DNA of 64,000 bases from Deroplatys truncata (Eukaryota > Arthropoda > Insecta > Mantodea > Mantidae): positions 227,547,152 to 227,611,151 of the forward strand of contig CM060981.1 of assembly GCA_030765065.1 (NCBI GenBank), in the 5' to 3' direction. Shown in pieces: positions 1-64,000 of this stretch. Position 1 is the first letter of the stretch. The number at the start of each line of letters is the position of its first letter. Below the pieces are notes generated by a model. It saw only the letters and a list, made by a program, of their open reading frames with translations. It was not told where the DNA came from and did no database searches. A program made the position numbers and the translations under genes.

Positions 1-470
1 CTCCGTTGAGCGTTCGTGTTGGTCTGCCTGTTGGCCTAGCGACGCGCGTGGTGTAGAATGTATTTTACGTTTCATCAGTGACATTGATTTTAGCCGACGC
101 ATTTGATGCGCTGAGCGTCTTTTCACTGTGTGATTTTAAATTGTCTTTTTAATGGGGCCTCTACTCTCCAGTGGACATATGGCGCTCATGTCCCTCGCAT
201 TCTACAGTTCTTGACACGTTTTACTCTTTTATTAACCATGCTTTTAGTGTGTTGGTTTTTGGGATTTGGTGTATTGTTTTTTGTTTGTTTGTTTTTTTAT
301 TAGCTTTTTGGACATCGCGGGTTTGTATCCCGTTTGTTAATTATGCGGTTTTTTACCAGTCTTTTATTTTTTGGACTTTAAATTTTATACTTTGTAAGGG
401 CGCTGATGAGCTTAGCTGTTTAGCTCCCTTAAACCGCATCTCATCATCATCATCATTATTATCAAGCCTT
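1..470 (+). mobile_element. Possible 3' tail of a non-LTR retrotransposon (LINE)
   Basis: The segment ends in GCGCTGATGAGC, then TTAGCTCCCTTAAACC and a run of TCA triplets at about 440-455. Insect LINEs of the I/Jockey/LOA type often end this way, with a gatgacc...ttagctccc motif before a (TCA)n tail. No reverse transcriptase lies inside the window, so only the 3' UTR would be present and the 5' limit is unknown. The open frame at 171-485 looks like chance. The call rests on the tail motif alone. Confidence 0.35.
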
Positions 471-479
471 CACGTGCGT

Positions 480-2384
480 GAATGAAGAAGCTGTTCTGGG
501 CTGTCGATTACCCGATGCATTTCTTACGTATTCATTCCCGGAGACACCAAAGTTAGAGTGACCGAGGAAAGGTGTGTAGGGGAACACACAGCTATACAGG
601 TCGAGCAGTGAAGACGTTAATGGTTGTTATTGGAATAAAGTCTCGCACTAGAGGATAGTGCAACCCACGTTATTATATGCAGGGCAACTCTGCAAATATC
701 TTCGACATTAAGTGACTGTGAAGCGTGGTAATGTACGTTGTAGTACAAGTTTAAGTCGTATGAACCTACTTATGGAAGCTATAAGTCTGGAGTAATGTTC
801 TCGCTGGAAAAGGTATTGCTTGGTGCATACTGCCCCATTAACTACTGCATTATATGGAAGGGGTGAACGTGATCTTCGATTAACGTCGTAGTACTTTCCG
901 TACGTGATTTGAGAATTATTTTCGGTGAAGAATATGGGTGTAACAGATGGTGAGCTGTCGGCAAGATTTCAAACTGCAACAGTTAATATTTGGAAGTGAC
1001 GTCGCAACTAGTTCATCTTTGGGAAATATTCAACTGCGGTTTTGCACTTTACCTTAAACCAGTTTAGACAATTGCATATCACAGTTCGGGCAAGGAAATT
1101 CTAAGGCTTAACAGGGAAAATGTTTTCTGTCTAATTTATTCAAAATCAAGGGCTTAAGATTGCATGCCAGCTTCATGTTTTGCATCTCTGTCCGGCGTAT
1201 TTGATTATGTTTCCCTGTAATGTAAATTGGTTCAAAGAGATAAGAAATTATGTCGGAGATACGCAAATTAAATATTTCCGAAATCTTCAGAATACCAAAG
1301 TATGTTCTTATAAATGAGTTAATAATTTGAAAGCTAATATAAGGGCATCCTAACACAATCAAAGGGGTATTTAATTTAGAGAGAAACGTGGGAGGTACCT
1401 TGTGATCACAGAAGTAAGGTTCTAAATAACCAAATTTGCAAGTTTTAATTGCATAATAGTAATTATTACTGTTTTAAAGTGGGTTTGGCATTGGCAAGCT
1501 TTGGAAGATGAAACTTATTGGTGAAATTCATGGATTCGCGTTGTAGTGAACCAGGTATATGATTTCACAGAGAAATATTGTCAAACGGTAACGCTGTAGT
1601 AACTTGTAGTACTTATTCTATAAATTTGTAAATAACGTGTTATAACTGTGTATGGTTCAATTCCCATTGGTTAATGGGGTTTTACGAATTGTGAAGGTCT
1701 GAGAGGGATATCAGCAAACTTGAGCAAAATCTAATAGGGTTGTATACTTAATATGGATCTCAGGGGTAAATGATTTAATGATTATAGTAACCAATATTAA
1801 ATGAAAAACGTCGTATAGCTAAAGGGAATACAGAATTAATTAATCTAGGTTACCCAACTGTTAAAATTTCAGAATGAAATGCATGAAATGTGTTGTTTAT
1901 ATTAGTTACAAATAATCAGAAAGGATTATGCAAATATGTACGATTTATCTAAAACACTAATGGAGCTTTTAGCACGTGTTCCGTAACATTATATGCCCAA
2001 CTAGTAAATTATATTACATTGGAATAATTCAGCAGAGAGTGGGCGTCACACTTCCATCAATAATACTACATAAATTAGTGGCATCATATCTAATAAGATA
2101 AACATACATATGGAAACTTGTATGCGTGTATAGGCTAATGCCCATACACACATCGCTCCATGGATTTTCATATTTTTCCCCCATTAAAAGGAACTACGAC
2201 GGATGCAGGCTAGATTCCTAATTCAATTCCTAAATGACTAAAATATTAAACGAAGTTGACAAGCTTCAGACGCAGGAATACCATCATGCTGAAGCCATGG
2301 GTGGTGCAAAGAAACGGGATTCTTTGAAATATTGAAAGGAAAGTTCAGATATCGCATTACATTAACTTTTATTATATGAAAATA
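480..2384. other. No recognised feature
   Basis: AT-rich sequence with only short chance open frames. I see no transposon ends, splice-flanked frame or RNA gene. Confidence 0.5.
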
Positions 2385-2880
2385 TAGCACATAGTATGCA
2401 TGTAATCATTACTTCTGAAAATGATGCCCTTCAAATGCCCTCCACCATTAATTTCACATTCTTGCAATCACTCTTTGAAATTTCTCATCACTCCTTGTAA
2501 CATTTCGACCGTGATGTTTCCAATTTCTGCACAATTTGCTGTCTTCAGTTCTTGAATTTTTTGCGTATGCTTTATGTTTTAGGTATCGTATAAAAATAAA
2601 TCACATGCTGTTCAGTTGAGGGATCGTGCAGGCCAAGGAATGTCACCATTTCTTGATATGACATGATTTCCAAACAAATTGCGTAATTCCGTTATAGCGA
2701 TGCATGCAGTATGTACTGTTGAATCGTCTTGTTGAAACCAAGGCGTTCTGTTGATACGAAAACTTCTTCTTCTCAATTCGTCACGTAAGAAATTTTGAAT
2801 CATTGTGACATAACGTGCTGCATTCACAGTTTACGCGCGACCATTTGGCATCCTCAAAGAAATATGGCCTAATAATCCCT
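2385..2880 (-). pseudogene. Decayed Tc1/mariner-superfamily transposase, C-terminal part
   Basis: Read on the minus strand, 2612-2827 gives a catalytic-domain fragment with WFQQDDSTVHTA (the second catalytic Asp block, usually WFQQDGATAHTA), then a VISRNGDIPWPARS block that normally precedes the third catalytic residue. Past a stop, the same strand continues with a family-like C-terminus (NFKECLQECEINGGGH, near 2430). The N-terminal DNA-binding region and the first catalytic Asp were not found, and stops interrupt the frame. No terminal inverted repeats could be paired. It is a dead fragment lying just upstream of a family A repeat copy. Confidence 0.7.
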
Positions 2881-2910
2881 TTAGTAGACAGCATTCCAAT
2901 TCGTTACCCC

Positions 2911-3828
2911 TTTTACTTTCTCTAATAGATATAGTAAGTAGGGGAAGTATTGTATTACACCCAAAAATTCGATACCGAGATTTCACCGGAATATGTTTGA
3001 GACCCCCTCAATCCAAAAAAAGCATTTTGGAAACATGTCCGTGTGTGTCTGTGAATAGAGTAACTCGGAAACGAACAGTAGGATAAACACCAAACTTGGT
3101 ATTTACGTTCAGTATCTTCCACAGATGCGACACGAAGGTTTTCAAGAAAATCCCCCCACCCCAGATTACCCTTTACATGGAACATTTTTCGAAAATTTTA
3201 ATTTTCTCAAAAATGGCTAACAATTTTGATTAAAATATCGTATGTTTAAGATATTTTCATGACAAATAAAACGTTTATCTTGAATTTTCTGGGAATGTCT
3301 CCAAAAGTATTCTTTATTGTGAACAACTTTTGTATAACTGGTAAACCATAAGAGATAGACAAAATGTTACTACACACAAACTGTACATCGCGTTAAAACA
3401 CACAATTTATGTCATATGTTTTTTGTTGAGCGAACCATTTTCGAGATATTACTTGTTATTCCCTTACATTTTTCAATACTTATTTTCTCAAATCGGAATT
3501 CGTTATTCATTTTTTGTCTGGATATGTAAAAAGTATTAATCTGTGGCAAACAGAATGGTGCTGGACCTAGCAACCAGCTATTAAGAGATATGTCTGTGCT
3601 TATATTGCCCTTGGAAATACAGAACAAGGCGAACATTGTAGGCCTTAAGCGATAGTCAAATATTTTTATAACTGGTCGCTGTGTAAAATGTAATTCTCTT
3701 TGCATGTCAAAAGATCGTTACTGCAAATGTTTATCTCGATTAATATGAAATAGATGGAGAATAAGAGTTTGAAAAATAGTTTGTACAAAAGTAGAGAAAA
3801 TCATGTGAGTGTAACACTTAAGATTTTT
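2911..3828 (-). repeat. Family A interspersed repeat, copy 1
   Basis: A nearly full-length copy in reverse orientation. It runs from the 3'-end signature (TTTTACTTTCTCTA and AGTAAGTAGGGG) through the block around TTGAGACCCCCT and the CATGTCCGTGTGTGTCTGTG tract to the 5' end near TCATGTGAGTGTAACAC. The open frames at 2955-3185 and 3412-3705 are parts of this repeat, and the same peptides recur at other copies, so they are not genes. The family is unclassified: no transposase or reverse transcriptase is recognisable in it. Confidence 0.8.
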
Positions 3829-3884
3829 AAATATAAATTCCGGGACTTAAAAGTATTTATAATATTGGTGTAGGTTATGTCGAA

Positions 3885-4105
3885 GTGATTTTGAGAACGC
3901 CTCGTTTTTCGCCGGGAAAACTGCGAGACACTTCTGGAATTTGATGTTTGAATGAGGGTGTTGTCAGGCTAGCTGAGTTAGAGAAACAGCACGGAAAACT
4001 GGAGATTCATGTTCTATTTCCGATATGGCAACGGACTTTTCAACCTGATTCTACCTTTACAACTTTAGAGATATCGCGCATGTGCGGAAGGACAGTATTA
4101 TTATC
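3885..4105 (+). mobile_element. SINE-like repeat, family D, diverged copy
   Basis: It shares the order of blocks with the copies at 12335, 18265 and 61765: GAGAACGCCT..., a GGGAAAAC-type segment, a tRNA-like stretch with GCTAGCTGAGTTAGAG (box A-like), a degenerate box B (ATGTTCTATTTCC), and then TTTTCAACCTGATTCTACCTT. The tRNA-like head implies RNA polymerase III ancestry. This copy is old. Confidence 0.5.
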
Positions 4106-4311
4106 AGTATAATAAATGCACGAACTTATGTCAGTATGAGCAATAAAATTAAAGCTTAGCTTTTCTATAAATTAACACAGAAACTCTTAATTACTATTGA
4201 ATCATATACAACTGGTAAATCATATAACACAGGACGAGCTATTGCAGTGAAGCTGTAGGACGTGTTAAAACATACAAGTTATTCTGTATGTAACTTACTA
4301 TTACTACCTTT

Positions 4312-5392
4312 TGCGGCAGTATCTCCTTGTGTCCGTTGTTTTGTGGTTGTTTTTAAATCCCCGTTGCTCGCGGCTTACCTTGCTGCATCCTCCACGTTGG
4401 CTCCAGATGTTCGCAGTATGCTGGTTCTCTGCATTTTTATCCTCGGCTAGCTGCAGTAATTTTTAAACTATGTGAGAGCATGGACTTATCCTTGGTAAAG
4501 GAAGCGTAGATCTCGGGTGGTGGTAAAAGGAGAAATAGACGTGCTTTGGTTACGAAAAGACGACACTGCAGTTTCTTTTATTTAGTTACTCCCTGTAGTA
4601 CACAACACTGATATTGCCACCGTTAAAACACTGTCCACCGCTGTTGAAACACGGCGCGGATATGACGCGAAGTTTACATGTGCTTCTTATATCTCTTTAC
4701 GCGTAGCGATTCTTATGTGTGTTTCGAAAACTGTCTTCATTCACTTTTGGCGCGATATCTCTCAAACATCCTGCAGCATCTCTCCCTGCCTGTAGTTTCG
4801 CAAAATGTTCCCTGACCAAATGACCGAATGCCTCGATTTGTTCCTAACAGATCCATTTATAGTCGCAGGCTTCTGGGGCTGCTTCCTTTCCTATTGGTCC
4901 ATTTTTAGCGCCACTCAACGCGTCTCACTATTTCATATAAACTTACAGGGACCTCATTGGTCCAAGTTTAACATAAATCCCGGCTTTTCCTAAATTCACC
5001 GTTAAGCTGCTTGTCTCTCTCACTTGGTCACGGCGAATTATCGTATAAAGGAACAAAGACTCTACACCCTCGCTGTATGAACAATGCCCCTGCAACCAGA
5101 GAGACATCGTAAAACTAGACTTTCTGCCTTCGAAGACACTTTTCTTGTAGCTAAGACATTTCGTCGTGGACAGTATTCTAACATAGCGCTTAAATTATTT
5201 ACATTAAACAATTTATAACTCCTCTAATATTAGTAACCTAAATACATACATGTCGTTAAATCACCCTTCTTAAACTATACAAGCAGTGGAAGAAAAAGAT
5301 ATGCACATAGTATGATTTAACATCAATAAAAATTAATAAATCAAATTATCTATAAATACATTTCTCGGGTTCGGCCTAGAGTTGCCGTTTCA
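4312..5392 (+). mobile_element. Family B repeat, copy 1; candidate solo LTR (fossil)
   Basis: A 1081-bp repeat found three times in the window (also at 16945 and, reversed, 27969). Its shared edges are TGCGGCAGT at the left and GCCGTTTCA at the right, giving TG...CA ends. This copy is flanked on both sides by CTTT (4308-4311 and 5393-5396), a 4-bp match as expected for an LTR integration. Inside, an ATTGGTCC box followed by TATAAA-like sequence looks like a promoter. No internal retroelement genes adjoin it. A non-LTR identity cannot be excluded because the other two copies have only 3 of 4 matching flanks. Confidence 0.5.
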
Positions 5393-5396
5393 CTTT

Positions 5397-6185
5397 CCAG
5401 TGGATTATGTAATTTTTTACAGCGTGTAGGAGTAGTCTCCGAAAATTCTCTGTTTAAATTAAGCGATACAGGAGAGATTAGACTTTAAAGAAGCGTACAT
5501 TATTAATTACGAAATGTGTAAATTTTATGTCCCTAATGCTGTAATTAATTAATTTGAAATTGTGTATAGCGATGGAAATCTGAGGAATGAGATAATGGCA
5601 TTCACTCATCGAAAAGAATTCTGATTTCGTATCAGGTATATGCCGAAATGAAACAAGCCATATAATATTGCAAATTTAATATCGCCCATGGAAGAAAGTC
5701 CATGTTTTCTTTCTTTTTGTGTATCACGGTAAGCCCTATATGATTAATGATACTGAGTTTTCAGAGAGTTTTGCAACGACTAGTCAGCGCCGCTGTGATG
5801 TATGACATTGAACAGCTTCCATTAAAGGGAAGGGTCATACTTCATTTTGTAGCAAGCGCTTGTTTTCCTGCAGAATAAGCACAACGCAAATAAGGTAAAT
5901 GTTGAATTTTGTTAACTGCGTTTTATCCACAGCCTGCTTTAAATATAGAAGCGTTAAGAAAAATACGTATTACATGAAATAGTTGTGCATTTATGTTTTA
6001 TGTCAGTGATTTATAACGACTATTGAAGTTAGTACGTTATCTAGTTCAGCCACTAACGAATGTGCGTGAGCCAGTAAGATATTATAATAGTTTACCAAAT
6101 ATTGTTCTGCAAATAGCAATAATAGCTGTACAGACATTAATTCAGTTATAAAAGGTAAAGTTGGGGCGACACTTTTGTCCGTGGT
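5397..6185. other. No recognised feature
   Basis: AT-rich sequence between a family B and a family A copy. Nothing recognisable was seen. Confidence 0.5.
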
Positions 6186-6351
6186 ATTTAATTTTTACTT
6201 TCTCTACCACGTACATAGTAAGTAGGTATTGCATTCCACCCAAAAATTCTGTATTGAGATTTCACGGAAAATGCATGCTTTGAGTCTCCCAAATCCCATA
6301 CAAAAAGTATTGTTAGAAAAAATGTCAGCCTGTGTATATGTGAGAACAGCA

Positions 6352-6535
6352 GCAGGCCCTCGTAGCCGGGGTCGCTGGAATGTGTAGCTCCAGCGCTCCG
6401 CCAAGCTGAGGGTCGGGTGTTCGAGTCCTGCCATGGGCATGGGTGTAATGCGTAATGCGGTAATAAGCGGTAACGAAAAGAACAGTAAAAACACAGTATC
6501 ATAAACTTGGTAAAACAAGGGAACTTTAAAGGAAA
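6352..6535 (+). mobile_element. tRNA-derived SINE with 7-bp target duplication
   Basis: The insertion in family A copy 2 is bounded by AACAGCA on both sides (6345-6351 and 6536-6542). Its head reads GCCCTCGTAGCCGGGGTCG with a box B-like GTGTTCGAGTCCTGCC about 60 bases further on, which indicates a tRNA-derived RNA polymerase III promoter. The A-rich, slightly repetitive 3' part ends at the duplication. It is younger than the family A copy it interrupts. Confidence 0.75.
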
Positions 6536-6974
6536 AACAGCAAAACTCAAAAACTAAATGTCGCATAAATACCCAACTTGGTATTTAAGTTCAGTACCTT
6601 CCAAAGATGCGATGATGATTTTCAAGAAAATCCCCTTACCTCAAACTATCCTTTACATGAAACATTTTTCGAATATTTTATTTTCTGAAAAGTGGCTAAC
6701 GTTTTGATTAAAATGCTATATGAGATATATTTACATGGCAAAGTACATATCTGCAATTTTTGGGAATAACTTGTGAAATATGTTTCAGTCGAAGGAAATT
6801 CATATATTATTGCAGCGAAAGACGATAATGTACCGCACAAATTTATTTTAACTAGTTTTTTTTTTTGTGTGAAGAATCCGAGATATCCGTTATAATGGTT
6901 CGAATTACTCAATACTTTGTTATTAAGTCTTGCGTATTTTCACTGTTTCTCACGATATCATGGAAACAGTATGA

Positions 6975-7160
6975 CATAGCTGGCCCCGTAGCTCACTCGG
7001 TAGAGCACCTGCCTGTTGTGCAAGGTGTGCCGTGTTCGATTCCCGGCTGGGGCGGTGAGAATTTTTCTCTAACCAAGATTATTCTCTATTGTCCCCAGTG
7101 CCTGGAAATATTAATGAGAGTGTAAATGTGTGTATGATCTAATGATTAAAAACAAAAGGA
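6975..7160 (+). mobile_element. tRNA-like SINE head (Asn-like anticodon loop) plus tail
   Basis: Bases 6982-7053 resemble a tRNA: GCCCCGTAGCTCA with CGGTAGAGC (box A and D-arm), an anticodon loop CTGTTGT that would place GTT (Asn) at the anticodon, and GTGTTCGATTCCCGGC (box B and T-arm), with a partly complementary GGGGC end. The acceptor and anticodon stems contain mismatches, and a non-tRNA tail ending in an A-rich stretch follows. I therefore read it as a SINE rather than a working tRNA. It lies inside family A copy 2. Confidence 0.65.
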
Positions 7161-7564
7161 GAAAACAAAGTTCATTAAATCCAACGACAAGCGAATACGA
7201 GTTCACACCATTGCCAATAGGTAATAAGTTCCAAAGGAAAGGCCACAGATAAGACCAATTCAGTTAAAGGCGGGGTATAAATGGAACTTAAAAAATGGAA
7301 CATTAGGGCCTGCGTATAACGTCCAGTTCTTAATCATTTGACAATCGGTGTTCTCTTTGTATCTATAACGAACTGTGTAATGTAACTACTTCTGCAGAGG
7401 TTTATCTCGAATAAAATGAAGTAGATAGAATAAAATTTCGTAAAATTAATTTGTATATCCACTAGTAAGGGATAGAAGGTAGAGAAAGCCAAATGTATGT
7501 AACACATCATATCTTTTAATGCTGTTTTACGTCTAGTCTTACTTTATAGGTAACTGCAGGCGGC

Positions 7565-7745
7565 GACACTTGTGATGCCTTGAAATGTAATATGAATTGG
7601 GAAAGGAAATTTGAGAAGGAAACGCTCCAAACGTAAGTTTAGAATACCTCCCAGGCATTTGCCAGTTACGAGGACTGAGGAAACCCTCGAAAATTCCGCT
7701 AACATCCAGTCCTGGAGTGATTTGAAACGCAGATCTTCCACGTTT
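7565..7745 (-). mobile_element. SINE family F, reverse copy
   Basis: Read on the minus strand it carries GGGTTTCCTCAGTCCTCGTAACTGGCAAATGCC, shown here as two blocks (TTTCCTCAGTCC; AACTGGCAAATGCC), matching the plus-strand copies at about 7905 and 8135. It ends in the TTTCCTTTCCCAATT segment also seen there. The tRNA-like head is poorly preserved. Confidence 0.55.
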
Positions 7746-7859
7746 TTATTGTATTTTATTTAATTTTTGCGCTTAAATTCAACGAAGCGTTGTCATAACG
7801 GTGCTTCCTAGTGAGAACATGTAGCATGCACTGTTACCCTTTGAAGTTCGGCAATATTT

Positions 7860-8075
7860 TGGGGGAGTCAAAATATCCTGCCCCCCCGAAAAGATCACGA
7901 GTCTGTGCCTTAACTGCCTCGGCTAGTGTGGTCGTTAAGACTGGGACTCATAAACAGGACTCCGCAGGTTTTCCTCAGCACACACAACTCGTAAATGCCA
8001 TGGACTACGAACCCTAAACGTAGGCTTGAAACGTTTGCTTACCCATTTCCTTTCCAAATTATCATTTAATTTCAT
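7860..8075 (+). mobile_element. SINE family F, copy 2
   Basis: It contains CTCGGCTAGTGTGGTCGTTAAG (tRNA-like head), then GGTTTTCCTCAGCACACACA and CTCGTAAATGCCATGGAC, then TTGAAACG...CCATTTCCTTTCCAAATTATCATTTAATTTC, the same order of blocks as copy 3. The short open frame at 7811-8017 is not a gene. Confidence 0.5.
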
Positions 8076-8134
8076 GTATCTAAAAATGTTCATCTAACGT
8101 TGGTACCGACATAGAAACAACTGGCTTTAAATGC

Positions 8135-8345
8135 TATTACCGCCAGAGGTAGCCCGGATAAGGCACGGACACGTAAACACCCGGTCTGCGGTTCAAATTA
8201 GGTCAGCACTGACCTCACTGGTAGGGTTTTTCCTCAGTCCTCATAACTGGTAAATGCTAGGGTGGTGGCCTAATGTTGGACCTCGAATGTTTCCATTCTA
8301 AATTTCCTTTACGATTATCATTTCATGTATCACCAGTGTACACCG
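8135..8345 (+). mobile_element. SINE family F, copy 3
   Basis: A tRNA-like head (GTAGCCCGGATAAGGCACGG, then CGGTCTGCGGTTCAAATT as box B) is followed by TTTTTCCTCAGTCCTCATAA, CTGGTAAATGCTAGG and a TTTCCTTTACGATTATCATTTC tail. It is the best preserved of three family F copies lying within 800 bases. Confidence 0.6.
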
Positions 8346-8559
8346 ACTGTGGCGCCGTTTGCAGTTAAACACAACTAAAAATAATAAAAGACTGTTAAAA
8401 AAGGTAAATGTGTTAAAAAATGCACATTATACAAATCAGATGTGGCATATATACCCCACAGTGGCGGCTGTTCAGTAAGCGTTTATAATTCTGTCACCAA
8501 ATACAAACTCGTCGCGTTTGCTTACAACAATAGTATTTATTTTAAGTTCAACTCATGTG

Positions 8560-8840
8560 TGCGCGCGTTTGTGTGTGAACAGCATAACTCAGTAACTACA
8601 TTTCCATAAATACCAAACTTGGTATTTGAATTCATATCTTCCAAAGATACAACACGAAGATTTTCAAGAAAATTCCCCCACCTCCAACTTCCCTTTGCAT
8701 AAAAAGTTTTTCAAATGTTTTGTTTTCTGAAGAATGGCTCTAACAATTTTGATTAAAATACCATATATTAAACATAATTACATGAAAAATGAAATGTATA
8801 TCTTAAATTTTCTGAGATTTGAGACAGTAACTATGGTTAT
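8560..8840 (-). repeat. Family A repeat, copy 3, first part
   Basis: Reverse-oriented family A sequence (TGTGTGTGAACAGCATAACTC, ACCAAACTTGGTATTTG, TTTTCAAGAAAATTCCCCCA). It stops near 8840. Matching sequence resumes at about 9790, so the two parts are read as one copy split by an insertion or rearrangement. Confidence 0.65.
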
Positions 8841-9789
8841 ATATAGCATGTATATAATAATGCAAATTATAATGTAAAATAATATTAATAAGCAAAATAC
8901 TGGTTATATAAATAGAAGTTAAGGCATAAGTTTTATGTATGTGCAAGTGTAGCTGGAGCTGTAGAACCCTTGTTAAAAGCTGACAAACATATCTTTGTGT
9001 TAGAATTAGGGCGCAGGCAAAAAGGACTTTTACGGGAAAGTCATAAAAGCCAGACCTTTGTCTTTGTGAAATGGGTGAAGTCTTCTAGAAGGTTCCAAGC
9101 TGAACGAAGACAGACAATGAGATTTTAAGGAAGAATATGTTTAAAATATTTGAGTGCAGCAAATTTAGTTGTAGCGTCCCCATCAGCCAAGGCGGTTGCG
9201 TATAAACTGCTGCGATGTGAATAACATACATGTAAGCTCTCAGAAGCAGGCGTTATTAGTCACTTCTCATAATGTAGTAGGAACATTGAAATGTTATCAA
9301 TTAAATGCCTATAGGAACGTGTGATAAATACTACCGGTATGTCTAGAGCAATTATAAAATACTTGATTGCTCAGCGACCGCAAGCTTAGCGCCCGAACGT
9401 GGTGGGGCTAGACCGTTCTACAGCTCCAATTACATAACTAAAGTAAATGTGTAGCTTCTTACTAAAACAGTAAATGCGTGTGCCATTAAAGCATAGTGTT
9501 CTTCATTGACTTAATCTATTGTTAGAGTTGTTACTCCTTACCTTCCTTCCCGTATCACACCCTGCAAAGTTAAACAAGCTCTACCAAAAACCCAAATAAC
9601 AGCAGCCGTGGCAAGAAATAAAAAGAACACTTTAAGAGTAACACCTAAAGCACAAGAATCACACAAGTATCACCATAGTTCATATATTAATTCATAAATT
9701 AATATATCGGACATACTGCGAGTTATACTCTCCCACCACGAGTATACCGCAGAGCCTGTGAAGTCCTATTTATTTGGAAGGAATTTTAT
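8841..9789. other. Unidentified DNA between two parts of a family A copy
   Basis: About 950 bases with no recognised ends, frames or tRNA-like boxes. It could be an insertion in family A copy 3, but no duplicated flanks or paired ends were found. Confidence 0.4.
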
Positions 9790-10890
9790 ATAAATCTTGT
9801 ATAACGTAAAGGATCGTTACACGAAAACGTACTCTACAAAAGATATATATATCTCCTTAAAACACACAATTTATTTCCAATAACCTTTCTAAGATATTCG
9901 TTATTAATGATTCGCATTGTTCAATACTTTTGTCATTTCTTTAAGCTCCTGTCGATTGTCAGTTGTTTCTCGCGATGTCATGGAATTTTAATGCCAATAT
10001 ATAGCTTCCTGTTCTTAAAGAACATTGGGACTAAACTTTCCAACTTGTTTAATTTTAAAGCTATTCACTTGAAAACTGGCATACTTATATAAATGAATAA
10101 ATAAATGGCTGTGCAAAAGCTCAAAGCTTAGTTTGAATAGTTTTCATATACTACAATTAAATGTTTTTAATTAGGGAACAAAAGTAAACTTTCTAAAATT
10201 GTTTTGAGCATTCAAATCTATCAGAAGAGAAGTATAGTAGTGATATTTATTAATACTTTAGTACAGTGAAAAAAGTTGAAGTCGGTCTTATTAATTGTAG
10301 AGCAATAAACTGTTGTTTTTATGAAGTTGTTGGTGTTTAAAATGTCCTTGTTTCTTAGTATAAACTAGTTTTTTGTGAGCAGACAAATAAAGCATTCATA
10401 CACTGCAAACTTGGATCTTTAAAAACCACACTTCATATTATGTATGCAAATTTTCATTCCAATTAGAGAAAAAATGAAACGTAAGGAATACATTTCATGC
10501 CCAAAAATGTTAAACTAAGAAAACCACATACACAAAGGGTCCATCAGGCTTAAAAGAGCGCTCACGGGCGATTCAAACATGTCCCTGGGCTTTTGAAAAT
10601 GGTGGATCGTGAAAAATATTTGACCAAAATGAGCCACAGATGTCTATGGAATATTTATATGATATAATTATAAAAATAGACAATTTTATCATTTTCTTCT
10701 AAAAGTTCAGTCCCAGTGTTTCTTAAACATTTGACTACTCCCTTTGTGTCTATAAAGAAATGTGTAATGTAGGTTATTCCGGAAAGCTTTCTCTTGATTA
10801 AAATGAATTAGATAGGAAATTAAACTTAGTAAGAATAATTTGAATACCCGCTAATAAGCGATAGAGAGTAGAGAAAGTCACGTAAACGTA
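9790..10890 (-). repeat. Family A repeat, copy 3, second part
   Basis: It continues in reverse with CTCCTTAAAACACACAATTTA and TCTCGCGATGTCATGG, and ends at GTAGAGAAAGTCACGTAAACGTAACA, equivalent to the family 5' end. It belongs to the same subfamily as copies 2 and 8. Frames at 9907-10092 and 10826-11020 are not genes. Confidence 0.6.
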
Positions 10891-11403
10891 ACATGAACCC
10901 TTTCCTTTTGTTATGACTGTAAGCACAGAACATGTTTATACATAAAAGCATCATAGGGCGCTCCGTGAGAAGCATAGTGTATGAGACGGATGTGAATTTC
11001 TTTAGAGCCATTGAGATCATTACTTATACAAAAGAAGAGGTCGCAAAAGGGTCACTTGGGGTCCTAAATACCGAGCGAGTGAGTGGGCAATAAAAACGTC
11101 ACACCAATAACGCAGTGATGAAGTCAGGCTGCTTGAAGACTACCAAACACATGTATAGTTTCTCCTCTTTCCTTGACAGTCTTTTTAATGCTCTCTCTCT
11201 TGCAGAAGTAAACCAGAATACAAAGGACCTTCGTCCTGCCGTCTGGTAATGAAATTAGGAGCGATCTCCAAGACAACAGTCGGGTTACTGTAACTAAGGA
11301 ACTTATAATAAATACACACAGATTCTGAGATAAATGTAGTATTATAATTAATGATTCTTTCACATATTTTGTAGGCTAAAGTTGTGAAGAGAGAATCAGA
11401 CTG
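10891..11403. other. No recognised feature
   Basis: Short overlapping minus-strand frames only. No motif, splice-flanked frame or repeat edge was recognised. Confidence 0.45.
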
Positions 11404-12229
11404 AAAAAATCTAATTGTTACATTCACATGAATTTTCTCTATTTTTGTACAAACTATTTTTACAAATGCTTATTCTCAATCTACTACATGTTAATCAATA
11501 TAAAAATTTGCAGAACCTATCGTATTGCTAATTTTCTTGTAGGTAAGAGGGGAATATTGTAGGCTTTAAGAGAGTTAAATCTTTTAAGAGCTGGTTGCTA
11601 TGTGGAGCATTCCATTCTCTTTGCATGTCCAAGACATAAAAAAGTATAGGTATTGGAAAATTCAAACAGATAACCAGGAATATCTTGGAAATGGTTCACT
11701 ACACAAAAGAATGTATATGGATAAATTGTATTTTATCAAGATCTACATTTTGTTGTATAGTAAGATTTTATGCATCTGCTACAGTTTACCAGTTATGCAA
11801 AAAGCCATTCAGAGCGAAGCGGGCTTTTGGGGAAATTCCCAGAAAATTCAAGATATACATTTCATTTGCCATGAAAATATCTTAAACATATGATATTTTA
11901 ATCAAAATGGTTAGAACCTGTCTTGAGAAAATGAAAATTTTCGAAAAATGTTCCATGTAAGGTGTAATCTGGGGTGGGGGATTTTCTTGAAAACCTTCGT
12001 GTCGCATCTCTGGAAGATACTGAACCTAAATACCAAGTTCGGTGTTTATCCGACTGTTCATTTCTGAGTTTTGCTGTTCACAGACACACACACGAACATG
12101 TTTCCAAAAATGCTCATTTTGGATTCGGGGGTCTCAAAACATGTATTTCCGGTGAACTCTCGGTATAAATTGTTTGGGTGGAATTCAATACTTACCCTAC
12201 TTACTATCAGTAGTAAAGAAAGTAAAAAT
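11404..12229 (+). repeat. Family A repeat, copy 4
   Basis: A plus-strand copy, nearly complete. The 5' end is ATTCACATGAATTTTCTCT; later come GAGCTGGTTGCTATGTGGAGC, TGTTCCATGTAAGG, GTCGCATCTCTGGAAGATAC and GGTGGAATTCAATACTTACC, and the 3' end is AGTAGTAAAGAAAGTAAAAA. Its internal frames (11600-11893, 11974-12168) repeat at other copies. Confidence 0.8.
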
Positions 12230-12334
12230 CAATGCTTAGACGAAATCTGAAACAGGGATCGTTGAGGTTAACTATGAAGCAGGGGTGTTAAATTACGTAC
12301 CAATTAAAACTGCAAGTCGTATGATATCTGAAAA

Positions 12335-12545
12335 TGGATTTGGGAATGTCTTGTGCGAACCGGAAAGGACATGATTTAGTTTGGGAATTTAATATTGTGT
12401 TAGCGTGTTGCCACGTTAGCTCAGTCAGAGCACAGGCACGGTAAGCCGAAGATCCGTGGTTCAAATTCCAGCTATCGTATTGAATGTTTTTGTCTGATTC
12501 CACCTCTCCAAATATTGTATTATAATGCACACCAGATGTAGGATA
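12335..12545 (+). mobile_element. SINE-like repeat, family D, best-preserved copy
   Basis: A GGGAATTTAATATTGTGTTAG lead is followed by a tRNA-like segment, TTGCCACGTTAGCTCAGTCA (box A) and ATCCGTGGTTCAAATTCC (box B), then TTTTTGTCTGATTCCACCTC. Related copies are at 3885, 18265 and 61765. The head has the spacing of a tRNA but poorly paired stems, so it is a SINE rather than a tRNA gene. Confidence 0.65.
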
Positions 12546-13824
12546 AAGCTGAATCAGGTTTAAAGCACTTGAATGCCATGGTCAGTATTTAAACCACGGA
12601 TCTTCAGCTTTCCGTGCCAATGTCATGAATTACCGCTGTGGTTGAACCACAGAATGCGACGGTCCGTGGTTGTAGTTAACGGTGGTATCGAATGATTTGA
12701 ATTTGATTCCTGTCTCTATGAATAATTGCATTCATTGTTCAGTTTCCACTATGTCAGATGAAGCCAACTAGACAAAGGTTGGTTAGGTTCTGAAACATTC
12801 ATCTTCCTACATAAGCAGGGTGGAAAAAAGTTAGATATTCTTGTGGCGTCCTTTCTCACAAATGTTTACCCATTCCCCTCTTACTTCCTCCCGAATTACA
12901 CATGTTCCTTCACTCCAACCCCTCTTAACATGCTCCTCTGATGTGCCTTGCAAGAGGGTACAAGTTGTGTTGTCATAACAACTAATTGTTGTCCTATGGT
13001 AGTCAATTGGAGAAGATAACATTTAAACTGAACTAGATAATCCTGTGGGATTCCAATGGGTCCATACGCCCTCCTAACTGCTTCCTTGAATACTGAGAGG
13101 AGATCACCTCCAGCCAACAAAACTCATGTACTATACCCAGCCTTTAGCTTCATGATAAGCCAGTAGTTAGCATACAGAAACTGGCTGGATTTGTTCAGTT
13201 GCCTTATGAGCGCTTACTCTCGTATGTATTGCAATTGAAAGAGATGCTATTTATTATAAATTCTAATTTCTGTGAGATTGTAGATTGCGACAAAATGAAG
13301 AAAAACTTCTGACAGTACTTGAAGTGTGAAATGGACAAAGTAAGCAGAAGCTGTGTTAAATAGGTCAAACTATAACGATACTACATTCGGCCAAGAGGAG
13401 CAAAAGATATTGATTGGGACATTGGATGATAAGAAAGTGCTAACCGAAAAATGCTCTGGAATAAAAGGTGAGAGACACAAAGAATCTGAAAAAAGTGGAA
13501 GAGCAGATGATAGACAATTACCTAAATGGTTAATCTGAGCATAGGAAAAATGAGGAATGCTGGAAACTGAGTATTAAGTTTCTGTCCTTGGGCACAAGTG
13601 TGTGCGTGCGTGTGTGTTAGAAGTATAAAGCGGTTCAACAGCGCTTTCTTTTCCATTTTTGGATTCTCTGTCACTTTACTACATTAGGAAGAGAAGTAGT
13701 AGGTATTCTGTGTATTCAAACCCAAAAACTTGCTTGTATGGTTTACCTGGGAATACCTACTTCTTTTTAGGTCCATTGAATCCAAAAGGCAGTTTTCCAA
13801 ACACCCTCGCACTTCTATACGTGA

Positions 13825-13861
<37 letters not shown>

Positions 13862-14016
13862 GGAGGGAGGGAGATAAGGAGGGAAAGAGAGAACCGCATA
13901 AATGTAAAAGAGAAAATTCTAATAAATATAACAATTCGTAAATAGATAATCTTAAAGACTATACTGTGAACGTTTTTAATAAGTTCTGTAACTCCAAGGA
14001 ACCATTTATATGAACT
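12546..14016. other. Mostly unrecognised; contains a GA microsatellite
   Basis: A (GA)n tract at about 13829-13868 grades into GGGA repeats. Near 12580-12700 there are two ATC...CGTGG stretches that may be a further remnant of family D. Nothing else is recognisable. Confidence 0.5.
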
Positions 14017-14600
14017 GAGCAAGGTGGCGCCGCGGTAACACGTGCAACTCGCATTCGGGAGGTCTCGTGTTCGATCCCCGGCGACCACCCACACTGATCC
14101 ATGGGTTTTTCGTGGTTTCCCAGGGTCGACGGATGAATGTTGGGGTGATTCATCTTCTACTCTAACCCTCCTGCCCCTCACTTCCTGTACCCATCACCTT
14201 GTCATCGTTTTCAGAGTGTAGGACCAGGCGACGATGGCTGTGCTCTCTGTAGAGGTTTTTTTTCTGGCGTCGTTGCAGGACTGTTCAGTTAGGTCTCACC
14301 TCCGATGGGCCTCGCATTGGAGGGTTTAGGTGGCTTGTGGGTGGGTCCGGACGGCGTAGGATGCGTTCGATCTGGAAACGCTAGTGACCCCGTCCATGCA
14401 GGCGCCCGTCGTTATCCGGATCTGGTCACCCTCCGGGTCTCTCCCCTCATTCCACTCTCCAGGTTTACGGTAAAGGTAAAGAGCGCCTGCCCCTGTTGCG
14501 TGGGCCCCTTCGTCAGCACCTTTACTTTTTACTCTTTACATAATGGCATTTTCAATGTTTTTGTTTGCGAGAAAACTCGGTCTAAGACGCAATGGTGGGT
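14017..14600 (+). mobile_element. tRNA-derived SINE, long composite
   Basis: The tRNA-like head runs from about 14022: GGTGGCGCCGCGGTAACACG, then GGTCTCGTGTTCGATCCCCG (box B) and a CGACCACC end that can pair with GGTGGCG. A body with GGGTTTTTCGTGGTTTCCCA and CACTTCCTGTACCC follows, which is a common arthropod SINE style. The GC-rich sequence from about 14300 to 14600 may belong to the same element or a second one, and the 3' limit is uncertain. Confidence 0.6.
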
Positions 14601-15865
14601 CGTGTACATTAGCGCTAGTCTCTCAACTGTACATTCCTAACGTATCTACAGTAAAACCTTAATGTATTATTATAGTACCTATACTACATCCTAATTCAAT
14701 CTGATACTTATTATGGAGTTGATAATTATTCTGGGTGGGAGTAAGGCCATTTCCTCTGGTGTTGGGAAAGAAACATAAAAATGCTTTATTTTATTGTGCG
14801 CAATCTGTTCAGCCACAGGGACTATGTTTTGCCGTTTCTTTTTCTCCAGTGCAAAAGGATTATAGTTTCACCTATTTTACAGTATCTCTTAAAGGACAAT
14901 GCTCTGCTGAGATATCGGTAACTAATCTGAGTTCCTAATATGACACTGAAAAGACGAAACCAAAAGTAAGCTGTGATGTATACTTTCAAGGACCAATCAT
15001 GCCAAAGGGTTCACAGCCATTTTGACTAAAAGAGCTAAAAGGGCACTTTTAAACAGGATGAGGCTGCACCTTCTGATGAAGTGTTGTATTACCTCTGCTA
15101 CTGTTTGAAAATACTGTTGTCGGGATTCGAATATATGTTGTAATTATTTTTGTGGTAGAAACATGTTTTCATTGATCTCCAGGGCGTGATACCTAAAGAC
15201 TTGAGATGACTAACAAAATAACTATAGACGACACAATATATAAAATTCAAGAAATATTTTCTTTTTATTGCACTGAATGGTAACAGGAAACTAACAACCA
15301 GTCTTTCAAGCTTTGTGTTAAACAAAGTACATGGTTACACTCCGACATTTACCAGCGCATAACTTAATCGCTTATCTAATAGGTATAACAAGACTTATGC
15401 ATGTTTAGTTACCCTCTCCGTGAATTTATTGTCACTTTTAGCACACATATCACTCACGCAGCCACGTTCAAAACTGAGTTGTATTCTTAACGTAATTCCG
15501 ACGCGAACATTTTCTTGCGAGGAGCACAGGTTCCTTCTGCTTTTGAAGTCCAAAAATGCTTGAAATTTTGACAAGCACCTCGAAACCTGTATATACAGTA
15601 TATAAAAGTATATACAGTTCTGAAGCTTACAAATTATTTCTATTGATCCTCGAGCTGACGTGAATTTACTTTACGTTTAAACGCCAAATTTCTGTTAACC
15701 TTGAGGCAGTATTTTTAACACTTAAATTATTTCGGTCTAGTTATGTAATATAAATTCAATAACAGCCCGCCTTAAAGTAATATGTGTATTTAACAAAATG
15801 TAAAAAGTGTATATTACAGTCATTATATATGTTTATATTATTGTATACTATTGTATACATGTTCA
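14601..15865. other. No recognised feature
   Basis: AT-rich DNA without recognised ends, frames or repeats. Confidence 0.5.
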
Positions 15866-15869
15866 ATAA

Positions 15870-16429
15870 TGTTATATGAATGTATTACGTAATTTAATAA
15901 TGTAGGAGCTGTGAGAATAATAGGTTAAAAGTTTCTAACAATGAGGTAACAATGAGGTAACCTTCAGGCAATAATGAGTTTGAGAGTTTAATAATGTTAC
16001 TTCTGATTCTTGGAAGAAAATGTAATAAAAGTGACAATTTATAAAAAATAGCCAATCAACAACCAGAAAAAGATTTAGTTAAATGAAGGTATTCTATTGG
16101 ACTAGGAATAGCCAATCAAAGACTTGAAATACAGAAATTTACAAGTTTAGGCGGTTGAAATCAGTTCAGTTGCCTGCAAACAGTGTACCTAACCAGACGC
16201 AAAAAGTGTCCTCAAGGAATTTAATACGTATTCGTGTGAGACGAAATATAATTTTAGTGTTAAAAAAAGTACAAGTAATTAATAAAGTAATATCACAGCT
16301 CTCTATCAGTGAAGTGTTATTTAAATCGTATCAAGTATTAATAAAAGGAGTGAAGTAAAATTATAATTTGTTTAAGCCTACATTCTTAAGTCGCACCACA
16401 ACCCTGCTAAGAGAAACGTGTTTCTAACA
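15870..16429 (+). mobile_element. Solo LTR of a Ty3/gypsy-like retrotransposon (fossil)
   Basis: The 560-bp segment starts TGTTATATGAATG and ends GTTTCTAACA, so its ends form TGTTA...TAACA. It is flanked by the same four bases, ATAA, at 15866-15869 and 16430-16433. Terminal inverted TG/CA plus a 4-bp duplication fit a Ty3/gypsy LTR. Inside are two GCCAATCAA boxes and an ATCAGTTCAGTTG initiator-like site near 16160. No retroelement coding region adjoins it, so it is a recombined solo LTR. The open frame at 16155-16358 is within the LTR and is not a gene. Confidence 0.7.
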
Positions 16430-16433
16430 ATAA

Positions 16434-16944
16434 TACTGACGCAGCCGAGGCAAACATAAATATGATATTTAAAGAAACAGTCAAATTACAAAGTTAATAT
16501 TTTTTAAACTTGGGGCAAAGGCTACCGGAAACTGTTTACTATACGTGTGGTTGCAACTACTACAAGTTCGGCACCCCAACAGTTGAAATAGAATACAACT
16601 CCTTCTTCAAATCGGCTTTTCCATACGTGAAACAATGACTTTCCCAAATTGGCGACCAAAGCGTGATGCAAATAGCAATACAACAAACAACCTTTCTCAA
16701 CCCGATTGGCCAACTGGTGGTCACATGGTAATTACAGTGAAAAATCCTGTTTGTGAACACTTTATAACTAATTTTAGTTAGTTGTGTCCTATTTGCACGC
16801 CAACTAACCAAGAATTTACGAGCATGTAACACACAGTACAATAACCTTTACTCTTGTTCTTTTCAACGCTTGTTACACTTCTGCTGGTGTGGAAGCCTAA
16901 AGATACTAAAACTAAATATGGGCACAGATATATTTCTTTACGTT
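16434..16944. other. No recognised feature
   Basis: Between the solo LTR and family B copy 2. Short minus-strand frames only; none is supported. Confidence 0.45.
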
Positions 16945-18014
16945 TGCGGCAGTCACCTCCTTCGTCCGTTGCTTTAGGCTTACCTTGATGCTTCTCCCGT
17001 TGGTTCCAGAAGTTCACAGTGTGCTGGTTCTCTTCAATTTTATTCTAGGCTACCTGCAGTAGTTTTCTTTAAACTATATAGGAGCATGGACTTATCCTCG
17101 GTAAAGGAAAGCGTAGATCTCGGGTGGTGATATAGGAAGACATAGACGTGCTTTGTTTATGAAAAGATGACACTGCCGTTTCTCTTTATTTAATTAACAC
17201 TCGTAGTATACAACACTGGTATTGTCGCCGTAAAATACTGTCCACCGCTGTTAAAATGCGGCGCGGATATGACACGAAGTATAAATATGCTTATTATCTC
17301 TTTACGAGTAGCGGATCTTAGGTGTGTTTCTAAAACTATCTTTATTCCCTTTTTGGCGCGATATCTCACACATCCTGCAGCATCTCTCCCTGACCACACA
17401 TGAAAAATTGCCAAACGAACTGCAATGCTAAACTGACATGACAAAACTGTCCCGAATTTGCTCCAAACAGATCCATTTATAGTCGCATGCTACTGAGGCT
17501 GCTTCCTTTCCTATTGGTCCATTTTTAGCGCCACTCGACGCGTCTAACTATTTCGTATAAACTTCCAGGGATCTCATTGGTCCAAGTTCAGTATAAATCG
17601 CGGCTTTTCCTACATTTACCGTTAAGCTATCTGTCTCTCTCTCTCTTGATCACGGCGAATTATCAAATAAAGGGACAAAGGTGTTACACCCTCGCTGCAG
17701 GAATAATGGCACAGCGACCCAAAGACATGTCATAAAACTAAGATTTTCTGCCTTCGAAAGCACTATTCCTGTAGCTAAAACATTTCGTCGTGGACAGTAT
17801 TTTAACACAGCGCTTAAATTATTTACATTAAACCATTTATAACTCTACTAATATTAGTAACCTAGATACATACATAACGTTAAATCACCCTTCTTAAAAT
17901 ATACAAGCAGTATGAGAAAAAGATATTTACATAGTAAGATTTAACATCAATAAAAGTAATTAATAAATTATCTATAATTACAGTTCTCGGGTTCGGCCTA
18001 GAGTTGCCGTTTCA
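16945..18014 (+). mobile_element. Family B repeat, copy 2; candidate solo LTR (fossil)
   Basis: It starts TGCGGCAGT and ends GCCGTTTCA like copy 1, and the two align throughout (for example GAGCATGGACTTATCC, GTGGACAGTATT and CTCGGGTTCGGCCTAGAG). The flanking tetranucleotides CGTT and CATT match at three of four bases. The frame at 17190-17444 runs antisense inside the repeat and is not supported as a gene. Confidence 0.5.
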
Positions 18015-18264
18015 CATTGCAGATGTGAATGAACACTGCTATATAATAAAATAACACAAATAAGATAATAAACATACAAACATAATTAAATCCTAGGAGA
18101 GGTGTAAGTACTGTCTCAAGGCATGGCATTAATTTTCTGAATCTACTCACCTTTTCCCAGTAAACCAAAGCTTTCTCAAATTCATTTTTAATATGACATA
18201 TCCCAATGGCAATTTACAACATGCAAGTACTTTTAAATCCACGGTTCATAGTTATCCTTCATTG

Positions 18265-18470
18265 GGTCATTCAATTTGAGAACGCCTAGTTGTTTAATAG
18301 GAAAACATGAGTCAGTTGGGGAATTTAGCATCGTGCTGATATGTTGCCACGGTAACTCAAATGTTTAGAACAGCGGTACGATCCGAAGATCCGTAGTCTA
18401 AATTCCGGCTAAGGCTTTGACATTTTTAAGTTGATTCTACCTTACTAATTTTAGCCTACACACGGCATAT
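18265..18470 (+). mobile_element. SINE-like repeat, family D
   Basis: It has the family's block order: GAGAACGCCTAG, CAGTTGGGGAATTTAGCATC, TTGCCACGGTAACTCA, AGATCCGTAGTCTAAATTCC (degenerate box B) and AAGTTGATTCTACCTT. It lies 60 bases upstream of a different SINE. Confidence 0.6.
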
Positions 18471-18502
18471 ATGAAAGAACAATTAAAGGTCAATGATGTC
18501 GT

Positions 18503-18770
18503 CCTCCGTGGTGCAGTAGTTACCATGCTAACCTCTAGTTCCTGAGGTCGCGGGTTAAAACCCGGCGGAGGGCGATTAATTTTTTCGGGCGTAAAAATCC
18601 TTAGCATGGCTTTCTTCGGAAAGGAACTAAAACCGGTGGTCCCGTGTCGTAGATTTACGGCACGTAAAAGAACCTCAAGCCTGATAAAGAGACATCTGAG
18701 CAAAATTAACGATATTTCCTGCCCAATATAAAATGGAACGCTAAAGAGCACAGCAGTTAAAGAGCGTCCT
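18503..18770 (+). mobile_element. tRNA-derived SINE, family E
   Basis: The head, from about 18510, reads TCCTCCGTGGTGCAGTAGTT with GGTCGCGGGTTAAAACCCGG as box B/T-arm and a closing CGGAGGGCG. The body has TTTTTTCGGGCGTAAAAATC, CTTAGCATGGCTTTCTTCGG and ACGGCACGTAAAAGAACCTC. A reverse copy of the same body and head is at about 63120-63345, which confirms a dispersed family. Confidence 0.75.
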
Positions 18771-19645
18771 TAAATAAAACTCATTTTAAGGCCAAAAATT
18801 ATGTATTTGTTACATAAAATAATATTTGTCTTCGGCTTAGCATACATGCGACCTATTGCTTTCAAGCCGTGAAATGATAGTACATACCTACTTCTGTGAG
18901 AGATATTTTTAAAACAGAGTAAATACACGAAAAGTGTAATAATTTTTGGAAAATATATTTATTTGATTATACGTAATTACGTTAGTATTCATAATAATTT
19001 CTGTTGCTCTTATGTGCCTTATAGCATAGGATTATATTTATATATTTTGTCATTCAGGTTCGTAGCCTCTTCTTTAACGGAACTGTTTCTTTTGAAAACT
19101 AATGGGTATCTGTAAAATCATAAATATAACTTTACCCATGTTGCCCCTTTTAGCCATATTTTTAGCACATGCACAGGAATTTGGATGACCACTCTGTCTC
19201 CCTGGAAAGAGTTTCTGATAGTTGAGTGCGGTAACTTTATTGCAGAAGTAGAATTTGTTCAAATTTGCGTGGAGTTACAACTCATGTTTGCAAACAACTC
19301 TGGTCCGCATACTACCCTTAACATATCCTCTTCGCATATCGGAAACGACACAGCAACGTTGCAAAAGGCTGAAATTGAAGACTGAATTAACAGCAGCTAG
19401 AAGGAATTTTAATGCGTACTCATTATTCATAGCTTTAGACTACACGCAGAAAGTTCACACATCTGTTACGCTGGTGCTCAGCTCTGAAAGAAATAAAAGG
19501 GTGACGGGAAGGAATAAAATTGAGAATGATTACAAAATGTCGAAGGATGTAAAGGCATTAGAGAATATTGGGGTTTCAAAAAGTACTTTAAAACTACCTA
19601 TAGTCTGTAGACAGAGGCTATAGTGAGGAAAATGACAATTCAAAT
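18771..19645. other. No recognised feature
   Basis: Short frames at 19185-19623 lack recognisable domains or splice context. Confidence 0.4.
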
Positions 19646-20604
19646 AAAACAAATCTGATGTGTTGCACTCACATGACTTTCTCTACTCTTGTACAAACTA
19701 TTTTTACAAACTCTTATTCTCCAACTATTTCATATTAATGGACATAAACATTTGCAGAAACGATCTTTTGACATGCAAAGAGAATTACATTTTACACATA
19801 GCGACCAGTTCTAAACATATTTGCCTATCGCTTAACTATGTAGCTTACTATGTTCCCCTTGCTTTGAATTTGCAAGGGCAATATAGAAATACAGTAGCCT
19901 TTAAGCATAGACATATCTCTTAATAGCTGGTTGCTATGTGCAGCACCATTCTCTTTGCCACAGATTAATGCTCTTTGCATATTCAAGACAAAAAATGAAT
20001 AACGAATTCCCATTTGAGAAAAGTATTGAAAATTTAAGGGAACAACAAGCAATATGTCGAAAATGCTTGACTCAAAAAAAAATATATATATAACATAAAT
20101 TGTGTATTTTAACGCAATCTAAATTTTTTGTGCAGTAAAACTTTGTCTATCTCTTATGGTTTACCAGTTATGCAAAAGTCGGTCACAATGCAGAATACTT
20201 TTGGAGACATTTCCAGAAAATTCGAGATATACATTTCATTTGTTATGAAAAATATCTTAAATAAATGATATTTTAATCAAAATCATTAGACATTTTTGAG
20301 AAAATTAAAATTTTCGAAGAATGTTCCATGTAAAGCGTAGTCTGGGGTGGGGGGATTTTCTTGAAAATCTTCGTGTCGCATCTCTGGAAGATACTGAACC
20401 TAAATACAGTTTGGTGTTTATCCGACTGTTCGTTTCTGAGTTATGCTGTTCACAGACACACACACAGACATGTTTCCAAAAATACTTTTTTTTTTGGATT
20501 CAGGGGGTCTCAAAATATGTATTTCCGGTGAAATCTCGGTATCGAAATTTTGGGTGGAATACAATGCTTCCCCTACTTACTATACGTAGTAGAGAAAGTA
20601 AAAA
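19646..20604 (+). repeat. Family A repeat, copy 5 (first of a tandem pair)
   Basis: A nearly full-length plus-strand copy, from AAATCTGATGTGTTGCACTC to ACGTAGTAGAGAAAGTAAAAA. The next copy begins immediately at its 3' end. The frames at 19660-19923 and 20321-20755 are composed of repeat sequence. Confidence 0.85.
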
Positions 20605-21461
20605 TGTGATGTGCTGCACTCACATGACCTTCTCTACTCTTATAAAACTATTTTACAAACGCTTATCTTCCATCTACTTCGTGTTAATCGAGATAAACAT
20701 TTGCAGAAACTATCTTAATTCTAATTTTCTTGTAGGTGCAAGGAGAATATGGTAAGCCTTAAGAGCCAGTCAAATCTTTTAAGAGCTGGGTGTTATGTGG
20801 AGCATACTCTTTGAATGTCCAAGACAAAAAAAAAGCAAAAAAAAAAATAACGAATTCCCATTTGAGAAAAAGTATAAGTATTGCAAAATTCAAAAAAATA
20901 ACAAGGAATATCTCGAAAACGGTTCACTGAACAAAAAAAAAGTGTATGACATAAATTGTCTTTTTAATGAGATACACCCTTTTTGTGGAGCATAATTTTG
21001 TCTATCTCTTACGGTTTACCAGTTAGCCGAAAGTCATTCGGAATGAAGAGGACTATTTGAGACATTCCCAGAAAGTTTCAAGATATACATTTCATTTGCC
21101 ATAACAATGTCTTAAACATATATTTTAAAGAAAATCGTTAGCCATTTTTGAGAAAATCAAAATTTCCGAAAACTTTTCCGCGTAAAGGGTAGTCTTGAGT
21201 TGGGGTATTGTCTTGAATATCTTCCTGTCCGATCTTTGAAAGATACTGAACCTAAATACCAAGTTTGATGTTTATCCGACTGTTCGTTTTTGAGTTATGC
21301 TGTTCACCGACACAGACATACATGCGAAGCTCTTTTTCTAAAAGTGCCCTTTTTGGATTCAAGGGGCCTCAAAACATGTATTTCCGGTGAAATCTCGGTA
21401 TTGAATTTTTGGGTGGAATGCAATACTTCCCTACTTACTATACTAGTAGCGAAAGTAAAAA
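20600..21461 (+). repeat. Family A repeat, copy 6 (second of a tandem pair)
   Basis: It follows copy 5 head-to-tail and shares the AAAAAT junction: GTGATGTGCTGCACTCACAT at the start, CTAGTAGCGAAAGTAAAAATG at the end. It is more diverged than copy 5 in the middle. Confidence 0.8.
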
Positions 21462-22379
21462 TGTGTGTTATATTCCCACGTCTTTTCTATTCACTATGGT
21501 TTATGTTATATAGGTTCTATAAACTATTCTCAAATTTTAATTTTCTATCTACTTCACTGCAGAGATGGCTTCATTACACTTTCGTTATAGTTATAAGAGA
21601 GACAAGAATTTCAAACGGTACCCAAATGTTTAAAGCACCTTGCTATATGCTGATCTTGAAAATCCAGATCCTTGTTATGACATTGCGAGAAACAACTGAA
21701 CGGTGACAGAATTAAAATATAGGTATTGCAAAGGTTTATAGAACCTTTGAATATTTTAACCTTCATGATTATTTAAAGTTTAAGGTATAAAATATTTAAA
21801 AGCAATGTAGGTATTAAGGGCTAAGCAAATCTTTCTCTAATTCAAGAATACACACTATAAAGCTCATTGAGTGACAAATATCAAAATATGTTTGTATTCC
21901 ACTTCTGAATGAAATCTTACTACTGCAAGTAAACGTGATAATGGCTTCAAATCTCTCACTCGTACATTTAAAGGTTAGTATCACAGAAGCAGCAGTAATA
22001 AACAGAATACTTTTTCGTACGATATAAAATTTGATAGTATTTGTAGACCTCGAGTGTTGCTTACAGCTCTTAGTAGGTGCAGTTTCAAGCATGTATTTGG
22101 AATAAACAACTTTCTAGCAGAATCTCATGTGCCAGTATTGTCAACGTTCAAGCTCTTTAGAGGATCAAAGGCTTTGAGTATCTTTAGAATGTAAAATGCT
22201 TTTCGGTACGAGTTGGCCGGTTGACGCACCACGGCTGAAGGATGGTAGGACTACCACGTCAGGGAGAAGCGGTGGTCGGTTAGTAACTCCACGCAGCTTA
22301 CAACGTTTTTTTTTTGTTCGTACCTCAGTTTCAACAAAAAACGTATTAAAAGGATTTTTGGGTTCCTCTTGTAATGATA
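21462..22379. other. No recognised feature
   Basis: The first bases (GTGTTATATTCCCACGTC) could be the start of a further, truncated family A copy. The remainder up to the TIR element is unrecognised. Confidence 0.4.
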
Positions 22380-23193
22380 AAGGGTGGCGCAGATAAAAGT
22401 GGCCCGTCTCCCGTTTGAATGTAAATGTGATATTTTCGTTGTGTATTAATATACATTTATATAAAAATTGGTCATTAAAATTGAATTGAGCTACAATACA
22501 ACAATGGGCAATTCGATGCAATATGAATAATCGATAGTTGGCACAGTTGGCGCAGATAAAAGTGGTCCGTGTAAGTATAGAGTAAACACGGACAAACGAA
22601 TGACAAACGAATTGCTGAAATGGACTCGACATATATTGGAGATGTTGAAAGTGGCCCTCTGCAGCATCAGTACACCCGACGTGAAGTTCTACTATCGATG
22701 GCGACAAATTCACGGTTATGCTGTCCTCAGTTCCTGTATTGTGTGTGGAATTGTTTTATAGACTTAAAATATTCCCAAAGAAAAAGATTACCTGTTGTTA
22801 GATCCAGGGAACGTAATTGCCGCAATGTTTGCTAACAGTTCGTTCCGCAAAGAAGATATCATGGACTCGTTCGTTAATCGAACCAGTTTTCACATGTGCT
22901 TCCACAATTTGAATTCTTTCTTGTATCGAGAAAGTAATTTTCCAGAATGCGAACAGCAACGTGTATATATGAACTGATGAAATAAACTGAAATGCTGGCA
23001 GAGCAATGCCAGCAATCTATTAGACAGAAGAATGCCAACTTCGATTATTCATATTCTATAAAACTGCGCCTTGTTGTATTGTAACTGGGTTCAATTTTAA
23101 CGCCCAAATTTAACAGAAATTTATATTAATACACAACGAAGATATTGTATTTGCATTCAAACGTCAGACGGGCCACTTGTCTGCGCTACCCTG
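22380..23193. mobile_element. TIR DNA transposon, non-autonomous, 814 bp, TA-flanked
   Basis: The left end AGGGTGGCGCAGATAAAAGT and the right end, reversed, CAGGGTAGCGCAGACAAGTG begin inverted repeats of about 75 bp that both reach GTTGTGTATTAATATA. The element is flanked by TA (22378-22379 and 23194-23195), as for Tc1/mariner-superfamily insertions. A second partial copy of the terminal motif (TTGGCGCAGATAAAAGTGG) lies inside at about 22545. Short internal frames show no recognisable catalytic motif, so it is probably non-autonomous or an internally deleted relic. Confidence 0.75.
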
Positions 23194-23199
23194 TATCAT

Positions 23200-24030
23200 A
23201 GATATGTACAGTCGAGAGTACGGAAATGAGCCGAGTTTTTGTTTTCCTATAGTGTTTTTCTTTGTTTAATGTTATCAAAAGCTCCTTTTCATCCGTGTTT
23301 CACATCAACTCTGTGTAAACCAATCTCTTATTGGTTTGAATTCAAGTCCGACACGCACGCATTAGCCTAAGAACAAACGTGAGGGCTAGGTGAGTGGCGA
23401 AAGTGGGGGAGTACGCAAACATTTCACCTGGAAGGCATGTTTGGTAGCGACGGTCCAATCTAGCCCCTGGATATGCGACTTAAATATACTTATATTTTAT
23501 TTAAACTTAGTTTGTAATGCTTTCTGTATATTTGCGTTTAATTGAGAAAAATAAAAAATAGTATTAGTACATTTAAATTATTATTTGAGAGGTAAAGTGT
23601 ATTAATTATTCTAATAAATTTAAGTGTCAAAAACTTGACAATCAGACATTAATCTACGAACGCAAGTCAGTTTTAGACTTAGAAGCGAAGGAAAAGGGGA
23701 GAGCAAGAGAAACGTAAAGTGGCGTAAAAGTTGGGGATTGGATGTGGCAGAGGCGGTTTTATATTTCCTTACCAACATAAACCACTGGGCATTTAAATCG
23801 TTACGATTCGATGCACTCGATTGTAAACATCGCAGCAACGGATTTTCTTGAACGATTCATGGTAATTACTTCAGAGATGTTAAAAAAAGACGACTTGTAA
23901 CACAGTTCACAGACGTGCCTCCTCCGAGGAGAGAAGTCATGCAAAAACTTGAATTTAAATTAGGAAGATCGGTTGATGCTGGTCTTCAAGGAAATCGACC
24001 GAATCCTCAAGTTGTATAACTATTTTAGGA
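23200..24030. other. Unrecognised, with a segment related to about 29330
   Basis: The stretch starting TACAGTCGAG at about 23210 resembles that at about 29332 (TACAGTCGAGTGCATAAAAC) for at least 60 bases, including TAGTGTTTT. This suggests an unnamed dispersed repeat whose limits I cannot set. Confidence 0.3.
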
Positions 24031-24032
24031 TA

Positions 24033-25258
24033 CACTATGTGATCAAAAGTATCCGGACACCCTCACAAACATACGTTTTTCATCTTAAGTGCATTGTGCT
24101 GCCACCTACTGCCTGGTACTCATTATCTGCAACCCTAGTAGTGAAACAGCAGAATGGGACGCTCCATGGAACTCACGGACTTCGAACGTGGTCAGGTGAT
24201 TGGGTGTCACTTGTGTTGGAAATCTGTACGCGAGATTTCCACACCCCTAAACATCCTAGGTCCACTGTTTCTGATGTGATAGTGAAGTGGAAACGTGAAG
24301 GGACATGTACAGTAAAAAACCGTACAGGCCGACCTTGTCTGTTGACTGACAGAGACCGCCGACATTTGAAGACGGTCGTAAAGAGTAATAGGCAGACATC
24401 TATCCAGACCATCAAACAGGAATTCCAAACTGTATCAGAATCCACTCCAAGTACTATGACAGTTAGGCGTGATGGGGTAGGAAACCTTGGATTCCATGGT
24501 CGAATGGCTGCTCGTAAGTCACACATCATGCCGGAAAATGCCTAACGACGCCTCGCTTGGTGCAACGAGCATCAACATTACACGATTGAACAGTGACAAA
24601 ACGTTGTGTGGAGTGACGAATCACGGTACACAATGTGGCGATCCGATGGCAGGGTGTGGGTATGGCGAATGCCCGTTGAATGTCATCTGCCAGCGTGTGT
24701 AATGCCAAAAGTGAAATTCGGAGGTGGTGGTGTTATGGTGTGGTCGTGTTTTTCCTAGAGGGGGCTTGCATCCCTTGTTGTTTTGCGTGGCACGATCACA
24801 GCGCAGACCTACATTAATAGTTTAGACACCTTCTTGCTTCCCAATGTTGAAGAGCAATTCCGGGATGGCGATTGCATCTTTAAACACGATCGAGCACCTC
24901 TTCATACTGCACGGCTGTGGCGGAGTGGTTACACGACAATAGCGTCCCTGTAATGGACTGGCCTGCACAGAGTCCTGACTTGAATCCTATAGAATACCTT
25001 TGGGATGTTTTGGAACGTTGACTTCGTGCCAGGCCTCACCGTCCTATCTCGATACCCCTCCTCAGTACCGCACTTCGTGAAGAATGGGCTGCCATTCCCC
25101 AAGAAACCTTCCAACACCTGATTGAAATTATGCCTGCGCTGTCATCATGGCTAAGGGTGGGCCAACACCATATTGACTTCCAGCATTACCGATGGAGGGC
25201 GCCACGAACTTGTACGTCATTTTCAGCCAGGTGTCTGGATACTTTTGATCACGTAGTG
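24033..25258 (+). mobile_element. Tc1-like DNA transposon, 1226 bp, ends intact
   Basis: The left end CACTATGTGATCAAAAGTAT and the right end (reversed CACTACGTGATCAAAAGTAT) form inverted repeats of about 28 bp. TA dinucleotides flank it at 24031-24032 and 25259-25260, the standard Tc1 target duplication. It carries a single transposase gene that is no longer intact, described separately. The well-matched ends could still be bound by a transposase supplied in trans; that is inference. Confidence 0.9.
24153..25160 (+). pseudogene. Tc1-family transposase, broken
   Basis: The likely start gives MGRSMELTDFERGQVIG, the usual beginning of Tc1 transposases of this group. Next come the paired helix-turn-helix region (RSTVSDVIVKWKREG, then TGRPCLLTDRDRRHLK) and the linker TMTVRRDG...GFHGR. 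The catalytic DDE domain follows: WSDESRYTMWRSDGRVWVWR with the first Asp, an HDRAPLHTA block with the second, and an NPIEYLWDVLER-type block with the final Glu near 24985. The family is normally about 340 residues in one frame. Here the blocks lie in different frames, with a frameshift between the N-terminus and the helix-turn-helix near 24250, an in-frame stop at about 24543 and further stops and shifts, so it cannot make a working enzyme. Confidence 0.88.
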
Positions 25259-25260
25259 TA

Positions 25261-27968
25261 TAAATATGCAATTTATTTGAGCTACTTGCTCATTTACTGG
25301 AGTAATGTAAATGAATGACAATGTTTGAAACAGTTTTGACGGCATGGCTTAACAGTAGCTGATTTGCATGGCATAATACCGTACCATAAAAGTAAAGACA
25401 GAATGTATATTTAGAGAAATGTACATGTACTACTGCTCTCTTCTGTAAGACAGTCAACTTCGGGCAACTGGAGATAGTTAAAAACTTCTGGAAGTACATT
25501 AAGAACGAAGCGAAAACGAAAACTGTAACCAGCTGCAAATATTCTGCAAGGAAAAAACTTCACTGATGACACTTGAATGTCTCGCCACCGAGGTTCCATA
25601 ATAATGCTAGTGAAATTAAATGGGGTGACTAAGGAAAGGAAACCCTGCACTCCCTTCTTTTAACATAATATCCAATTAGGGTGAAGTAACAATCACAACT
25701 CTTACTAAATACTACTTCTTCCACCTTCTATCCACTCCTTTGTGTTCTAAAAAAGACTTCATCTCCCGTCCTTAATGGGCTCGTGATACGCCAACAGCAA
25801 AATTATACAAAGAACTTTGGGAGTACATTGTTTCAATAAGCAAACAATTCCCAATTCGGATTATACCCCCCAAAAAAGAAACTAAAACAAAATAACCGCT
25901 TTATTAAATGTTACTAAATTGTGAAGCAAAAAGCACTTACTTCTAAAAAGAGTGAAAATACAGCAAATCGAGTTAACACCACACTCAGTAAATTCCCAGT
26001 CGTTCCAGAGAGTGCAGATACAAACACAGTACACCCGTGTGCACGGAAACTTGCCGGTGTAAATGTGGTTATTGGCAACGCAAATTTCTAACAGATTTTC
26101 TTCTATTCTAATCTTGTGCTAGGAATCCCTTGTGTTGATTGGTGCACGCTTACGTGGCAGGCGGTTAAGTACTTCGTATGAACCAACAGCTAAAGACAGC
26201 TTAAAGCTAGATTTTGTATTTTGAGAAACCATTATCGATATTCAAAATGAATATTTTCTTTTTACTTAATGATATTCTGACACTAGTTGCTATGGGCATC
26301 ACTTATCAACTGACCGGTTGGAGAGATAAGTGTTCTCACTCAGTTTAAATACCAGAAGCAGTGTCGAGAGATAGCGCAGTTGGTTTGGGAGCTTCTTTTT
26401 TCCTGCCTTTCGAACAGCGGTTGTATACAAGCGAGCGTTCTCGCAAGTAAGAGAGTGAGTTGTTCTTGATGTGACATAAAGTGCTGGTTCTCTGAGTGGG
26501 TTTGTGATGACAGTTGTAATGTACAATGAGTGGTGATACTGCCAGAGATTGGAGACGAATGGACTGGTCACGTCACGAACACTTCAGTGTTATGCACGAT
26601 AGTGTAGTGACTGGCCGGTAGGATTTCTAGGTAGTCGTGAAAAGAACTTAATAAATTGCTTTACAGCTGATATTGTTACTGTAATTATTCAGTTACGAAA
26701 GTTTGTCAGCAGGATTTAAGAGGAGCAATTCGTAGTTTTTATTTGAGGATAGGAACGTTTTTACAGTTATAAAAAAAATTGTTTAGGTTTATTGCTAAAA
26801 GTCTAATCCAATCTGTTGTTACTGCATATACAAATAATTACATATATGGTATATTTATTTGATTTAATGTAAATATTTATTATTATGTAAATCTATAACC
26901 CAACTGTACCTTTTTTCTGTGTTCAGTAGGTACTATGTCATAGAAATTAATGACGTTTCCATGTTCACAACTACATAATAACCAGCTTCTGCACTCGAAA
27001 ATATTTTAATAAAATTAGAAACAGTATGTTAAGAGCTTTACGATTCCAATATGAAAGTGATAAATAATTCGTACACCACTTCACTTTTGGTATTGAGAGC
27101 GATATTCATTCAGTTTGACGCACAGCAGGACTCGGCTGTTGTTCCGCGATTCCTTCCTCACTCCTTATACTTTCGCTCTTACATAATTTTAAAGACTGAG
27201 CTGAGCACTATACCCCATAGAGCAATGAATTAATAACCCTTGAAATTAACATTTATTGGTGCTTATGAGATTTTTATAAGTACTACAAGAAGGTGGACGT
27301 ACATTACACAGTACAGTTATACACGTTAAAAGTAAACTAATTACATAAGTAAGAAATTAATTATTCCACACAGCTTTATTGTATTCAGAACTACGAAACC
27401 AAAAGTTATAAGTTCTGCGACAATTTTTAAACACTTTAACCATAAGGATGCTAAAGAATTTAAAAGTCTGTTGTAAACGTATAAACATTCGATACATTTT
27501 AATTTCTTCAGAAATTATCTTCTATCTTCTATCAACAATACTATAATGCTTCTACCTGATTCAGGATGTTGGCCTAAAGACCAGACATAGGAATTTCTAA
27601 AATATTAAAGGAATTTGTGGTTGAACTGTTACTGGACTTCACACAGTGATTTCGTAGGTTACAAATCACCCAATACCTCGTTGGCGTTGGCAGACAGCAC
27701 TCACCAGACCGTGTTTACCTGGCCACCAGTGGCTCATGGTAGCTGTTGTTTACATTCTTTTTAGTGACATAGGGTTTTAGTGTAGATATGTTTAAGCCAG
27801 CTGCTTAAGAATTCCTATGCATGTTAACGAAAATATCCATAAAACATGTAGCATCATCTCAATTGAGAACTTTCTCTTCTGTATATATCGGTTGGCTCCA
27901 CAATTTAGTTTTGCCACACTTTTCACGATTTTAATATCCTTGAAATTCTAATAATATATTATGTAATC
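25261..27968. other. No recognised feature over 2.7 kb
   Basis: No transposon ends, splice-flanked frames or tRNA-like genes were identified. A box A-like TAGCGCAGTTGG at about 26373 has no matching box B. Short frames at 25290-25650 and 26299-26571 carry no recognisable motifs. Confidence 0.45.
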
Positions 27969-29015
27969 TGAAACGGCAACTCTAGGCCGAGCCCGAGCTA
28001 TGTAATTATTAATAAGTTGATTAATTAATTTTTAGTGAGGTTAAATTATGCTATGTACAAATCTTTTTTCTTTTACTGCCCGTGTAGCTTAAGAAGGATG
28101 ATTTAACGATATGTCTGTATTTAGGTTACTAATATTAGAGGAGTTATAAATTGTTTAATGTAAGTAATTTAAGCGCTATGTTAAAATACTGTCCACGACG
28201 AGATATTTTAGCTGCAAGAAAAGTGTCTTCAAAGGCAAAAAGTTTAGTTTTACGATGTCTCTCTGGTAGCAGGGGCATTGTTCATACAGCGAGGGTGTCT
28301 AGCTATTGTGCCTTTGTACAATAATTCGCCGTGACCAGAGTGAGGGAGACAACAAGCTTAACGGTAGAATTAGGAAAAGCCGCGATTTATGTTAAAATTG
28401 GACCAATGAGATTCCTGTAAATTTATATTAAATAGTGAGTGGCGTTAAAAATGCACCGATAGGAAATGAAGTAGCCCAAGAAGCCTGCGGCTATGAATAG
28501 ATCTGCTAGGACCAAAATCGGGGGTCATTTCTAAACTACAGGCAGGGAGAGATGCTGCAGGATATTTGAGATGTCGCGCCAAAAGTGAATTAAAACAGTT
28601 TTCACAACACACATAAGAATCGCTACGTGTAAAGAGATCTAATAAGTATATAAACTTCGCGTCATATCAGCGCTGTGTTTCAACAGCAGTGCACAGTGTT
28701 TTAACGGCGACAATATCTGTTGTGTACTACCACAAGTAACAAAATAAAATAAACAGCAGTGTCGTCTTTTTGTATCTAAAACACTCATTTTTTCTCTCCT
28801 TTACCACACCCGAGATCTACGTTTCCTTTACCAAGGAAAAGTCCATGCTCTGATATATTTCAGCAATAACTTCAGGTAGCCGAGGTTAAAAAAATATGAA
28901 GAGAATCAGCATCCTTCGAACATCCAGAGTCTTCGCGGAGGCTGCAGAAAGGTAAGTCGCGAGCTACGGGCATTAAAAACCACAACAACATCGTATAGGA
29001 GGAGATACTGCCGCA
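27969..29015 (-). mobile_element. Family B repeat, copy 3, reverse; candidate solo LTR (fossil)
   Basis: A reversed copy with the same two edges as copies 1 and 2 (TGAAACGGCAAC at the left, ACTGCCGCA at the right). Flanking tetranucleotides match at three of four bases. It aligns with the other copies through the TTGGTCC/TATA-like region and the GGACTTTTCC segment. Confidence 0.5.
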
Positions 29016-30290
29016 AACCACACAGCTTTAAAAATAGCTATTACTTGGCCACGATATGAACGCGTATGGAGAAGAATGCCACTGCTTTTGTTGACTATGT
29101 CTAACGTTATCAAAGCTTGGTATCAGAGGGGAGTGAGGGGCAAGGCGATAGAGACTGCAGAATTGCACAACGAAGATAGTACTGTATTTGCAGATCTCAG
29201 TTTCACTTAAATGCAAATCAGAGCTGTGAATGTTTTCTTTACCTGATTTTCCTTCCGAGGCCCGTTCCACTTGTTCGGTAACTATTTAATTATTCTTCCC
29301 ACCACACGCACTGATATACTGGCTGACTAGTACAGTCGAGTGCATAAAACGTGACGATGCTTTTGGTTACTTTTAGTGTTTTCCATTCTTGAATGTTGGC
29401 ATTTGTGTTCCGCACCTACCATAGGTGAGCCGTTCTCTAATTGGTTTTTGCTGAAGTCCCATATGCTAGCATAAAGAGATAGAGAATCTATATACATCAC
29501 TTAGATGGTTGAAACAATATGCCCCAAGACAGTTAGCGCCTGAAAGAGTCGGGCTCTTATTGGTTCCGCATTCAAGCATTAACCTCTGTAAACGAATAAG
29601 GGAGAAAGCGCAGCAGAGGTGTGTTAATTATTGATTGCCAACTTAAATTGCGATTCCTCGTATCTTTTTGGTTTTTTGGGGGGGGAGGCACCCTACTGTA
29701 CACGCTGTAACTAAGTACATACGCAATACCGTTTCTATTGTTTACCAGAATTTCAAAGCGTTTTGCTACAGTTAGATGCAATATCGTCATTATTTGAATA
29801 CCTTTTCCTATTGCCCAAAACCTCCCTTTGTCTTTGTCGCAGTTCTCTGCCTCGTGTTATCTTATTTGTTGAGCGCCTCTTGTTTTATTGTTTTAAATTT
29901 GGGTTCTTTGTCCACCGGCTAGCTATTACAACTCAGTCGAGCAAGTCTCTCTATTCAGGGGTGTAAACGGAAAGGAGTTGTTGCTAAAAGATAAAACTGA
30001 TAAAATAATGTGTTTCTACACTTTTATTGCCCTCACACTTAATTAATAATTCACGTATTGAATCTGACTGAAAATGATATTTCCGAATGTAACTAAAGTC
30101 GTTTTAGTTGCAGCGTACCAATTACTTCGCGTACTTCACATTTTGTAACTAACTTTGCGACTTATACCTCGCGAGAGATTCTTCAGGACTACGTGACGTG
30201 CACTTTGTGAGAGATTCTTCCGAACTGCGCAATACTTGCTTATGGCTCGAGAATATATACTCCTTCACCCCGAATTAACTAAAAATTATA
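29016..30290. other. Mostly unrecognised
   Basis: It contains a segment at about 29332 related to that at about 23210, and a G8 run near 29680. No genes are supported. Confidence 0.4.
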
Positions 30291-30299
30291 AAAGAGCTG

Positions 30300-30500
30300 C
30301 TATTGGTTACCAAATCGTGCCCACTTTGGCGTCTGTTTTGTCAGCCAATCACTGCTACTAACATATATACTCTAGGGAAGATACTCCCTCCATTTCTAAA
30401 AAAAGGCACGCTACCCTGACGTCATTTGTTTGTCTCTTCTTAGTGATAAACAACTCACCCCCTCGGTTTATTGTTACCCACTTCTATTGTCAGTTTTAGT
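30300..30500 (+). promoter_or_regulatory. Promoter-like cluster with a perfect CRE
   Basis: CCAAT-type sites (GTTACCAAATCG, CAGCCAATCAC at about 30351), a perfect cAMP-response element TGACGTCA at 30417-30424 and an initiator-like TTGTCAGTTTTAG at about 30487 fall within 200 bases. A second perfect TGACGTCA is at 31046-31053, at the start codon of a candidate first exon. The cluster could be a promoter for that exon, but no transcript evidence is available. Confidence 0.3.
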
Positions 30501-31052
30501 GAGGCCGTGTAAACTTATTTCCTAACAATACTTATGGCTAACAGACATCTAAAATCCTGTACATATAATAATATTACTTTACACTACAATCACTCTGGCA
30601 TTCACAGTGTTGTGATATAAAATATTGCCCCATCTTTTATAGGCACAGATCACAAAAATATACTGGCCAAGTTGAAAACTAAGTAATAAGGTGCATTTAT
30701 AAAGCAATGAGCTAAGTTTAAACTCTTTATTACAATAGGATATCAGTTTAATTACTTTTATTTCTTTTGTTTGCAGGAGATGGTGTTTTCCAGTTTCACC
30801 AACCTCGGTAAAGATCGGAGTTAGCACAGTATTTCGCGGAGTTCGACGGTTTAAACCGAGTGCATAGTCCCTCAGTAATTATATTTATTCAGTGTGATTA
30901 GAATTATATACACCGCGTCCAAGCCGTCTGTGTATTAGTGATCTGTGTTTCAAACTGGCCAAAAAGCCAATTTCTGACGGCTGCCATTGCAGGTTCGTAA
31001 TGTTGGCTGGCTGACTACAGGGTAGCAACCAATAGGAAGAGCGCATGACGTC

Positions 31053-31140
31053 ATGAGACGAGATCCACTTGCACGAACCAGCGTGCCGCAATGGATATTG
31101 TTGTCGTTCCTATTGTTGTCGCCACTTCTCATCAATCCAT
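31053..31140 (+). CDS. Candidate first coding exon with signal peptide, gene unidentified
   Basis: From the ATG at 31053 the frame gives a short charged N-terminus (MRRDPLARTSVPQW) and then a strongly hydrophobic core (ILLSFLLLSPLLI) ending NP, the profile of a secretory signal peptide or signal anchor. It runs directly into GTAAGTATAC at 31141, a consensus splice donor. The exon would hold 29 codons plus one base, so the intron is phase 1, the phase typical of introns that follow signal-peptide exons in secreted and receptor genes. Upstream are CCAATAGG at about 31029 and a CRE overlapping the start. No downstream exon was recognised, and the Polinton-type element would then lie in the intron or beyond the gene. 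Confidence 0.4.
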
Positions 31141-31853
31141 GTAAGTATACCATTACGATAAGCTTTTTCAGTGTAAATCTGTGTAAACTACTTCCTATCG
31201 TTGAAGTTAGATACGTATTTAATACTGCTTTGCTCAATTTTCCTCTTCCTTAACTAAGGATGGCGGAACGTGAAAAAAATGTTCAAAAATTGAATTTGGG
31301 GCTTTTTCACTATGTTCGACTTTATATGAAAGTTTTCGTGTAAAAGTGTTTGTTATACAAATAAAACTTGAGAGAGTTGTGTGGTCATTTAAATAGAACT
31401 AATCCAGGGCATGGCAGGAAGGTGCATTTGCAGCTTTCCTAATATTTTTCCTCTTTTAAAAATTTTCACTATTGTTATTGCAAATATTCTGGTGAATACA
31501 TTATATCCGTTTGCAGCAGTACATTTAAATGAAAATTTTAATTATTTTATGAGAAATAACTAGGAATATTGGGGTTACATTATGGGTACGAATTTTCAAA
31601 TATGTTTCTCTCATTTGGAATATTTTATACCCTGGAATAGCCATGATTTCGTTTTAGAAACAGATATTCTAAACTTATATCCTTTCACAATCTATGAAAT
31701 ACATAAATTACTTTTGAATGTTATCTTGTGAATCTTATATAAATACAAGGCCGTCTGCATGTGCTAAATTTTTCATGTACGATCCTCTAATCTAAATACT
31801 GAGCGGCGCATCTTCTCATCTGCTTCAGTTATCGTCCATATACGTAAATGTTA
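31141..31853. other. No recognised feature
   Basis: AT-rich DNA following the candidate exon. It would be intronic if that exon is real. Confidence 0.4.
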
Positions 31854-32498
31854 AAAATCTGATGTGTTACACTCACATGACTTTCTCTACTCTTGTACAA
31901 ACTATTTTTACAAACCCTTATTCTCCCTATGCTTCATGTTAATCGAGATATCGAGATGTTAATCTTATTGCTAATTCTCTTGTAGATGCAAGGGGAATTG
32001 GTAGGCTTTAAGCGATAGTCAAATATTTTAAGAGCTGGATGCTATGTGAAGTATTCCATTCTCTTTGCATTACACAGGACAAAAAAATTGAATAACGAAC
32101 TTCCATTTGAGACAAAGTAGATGTATTGGAAAATTTAAGGGAATAACAAGCAACATTTCGAAAATGATTCACTCAACAAAAAAATGTATATGTTATAAAT
32201 TGTGTATTTTAACGCGATCTACATTTTTTGGTGTAGTAAAAGTTTGTCTATCTATTATGGTTTACCAGTTATGCAAAGTCGTTCACAACGAAGAATACTT
32301 TTGAGACATTCTCAGAAAATTCCAGATATACATTTCATTTGTCATGAAAACATCTTAAACACATGTTCTTTTAATTAAAAACGTTAGCCATATTTGAGAA
32401 AATTAAAATTTTCGAAAAATGTTCCATGTAAAGGGTAATCTGGGGTGGGGGGATTTTCTTGAAAACCTTCGTGTCACATCTCTGAAGGATACTGAACC
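31854..32498 (+). repeat. Family A repeat, copy 7, 5' part (interrupted by the palindromic element)
   Basis: It starts AAAAATCTGATGTGTTACAC and runs to GGATACTGAACC, where the palindromic element begins. The repeat resumes at 53245 with TGAACCTAAATACCAAG, so the last six bases, TGAACC, are duplicated at the two junctions. This is the clearest evidence for the limits of the big element. Confidence 0.9.
32493..32498 (+). repeat. Target-site duplication TGAACC, left
   Basis: These six bases are repeated at 53245-53250. In other family A copies the site reads ACTGAACCTAAATACC once, so the second copy was made by insertion. Six bases is the duplication length of Polinton/Maverick integrases. Confidence 0.9.
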
Positions 32499-32501
32499 AG
32501 C

Positions 32502-33586
32502 AGGATATATAGAGGAATTCGAGCACAGTTTTTTGCGTTTATATGGGAAAGGATAGGGAAAACGAGGCTAGATGCGACGGTTCAAGGAGGAAAATGCGTT
32601 TATATGGGAGAGATAGGGAATACGAGGACTGACGCTAGGCTAGACAGTGGTAGGAGGGGGAGTGCGCTTTATATGAGAGCGTTAGGGTATACGATGAGAG
32701 GTGCTAGGCTAGACCGAGGCTGAGTAATGTATGGTTTATATGAGCGGTATAGGAAAACGATGAGAGGTGTTAGACTAGACAGGGCTTGAAACGTAGTGCA
32801 TGGTTTATATGAGAGATATAGGAAAACGAGGAAAGGTGTTAGGCTAGACAGAAGTCGAGGAGTAGAGTATGGTTTATATGAGAAGTATAGGAAAACGAGA
32901 AGAGGTATTAGGTTAGGAGAATTGAGTTTGTATTTATAAGGAGAGACGAGAAAACGGAGAGAGATCCTATGCTAGGATAGACAGGTGTTAAAGTTAGGTT
33001 AGATAGGAAACCAAGGAGTGATACTCAGCTAGAGGGGGGGCAGGAGGGAATGAGCTTTTGAGAGGTAGGGGATACGGGGAGTGGTGTTAGACTAGACAGG
33101 GCTTGAAACGTAGGGCATGGTTTATATGTATGAGAAGTATAGGAACAGGAAGAGGGGTGCTAGGCTAGACAGAGGTTGAGGAGTAGAGTATAGTTTATAT
33201 GAGAGGTATAGGAAAACGAGGAGAGGAGTTAGAGTAGACAGAGGTCGAGGAGCAGAGTATGGTTTATGTGAGAGTCATAGGTAAACGAGAGAGGCGTTAG
33301 GCTAGACAGAGCTAGAGGAGTAGAGTATGGTTTATATGAGAGGTATAGGAACAGGAGGAGAGGTGTTAGGCTAGACAGGTAGTGTAGCAGTAGGAATATG
33401 GACTTATATACAGGAGAGATAGGCAATAGGAGGTGCTAGACTTGAAAGCGACTTTAGACCTGAACTTAGTGGAAAACTGTTTCATGTCAATGTTCTAGAC
33501 ATGCCCATCACGTAACCTATTCAGGGAAAAGGTGACTCGTTCAGGGGAAAAAGGTGACTGCTCAGGGAAAAAGGAGGCCCACAAAG
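32502..33586 (+). repeat. 1085-bp direct repeat, outer copy
   Basis: Aligns without visible gaps to 36017-37101, from AGGATATATAGAGG to GGCCCACAAAG. A reversed equivalent forms the right tip of the element, about 52155-53242. Confidence 0.9.
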
Positions 33587-36013
33587 AGGTTATTTAGGAG
33601 AGATCGAGCACAGTTTTTTGGGCATATATGGAAAAGGATAGGGAAAACGAGGCTGGATGGGGCGGTTCAAGGAGGAAAATGGGTTTATATGGGAGAGATA
33701 GGGAATACGACGAGCGATACTATGCTAGACAGGGTTGAAGGAGGGAAATACGTTTATATGGAAGGAATAGTGGAGAGGTGTTAGGCTAGACAGAGGTCGA
33801 GGAGTAGAGTAGGGTTTATATGAAAGGTATAGGAAAACGAGGAGGGGCGTTAGGTTAGACAGAGTTGAAGGGTACAGCATGTCTTTTATATGAGAGAGGT
33901 AGGGAGCAGGAGCAGGGGTGTTAGGCTAGACAGAGTTCGAGAAGTAGAGTATGGTTTATATGAAAGGTATAGGAAAACGAGGAGGGGTGTTAGGCTAGAC
34001 AGAGTTGAAGGGTAGAGCATGTCTTGTATATGAGAGAGGTAGGGGACAGGAAATATAGAGAGATCGAGCACAGTTTTTTGCGTTTATATGGGAAAGGATA
34101 GGGAAAACGAGGCTAGATGGAGCGGTTCAAGGAGGAAAATGCGTTTATATGGGCGAGATAGGGAATACCAGGGCTGATGCTAGGCTAGTCAGATGCTAAA
34201 GGAGGGAAATACGTTTATATGGAAGAGATAGTAGAGAGGTGTTAGGCTAGACAAAGGCTGTGGAGTGGAGTATGGTTTATATGAAAGGTATAGGAAAACG
34301 AGGACGGGTGTTAGGCTAGACAGAGATTGTGGAGTAGAGTGCGGTTTATATGAGAGGTATAGGAAAACGAAGAGAGGTATTAGGCTAGACACAGGCTGAG
34401 AGTAGAGTATGCGTTTATATGTATGAGAGGTATAGGAGCAGGAGGAGAGGTGCTAGGCTAGACAGAGGTTGAGTAGAGTATGGGGGCTTGAAACGTAGTG
34501 CATGGTTTATATGAGAGATATAGGAAAACGAGGAAAGGTGTTAGGCTAGGCAGAAGTCGAGGAGTAGAGTAAGGTTTATATGAGAAGTATAGGAAAACGA
34601 GGAGAGGTATTAGGTTAGGAGAATTGAGTTTGTGTTTATAAGGAGAGACGAGAAAACGGAGAGAGATCCTATGCTAGGATAGACAGGTGTTAAAGTTAGT
34701 AGGTAAATATAGAGAGATCGAGCACAGTTTTTTGCGTTTATATGGGAAAGGCTAGGGAAAACGAGGCTAGATGGGGCGGTTCAAGGAGGAAAATGCGTTT
34801 ATATGGGTGAGATAGGGAATACCAGGGCTGATGCTAGGCTAGTCAGATGCTAAAGGAGGGAAATACGTTTATATGGAAGAGATAGTAGAGAGGTGTTAGA
34901 CTAGACAGAGGTCGAGGAGTAGAGTAGGGTTTATATGAAAGGTATAGAAAAAAGAGGAGGGGTGTTAGGTTAGACAGAGTTGAAGGGTAGAGCATGTCTT
35001 TTATATGAGAGAGGTAGGGAACAGGAGCAGGGGTGTTAGGCTAGACAGAGGTCGAGAAGTAGAGTATGGTTTATATGAAAGGTATAGCAAAACGAGGAGG
35101 GGTGTTAGGCTAGACAGAGTTGAAGGGTAGAGCATGTCCTTTATATGAGAGAGATAGGGAACAGGAGCAGGGGTGTTAGGCTAGACAGAGGTCGAGAAGT
35201 AGAGTATGGTTTATATGAAAGGTATAGCAAAACGAGGAGGGGTGTTAGGCTAGACAGAGTTGAAGGGTAGAGCATGTCTTGTATATGAGAAAGGTAGGGA
35301 ACAGAAGCAGGGGTGTTAGGCTAGACAGAGGTCAAGAAGTAGAGTATGGTTTATATGAAAGGTATAGGAAAACGAGGAGGGGTGTTAGGCTAGACAGAGT
35401 TGAAGGGCAGAGCATGTCTTGTATATGAGAGAGGTAGAGAACAGGAGCAGGGGTGTTAGGCTAGGCAGAGGTCAAGAAGTAGAGTATGGTTTATATGAAA
35501 GGTATAGAAAAACGAGGAGGGGTATTAGACTAGACAGAGTTGAAGGGTAGAGCATGTCTTGTATATGAGAGAGGTAGGGAACAGGAGCAGGGGTGTTAGG
35601 CTAGACAGAGGTCAAGAAGTAGAGTATGGTTTATATGAATGGTATAGGAAAACGAGGTGGACTGTTAGGCTAGACAGAGTTGAAGGGTAGAGTATGTCCT
35701 TTATATGAGAGAGGTTGGGAACAGGAAGAGGGGTGTTAGGTTAGGAGAATTGAGTATGTGTTTATAAGGAGAGACGAGAAAACGGAGAGAGATCCTATGC
35801 TAGGATAGACAGGTGTAAAAGTTAGGTTAGATAGGAAACCAAGGAGTGATACTCAGCTAGAGGGGGGGCAGGAGGATTGCGCTTTATGAGAGGTAGGGGA
35901 TACTGGGAGTGGTGTTAGGCTAGACAGAGGTTGAGAGTAGAGTAGACGTTTATATGTATGAGAAGTATAGAACAGGAGGAGGGGTGTTAGGCTAGACAGA
36001 GGTCGAGGAGCAG
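33587..36013 (+). repeat. Satellite-like array of about 70-bp units with a 140-bp higher-order repeat
   Basis: The basic unit, near 70 bp, includes GTTAGGCTAGACAGAG, GAGTAGAGTATGGTTTATATG and GGTATAGGAAAACGAGGA. Between about 34990 and 35730 two variant units alternate as an exact 140-bp period: the AGCATGTC motif falls at 34991, 35131, 35271, 35411 and 35551, and as AGTATGTC at 35691. Copies of the element's own near-terminal motif (GAGCACAGTTTTTT) are interspersed at about 33601, 34061 and 34715. Frames reading LSSLTPLLLFLYLSYKPYSTP-like repeats come from this array and are not genes. Confidence 0.85.
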
Positions 36014-36016
36014 AGT

Positions 36017-37101
36017 AGGATATATAGAGGAATTCGAGCACAGTTTTTTGCGTTTATATGGGAAAGGATAGGGAAAACGAGGCTAGATGCGACGGTTCAA
36101 GGAGGAAAATGCGTTTATATGGGAGAGATAGGGAATACGAGGACTGACGCTAGGCTAGACAGTGGTAGGAGGGGGAGTGCGCTTTATATGAGAGCGTTAG
36201 GGTATACGATGAGAGGTGCTAGGCTAGACCGAGGCTGAGTAATGTATGGTTTATATGAGCGGTATAGGAAAACGATGAGAGGTGTTAGACTAGACAGGGC
36301 TTGAAACGTAGTGCATGGTTTATATGAGAGATATAGGAAAACGAGGAAAGGTGTTAGGCTAGACAGAAGTCGAGGAGTAGAGTATGGTTTATATGAGAAG
36401 TATAGGAAAACGAGAAGAGGTATTAGGTTAGGAGAATTGAGTTTGTATTTATAAGGAGAGACGAGAAAACGGAGAGAGATCCTATGCTAGGATAGACAGG
36501 TGTTAAAGTTAGGTTAGATAGGAAACCAAGGAGTGATACTCAGCTAGAGGGGGGGCAGGAGGGAATGAGCTTTTGAGAGGTAGGGGATACGGGGAGTGGT
36601 GTTAGACTAGACAGGGCTTGAAACGTAGGGCATGGTTTATATGTATGAGAAGTATAGGAACAGGAAGAGGGGTGCTAGGCTAGACAGAGGTTGAGGAGTA
36701 GAGTATAGTTTATATGAGAGGTATAGGAAAACGAGGAGAGGAGTTAGAGTAGACAGAGGTCGAGGAGCAGAGTATGGTTTATGTGAGAGTCATAGGTAAA
36801 CGAGAGAGGCGTTAGGCTAGACAGAGCTAGAGGAGTAGAGTATGGTTTATATGAGAGGTATAGGAACAGGAGGAGAGGTGTTAGGCTAGACAGGTAGTGT
36901 AGCAGTAGGAATATGGACTTATATACAGGAGAGATAGGCAATAGGAGGTGCTAGACTTGAAAGCGACTTTAGACCTGAACTTAGTGGAAAACTGTTTCAT
37001 GTCAATGTTCTAGACATGCCCATCACGTAACCTATTCAGGGAAAAGGTGACTCGTTCAGGGGAAAAAGGTGACTGCTCAGGGAAAAAGGAGGCCCACAAA
37101 G
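36017..37101 (+). repeat. 1085-bp direct repeat, inner copy
   Basis: The inner copy of the 1085-bp segment. It is the true mirror partner of the right tip and continues inward into the 21-bp array. Confidence 0.9.
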
Positions 37102-37340
37102 GGAAAAAGTTGACTAGCAAAGGGAAAAACGTGACCAGCAAAGGGAAAAAGGCGACCACCAAGGGAAAAATGTGACCAGCAAAGGGAAAAAGGTGACCAG
37201 CAAAGGGAAAAAGGCGACATGCAACGGGAAAAAGGTGACCAGTAAAGGGAAAAATGTCACCACCAAAGGGAAAAAGGCGAACACCAAAAGGAAAAAGTTG
37301 AGCCATGAAGGGAAAAAGGTGACCTGCAACGGGAAAAGCT
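37027..37340 (+). repeat. 21-bp tandem array with phased A-tracts, left arm
   Basis: About a dozen units of GGGAAAAAGGTGACCAGCAAA type, with small length variants. Each contains an A4-A5 tract, so the tracts recur about every 21 bp, two helical turns. The reverse strand reads as repeated FPLLVTF-type peptides at 37010-37384, an artefact of a period divisible by three. The mirror array is at 51860-52215. Confidence 0.85.
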
Positions 37341-38650
37341 AACCCACTAACACTAACAGGTAAGTAATTCAGGTAGTATTGCAAGAGGCTGACTGGATCA
37401 TAGCAGTGTATGATTTCACAGGTAATTCAGCTAGTATCGCATGTATTTAGGCTAATTCGTCTAGTAACACAGAATAGATTCCAGCTGCTAACTGCATCAT
37501 GACTCTGCATGATTTCACAGATAATTCAGCTAGTATCGTAGGTATTTAGGCTAATTCAGCTAGTATCACAAGAGGATAGATTCTAGGGTTGGGTATAGCA
37601 TAGTTTCATATTTCACAGGTAATTCAGAGGGTATCGTAGGTATTTAGGATAATTCAAGTAACATAGGTGTTTAGAGTAATTAAGCAAGCATTACAGGAGG
37701 GTAGGTTCCAGGGGTTGGTTATAACCTAGCTTCGTATTTCACAGATAGTTCAGGTAATATCGTAAGTATTTGAGGTAATCGACAGAGCTTCACAGATATT
37801 ATTGATAATTTCGATCAGAGATTTGTATCACAGCTATTTAAGGTAAATGCAGATGATTCAGGTTGTATCAATGGTTTTTGAGTCATTTTAACAGGTAATT
37901 CAGATAGTATCACAGGTGCTCGTGCTAATTTAGAGCAGGAATTCGTATCAGAGCTAGTTAAGGTAATTTCACATGATTCGGGTAGTATCACAGGTATTTA
38001 AATCATTTTCATAGCCAATTCCGCTAGTATCGTGAGCATTTAAGCTAATTCAGCTAGTATGACAGGAGGCTAGATTCCAGAGGCTAACTGCATCATAGCT
38101 ATGCATGTTTTTACAGCTAATTCAGCTAGTATCGTAGGTATTTAGGCTAATTCAGGTAGTATCACAGGAGGCTAGGTTCCAGGGTTGGGTATAGCATAGT
38201 TTCATATTTCAAGGTAATTCAGAGGTTATCGTAGGTATTTAGGATAATTCAAGTAACATAGGTGTTTAGAGTAATTAAGCAAGCATTACAGGAGGGTAGG
38301 TTCCAGGGGTTGGTTATAGCCTAGTTTCGTATTTTGCAGATAGTTCAGGTAATATCGTAAGTATTTGGGTAATCAGCATAGTTTCACAGATGCTCGTAAT
38401 AATTTCGATCAGAGATTTGTATCACAGCTATTTAAGGTAAATGCAGCTGATTCAGGTTGTATCAATGGTATTTGAGTCATTTTAACAGATAATTCTGATA
38501 GTATCACAGGTGCTCGTACTAATTTAGAGCAGGAATTCGTATCTGAGCTATTTAATGTAATTTCACACGATTCGGGTAGTATCACAGGTATTTAAGTCAT
38601 TTTAACAGGCAATTCAACTAGTATCACAGGTACTCATGGTAATATACAGA
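37341..38650 (+). repeat. Degenerate 'TTCAGCTAGTATC' repeat block, left arm
   Basis: Units of about 45-55 bp are built on GGTAATTCAGCTAGTATC and GTAGGTATTTAGGCTAATTC. A larger duplication of period 596 is visible: GGGTTGGGTATAGCATAGTT occurs at 37586 and 38182. Mirror copy at 50560-51830. No coding potential was seen. Confidence 0.8.
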
Positions 38651-39191
38651 GTAATTCGATTATAAAACTTTTCTCATCCAGCGTTACAACAATTTATATA
38701 CTTTTTTCTAAATCTTACAAATTTTTATATGTTAAACAGTTATTGTACGATGCAGAGGGGGATAAACTGTATATGGTTTACAAACTGAAAAGCTTTTCGT
38801 CAACATACCTTTATTTTAGTTCGTTGTAGGAGTCTCTCCCCTTTTATCTAGGCTTGAGACTACCACTAGGATTGCTCCTAATGGCAGGGTTACCACCTTC
38901 ACTTCCATCTTCTTTCTTCATCAGACGTCTGCTAGTTACATACACAGCACACGAATAAACTCCATTTTTAAGATTGTAGACTCACGAGAAAATCTTCATC
39001 TTCGACTTACATTCTCTTAAGCACTGTTTGTAATACTGTAATGTCCATACGCATAGGTAGTTATTCCATCCTCAGCAATAATTCTTTTATCATCAAACGG
39101 AGTCAATGCAATTTTATTCACTTGCACTGTGGTAACAGCATGCGTTCGTGATAGGATTAGATTCATGGGCGTTCTGATGATTTCACTGGTT
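38651..39191 (-). other. 3' flank of the left PolB gene
   Basis: On the minus strand an AATAAA at 38810-38815 lies about 380 bases past the PolB stop and may be its polyadenylation signal. The rest has no separate feature. Confidence 0.5.
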
Positions 39192-42100
39192 TTAAGACAG
39201 TCTGTATAACGAAATGTACTGCTTAATACCGCTACGTTTTATACCTTTAATCTTTTTTACCATTGACCCTCGAATATCTAAGGCATACATCTTAGGACGT
39301 AGTCCAACAAAGCGTAGGATGATTTTGCTATTAGCCTCATCTTTAAATTTTCCCAATACCTTCTTGTTCTGAGTAGAGTAACATATATGGTTGGCAGGGT
39401 AATCACATGTATCGAGATGCTCAAGAAAACGTAGCTTGTCCTGGTACACATCTTCAGTTGTAACACGATGAATGAACGAATCAGTGTCCATATACATAAG
39501 CTTCAGGTTTTCAGCTCCATAATAAGGCAACAACACGTCGTAATGATAGTTATACATTAATGTCTTGGAGATGTCCAACACACTCATACCAATGTATATA
39601 GGCTTGTTGAATACAATCTGACGAGAGGCCATATGTACAGCAGCTAGATTATCAGCATATATCGCCCTGTCGATAAACGTAGGCTTGGCGATCAGCTTCT
39701 CTAGAGTTTTTTCATTGCTCACCAGTCGTATATCCATACGGTTACGCAGGTTCTCCATAGTTTTTCCAAACATGGCGTTGTTAAAGAGTTTGTAGAGATC
39801 CTTCTCGAAATAATTTGCAGCTTGTTGTCGTAGACTGTTGTTAAATTCCAAATAAGGTTTCAACCACCGAGACTGTAGGAATTGTAGCACACGATGGATT
39901 TTTGTTAGTCGTAGTCCATGACTAAGAGCTTGCTTCAAAGCCATGTAATGCACTACATACTTCTTTCGAGGTCCAAGATGGGATATCAGTTTCTTTGTAG
40001 ATGCTTCCAATGGTTTAATACACTCTGGCAGAAAAGGTAGATCGTTGTGTAGATCGTGAAGTTCTGCAGGATACTCGATGTCGACTTCTAATATGTACCC
40101 ATGAGGATCATCTTCTTGTAGTGTTTCTAAGTTGATTTCTTCAGGCAAAACCCACTGAAATCCACCAAAAGGAAGGGCGTGACACATTGCCCAGCCATAT
40201 TGGTTATTAGCGTCCTCGTATGTGATAAATTGGGTTAGTCTCGACGGATCAAACTTCTCCATATAAGTGTTATTAGCCTCAGCATACCGATGAGAAACTT
40301 GGCATAAACCTCCTCTTATACCTGATTCCACCATGAGTAGTTGATCATAATCTTGTAACAGCTCTAACTTAATTCCAGTATACAGTAACATAGCGTCCCA
40401 TGTTAGACCTGGAGAGGTAAAATAATGGGCGGGATCGACTTTGTGTGTTTTAAGGGTTTTCTCTCTGAACGTCTCAAAGACGTCAGCTAGAAGAAGTACA
40501 TCCGAAGTTAAGTAGAGATCGCTGTACTCTCCCAGGTTTCTCACATTAAACAGCTCCCATACATTTCTAGCATGATCGTAGTCAGCATCAGTAATTTCTT
40601 CTTCATTTAATCTATTGTAGAAGGAGTCCTTAGGAGGCAAGCAGGTCTCGTTCAGGGCATCCCATGACGTAACAAAATCATATGGAAATACACCCTTACG
40701 GGTCATCAACTTCAATTTGTCTTCTCCAAAGTACTTTAGCGTTTCAGGATACGAGGTTAGATTTTTTACCAACTTATCCAAGCTTGTACTGAGGAATCGG
40801 AAGCTATCCACAAATCGAAGCTTTATATCTCCTACATACTTGATGAATGAGATATAGCTTTCTTCAGAGTTAGGAATTACCTCCACACGTTCACTTGTAC
40901 AACCCAGCTCCTTAATGAAATGAGAGTCATATCCGCTAAGGTTATGCATGAAGACTGGTATATATTTAGGTGTTTTGCAGGCTAAATTACATTCATTATG
41001 AAGACTTCCACGATATTCACCGCTGATGTGATCATGGTCGCGTACTTTATAGTTCTCTTCTGTAAAGGGTTTTCCACACAAGTAGCATGTCGTAGAAGAC
41101 TCGAAATCCTTTTGCTGTTGATCCGTAAGTTTCAGAGGCTTAGCAGATTTGTATATATTACCAATCATTTTTGCAAGAGATGTCAGGTACAGCATAAACT
41201 TCTGAGCAGCATCAGCACCACGATACACATAGGGTTGCTTAGGAAGATCAGTTTCGAGATGTTCAACACTGGATGTAGGTTTCACGTAAACACAGAAGCT
41301 CATTGGTGTGTGCTCTTGATAAGGGGTTGTATAGGAAGTTTCAGGATTGGGTGTACACGTATGGCATGGAGTGAGAATACTCTCAAAATCAGCATAGATG
41401 ACATAAGGTACTTTCAGCATCCTCTCAACATTTTTAAACTGTGCAATTGCTTTCTCCTTGCTAGGCATAACAACCCTTGCAACACCATGTTGAATACAGA
41501 CGGCTGCATGTTCTTGTAGTTTTTCCAGTCCACTTCGTCCATATCGATTATCAAAATGTGTAAAACAGCGCTTGCAGGTATAAACACGTTCATTACATTT
41601 AGTTTTCTGGCGTCGAACGAGCTTCTCAAAATTCCTTATATACACGTAGTGATGTTTTCCACTGCTGTCATTCAATAGTAGCAGGTCGCGATGTTCAGGT
41701 AGTTCAATATCAGCAACCTTTATCGGATACACTTCGTGCTTCTCATCCAGCCCGAAAACGTTAATAGACATATTGTTAAGCTTCTCAAATTTAGGTATTT
41801 GAGAAAGTGGAGTAGGGTAGGAAACACAGCTGAAGTTGTACTTGTCTTGAAGTTGTTTGTATTTGTTCACACGCTGTGCATTCTTCCCTATGAATTTAGC
41901 TAATATAGAGTACATGAAACATTTCTCGTCGGTAAAGTTCTGAATGTTTATACACGCTTCTTTAGCTCCAACAGATGACGGTAGTGGTATGTAGCTACTT
42001 CCTCGTAACGGGTTGTACTTGTTGATACGAAGTCGAACTCCTTCCACAGCAAGCAAAGCCCAGCTGCTACCCTTAAGCTGAGACTCCTCCATTTCAGTCA

Positions 42101-42554
42101 CCAATTTCTTGAATTTCACTTCCATCGTTGACTCCAGATCAGTTTCCAGGAAAGCAGCTTGATTCCGTGTTTTAAATGTTTTGTCACAGGTTTCTCCAAC
42201 ACTGTTAACAAATCGACACTCAGCCAGCAGATTAATTTTAACACTCTTATGAATGCTAAGCTCTTTATGCACAGCCTGGATTATACGTTGTTTTGCCTCT
42301 TGCAGATACATATTCAGGTCCTTAGCTGATTCGCATCGTATAAAATACGATTTCAATCGTCCTTCGAATGAAGTTTCGTATTCTTTCATATCACAGTCCT
42401 CCATTGTTGACAGTAACTGATGTTTAGTTGGCTCCAATCTTCTTTTCTTCTGAGGGCTGCTTATTTCACATATATCTTCATGTCGCTGCCCCTTATAACC
42501 ATCTTTGAAGGTTACATTACAATGTTTACATTTGAAGAGCTTCTTGCAGCTCAT
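39192..42554 (-). CDS. polB: Protein-primed family-B DNA polymerase of Polinton type, left copy (fossil)
   Basis: An 1120-residue frame. It opens with C2H2-like zinc fingers (CKHCNVTF...H, 8-25), and a further Cys/His finger lies at about 328-353 (CKRCFTHF). The 3'-5' exonuclease follows with DFE at 389-391, the second motif HNLSGYDSHF at 537-546 and a third around DVLLLADVFE (685-694). An HNH/endonuclease VII-like insert (CYLC at 490-493, RDHDH at 505-509, HNEC) sits between the exonuclease motifs, as in insect members of the family. The polymerase has motif A DANNQYGW (781-788), motif B LYKLFNNAMFGK (920-931) and motif C YMDTDS (1021-1026), then RPKMY (1086-1090). Such enzymes copy linear DNA from a protein primer. 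It looks whole as a single frame; the true start may lie slightly upstream, toward 42650. Confidence 0.92.
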   Translation of the reverse strand: MSCKKLFKCKHCNVTFKDGYKGQRHEDICEISSPQKKRRLEPTKHQLLSTMEDCDMKEYETSFEGRLKSYFIRCESAKDLNMYLQEAKQRIIQAVHKELSIHKSVKINLLAECRFVNSVGETCDKTFKTRNQAAFLETDLESTMEVKFKKLVTEMEESQLKGSSWALLAVEGVRLRINKYNPLRGSSYIPLPSSVGAKEACINIQNFTDEKCFMYSILAKFIGKNAQRVNKYKQLQDKYNFSCVSYPTPLSQIPKFEKLNNMSINVFGLDEKHEVYPIKVADIELPEHRDLLLLNDSSGKHHYVYIRNFEKLVRRQKTKCNERVYTCKRCFTHFDNRYGRSGLEKLQEHAAVCIQHGVARVVMPSKEKAIAQFKNVERMLKVPYVIYADFESILTPCHTCTPNPETSYTTPYQEHTPMSFCVYVKPTSSVEHLETDLPKQPYVYRGADAAQKFMLYLTSLAKMIGNIYKSAKPLKLTDQQQKDFESSTTCYLCGKPFTEENYKVRDHDHISGEYRGSLHNECNLACKTPKYIPVFMHNLSGYDSHFIKELGCTSERVEVIPNSEESYISFIKYVGDIKLRFVDSFRFLSTSLDKLVKNLTSYPETLKYFGEDKLKLMTRKGVFPYDFVTSWDALNETCLPPKDSFYNRLNEEEITDADYDHARNVWELFNVRNLGEYSDLYLTSDVLLLADVFETFREKTLKTHKVDPAHYFTSPGLTWDAMLLYTGIKLELLQDYDQLLMVESGIRGGLCQVSHRYAEANNTYMEKFDPSRLTQFITYEDANNQYGWAMCHALPFGGFQWVLPEEINLETLQEDDPHGYILEVDIEYPAELHDLHNDLPFLPECIKPLEASTKKLISHLGPRKKYVVHYMALKQALSHGLRLTKIHRVLQFLQSRWLKPYLEFNNSLRQQAANYFEKDLYKLFNNAMFGKTMENLRNRMDIRLVSNEKTLEKLIAKPTFIDRAIYADNLAAVHMASRQIVFNKPIYIGMSVLDISKTLMYNYHYDVLLPYYGAENLKLMYMDTDSFIHRVTTEDVYQDKLRFLEHLDTCDYPANHICYSTQNKKVLGKFKDEANSKIILRFVGLRPKMYALDIRGSMVKKIKGIKRSGIKQYISLYRLS

Positions 42555-42793
42555 CTCGTGTCTTCTCTTGTCATAACCTCGGAGGAACTTCTTCCCACAT
42601 TTTCCGCATGCATATCCAGTAGCGCTTGGAATAATATCCTTATACGCTGAGTTATTTATCTTTATTCTTGATGTAATAACGTATTAATCACTGATTCAAT
42701 GAAATGTACACCTCTTCACCTTGATACCACTTTAGAAAGCTGATTATTCTTGGAGAGAACACGATGTTAACACCTCAAGACTAATTAGCACAA

Positions 42794-42826
42794 TGAAGTC
42801 CAATGCCCTAGATCACCATATTTATA
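42794..42826 (-). promoter_or_regulatory. Core promoter of the left PolB gene
   Basis: On the minus strand TATAAA (42826-42821) lies 32 bases before a TCATT initiator-like site (A at 42794), about 140-240 bases upstream of the PolB start region. The same arrangement is mirrored at 46375-46407. Confidence 0.6.
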
Positions 42827-43309
42827 GAGGGAGCACGAACCTTTTAGATCAATCATAAACTCGTTTCATAACCAGATGTATATGATCGCTCAACGTGTAT
42901 TAACCCCCCAGCCATATAACCTCAAGTCTAGAGACAGGATGTTTATGACGTCAGACAGAATGTCTGACAGCATCAAACACGTTTAAACTCGTCTAATATC
43001 TACCTGCTTATGCTGTCACACCAGCAAGAGAAGCATTCTCCCACGCTCATTCAGACATATATTTCAAATTCAAAGCCTACCACCACCATCACCACCTATT
43101 GTACCAAGGTTAATTCCTGCTGTATTATCACAATACTTAAAGTAAAAGCTTAAAAGGTAACGTAGAAGACTTTCCCCCTTATTTACTTAATTATTTCATG
43201 TTTTATTCCCTTTTCAATTCTTCCTTTCCATCTTCTCACAGAAAGACCATTACATTTCACTACAATCATGAGAAAAGCAATTTTACCAGAGTTACACAGA
43301 TTCTAAGCT

Positions 43310-44557
43310 TCTAAATCGAACCCGGTAATACTTTTAATAAATGTATTTTAGCTCCCCAATATCAACATCTACCATTTAATCTTTACTCGAACCTGATATG
43401 ATCCATAAGCTTGAGGATATATGAAATCACCCCTTCGGGATTCGATCTGAGTACTTTAGAGTAATATTTGTCACGATAACGATATTTAAGGACTAGATAC
43501 TCTCTTTACGTTTACCTTGACATGTCTATATAAATTAAATTACGAGTTATTAAATCTTTGCAAGTAAATTTCATTGAATCGGTATTCGAACCCAGAACAC
43601 CAGGAACAAAATAATTTATAATATTAGTCTGACATGTTAAACAAAGCGGTATGCAGTTACATCATCGATCTAAGTGATATATTCTAGTGTACAGAGGAAA
43701 ATTAAGGAAGTCATTAAAAGATGGGGAATCGAACCAAGCACAACTGATTGACAACTATATACAGCATTAATCACCCAGTACAGAACCTATCAATCATGCT
43801 TTGGCGCACTCCTCTACCTCACTTAGTTCCCGAGATAATGAAAATTTAAAAATTAAGGATCGAACCCAGGACGTCAGGTATCTAGTTACACATCTACAAG
43901 ATACTACCTATTAACATAAATGCAATAAACTTTATTTGGTGTCCTTATTGTAATTAGTTTAGGAGTTATTAAATTTATAATTAAATTACATTTTATCAGT
44001 ATTCGAACCCAGAACACCAGAAACAAAATTATTTACAATATTAGTTTGATATGTTTAAAAGAGCTGTATGTAGTTACAGCATCAATCTAAGTGATATATT
44101 CTAGAGTATAGAGAAAAATTAAGGAAGCCATTAAAAAACTCGGGATTCGAACTAGAGACAACTGATTGAAAATTATATACAGTATTAATTACACATTATA
44201 ATAGCTATCAAACATGCTTTGATCCATTCCTCTAGCTTTCTTAGTTTCCGAGATAATGGAGATTTAAGCATTAAGAATCGAACCCGGGACACCAGGTACC
44301 AAAATATACATTTACATGAAACTACCTAATGACATTAATGTAATAAAGTTCATTTGGCGTCTTAATCTTAATTAGTCTCTGAGTTATTAGAAGATGAATT
44401 TGTAATCACTCCTAGGATTCGAACCCAGGCATCCCGGTTAACTTGAAACAATGTCCTAATGACACGGCGTATTTCAAAGAATTGATTAGTTTTTATCTCA
44501 TTGCTCTATCTCTTGTCATTCAGGAGATATAAGCGATTAAACATTAGACAGATTAGG
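43310..44557 (-). repeat. Array with box B-like GGTTCGA motifs, left half of the palindrome centre
   Basis: On the minus strand motifs like GGTTCGATCC, GGGTTCGAATAC or AGTTCGAATCCC recur near 43318, 43573, 43724, 43858, 44001, 44147, 44275 and 44418, mostly 128-150 bases apart. Two successive groups of three align with each other at a period of about 428 bases (for example the CCAGAACACCAG blocks near 43585 and 44013). The motif matches the tRNA internal promoter box B, but no box A or cloverleaf could be built. Mirror array at about 44637-45885. Confidence 0.7.
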
Positions 44558-44636
44558 CGGGGCTGGTTACACATGTTTACATGTGTTAAAACACATGTAA
44601 ATCAGTGGGCGGCATCTCTCTGTTGGCCAGCTCTCT
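44558..44636. other. Central loop of the giant palindrome with a 24-bp hairpin
   Basis: About 80 bases separate the arms, which pair from GATTAGG (ending at 44557) with CCTAATA (starting near 44637). Inside the loop, 44577-44600 is a near-perfect hairpin, TTACATGTGTT then AA then AACACATGTAA. Confidence 0.75.
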
Positions 44637-45885
44637 CCTAATATGTCTACTGTTTAATCGCTTATATCTCCTGAATGACAAGAGATAGAGCAATGAGATA
44701 AAAACTAATCTATTCTTTGAAATGCGCCGCGTCATTAGGACATTATTCCAAGTTGACCGGGATGCCTGGGTTCGAATTCTAGGAGTGATTACAAATTCAT
44801 CTTCTAATAACTCAGAGACTGATTAAGATAAAGACGCCAAATAAACTTTATTACATTAAGGTCCTTAGGTAGTTTCTTGTGAATGTATATCTTGGTACCT
44901 GGTGTCCTGGGTTCGATCCTTAATTTTTAAATCTCCATTATCTCGGAAACTAAGAAAGCTAGAGGAATGGATCAAAGCATGTTTGATAGGTGTTATAATG
45001 TGTAATTAATACTGTATATAATTTTCAATCAGTTGTCTCTAGTTCGAATCCCGAGTTTTTAATGACTTCCTTAATTTTTCTCTATACTCTAGAATATATC
45101 ACTTAGATTGATGCTGTAACTACATACAGCTCTTTTAAACATATCAAACTAATATTGTAAATAATTTTGTTTCTGGTGTTCTGGGTTCGAATACTGATAA
45201 AATGTAGTTTAATTATAAATTTAATAACTCCTAAACTAATTACAATAAGGACACCAAATAAACTTTATTGCATTTATTTTATTGGGTAGTATCTTTAAGA
45301 TGTGTAATTAGATACCTGACGTCCTGGTTTCGATCCTTAATTTTTAACTTTTCATTATCTCGGGAACTAAGTGAGGTAGAGGAGCGCACTAAAGCATGAT
45401 TGATAGGTTCTGTACTGGGTGATTAATGCTGTATATAGTTGTCAATCAGTTGTGCTTGGTTCGATTCCCCATCTTTTAATGACTTCCTTAATTTTCCTCT
45501 GTACACTAGAATATATCACTTAGATCGATGATGTAACTGCATACCGCTTTGTTTAACATGTCAGACTAATATTATAAATTATTTTGTTCCTGGTGTTCTG
45601 GGTTCGAATACCGATTCAATGAAATTTACTTGCAAAGATTTAATAACTCGTAATTTAATTTATATAGACATGTCAAGGTAAACGTAAAGAGAGTATCTAG
45701 TCCTTAAATATCGTTATCGTGACAAATATTACTCTAAAGTACTCAGATCGAATCCCGAAGGGGTGATTTCATATATCCTCAAGCTTATGGATCATATCAG
45801 GTTCGAGTAAAGATTAAATGGTAGATGTTGATATTGGGGAGCTAAAATACATTTATTAAAAGTATTACCGGGTTCGATTTAGAAG
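44637..45885 (+). repeat. Array with box B-like GGTTCGA motifs, right half of the palindrome centre
   Basis: Mirror of the left array: GGGTTCGAAT-type motifs recur at intervals of about 128-150 bases from about 44769 to 45874. No tRNA gene could be folded from it. Confidence 0.7.
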
Positions 45886-46374
45886 CTTAGAATCTGTGTA
45901 ACTCTGGTAAAATTGCTTTTCTCATGATTGTAGTGAAATGTAATGGTCTTTCTGTGAGAAGATGGAAAGGAAGAATTGAAAAGGGAATAAAACATGAAAT
46001 AATTAAGTAAATAAGGGGGAAAGTCTTCTACGTTACCTTTTAAGCTTTTACTTTAAGTATTGTGATAATACAGCTGGAATTAACCTTGGTACAATAGGTG
46101 GTGATGGTGGTGGTAGGCTTTGATTTTGAAATATATGTCTGAATGAGCGTGGGAGAATGCTTCTCTTGCTGGTGTGACAGCATAAGCAGGTAGTTATTAG
46201 ACGAGTTTAAACGTGTTTGATGCTGTCAGACATTCTGTCTCTGGGTGTGACGTCATAAACATCCTGTCTCTAGACTTGAGGTTATATGACTGGGGGGTTA
46301 ATACACGTTGAGCGATCATATACATCTGGTTATGAAACGAGTTTATGATTGATCTAAAAGGTTCGTGCTCCCTC

Positions 46375-46407
46375 TATAAATATGGTGATCTAGGGCATTG
46401 GACTTCA
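46375..46407 (+). promoter_or_regulatory. Core promoter of the right PolB gene
   Basis: TATAAA at 46375-46380 and a TTCATTG initiator-like site with A at 46407, 32 bases apart, lie 135 bases before the start codon region at 46542. This is the mirror of the left copy. Confidence 0.6.
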
Positions 46408-46541
46408 TTGTGCTAATTAGTCTTGAGGTGTTAACATCGTGTTCTCTCCAAGAATAATCAGCTTTCTAAAGTGGTATCAAGGTGAAGAGGTGTACATTTC
46501 ATTGAATCAGTGATTAATACGTTATTACATCAAGAATAAAG

Positions 46542-49500
46542 ATGAATAACTCAGCGTATAAGGATATTATTCCAAGCGCTACTGGATATGCATGCGGTAA
46601 ATGTGGGAAGAAGTTCCTCCGAGGTTATGACAAGAGAAGACACGAGATGAGCTGCAAGAAGCTCTTCAAATGTAAACATTGTAATGTAACCTTCAAAGAT
46701 GGTTATAAGGGGCAGCGACATGAAGATATATGTGAAATAAGCAGCCCTCAGAAGAAAAGAAGATTGGAGCCAACTAAACATCAGTTACTGTCAACAATGG
46801 AGGACTGTGATATGAAAGAATATGAAATTTCATTCGAAGGACGATTGAAATCGTATTTTATACGATGCGAATCAGCTAAGGACCTGAATATGTATCTGCA
46901 AGAGGCAAAACAACGTATAATCCAGGCTGTGCATAAAGAGCTTAGCATTCATAAGAGTGTTAAAATTAATCTGCTGGCTGAGTGTCGATTGGTTAACAGT
47001 GTTGGAGAAACCTGTGACAAAACATTTAAAACACGGAATCAAGCTGTTTTCCTGGAAACTGATCTGGAGTCAACGATGGAAGTGAAATTCAAGAAATTGG
47101 TGACTGAAATGGAGGAGTCTCAGCTTAAGGGTAGCAGCTGGGCTTTGCTTGCTGTGGAAGGAGTTCGACTTCGTATCAACAAGTACAACCCGTTACGAGG
47201 AAGTAGCTACATACCACTACCGTCATCTGTTGGAGCTAAAGAAGCGTGTATAAACATTCAGAACTTTACCGACGAGAAATGTTTCATGTACTCTATATTA
47301 GCTAAATTCATAGGGAAGAATGCACAGCGTGTGAACAAATACAAACAACTTCAAGACAAGTACAACTTCAGCTGTGTTTCCTACCCTACTCCACTTTCTC
47401 AAATACCTAAATTTGAGAAGCTTAACAATATGTCTATTAACGTTTTCGGGCTGGATGAGAAGCACGAAGTGTATCCGATAAAGGTTGCTGATATTGAACT
47501 ACCTGAACATCGCGACCTGCTACTATTGAATGACAGCAGTGGAAATCATCACTACGTGTATATAAGGAATTTTGAGAAGCTCGTTCGACGCCAGAAAACT
47601 AAATGTAATGAACGTGTTTATACCTGCAAGCGCTGTTTTACACATTTTGATAATCGATATGGACGAAGTGGACTGGAAAAACTACAAGAACATGCAGCCG
47701 TCTGTATTCAACATGGTGTTGCAAGGGTTGTTATGCCTAGCAAGGAGAAAGCAATTGCACAGTTTAAAAATGTTGAGAGGATGCTGAAAGTACCTTATGT
47801 CATCTATGCTGATTTTGAGAGTATTCTCACTCCATGCCATACGTGTACACCCAATCCTGAAACTTCCTACAACCCCTTATCAAGAGCACACACCAATGAG
47901 CTTCTGTGTTTACGTGAAACCTACATCCAGTGTTGAACATCTCGAAACTGATCATCCTAAGCAACCCTATGTGTATCGTGGTGCTGATGCTGCTCAGAAG
48001 TTTATGCTGTACCTGACATCTCTTGCAAAAATGATTGGTAATATATACAAATCTGCTAAGCCTCTGAAACTTACGGATCAACAGCAAAAGGATTTCGAGT
48101 CTTCTACGACATGCTACTTGTGTGGAAAACCCTTTACAGAAGAGAACTATAAAGTACGCGACCATGATCACATCAGCGGTGAATATCGTGGAAGTCTTCA
48201 TAATGAATGTAATTTAGCCTGCAAAACACCTAAATATATACCAGTCTTCATGCATAACCTTAGCGCATATGACTCTCATTTCATTAAGGAGCTGGGTTGT
48301 ACAAGTGAACGTGTGGAGGTAATTCCTAAATCTGAAGAAATCTATATCTCATTCACCAAGTATGTAGGAGATATAAAGCTTCGATTTGTGGATAGCTTCC
48401 GATTCCTCAGTACAAGCTTGGATAAGTTGGTAAAAAATCTAACCTCGTATCCTGAAACGCTAAAGTACTTTGGAGAAGACAAATTGAAGTTGATGACCCG
48501 TAAGGGTGTATTTCCATATGATTTTATTACGTCATGGGATGCCCTGAACGAGACCTGCTTGCCTCCTAAGGACTCCTTCTACAATAGATTAAATGAAGAA
48601 GAAATTACTGATGCTGACTACGATCATGCTAGAAATGTATGGGAGCTGTTTAATGTGAGAAACCTGGGAGAGTACAGCGATCTCTACTTAACTTCGGATG
48701 TACTTCTTCTAGCTGACGTCTTTGAGACGTTCAGAGAGAAAACCCTTAAAACACACAAAGTCGATCCCGCCCATTATTTTACCTCTCCAGGTCTAACATG
48801 GGACGCTATGTTACTGTATACTGGAATTAAGTTAGAGCTGTTACAAGATTATGATCAACTACTCATGGTAGAATCAGGTATAAGAGGAGGTTTATGCCAA
48901 GTTTCTCATCGGTATGCTGAGGCTAATAACACTTATATGGAGAAGTTTGATCTGTCGAGACTAACCCAATTTATCACATACGAGGACGCTAATAACCAAT
49001 ATGGCTGGGCAATGTGTCACGCCCTTCCTTTTGGTGGATTTCAGTGGGTTTTGCCTGAAGAAATCAACTTAGAAACACTACAAGAAGATGATCCTCATGG
49101 GTACATATTAGAAGTCGACATCGAGTATCCTGCAGAACTTCACGATCTACACAACGATCTACCTTTTCTGCCAGAGTGTATTAAACCATTGGAAGCATCT
49201 ACAAAGAAACTGATATCCCATCTTGGACCTCGAAAGAAGTATGTAGTGCATTACATGGCTTTGAAGCAAGCTCTTAGTCATGGACTACGACTAACAAAAA
49301 TCCATCGTGTGCTACAATTCCTACAGTCTCGGTGGTTGAAACCTTATTTGGAATTTAACAACAGTCTACGACAACAAGCTGCAAATTATTTCGAGAAGGA
49401 TCTCTACAAACTCTTTAACAACGCCATGTTTGGAAAAACTATGGAGAACCTGCGTAACCGTATGGATATACGACTGGTGAGCAATGAAAAAACTCTAGAG

Positions 49501-50007
49501 AAGCTGATCGCCAAGCCTACGTTTATCGACAGGGCGATATATGCTGATAATCTAGCTGCTGTACATATGGCCTCTCGTCAGATTGTATTCAACAAGCCTA
49601 TATACATTGGTATGAGTGTGTTGGACATCTCCAAGACATTAATGTATAACTATCATTACGACGTGTTGTTGCCTTATTATGGAGCTGAAAACCTGAAGCT
49701 TATGTATATGGACACTGATTCGTTCATTCATCGTGTTACAACTGAAGATGTGTACCAGGACAAGCTACGTTTTCTTGAGCATCTCGATACATGTGATTAC
49801 CCTGCCAACCATATATGTTACTCTACTCAGAACAAGAAGGTATTGGGAAAATTTAAAGATGAGGCTAATAGCAAAATCATCCTACGCTTTGTTGGACTAC
49901 GTCCTAAGATGTATGCCTTAGATATTCGAGGGTCAATGGTAAAAAAGATTAAAGGTATAAAACGTAGCGGTATTAAGCAGTACATTTCGTTATACAGACT
50001 GTCTTAA
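46542..50007 (+). pseudogene. polB: Protein-primed family-B DNA polymerase of Polinton type, right copy (fossil)
   Basis: Mirror copy of the left polymerase gene with the same zinc-finger, exonuclease, HNH and polymerase motifs in the same order. It starts at MNNSAYKDI and shows an additional N-terminal finger (CGKCGKKF...H). It agrees with the left copy except at about 11 residues and carries about one break, so it is listed as broken. The promoter and the AATAAA at 50384-50389 are mirrored too. The near identity of the two copies indicates recent duplication or gene conversion between arms. Confidence 0.88.
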
Positions 50008-50559
50008 AACCAGTGAAATCATCAGAACGCCCATGAATCTAATCCTATCACGAACGCATGCTGTTACCACAGTGCAAGTGAATAAAATTGCATTGACTCC
50101 GTTTGATGATAAAAGAATTATTGCTGAGGATGGAATAACTACCTATGCGTATGGACATTACAGTATTACAAACAGTGCTTAAGAGAATGTAAGTCGAAGA
50201 TGAAGATTTTCTCGTGAGTCTACAATCTTAAAAATGGAGTTTATTCGTGTGCTGTGTATGTAACTAGCAGACGTCTGATGAAGAAAGAAGATGGAAGGGA
50301 AGGTGGTAACCCTGCCATTAGGAGCAATCCTAGTGGTAGTCTCAAGCCTAGATAAAAGGGGAGAGACTCCTACAACGAACTAAAATAAAGGTATGTTGAC
50401 GCAAAGCTTTTCAGTTTGTAAACCATATACAGTTTATCCCCCTCTGCATCGTACAATAACTGTTTAACATATAAAAATTTGTAAGATTTAGAAAAAAGTA
50501 TATAAATTGTTGTAACGCTGGATGAGAAAAGTTTTATAATCGAATTACTCTATATTACC
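50008..50559 (+). other. 3' flank of the right PolB copy
   Basis: Mirror of 38651-39191, including AATAAA at 50384-50389. No separate feature. Confidence 0.5.
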
Positions 50560-51840
50560 ATGAGTACCTGTGATACTAGTTGAATTGCCTGTTAAAATGA
50601 CTTAAATACCTGTGATACTACCCGAATCGTGTGAAATTACATTAAATAGCTCAGATACGAATTCCTGCTCTAAATTAGTACGAGCACCTGTGATACTATC
50701 AGAATTACCTGTTAAAATGACTCAAATACCATTGATACAACCTGAATCAGCTGCATTTACCTTAAATAGCTGTGATACAAAACTCTGATCGAAATTATTA
50801 CGAGCATCTGTGAAACTATGCTGATTACCCAAATACTTACGATATTACCTGAACTATCTGTAAAATACGAAACTAGGCTATAACCAACCCCTGGAACCTA
50901 CCCTCCTGTAATGCTTGCTTAATTACTCTAAACACCTATGTTACTTGAATTATCCTAAATACCTACGATACCCTCTGAATTACCTTGAAATATGAAACTA
51001 TGCTATACCCAACCCTGGAACCTAGCCTCCTGTGATACTACCTGAATTAGCCTAAATACCTACGATACTAGCTGAATTAGCTGTGAAAACATGCATAGCT
51101 ATGATGCAGTTAGCCTCTGGAATCTAGCCTCCTGTCATACTAGCTGAATTAGCTTAAATGCTCACGATACTAGCTGAATTGGCTATGAAAATGATTTAAA
51201 TACCTGTGATACTACCCGAATCATGTGAAATTACCTTAACTAGCTCTGATACGAATTCCTGCTCTAAATTAGCACGAGCACCTGTGATACTATCTGAATT
51301 ACCTGTTAAAATGACTCAAATACCATTGATACAACCTGAATCATCTGCATTTACCTTAAATAGCTGTGATACAAATCTCTGATCGAAATTATCAATAATA
51401 TCTGTGAAGCTCTGTCGATTACCTCAAATACTTACGATATTACCTGAACTATCTGTGAAATACGAAGCTAGGTTATAACCAACCCCTGGAACCTACCCTC
51501 CTGTAATGCTTGCTTAATTACTCTAAACACCTATGTTACTTGAATTATCCTAAATACCTACGATACCCTCTGAATTACCTGTGAAATATGAAACTATGCT
51601 ATACCCAACCCTAGAATCTATCCTCTTGTGATACTAGCTGAATTAGCCTAAATGCCTACGATACTAGCTGAATTATCTGTGAAATCATGCAGAGTCATGA
51701 TGCAGTTAGCATCTGGAATCTATCCTGTGTTACTAGACGAATTAGCCTAAATACATACGATACTAGCTGAATTACCTGTGAAATCATACACTGCTATGAT
51801 CCAGTCAGCCTCTTGCAATACTACCTGAATTACTTACCTG
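50560..51840 (-). repeat. Degenerate 'TTCAGCTAGTATC' repeat block, right arm
   Basis: Reverse counterpart of 37341-38650, with units such as GATACTAGCTGAATTAGC and the same larger duplication (CCCAACCCT blocks near 51009 and 51605). Confidence 0.8.
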
Positions 51841-51859
51841 TTAGTGTTAGTGGGTTAGC

Positions 51860-52215
51860 TTTTCCCGTTGCAGGTCACCTTTTTCCCTTTATGGCTCACC
51901 TTTTTCCCTTTGGTGGTCGCCTTTTTCCCTTTGGTGGTGACATTTTTCCCTTTACTGGTCACCTTTTTCCCGTTGCATGTCGCCTTTTTCCCTTTGCTGG
52001 TCACCTTTTTCCCTTTGCTGGTCACATTTTTCCCTTGGTGGTCGCCTTTTTCCCTTTGCTGGTCACCTTTTTCCCTTTGCTGGTCACATTTTTCCCTTGG
52101 TGGTCGCCTTTTTCCCTTTGCTGGTCACGTTTTTCCCTTTGCTAGTCAACTTTTTCCCTTTGTGGGCCTCCTTTTTCCCTGAGCAGTCACCTTTTTCCCC
52201 TGAACGAGTCACCTT
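51860..52215 (-). repeat. 21-bp tandem array with phased A-tracts, right arm
   Basis: Units of CTTTTTCCCTTTGCTGGTCAC type, mirror of 37027-37340, with a few more units than the left array. Frames at 51813-52249 reading FPLLVTFFP-type repeats in several phases are artefacts of the array. Confidence 0.85.
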
Positions 52216-53244
52216 TTCGCTGAATAGGTTACGTGATGGGCATGTCTAGAACATTGACATGAAACAGTTTTCCACTAAGTTGACGTCTAAAGTCGCTTTC
52301 AAGTCTAGCACCTCCTATTGCCTATCTCTCCTGTATATAAGTCCATATTCCTACTGCTACACTACCTGTCTAGCCTAACACCTCTCCTCCTGTTCCTATA
52401 CCTCTCATATAAACCATACTCTACTCCTCTAGCTCTGTCTAGCCTAACGCCTCTCTCGTTTACCTATGACTCTCACATAAACCATTCTCTGCTCCTCGAC
52501 CTCTGTCTAGTCTAACTCCTCTCCTCGTTTTCCTATACCTCTCATATAAACTATACTCTACTCCTCAACCTCTGTCTAGCCTAGCACCCCTCTTCCTGTT
52601 CCTATACTTCTCATACATATAAACCATGCCCTACGTTTCAAGCCCTGTCTAGTCTAACACCACTCCCCGTATCCCCTACCTCTCAAAAGCTCATTCCCTC
52701 CTGCCCCCCTCTAGCTGAGTATCACTCCTTGGTTTCCTATCTAACCTAACTTTAACACCTGTCTATCCTAGCATAGGATCTCTCTCCGTTTTCTCGTCTC
52801 TCCTTATAAACACAAACTCAATCCTCCTAACCTAATACCTCTCCTCGTTTTCCTATACTTCTCATATAAACCATACTCTACTCCTCGACTTCTGTCTAGC
52901 CTAACACCTTTCCTCGTTTTCCTATATCTCTCATATAAACCATGCACTACGTTTCAAGCCCTGTCTAGTCTAACACCTCTCATCGTTTTCCTATACCGCT
53001 CATATAAACCATACATTACTCAGCCTCTGTCTAGCCTAGCACCTCTCATCGTATTCCCTAACGCTCTCATATAAAGCGCACTCCCCCTCCTACCACTGTC
53101 TAGCCTAGCGTCAGTCCTCGTATTCCCTATCTCTCCCATATAAACGCATTTTCCTCCTTGAACCGTCGCATCTAGCCTCGTATTCCCTATCCTTTCCCAT
53201 ATAAACGCAAAAAACTGTGCTCGAATTTCTCTGTATATCCTACT
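52216..53244 (-). repeat. Right terminal satellite-like block and terminus
   Basis: Mirror of the 1085-bp direct repeat: CTCATATAAACCATACTCTA, GTCTAGCCTAACACC and CGTTTTCCTATACC units, ending in CTGTATATCCTACT at the element border. It lacks the 3.5-kb extension seen on the left. Confidence 0.85.
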
Positions 53245-53460
53245 TGAACCTAAATACCAAGTTTGGTGTTTATCCGACTGTTCGTTTCTGAGTTATGCTA
53301 TTCAGACACGCAGACACACAAAGACACGGACATGTTTCCAAAAATGCTTTTCTTGGATTCAGGGGGTCTCAAAACATATATTTCCGGTGAAATCTCGGTA
53401 TCGAATTTTTGGGTGGAATACAATATTTCCCCTACTTACTATACGTAGTAATGAAAGAAA
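53245..53460 (+). repeat. Family A repeat, copy 7, 3' part, with right target duplication
   Basis: It begins with the duplicated TGAACC (53245-53250) and continues TAAATACCAAGTTTGGTG exactly where the left part stopped, ending with ACTATACGTAGTAATGAAAG. The frame at 53263-53448 is repeat sequence. Confidence 0.9.
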
Positions 53461-53702
53461 AGAGTGGGTCATAATACCCCCCTTGTTTACACTTTGATTT
53501 CCTGATACATTTCCGCTAGAATTATTAGGGGAGTTGAGTTTAAAGCAGACGCTTTATCAGAAAACGATAAATTCCTCTAATTTTTTGTAAAGGTCTAAGC
53601 TGGGCATATGTAAATTCTCCTAGCTACCTGGAACCATTTAACATTACCCATAGGACATCACAAGGACACGGTTCTTTCTGTCTTCCAAAAAGTTTGTTAC
53701 AT

Positions 53703-54390
53703 TCTTCTACGTATAGTTAGTAGGGTAGGTATTCGTATTGCATTCCACCCAAAAATTCGATACACAAATTTCACCTAAAATACATGTTTTGAGGGCGCCT
53801 GAATAAAATAAGTAATTTTAGGAAAAGGTCTGTGTGTCTGTCTGTGAACAGCATAACTCAAAATTCCAATAAATACCAAATTATGTATTTAAGTTTACTA
53901 TCTTCCAAGGATGCGACACGAATATTTTCAACAAAATGTCCCCACCCTCAACTGCCCTTTACATAGAACATTTTTCGAAAATTTTGATTTTATAATAAAC
54001 GGCTCTAACGACTGTGATTAAAATACCAAATATGAAAGGTATTTACATGACAAATAAAATGTATATCTTGAATTTTCTGAGAATAACCTTCTGGAAAGTC
54101 CTCCTCACACGGAAGGAATTTTCTATAATCTTGGTATCTTGTAAACGTTAAGCGATAGACGAAAATCTCTTTAAAACACACAATTTACTTAGTATAAAGT
54201 TTTATATGGTATAAGTCGTTTCTGAGATATATGTTATTAAATATTCCTATTGTTAATCTCTTAGTCATTCTCCTAAAGTCCTTTGAACATTCAGTTATTT
54301 CTCACGAAGGTCACGTGTAGCGTCTAGTTCTTAAACATTTTAAATAGAGGGTAGAGAAAGTTATGTGAATGTATCACATCAGATTTTTCA
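53703..54390 (-). repeat. Family A repeat, copy 8, reverse
   Basis: It starts TTCTACGTATAGTTAGTAGGG and runs through GTCTGTGTGTCTGTCTGTG and TTAAAACACACAATTTACTT to GTAGAGAAAGTTATGTG and ATCACATCAGA. It belongs to the subfamily of copies 2 and 3. Confidence 0.75.
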
Positions 54391-54990
54391 TTTTTTCATA
54401 ATATATATAAGCCAGGTTACTTCATCTCCACATAATATCGTCTTAGCATTAACTATCACTGTTTATGCTTTACATAAGACATTGTAATAGGAAATAGTTT
54501 TCTTATATGTAGCTGTGTACCATTGATCCCAATAATTTTTGTCTGTTTTGTTTTGGCGTCTTGAAATTTGTAGCTTTTATCAACGCACTCCAGTTTTATG
54601 TAAACCTCATTTTGAAAGTGTTGTTTTGCATGAGCAAAACAAATGCATTCGGGTGGCTGTGATTGAAATATTGTGACTATGTCCAGTTTATCAGCTTGTC
54701 ACTTCTCTCAGTTCTCACTGTCACTGTTCTAGATTTGGTTCAACTTTCACTGGAACCTCACTTAGTTCACGTATCACTTCACTAATGTGAACTAGTTCAA
54801 TTTCTTCACCACTTCACTTTTTTCGTGACGTAGCCTCTTCTTCCGGACGGTTCACTTGCTTGGAGTCGGAGCACAAGACTTCTGTAATACATTCCCTCGC
54901 TGCAGGTCACTGCAGTCATCAACTCGCTCGGAGAACCCCACTTGATGTCGCAGCAGAAACGCGCCCACCAATCGTTCACTCAATAATTGA
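54391..54990 (-). other. Putative transcribed leader downstream of the heat-shock promoter
   Basis: On the minus strand the region after the initiator at 55001 is rich in GTGAA/AAGTGAAG repeats (about 54700-54840), as insect hsp70 leaders often are. It contains a 36-codon frame beginning at about 54919. No Hsp70, Hsp90 or small heat-shock protein sequence follows before the family A copy at 54390. Confidence 0.35.
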
Positions 54991-55000
54991 CTGGCTCAAC

Positions 55001-55119
55001 TGACGACTCCTCTCGCAACAACGCTCGCTTATATAGCTAATGAAATCTTCCACAGAACATTCTAGAACTATCTGGACACACGTTCTGGAGATGGGGTAAA
55101 TAAACTTCCAGAAGATTCT
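55001..55119 (-). promoter_or_regulatory. Heat-shock-type promoter: two HSEs, TATA box, initiator
   Basis: Two perfect three-unit heat-shock elements are present: AGAACATTCTAGAAC at 55054-55068 and CTTCCAGAAGATTCT-type (TTCnnGAAnnTTC) at 55105-55119. On the minus strand a TATATAAG at 55035-55028 follows them, then the arthropod initiator TCAGTT with its A at 55001, 34 bases past the start of the TATA box. Order and spacing match insect heat-shock promoters, where HSF trimers bind the HSEs. The gene it would drive, toward lower coordinates, was not recognised. Confidence 0.65.
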
Positions 55120-55173
55120 GGTTTACTGCCGATAGCGCTTCTGATGTTTACGCCGGGCGAGAACGCGACTTAC

Positions 55174-55481
55174 CGTTGTTTATCTCCGACTTTCTGGCGC
55201 TGACCTCCCCAGTAACGTTGAGCCACAGCCGTTAAGTCACAATATCTGTTGAAATGGACGTGGACGACTCGTAAACATTTATTGTTTTTGCTAGGTCTGC
55301 CGACGCTTCTGCACATTCGTTGGAAAGAAATAATGTTTAATTTTCGTCGATGTAGATCTGCATAACGTAACCGGCGTATTGTTAAAGCTTCTTCGGGTTT
55401 GGTTTCATACAAATCAAATGTAAATGATGTCCCAATGTCCTCTGATTTTAGATACATCATCCCAAACTGTGCTATCACCAC
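55174..55481 (-). CDS. Weak candidate exon upstream of the heat-shock promoter
   Basis: A minus-strand frame of about 100 codons, beginning MVIAQFGMMYLKSEDIG, runs into CAACGGTAAGTCGC, a good splice donor at 55173. No domain is recognised, and a donor site of this quality occurs by chance now and then. It could be an exon of an unidentified gene or nothing. Confidence 0.2.
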
Positions 55482-56073
55482 TTTCCTATTTCTGAAGTCA
55501 CGCCTTTATATTTCATAACCAGAGAAAACCTCAGAATAGCACGCCACCACGTTTGGGAAGGATTAAACCTACAGCTCTGTACCTTGCTCAGAGTTTACTG
55601 AATTTTGCAGGCATTTCATGTACCTCTTTCCAAGTCAGTGACAGCAGTCCATCGTCTGAGGTCACAATCAAAAGCAGTGTATTGTCTCGCAATTTCTCTT
55701 ATACAGTTCTTGTAGGTTGGTTTAGGTTTTATCTTTCAACAAACAAAACATGAGAGATTTAATGTCCATTAAAGTATCTAAGAATTGCAAATAATTGCAG
55801 AAAAAAACACTGTCCAATATTTGAAGCTCCCATCCATGTAGACAATTCGGGCTTTGCATAGGCAGGATGTCTACACATACTTGAAAGGTTTTTACGTACT
55901 GGGTATACTGAAATTAACTGGAAAAAATGGGTGAAATATCCATCTAACATTGATTTATTTCAGATTAAAGTTAGGTGATTGGTTCTTGGAAGATCTTGTT
56001 AATCAAGTAAGTATTTTTGTGAATGAGTTATTATTTTTCATTATATCTGTTTTTCTGTAACTCTTATCCTATA
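55482..56073. other. No supported feature
   Basis: Short frames on both strands (55553-55753, 55759-55950) lack recognisable domains. A TTTTTTCCAGTTAATTTCAG acceptor-like stretch precedes the minus-strand one, which is not enough to call an exon. Confidence 0.4.
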
Positions 56074-56725
56074 CAGGTTGGACCATTTAAGTCGAGACTG
56101 CACAATATCTCCAAAACTAAGCGTTGTAGAAAGAAATGTCTTGAATAAAAGTTGGTTGATATTATGGGGGAAAGCAGATGCCATTAGCCTTGTTTTATTT
56201 GAAGGACATTATGATGGTCATTTTGAGGTCAATTTAATTTTTTTTAATGGAAACCTACCCTTTTTGTATTGTTTTCTCACTGCTCATAAAAAACTAAACA
56301 ACATTTGTATAAAGCAGTTTGCAATAGTTCCTACACCAGATTAAAATAACAACGTAAACTCTGAATGGCTGTGTCAATATCTCGTTGCCTCTTCACCTAC
56401 TGTTATTATGCTGCACTGTGTTGAATGGGTCCAACCATTCATTACGCTCTTCGTGCACAGCTATTTAGAATTTTCGTTGTTATTTACGTTGGTAAGAACA
56501 ATTGTAAGGTGTTTTATACGAACGTTGCTTAGGTTTTTACTAGGAATGAGAAAACAACATACAAATTGTAGGTTCTCATTTAAAAAAGGTTAAATTGTCC
56601 CTAAAATATTCATCATAAAATCCTCCAAATAAAACACGAATAACGGCATTTAAAGACATTTCTTTCTACAACGCTTAGTTTTGGATATATTGTATAGTCT
56701 CAACTTAAATACACAGTTCACCCTG
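56074..56725. mobile_element. TIR DNA transposon, non-autonomous, 652 bp, TA-flanked
   Basis: The left end CAGGTTGGACCATTTAAGTC and the right end (reversed CAGGGTGAACTGTGTATTTA) lead into inverted repeats of about 75 bp sharing TCCAAAACTAAGCGTTGTAG and AAGAAATGTCTT. TA flanks both ends (56072-56073, 56726-56727). The interior holds frames of only 61-88 codons with no catalytic motif, so it depends on a transposase from elsewhere or is a relic. Confidence 0.8.
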
Positions 56726-56727
56726 TA

Positions 56728-57510
56728 TAATAATGACTGAAAACATTTTGATAAAGTTGTACATCTAATAATTTTACAAGCTGTACAACATTTTCATAAC
56801 TATGAAGATTATTGCAAGTGAGGGTGTGGAGGGAGACTAAGGTTAGAATTATGCTGATATTTCATTCACGTTTTTGTACGTTTTGTTCCATTATTGTTAA
56901 TAGCATAGGAAGTTTATGAAATTACAGTTTTAAAAGCTAAATGGGACAATTCGGCTAAAAGGTCTTCTAGATTATTACACAGTAATTTCATAAACAGTAC
57001 AGAGAGTAAATTTAAGTAAATTTTAAAAGTGACCTGAGCAAGATCGGGTATAGCAACTAATAACACAGCTTCATATTATGGCTTTGGAGAAAAAGAAACA
57101 GTCAAGATGTTAACCTAACCACAACATGCATTTGAATACTGCTGCATTTTTACTCCAATATGACTGGATGCAATACTGTAATTTTGTCAAAACTTGTACA
57201 GGAAATGCTGGAAGTGTACTGGAATTTTAGAATTATAACAGCAGGAGGATATTAGACTGGCATGTACATTATTTGTTAACAGAAGATTCTCTTCCTGGGT
57301 AGTTAACATTATCATTCCTTCAGTACATTGTGAACCCCTGCGCATTATACGTGCTTCTCTTTATATATTTGAAGTTGATAACTTACATTCTGAAGTCGGC
57401 TCACTTTATAGGCTGCCATGTAGAATCTTGAAGGGCTTTTCATGAAGATTCCCAGCTGGTTTTCGTTTCGCCTTTGCACTTATTTGTTGACGATCCAAGT
57501 TTTGATTATT
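56728..57510. other. No recognised feature; would be downstream of the minus-strand gene end
   Basis: AT-rich. If the exons at 57511-58030 are real, this is 3' UTR or intergenic DNA for that gene. Confidence 0.4.
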
Positions 57511-57736
57511 CTATGGTTCGTAATCATGATCCTCATTGCATGAAATAAAAATATTTTCAGGACGTAAAACATTAAAAAAGTGTGACTTTACTTTTGTAGA
57601 TCGCCACTTTTCATCACCACTCAGATTTAATGTAAATAAAACTTTTAATTTATAAATATTACACTGGTAAACTAGATTTTCTTCACGAGAAAGGTGAATG
57701 ATGATTCTAGTGCATTTTTCCATTCTGAATTCAGAC
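57511..57736 (-). CDS. Candidate terminal exon of an unidentified host protein
   Basis: The exon follows a good acceptor, TTTTAATTGCAG ending at 57737, and runs to a TAG at 57511. It encodes SEFRMEKCTRIIIHLSREEN, then a basic/hydrophobic stretch with YQCNIYKLKVLFTLNL, and ends NEDHDYEP. The composition is balanced like real coding DNA and unlike the chance frames nearby. Joined to the exon at 57818-58030 through an 81-bp intron, it keeps one open frame: the split codon ATG is formed from AT plus G, phase 2. I do not recognise the protein. It could be a host gene's 3' end or a degraded duplicate of one. Confidence 0.5.
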
Positions 57737-57817
57737 CTGCAATTAAAATTTTCACATTAGGCACAGTTTTTATGTGGCAGTTGTTTTTATAAAATTAGTT
57801 TTAGCGTTTTTTTTTAC

Positions 57818-58030
57818 ATATAGTGAGAAGCTTCAACCTTTTTAGTAATTTGTTTCAAGCTATATTTAAATAAATTATATGTTGTGTTATGCTGAAGCAT
57901 CAAGAGACAAGACTCTGCAAGCTTATTTAGGTTTTGACATGTTGGGACTTGTTTACGAACAAGTGTGTCTGTTTGGGATGTAGCATTGCTGTAGACTGAG
58001 GCAGTCAGTACTAACTCGACAGTGTGCCTG
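57818..58030 (-). CDS. Candidate penultimate exon of the same unidentified protein, cut by a repeat
   Basis: The minus-strand frame reads MSNRHTVELVLTASVYSNAT, later LNKLAESCLLMLQHNTTYNL and VEASHY, and ends at a donor CTATATGTAAAA (GT at 57817-57816). Its 5' side stops at about 58030, where family A copy 9 begins. The open frame continues a few codons into the repeat (MKHMDNK), which is repeat sequence. The exon is therefore probably truncated by the insertion, which would make this gene copy incomplete unless the repeat lies in an intron. Confidence 0.45.
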
Positions 58031-58837
58031 TTCGACATACGCTTATTATCCATATGCTTCATGTCAATCGAGATATCGAGATGTTAATCTTACTGCTAAT
58101 TTTCTTATAGATGCAAGGGGAATTGGTAGGCTTTAAGCGATAGTCAAATATTTTAAGAGCTGGTTGCTATGTGGCACATTCTATTCTCTTTGTATGTGCA
58201 GGACATAAAAAAATGAATAACGAATTTCCATTTGAGAAAAAGTATTGGAAAAGTTAAGGGAATAACAAGCAATATGTCGAAAATGGTTCACTCAACAAAA
58301 AAAAATGTATATGACATAAATTGTGTATTTTAATGCGATCTACATTTTTTATGCAGTAAAATTTTGTCTATCTCTTATGGTTTAACAGTTATGCAAAAGT
58401 CGTTCACAATGAAGAACACTTTCGGAGACATTCCCAGAAAATTCAAGATATACATTTTATTTGTCATGAAAATATCTTAAACATATGACATTTTAATCAA
58501 AATCTTTAGAGCCATTTTTGAGAAAATTAAAATTTTCGAAAAATGTTCCACGTAAAGGGTATTCTGGGGTGCGGAAAGTTTCTTGAAAACCTTCGTGTTG
58601 CATATCTGGAAGGTACTGAACCTCCATACCAAGTTTGGTGTTTACCCGACTGTTCGTTTCTGAGTTATGCTGTTCACAGACACACACACACACACACGGA
58701 CATGTTTCCAAAAATGCTTTTTTTTTGGATTCAGGGGGTCTCAAAATATATATTTCCGGTGAAATCTCGGTATCCAAATTTTGGGTGGAATACAATACTT
58801 CCCCTACTTACTATACGTAGTAGAGAAAGTAAAAATT
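58031..58837 (+). repeat. Family A repeat, copy 9, 5'-truncated
   Basis: It starts inside the family at ACGCTTATTATCCATATGCT and runs to ACGTAGTAGAGAAAGTAAAAA. It includes a (CA)n tract at 58680-58697. Frames at 58493-58820 are repeat sequence. It abuts an exon-like sequence on its left and a decayed multicopy gene on its right. Confidence 0.85.
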
Positions 58838-59372
58838 GTTATGAAGTGTACTTCGGATGCCAAGCTGGTGATCTTGAGAAATTCTGGGCCCCGAATACAT
58901 GCTGTGTGTCATGCGTTAGGTGTCTTACTGGGTGGAATAATGGTACACACCCTATGGAATTTGAAATTCTATGATTTGGAGGGAACCGGAGGACCACTTA
59001 ACTGATTGTTATTTCTGTCTAACGTTAAAGGAATCACATCTAAAACAAAATACACAGCTAAGTATCGGAACTTTCTATTTGCAATGAGGCCGATCTTACG
59101 TAGTATAGAATATCTAGCTGCCAGTAAAAACTCGGAATCTGATTCTGAAAAGCGGACGATAGAAGTGATACTGCATATGAAACAAGTTTTTCATAGAACC
59201 TTACTTCCCAAATCAAAAAGATCTTAATGATTTTATTCGCGATTTAAACCTGTCTAAACAACAATCAGAACTTCTAGCTTCCAAGCTCAAAGATTAGAAT
59301 CTGCTGCAAAAGGGCATAAAAATATGCAGTTATCGTACCCGCCATAGTGATTTCCAAATCCACTTCTCTAAA

Positions 59373-59604
59373 GAAAAATCTGCTGTGTTACACTCACATG
59401 ACTTTCTCTACTCTTGTACAAACTATTTTTACAAACGCTTATTCTCCATATGCTTCATGTTAATCGAGATAAACATTTTGTCGACTCTATCTTATTGCTG
59501 TTGTAGGTGTAAGGGGAGTATGGTAGGGTTTAAGCGATAGTCAAATCCTTTAACAGCTGGTTGCTATGTGGAGCATTGCATTCTCTTTGCATGTCCAGAA
59601 CATA
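59373..59604 (+). repeat. Family A repeat, copy 10, 3'-truncated
   Basis: It has the family 5' end (AAAAATCTGCTGTGTTACAC) and the first 230 bases, then at TGTCCAGAACATAACAAAAA another family A 5' end starts. It lies inside the DEHGERFH-type pseudogene. Confidence 0.8.
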
Positions 59605-60429
59605 ACAAAAATCTGATGTGTTACACTCACATGACTTTCTCTACTCTTGTACAAACTATTTTTACAAAGGCTTATTCTCCATATGCTTCATGTTAATCGA
59701 GATATCAAGATGTTAATCTTATTGCTAATTTTCTTATAGATGCAAGGAGAATTGGTAGACTTTAAGCTATAGTCAAGTATTTTAAGAGCTGGTTGCCATA
59801 TGCAGTATTCCATTCTCTTTGCATTACCAGGACAAAGAAAATGAATAACGAATTCCCATTTGAGAATAAGTATAAGTATTCGAAAATTTAAGGAAACAAC
59901 AAGCAATATCTCGAAAATGGTTCACTTAACAAAAAAAGGTATATGACATAAATTGTGTATTTTAACGCGATCAACGTTTTTGTGCAGTAAAATTTTGTCT
60001 ATCTCTTATTGTTTACCAGTTATGCAGAAGTCGTTCACAATGAAAAATACCTTTGGAGACATTCTCAGAAAATTCGAGATATACATTTTATTAGCCATAA
60101 AAATATCTTAAACATATGATATTTTAATCAAAATCGTTACAGCTATTTTTGAGAAAATTAAAGGTTAATCTGGATTGGAGAGATTTTCTTGAAAACCTTC
60201 GTGTCGCATCTCTGGAAGATAGTGAACCTAAATACCAAGTTTGGTGTTTATCCGACTGTTCGTTTCTGAGTTATGCTGTTCAGACACACACACGGACATG
60301 TTTACAAAAATACTGTTTTTGGATTCAGGAGGCTTCAAAACATATATTATCCGGTGAAATCTCGGTATCGAATTTTTGGGTGGAATACAATACTTCCCCT
60401 ACTTACTATACGTAGTACAGAAAGTAAAA
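59605..60429 (+). repeat. Family A repeat, copy 11
   Basis: A nearly full-length copy, AAATCTGATGTGTTACACTC to ACGTAGTACAGAAAGTAAAAA, directly after copy 10. Frames at 59688-59906 and 60149-60415 are repeat sequence. Confidence 0.85.
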
Positions 60430-61330
60430 AGGTGTAGTGTTCTGTAATGATATATATTCTATAATGGAGGCTTCTGGGCATCCATACAAGCCAGAGTGGT
60501 GATAGTTCATAGAATCTTTGAAAGTTAACCTGAAGGCTGTACTGTTACATACAAGCGATAAATTTCCATAGATATGTGATGCGCACGCTGCTGATATGAA
60601 AGAACATATGACAATATGAAACTTGTGTTAGAAAAATATACAGTATGAAAAACACAGTTGGAGTATCTGTGGAGATTTGAAGGTCATACCTTTATTGCTT
60701 TGTTTGCAACTTAGGTTTACAAAGTTTTGTTCTTTGTTATGCATCTGGGGCAGCAGAGATAAGAAGTCTCACTGCGTTGTAAAATCGTGCCTAAACGAAA
60801 ATCCCTTATTGCTACAAAGAACAACGATTCAAATATCCCATTAGTGAATCCAGCAAGGTATATTCACCTCCATTGAATATTAAACTGGGAGTAATTAAAA
60901 ACATTGTGAAAGCAATGGATAAAATCTCTGATGCATTTAAGTTGCAATAAAAATTTCCCAGAATTAGTGATGGGAAACTACCAGAAGGACGTGGCGCTTT
61001 AATGATGCAAAACTACCATAAATAACATCACTAATTCTTGGTGATAAACGTTTTGAAGCACTGTTAAATCTATTGGAAATAGTGGCTGAGTTTGTGAATT
61101 AATACAAAGCTATGGGATGAAACATGTCTCTCAAGATTCATTTCTGGGGCTCTCATTTGAACTTCGGGTCAGCCAGCGATGAGCACGGCGAGCGCTTTCA
61201 TCGGCAGATTTCTACGATGGGAAAGAGGTAGGTAGGGAAATGGGAGTCCTAGTACTACGGTTGGACCAAGAAAAGGGATATCCCGGATGCAATATATGCT
61301 CAAAAATCATCTACCAGTTTCTAGGAAGCA

Positions 61331-61764
61331 AACATGAGTAGTAGATCAATCACTTTTAATTACATAGTTGTAAATATAATAAAACTTCAAACGAGTATTA
61401 CAAAAACGTCCTGCCTTATGGAAAATATCTGAAAGAATATTTGAATTCAACATGAAAAACACTTCTAGATTCAGTTATTTTTGCTCTTATGAAAGAAAAA
61501 AAAGGTTTTATTTTGTAAACCAGTATTATTGATGAACGGCCAAGCCCACTGACAGTTAATCGTATTTCTGACATACTGTTATCTACATGAGTGTTATAAA
61601 CAAGCTGAACTGAATTTTATCGAACTTAGACAGGTACATGACTATATACAAAAGCGATGTCAAGTGGGACATAGTACAGTGCGAAAGGTAGAATCAGACG
61701 ACTGAAAAATTCAAGTAGTTGCAGCATTGTAAGTCGCCATTAGGGTATATCACCTCAATACAAT
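61331..61764. other. No recognised feature
   Basis: AT-rich sequence between the pseudogene and a SINE. Confidence 0.45.
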
Positions 61765-61985
61765 TTGAGTTCTCCTTGTGAGGTTTACTGGGAAAAATGC
61801 GGATCAGTTGGGGAATTTAATATCGTACCGGCATGTTGCCATAGTAACTCATGGTTAGAGCAACCGGACGGAAACTACGAGATCCATGGTTCAAATCCCA
61901 ACGATGGCGTTGAATTTTTCAGTCGCCTGATTCTATCTTTCCAACCTTGTCCAACACACGGCTTGTGTGATAGAAAAATTAATTA
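61765..61985 (+). mobile_element. SINE-like repeat, family D
   Basis: Block order as in the other copies: GATCAGTTGGGGAATTTAAT, TTGCCATAGTAACTCATGG, ATCCATGGTTCAAATCCCAA (good box B), CCTGATTCTATCTTTCCAA and ACACACGGCTT. The open frame at 61765-62103 is made of the SINE and is not a gene. Confidence 0.65.
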
Positions 61986-62280
61986 CATAGTACAGTGCGT
62001 TCGTTATATTGCTGGTCCATGGACCGCGCGTATGCGTGCTCCAGTCTATTACCCTGGGGGATTTTCCGTTCTAAAACACTCGCGTTACTTACATTCACTA
62101 TAATAAGTACTAACCCTATTATAACTTGTGTTGAAAGTGGTGTCCATGTGCACTGACATAGTCCTAGCATCTTCGGATGAAATTTCCATTCACACGCATT
62201 AAATCCGTCATGTTAGAATCAATGATTGTGAAACCTGTTTGTGGCGTGTCAGGTGTAAGTAAAATGCACTGTTGTATATG

Positions 62281-62655
62281 CTATTTTATAATAATACTGA
62301 TATTGCAACTATGGCGTTCACAGAAGAAAGCGGAACCAACTCATACCACGTGATTTAATCTACGCGGGGAAGATATTCTAATGGCTTTGATTGCCTAAGT
62401 TACATATGGATTCCTACTAGATGAAGTCGGGGTAGCAACGACTTTGCTCCAGCCAATGTAACAATCTTCATTGGCTGGACCAGAGTTCGCTGCTTCTCAG
62501 ACTTCATCCAGTAAGAATCCATTCATATTTAACTTTAGCCAATCAAAGTCATCAGAATATCTTCCACACATGAAGTAAATCACATGGTAGGAGTAGGTTC
62601 CGCTGTACTGTTCTGAACACCTTAGTAGCCATATCAGTTATAGAATAGATTATAA
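62281..62655. mobile_element. Foldback (MITE-like) element
   Basis: The whole stretch is a long imperfect inverted repeat. CTGATATTGCAACTATGGCG pairs with the region ending CTTAGTAGCCATATCAG; GAAGATATTCTAATGGCTTT pairs with AAAGTCATCAGAATATCTTC; and the centre is CAGCCAATG-(10 bases)-CATTGGCTG at 62451-62480. Arms are about 170-185 bp. No clear target duplication was found and nothing is encoded. Confidence 0.7.
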
Positions 62656-63120
62656 GTTAAACACTGTTGTTGCTAGGTGTGTCTGCTGTGGAGCCTACTG
62701 CGGCAATACCGAACGCTTGTCTTGTTCAGTACAAAGAGCACAGTACAGTACGCGCATGTAATTGTTAGTTGATACAGTGCGTACACAACTTGTGTGTATT
62801 ACATTTAATTTTGACTGGCAAATGACGATGTTTCATAACCTCAGATTTTAATTATGTTCATGCAATACTCCTGGGCTACCATTTCTGTCTGTAATTTATT
62901 TAAAGGACATAACTTTGAATATAGTTTCTTTAAGAAACTTAAATAACGTATATACTATTTTTCTATTGATTTCGCAATTTGCTGCTGTTTTCATTTATTT
63001 TATTATATTTTATGGGGCGATTTTAATTTTACTCAGTAGCGGCTCGCGAGTACACATTTTGGAATTTCACAACTACTTCGGCTCTTCAACTACTACGGTT
63101 TTTAGCGCCCCGTTCTACAC
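62656..63120. other. No recognised feature
   Basis: Nothing recognisable. The open frame at 62915-63337 has a hydrophobic start, but its second half is antisense SINE sequence. Confidence 0.45.
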
Positions 63121-63345
63121 GGTCGTGAAAGACCAGACATTTTACTCAAAGGCCTTTGTATCACACATGAGGTTCTTTTACGTGCCGCAAATCTACGACA
63201 GTCGGCTTTACTTTCCTTCCGAAGAAAGCCATGCTAAGGATTTTTACGCCCGAAAAAGTCCATCGCCCTTCGCCGCCCTGCGACCTCGGGAATTAGAGGC
63301 GAGAATGGTATCCCTAGACCAGGGAGGACGACCCTAGCAATAATG
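63121..63345 (-). mobile_element. tRNA-derived SINE, family E, reverse copy
   Basis: Read on the minus strand: GGTCGTCCTCCCTGGTCTAG head, CCCGAGGTCGCAGGGCGGCG at the box B position (degenerate), then TTTTTCGGGCGTAAAAATCC, TTAGCATGGCTTTCTTCGG and GCGGCACGTAAAAGAACCTC. This is the same body as the copy at 18503-18770. Confidence 0.75.
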
Positions 63346-64000
63346 ATGATAAGGATGACGATAATGCATAACAATAAATTATTTTTATGTTTGCTGTTTT
63401 GTGCATAAGTACACCGTGTTAGGTATCAAGATGTGCTGGTGAACGTAATGCCATGTCTCATTTAGAGGAGCAGCGCGGTAGATTTAAATGCTATAGATTT
63501 TAAATTACCACATATGTAGTTATGTTTAATAACATCCAAGTAAAAAGTAACCAATAAATCCTCAAGATGTGGAAAGTTAGGGTGTCCATGTGCTCTTATG
63601 CAGCAGCCGCCACTGATTATACTGCATCTACGACCTCATACTCTTAACCTCAAAATACTTGCTTTGGTACTGTCTTTCTATTCTACGATTTTCTGCAAAT
63701 TGTTTTTCTGCATTGTGTATGTTTTATAACTTAACTTCCCCGTTTCTCTTTTGATGAACAAATACCTCAACAGTATTATATAAATGTTTTAAGACTAAGA
63801 ATGGACCCCGATACCGTCGATACCTTGGTACTCTCGATACTCGGTGGTATCGAAGTATGTCTAATAGTTTGAGATAAACCTTCGATAACTTTACATTACT
63901 GAAAGTGTTGCGTTTAACTTTACGCTAGGAGACTTCACTCTATTGCCTTGCGCATGTCCCCTAAAAGTTGCTGGACCATGGCTCTTGATAGACCTGTGCT
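63346..64000. other. No recognised feature
   Basis: A small cluster of CGATAC/GTATCGA motifs at 63810-63860 is the only visible structure. Confidence 0.45.

Follow-up and report, generated by a model that had tools for sequence, protein, structure and literature searches.

A palindromic element family with Polinton-type ends and PolB as its only recognized gene in Deroplatys truncata

Layout and gene content of the element in the window

The window, by which we mean the whole 64,000-nucleotide stretch of Deroplatys truncata DNA analyzed here, contains an inserted element of 20.7 kb that begins with AG, ends with CT, and is bordered on both sides by an exact 6-bp target-site duplication, TGAACC (Table 1). 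Its outer tips read AGCAGGATATA on the left and, reversed, AGTAGGATATA on the right. When the flanks were joined with a single TGAACC, all 40 scored places (from 4726 candidates) matched at 91-93%, 39 of them over bases 1-400 and one over bases 5-400. The element therefore sits within a dispersed repeat, with exactly defined borders.

A 79-base spacer separates two inverted arms of about 8.6 kb that match each other at 99%; aligned globally, arm against arm, they show 86 mismatches over 8538 aligned columns, plus 6 indel events. The symmetry is incomplete, and the element reaches 20.7 kb, because the left side alone has an extra outer block, whose first 1087 bases repeat the left tip at 99.9%. 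In each arm there is one gene for a type-B DNA polymerase (PolB), a B-family polymerase of the organellar/viral type (Pfam DNA_pol_B_2), and both genes read outward from the axis. Since 38 of the 40 PolB matches listed are 1225 aa long, the left frame of the window is shortened; the right copy is divided between two overlapping frames. The ends, the duplication within a known repeat, the long inverted arms, and one PolB per arm with no other recognizable gene had all been described in a first-pass annotation of this DNA, and each of these observations held.

Table 1. Positions of the element, its duplications, and its internal features in the window
Feature	Position	Strand	Details
Left target-site duplication	32493..32498	+	TGAACC
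Whole inserted element	32499..53244	.	Arm alignment, tips, joined-flank matches
Extra outer block, left side only	32499..36013	+	3515 bases
Left arm of palindrome	36014..44557	+	Inverted-pair search, global alignment
Tip array	36014..37040	+	Repeats of ~69 bases, strong G-over-C skew
Tandem array	37060..37337	+	21-base unit, 13 copies
Repeat region	37410..38635	+	99-126-base repeats
Left PolB frame	39192..42683	-	1163 aa stop to stop; Pfam DNA_pol_B_2, 7e-23
Inner array	43533..44389	-
Axis spacer	44558..44636	.	79 bases
Right arm of palindrome	44637..53244	-	Inverted-pair search, global alignment
Mirror copy of inner array	44805..45660	+
Right PolB copy	46518..50007	+	Two overlapping frames (46518-47936, 47788-50007)
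Right target-site duplication	53245..53250	+	TGAACC

The search for further genes returned little. Three other frames of at least 85 aa between 36014 and 44636 had no Pfam match at E≤0.1, and in the rest of the element all frames of at least 150 aa are PolB. No rve integrase was recognized by Pfam among the other frames of at least 85 aa in the left arm and spacer, and the element is therefore not filed as a complete Polinton. Likewise, Pfam recognized no packaging ATPase, protease, or capsid genes, no bidnavirus or adintovirus virion protein genes, and no foldback-superfamily transposase among the frames covered. Among the matches listed, integrases lay near 0 of 126 PolB genes of this class and 0 of 126 of the other class found in this host, a count that does not tell the two classes apart. 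An NCBIfam search gave no match, a PDB search gave zinc-finger matches and one other only (E of 0.17 or worse), and the only matches in phage records were four short ones to endonuclease VII. In a viral collection, the window protein found no match, nor did a first motif pattern, while a second returned one contig. The AlphaFold structure model had a pLDDT of 28, too low for use.

Across the family, PolB is under purifying selection (median dN/dS of 0.31 over 122 pairs, which are non-independent). Against a near relative (L007), the dN/dS of the window PolB is about 1.2, and both window frames are damaged, which indicates that this copy is decaying.

The inner arrays contain the motif GTTCGA, which we take to be B-box-like, in a strongly strand-biased arrangement: between 42700 and 44557 it occurs nine times on the minus strand and never on the plus strand (0.24 expected per strand), and between 44637 and 46500 eight times on the plus strand and never on the minus strand (0.38 expected per strand). 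As there was no Rfam match at the gathering score, tRNA genes were dropped as an explanation, and the claim is limited to B-box-like motifs. In the C6 subfamily, with the two strands taken together, each inner half has only three such motifs, compared with eight or nine in the window, which argues against a conserved function.

Other copies in the host genome and the likeness of their arms

The host genome (4.29 Gb) contains many inverted PolB pairs. From 150 matches listed, 52 of the 53 PolB pairs less than 12 kb apart are divergent; among the 76 DNA_pol_B_2 genes of the other class with the best scores, a single pair lies less than 20 kb apart. AG...CT ends and exact 6-bp target duplications are present in all 18 copies with both ends read, namely the window and 17 others (15 determined by script and two, whose tips vary, by eye from the ends). 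Divergence between copies reaches 14%; together they form a large family that was recently active and comprises several subfamilies. Hence, of the earlier reading as a fold-back, PolB-only derivative, the Polinton-type ends, the gene content, and the palindromic form stand, but a whole family replaces the single derivative; the integration in trans and the fold-back replication that it invoked would also be consistent with the observations.

Palindromes can mislead assemblers, and fold-back reads, which are reported to exist (PMC12870357), are a possible source of sequences wrongly joined head to head. Such an artefact is almost certainly not the explanation here: the copies lie at many loci with their own flanks, exact and differing duplications, and distinct arm sequences, and the joined flanks match cleanly elsewhere. 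With so many independent copies, chance and misassembly are excluded, and the suspicion of a one-off or misjoined pair of arms in the window can be put aside.

In a tree of 25 sequences, the two arms of one copy are sisters in six of six pairs (one pair is identical and hence has no support value). Arms within a copy differ at 43, 48, 7, 22, and 0 of ~6500 bases, compared with a median of 2.6% and a minimum of 4 bases between loci. In the C6 copy, the PolB arms are 99.4% alike and 86-87% similar to the main family. The inner DNA of C4, C6, and C7, which has no long match to the window, is mirrored at 98.0-99.4%. Two long-loop copies (L084 and L086), considered as possible carriers of hidden cargo, show mirrored inner DNA; apart from PolB ends and a PolB piece of 191 aa, their frames, judged by length only, reach at most 177 aa. 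Sister arms despite up to 14% divergence between copies, together with mirrored subfamily inner DNA, indicate that within a copy each arm is corrected against the other or re-copied from it.

At the axis, the spacer aligned through in four of five other copies (76-79% over 240 bases, including the arm ends); its middle differs in these four. Axis-adjacent variants are present on both arms in four of the five copies. The fifth copy (C2:2698) has a similar spacer but has lost arm DNA on one side of the axis. The similar spacers of main-family copies speak for the inheritance of one palindrome and against a new fold-back with every jump. They also suit an alternative in which the palindrome formed once and was inherited whole at every transposition, its arms being kept alike by ordinary gene conversion on the chromosome, as happens in long chromosomal palindromes, with PolB replication uninvolved in the symmetry. 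Ordinary gene conversion between chromosomal arms could be the source of the likeness and would give the same six sister pairs. We nevertheless consider this reading rather unlikely, given that (i) mirroring close to the axis is seen in subfamilies whose inner DNA differs and (ii) one very young copy has 0 arm differences in 6503 bases, which together place the symmetry at or soon after insertion, although neither point is decisive.

Relationship to Polintons, viruses, and foldback transposons

Polintons generate 6-bp target duplications and are usually seen as self-sufficient, virus-like elements. The host Polintons L065 and L030 also start with AG and carry a PolB gene, and 10 of the first 11 bases of their tip (AGTAGTATATA) and the palindrome tip (AGTAGGATATA) are alike, a comparison based on one Polinton end read without its duplication. 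Of five other host PolBs, only L065 was read with its neighbors; it has one PolB of the other class, an rve integrase (Pfam), and frames that by eye look ATPase-like and capsid-like, whereas the palindromes have two PolB copies and no other recognized gene. Integrase-bearing Polintons thus do occur in the same genome, as had been supposed. The terminal inverted repeats of Polintons have their counterpart in the palindromes, but at a length of 8.6 kb and with the gene inside. All five other host PolBs belong to a different class, with no blastp match at 1e-5 (hhalign gave a weak profile match of that class to the element PolB over 186 C-terminal columns, with a probability of 83% and an E value of 9e-6). 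Because the PolB class differs, simple gene loss from ordinary host Polintons, and with it direct descent from an L065-type element, is not supported.

Very long inverted arms with internal repeats are also known from the foldback transposons Tetris and Galileo, which have other transposases and are not known to carry a polymerase gene; the palindrome resembles them in its long inverted arms with tandem repeats. A palindromic Polinton was not described in the literature titles and abstract openings searched.

Among relatives of the PolB, the best one found is on a Polinton-like virus contig, IMGVR_UViG_3300028392_002905 (38% over 1123 aa; L082 and L083), and the residues that we assign to the exonuclease and polymerase motifs are invariant between the two proteins. 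This 17.4-kb contig has one PolB, an rve integrase, and an A32-type ATPase, with a capsid match below the cut-off. In PMC11071296 and PMC4061559, adintoviruses and bidnaviruses are described as having a PolB with an N-terminal extension, adintovirus PolBs as forming two clades, and bidnaviruses as having inverted terminal repeats; both groups carry virion genes, of which none was recognized in the palindromes. Neither palindrom nor hairpin appears as a term in PMC11071296. Alternatively, the element might be one segment of a larger Polinton-like or bidnavirus-like virus, perhaps a multipartite one, or its satellite, with the integrase and capsid on other segments with matching tips. The virus contig, with its integrase and packaging ATPase, lends itself to this idea, as do the bidnaviruses, which combine a polymerase of this kind with up to twelve segments (PMC11071296). 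The same tips were not seen with other genes, a weak test given that two tip-paired interiors were fully read, both of them centre-deleted palindromes; we regard a viral segment as improbable.

Proposed replication and integration

The reading that we prefer, with a probability of roughly 0.6, is a PolB-only, self-complementary family of the Polinton class that is integrated in trans and keeps its symmetry through a snap-back intermediate. PolB, which is probably protein-primed by analogy with its relatives, would initiate at the identical tips, and the displaced single strand would snap back into an 8.5-kb hairpin with a short closing loop, re-forming a double-stranded origin at the tip; no hairpin, and no single-stranded or extrachromosomal form, was observed. 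Mismatch repair in the hairpin, or copying from arm to arm, would then keep the arms alike and would also mirror newly gained inner DNA. Finally, ordinary Polintons could supply in trans an rve integrase that would insert the linear double-stranded product, leaving AG...CT ends and a 6-bp duplication; L065, with its integrase frame and similar tip, is a candidate donor type in the same genome. A strand that snaps into its own duplex is also the principle of self-complementary AAV vectors, which belong to an unrelated parvovirus system and serve only as an analogy of how such a molecule works.

A stronger form of the preferred reading is more tentative and, in our estimate, falls clearly short of even odds: an obligatorily self-complementary element class that passes through the snap-back hairpin at each replication round, thereby proof-reads itself and mirrors new DNA, and has the polymerase as its only enzyme while borrowing the integrase. 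A numerous, doubled, PolB-only family that is still spreading suggests that elements can amplify with a replication gene as the sole driver, provided that they borrow integration. The family may thus offer a route to how such viral-type polymerases copy and spread DNA, and a natural experiment in strand-displacement replication, in concerted evolution within one element, and in the tolerance of a genome for many 17-kb palindromes.

Several copies vary in form. In C4 and C6, the outer arrays are mirrored, as judged by eye, in the part read, which stops short of the tips; further out, the C4 stretches have just 76 and 58 bases in common. For the 9.4-kb copy L074, a new fold-back axis was considered and rejected, since its breakpoints fit two deletions in the standard palindrome, one spanning the centre and the other small. 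A single deletion across the centre accounts for the 8.2-kb copy L059.

Structure and coding content of the window copy

The first-pass annotation had described a palindrome with inverted arms of about 8.6 kb, carrying only a type-B DNA polymerase gene (PolB) and set within a TGAACC duplication inside a repeat. The palindrome was recovered both by inverted-repeat analysis, with a spacer of 79 bases separating the arms, and by end-to-end arm alignment, in which 86 of 8538 columns were mismatched and six indel events were found. At its left end the element carries an extra 3515 bases, and the initial 1087 of these repeat the left tip at 99.9% identity. Repeats of ~69 bases, with a strong skew of G over C, make up the tip arrays, and repeats of 21 bases and of 99-126 bases follow.

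Main parts of the palindromic element in the window
Feature	Position	Source
Insertion	32499-53244	Window
Left arm	36014-44557	Inverted-repeat analysis
Right arm	44637-53244	Inverted-repeat analysis

The duplication was likewise confirmed, as TGAACC is present on the outer side of both ends. The joined flanks of the window copy matched at 40 of 40 scored genome places (39 spanning all 400 bases), and therefore the element borders are exact and the target is a dispersed repeat. Outside the element, a Tc-type transposase fragment lies at window 23964-24545 (Pfam HTH_Tnp_Tc3_2, just under the cut-off).

The PolB of each arm reads away from the axis. In the left arm an open frame of 1163 aa gives a Pfam DNA_pol_B_2 match at 7e-23, adjoined by a weaker Endonuclease_7 match (2.9e-5), and the right copy is broken over two frames. 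In a protein search of the host genome the frame length was 1225 aa in 38 of 40 scored matches; at one other family locus (L014) it is 1217 aa counted from ATG. The PolB-only content held for window 36014-44636, where three other frames of at least 85 aa had no Pfam match, and the element is without the genes that make a Polinton complete.

Strand-specific GTTCGA arrays with a higher-order repeat of 417-418 bases flank the axis (window 42700-46500). In the left inner arm one strand has the motif nine times and the opposite strand lacks it (0.24 expected per strand from composition-preserving shuffles); in the right the counts are eight against none (0.38 expected). We take these motifs to resemble Pol III B-boxes; the inner arrays carrying them matched no tRNA family. 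It is possible that they are Pol III units or SINE-derived arrays. By eye, a T run follows some of the motifs.

A palindromic family with 6-bp target duplications

In the host assembly (4.29 Gb, 818 contigs), PolB searches gave thousands of candidates, and of the 40 matches scored in each search, 28 (DNA search) and 24 (protein search) were in divergent pairs whose starts are separated by 6.8-8.2 kb. A domain search with 150 scored matches gave 53 pairs less than 12 kb apart, 52 of them divergent and mostly spaced at 7.08-7.13 kb. On contig C1, 64 of the 69 matches listed sit in divergent pairs, and scaling by length from this contig we estimate, from the matches listed, roughly 400 palindromes genome-wide. 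Among the 76 best-scoring DNA_pol_B_2 genes of another class, one pair was less than 20 kb apart; this single close, divergent pair (G000:C4:11089823 (-) / 11105705 (+)) has differing frame lengths.

The first-pass annotation had also proposed looking for other loci with two such ends, and 17 further copies with both ends read were found, all with exact 6-bp duplications (15 found by script, two by eye). With the window copy, four copies picked from PolB pairs and 13 picked from tip matches, the duplication is thus exact in 18 of 18 copies, and its sequence differs from copy to copy. The window element belongs to a family and is no accident. For two of the 13 tip-chosen copies the whole interior was read, and in both the centre is deleted; two further ones were read in part, around PolB (sequences L003, L004 and L005).

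Two PolB pairs on contig C2 (G000:C2:13591646/13595700 and C2:18572524/18576578) share an identical shortened spacing of 4054 bases, which suggests that a shortened palindrome itself multiplied or was duplicated. Separately, two divergent integrase-like matches lie 5.3 kb apart at G000:C72:159931 (-) / 165191 (+); this could be a palindromic element with an integrase in place of the polymerase.

Likeness of the two arms

All six testable pairs of arms from one copy grouped as sisters in a tree built from 25 arm sequences, five of them with support of 0.96-1.0; the sixth pair is identical and has no value. Within five copies the arms differed at 43, 48, 7, 22 and 0 of ~6500 positions, and between loci the median divergence was 2.6% (minimum four bases). 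Axis-adjacent variants occur on both arms in four of five other copies, the fifth having lost arm DNA on one side of the axis.

A viral PolB probe added nine divergent pairs, with starts 7.0-14.6 kb apart, among the matches listed. Three subfamilies (C4, C6 and C7) have inner DNA in common that, past the PolB start region, is mirrored at 98.0-99.4% and shares no long stretch with the window; therefore, either one arm must have served as the template for new inner DNA in the other, or the palindrome must have been formed again. The C6 copy is among the sister pairs, its PolB arms being 99.4% alike, yet only 86-87% like the main family.

In the mechanism that we propose, strand displacement that starts at identical ends would release single strands able to fold over their whole length, hairpin formation would restore the origin, and repair or copying inside the hairpin would keep the arms alike. 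The main rival is that chromosomal gene conversion keeps the arms alike, and it predicts much of what the hairpin model predicts. In one copy with a long loop (L086), a ~765-base inverted repeat (4004-4765 / 5164-5925), partly alike to the centre of another such copy (L084), is nested at the centre; it may be a further foldback repeat that entered at the axis.

Polymerase class, ends and constraint

Five other host PolBs are 36-81% alike among themselves, and none matched the palindromic PolB by blastp at 1e-5; profile alignment joined the two groups over 186 C-terminal columns only. The PolB of a Polinton-like virus contig (IMGVR_UViG_3300028392_002905) is 38% identical to the palindromic PolB over 1123 aa, and thus the element combines Polinton-type ends with a polymerase of the Polinton-like virus class. 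On the virus contig, PolB neighbours an rve integrase as well as an A32 ATPase, and a capsid match falls under the cut-off; the viral PolB itself gives no Pfam DNA_pol_B_2 match at E 0.1.

In contrast to the palindromic element, the ordinary host Polinton L065 carries PolB with an rve integrase (Pfam), and ATPase-like and capsid-like frames by eye. Its family starts with AGTAGTATATA, as the boundary common to two copies at the one end of the Polinton that was read, and the palindromic element with AGTAGGATATA. From sequence comparison, integration in trans is plausible. In searches of an open-access library, no title or abstract opening described a palindromic Polinton. An A32-type ATPase (Pfam) was seen in a second host Polinton (L030), and protease-like as well as capsid-like frames were seen by eye in L065/L030.

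Across 14 loci, conservation was 99.3% in the PolB frame, 93% upstream and 94% downstream, and PolB dN/dS had a median of 0.31 (5-95% range 0.23-0.88; 122 non-independent pairs). Judged by these sequence measures, the polymerase is therefore functional now, or was so until recently, in the copies that spread. Between the window copy and its near relative L007, dN/dS was ~1.2, and that branch is therefore decaying.
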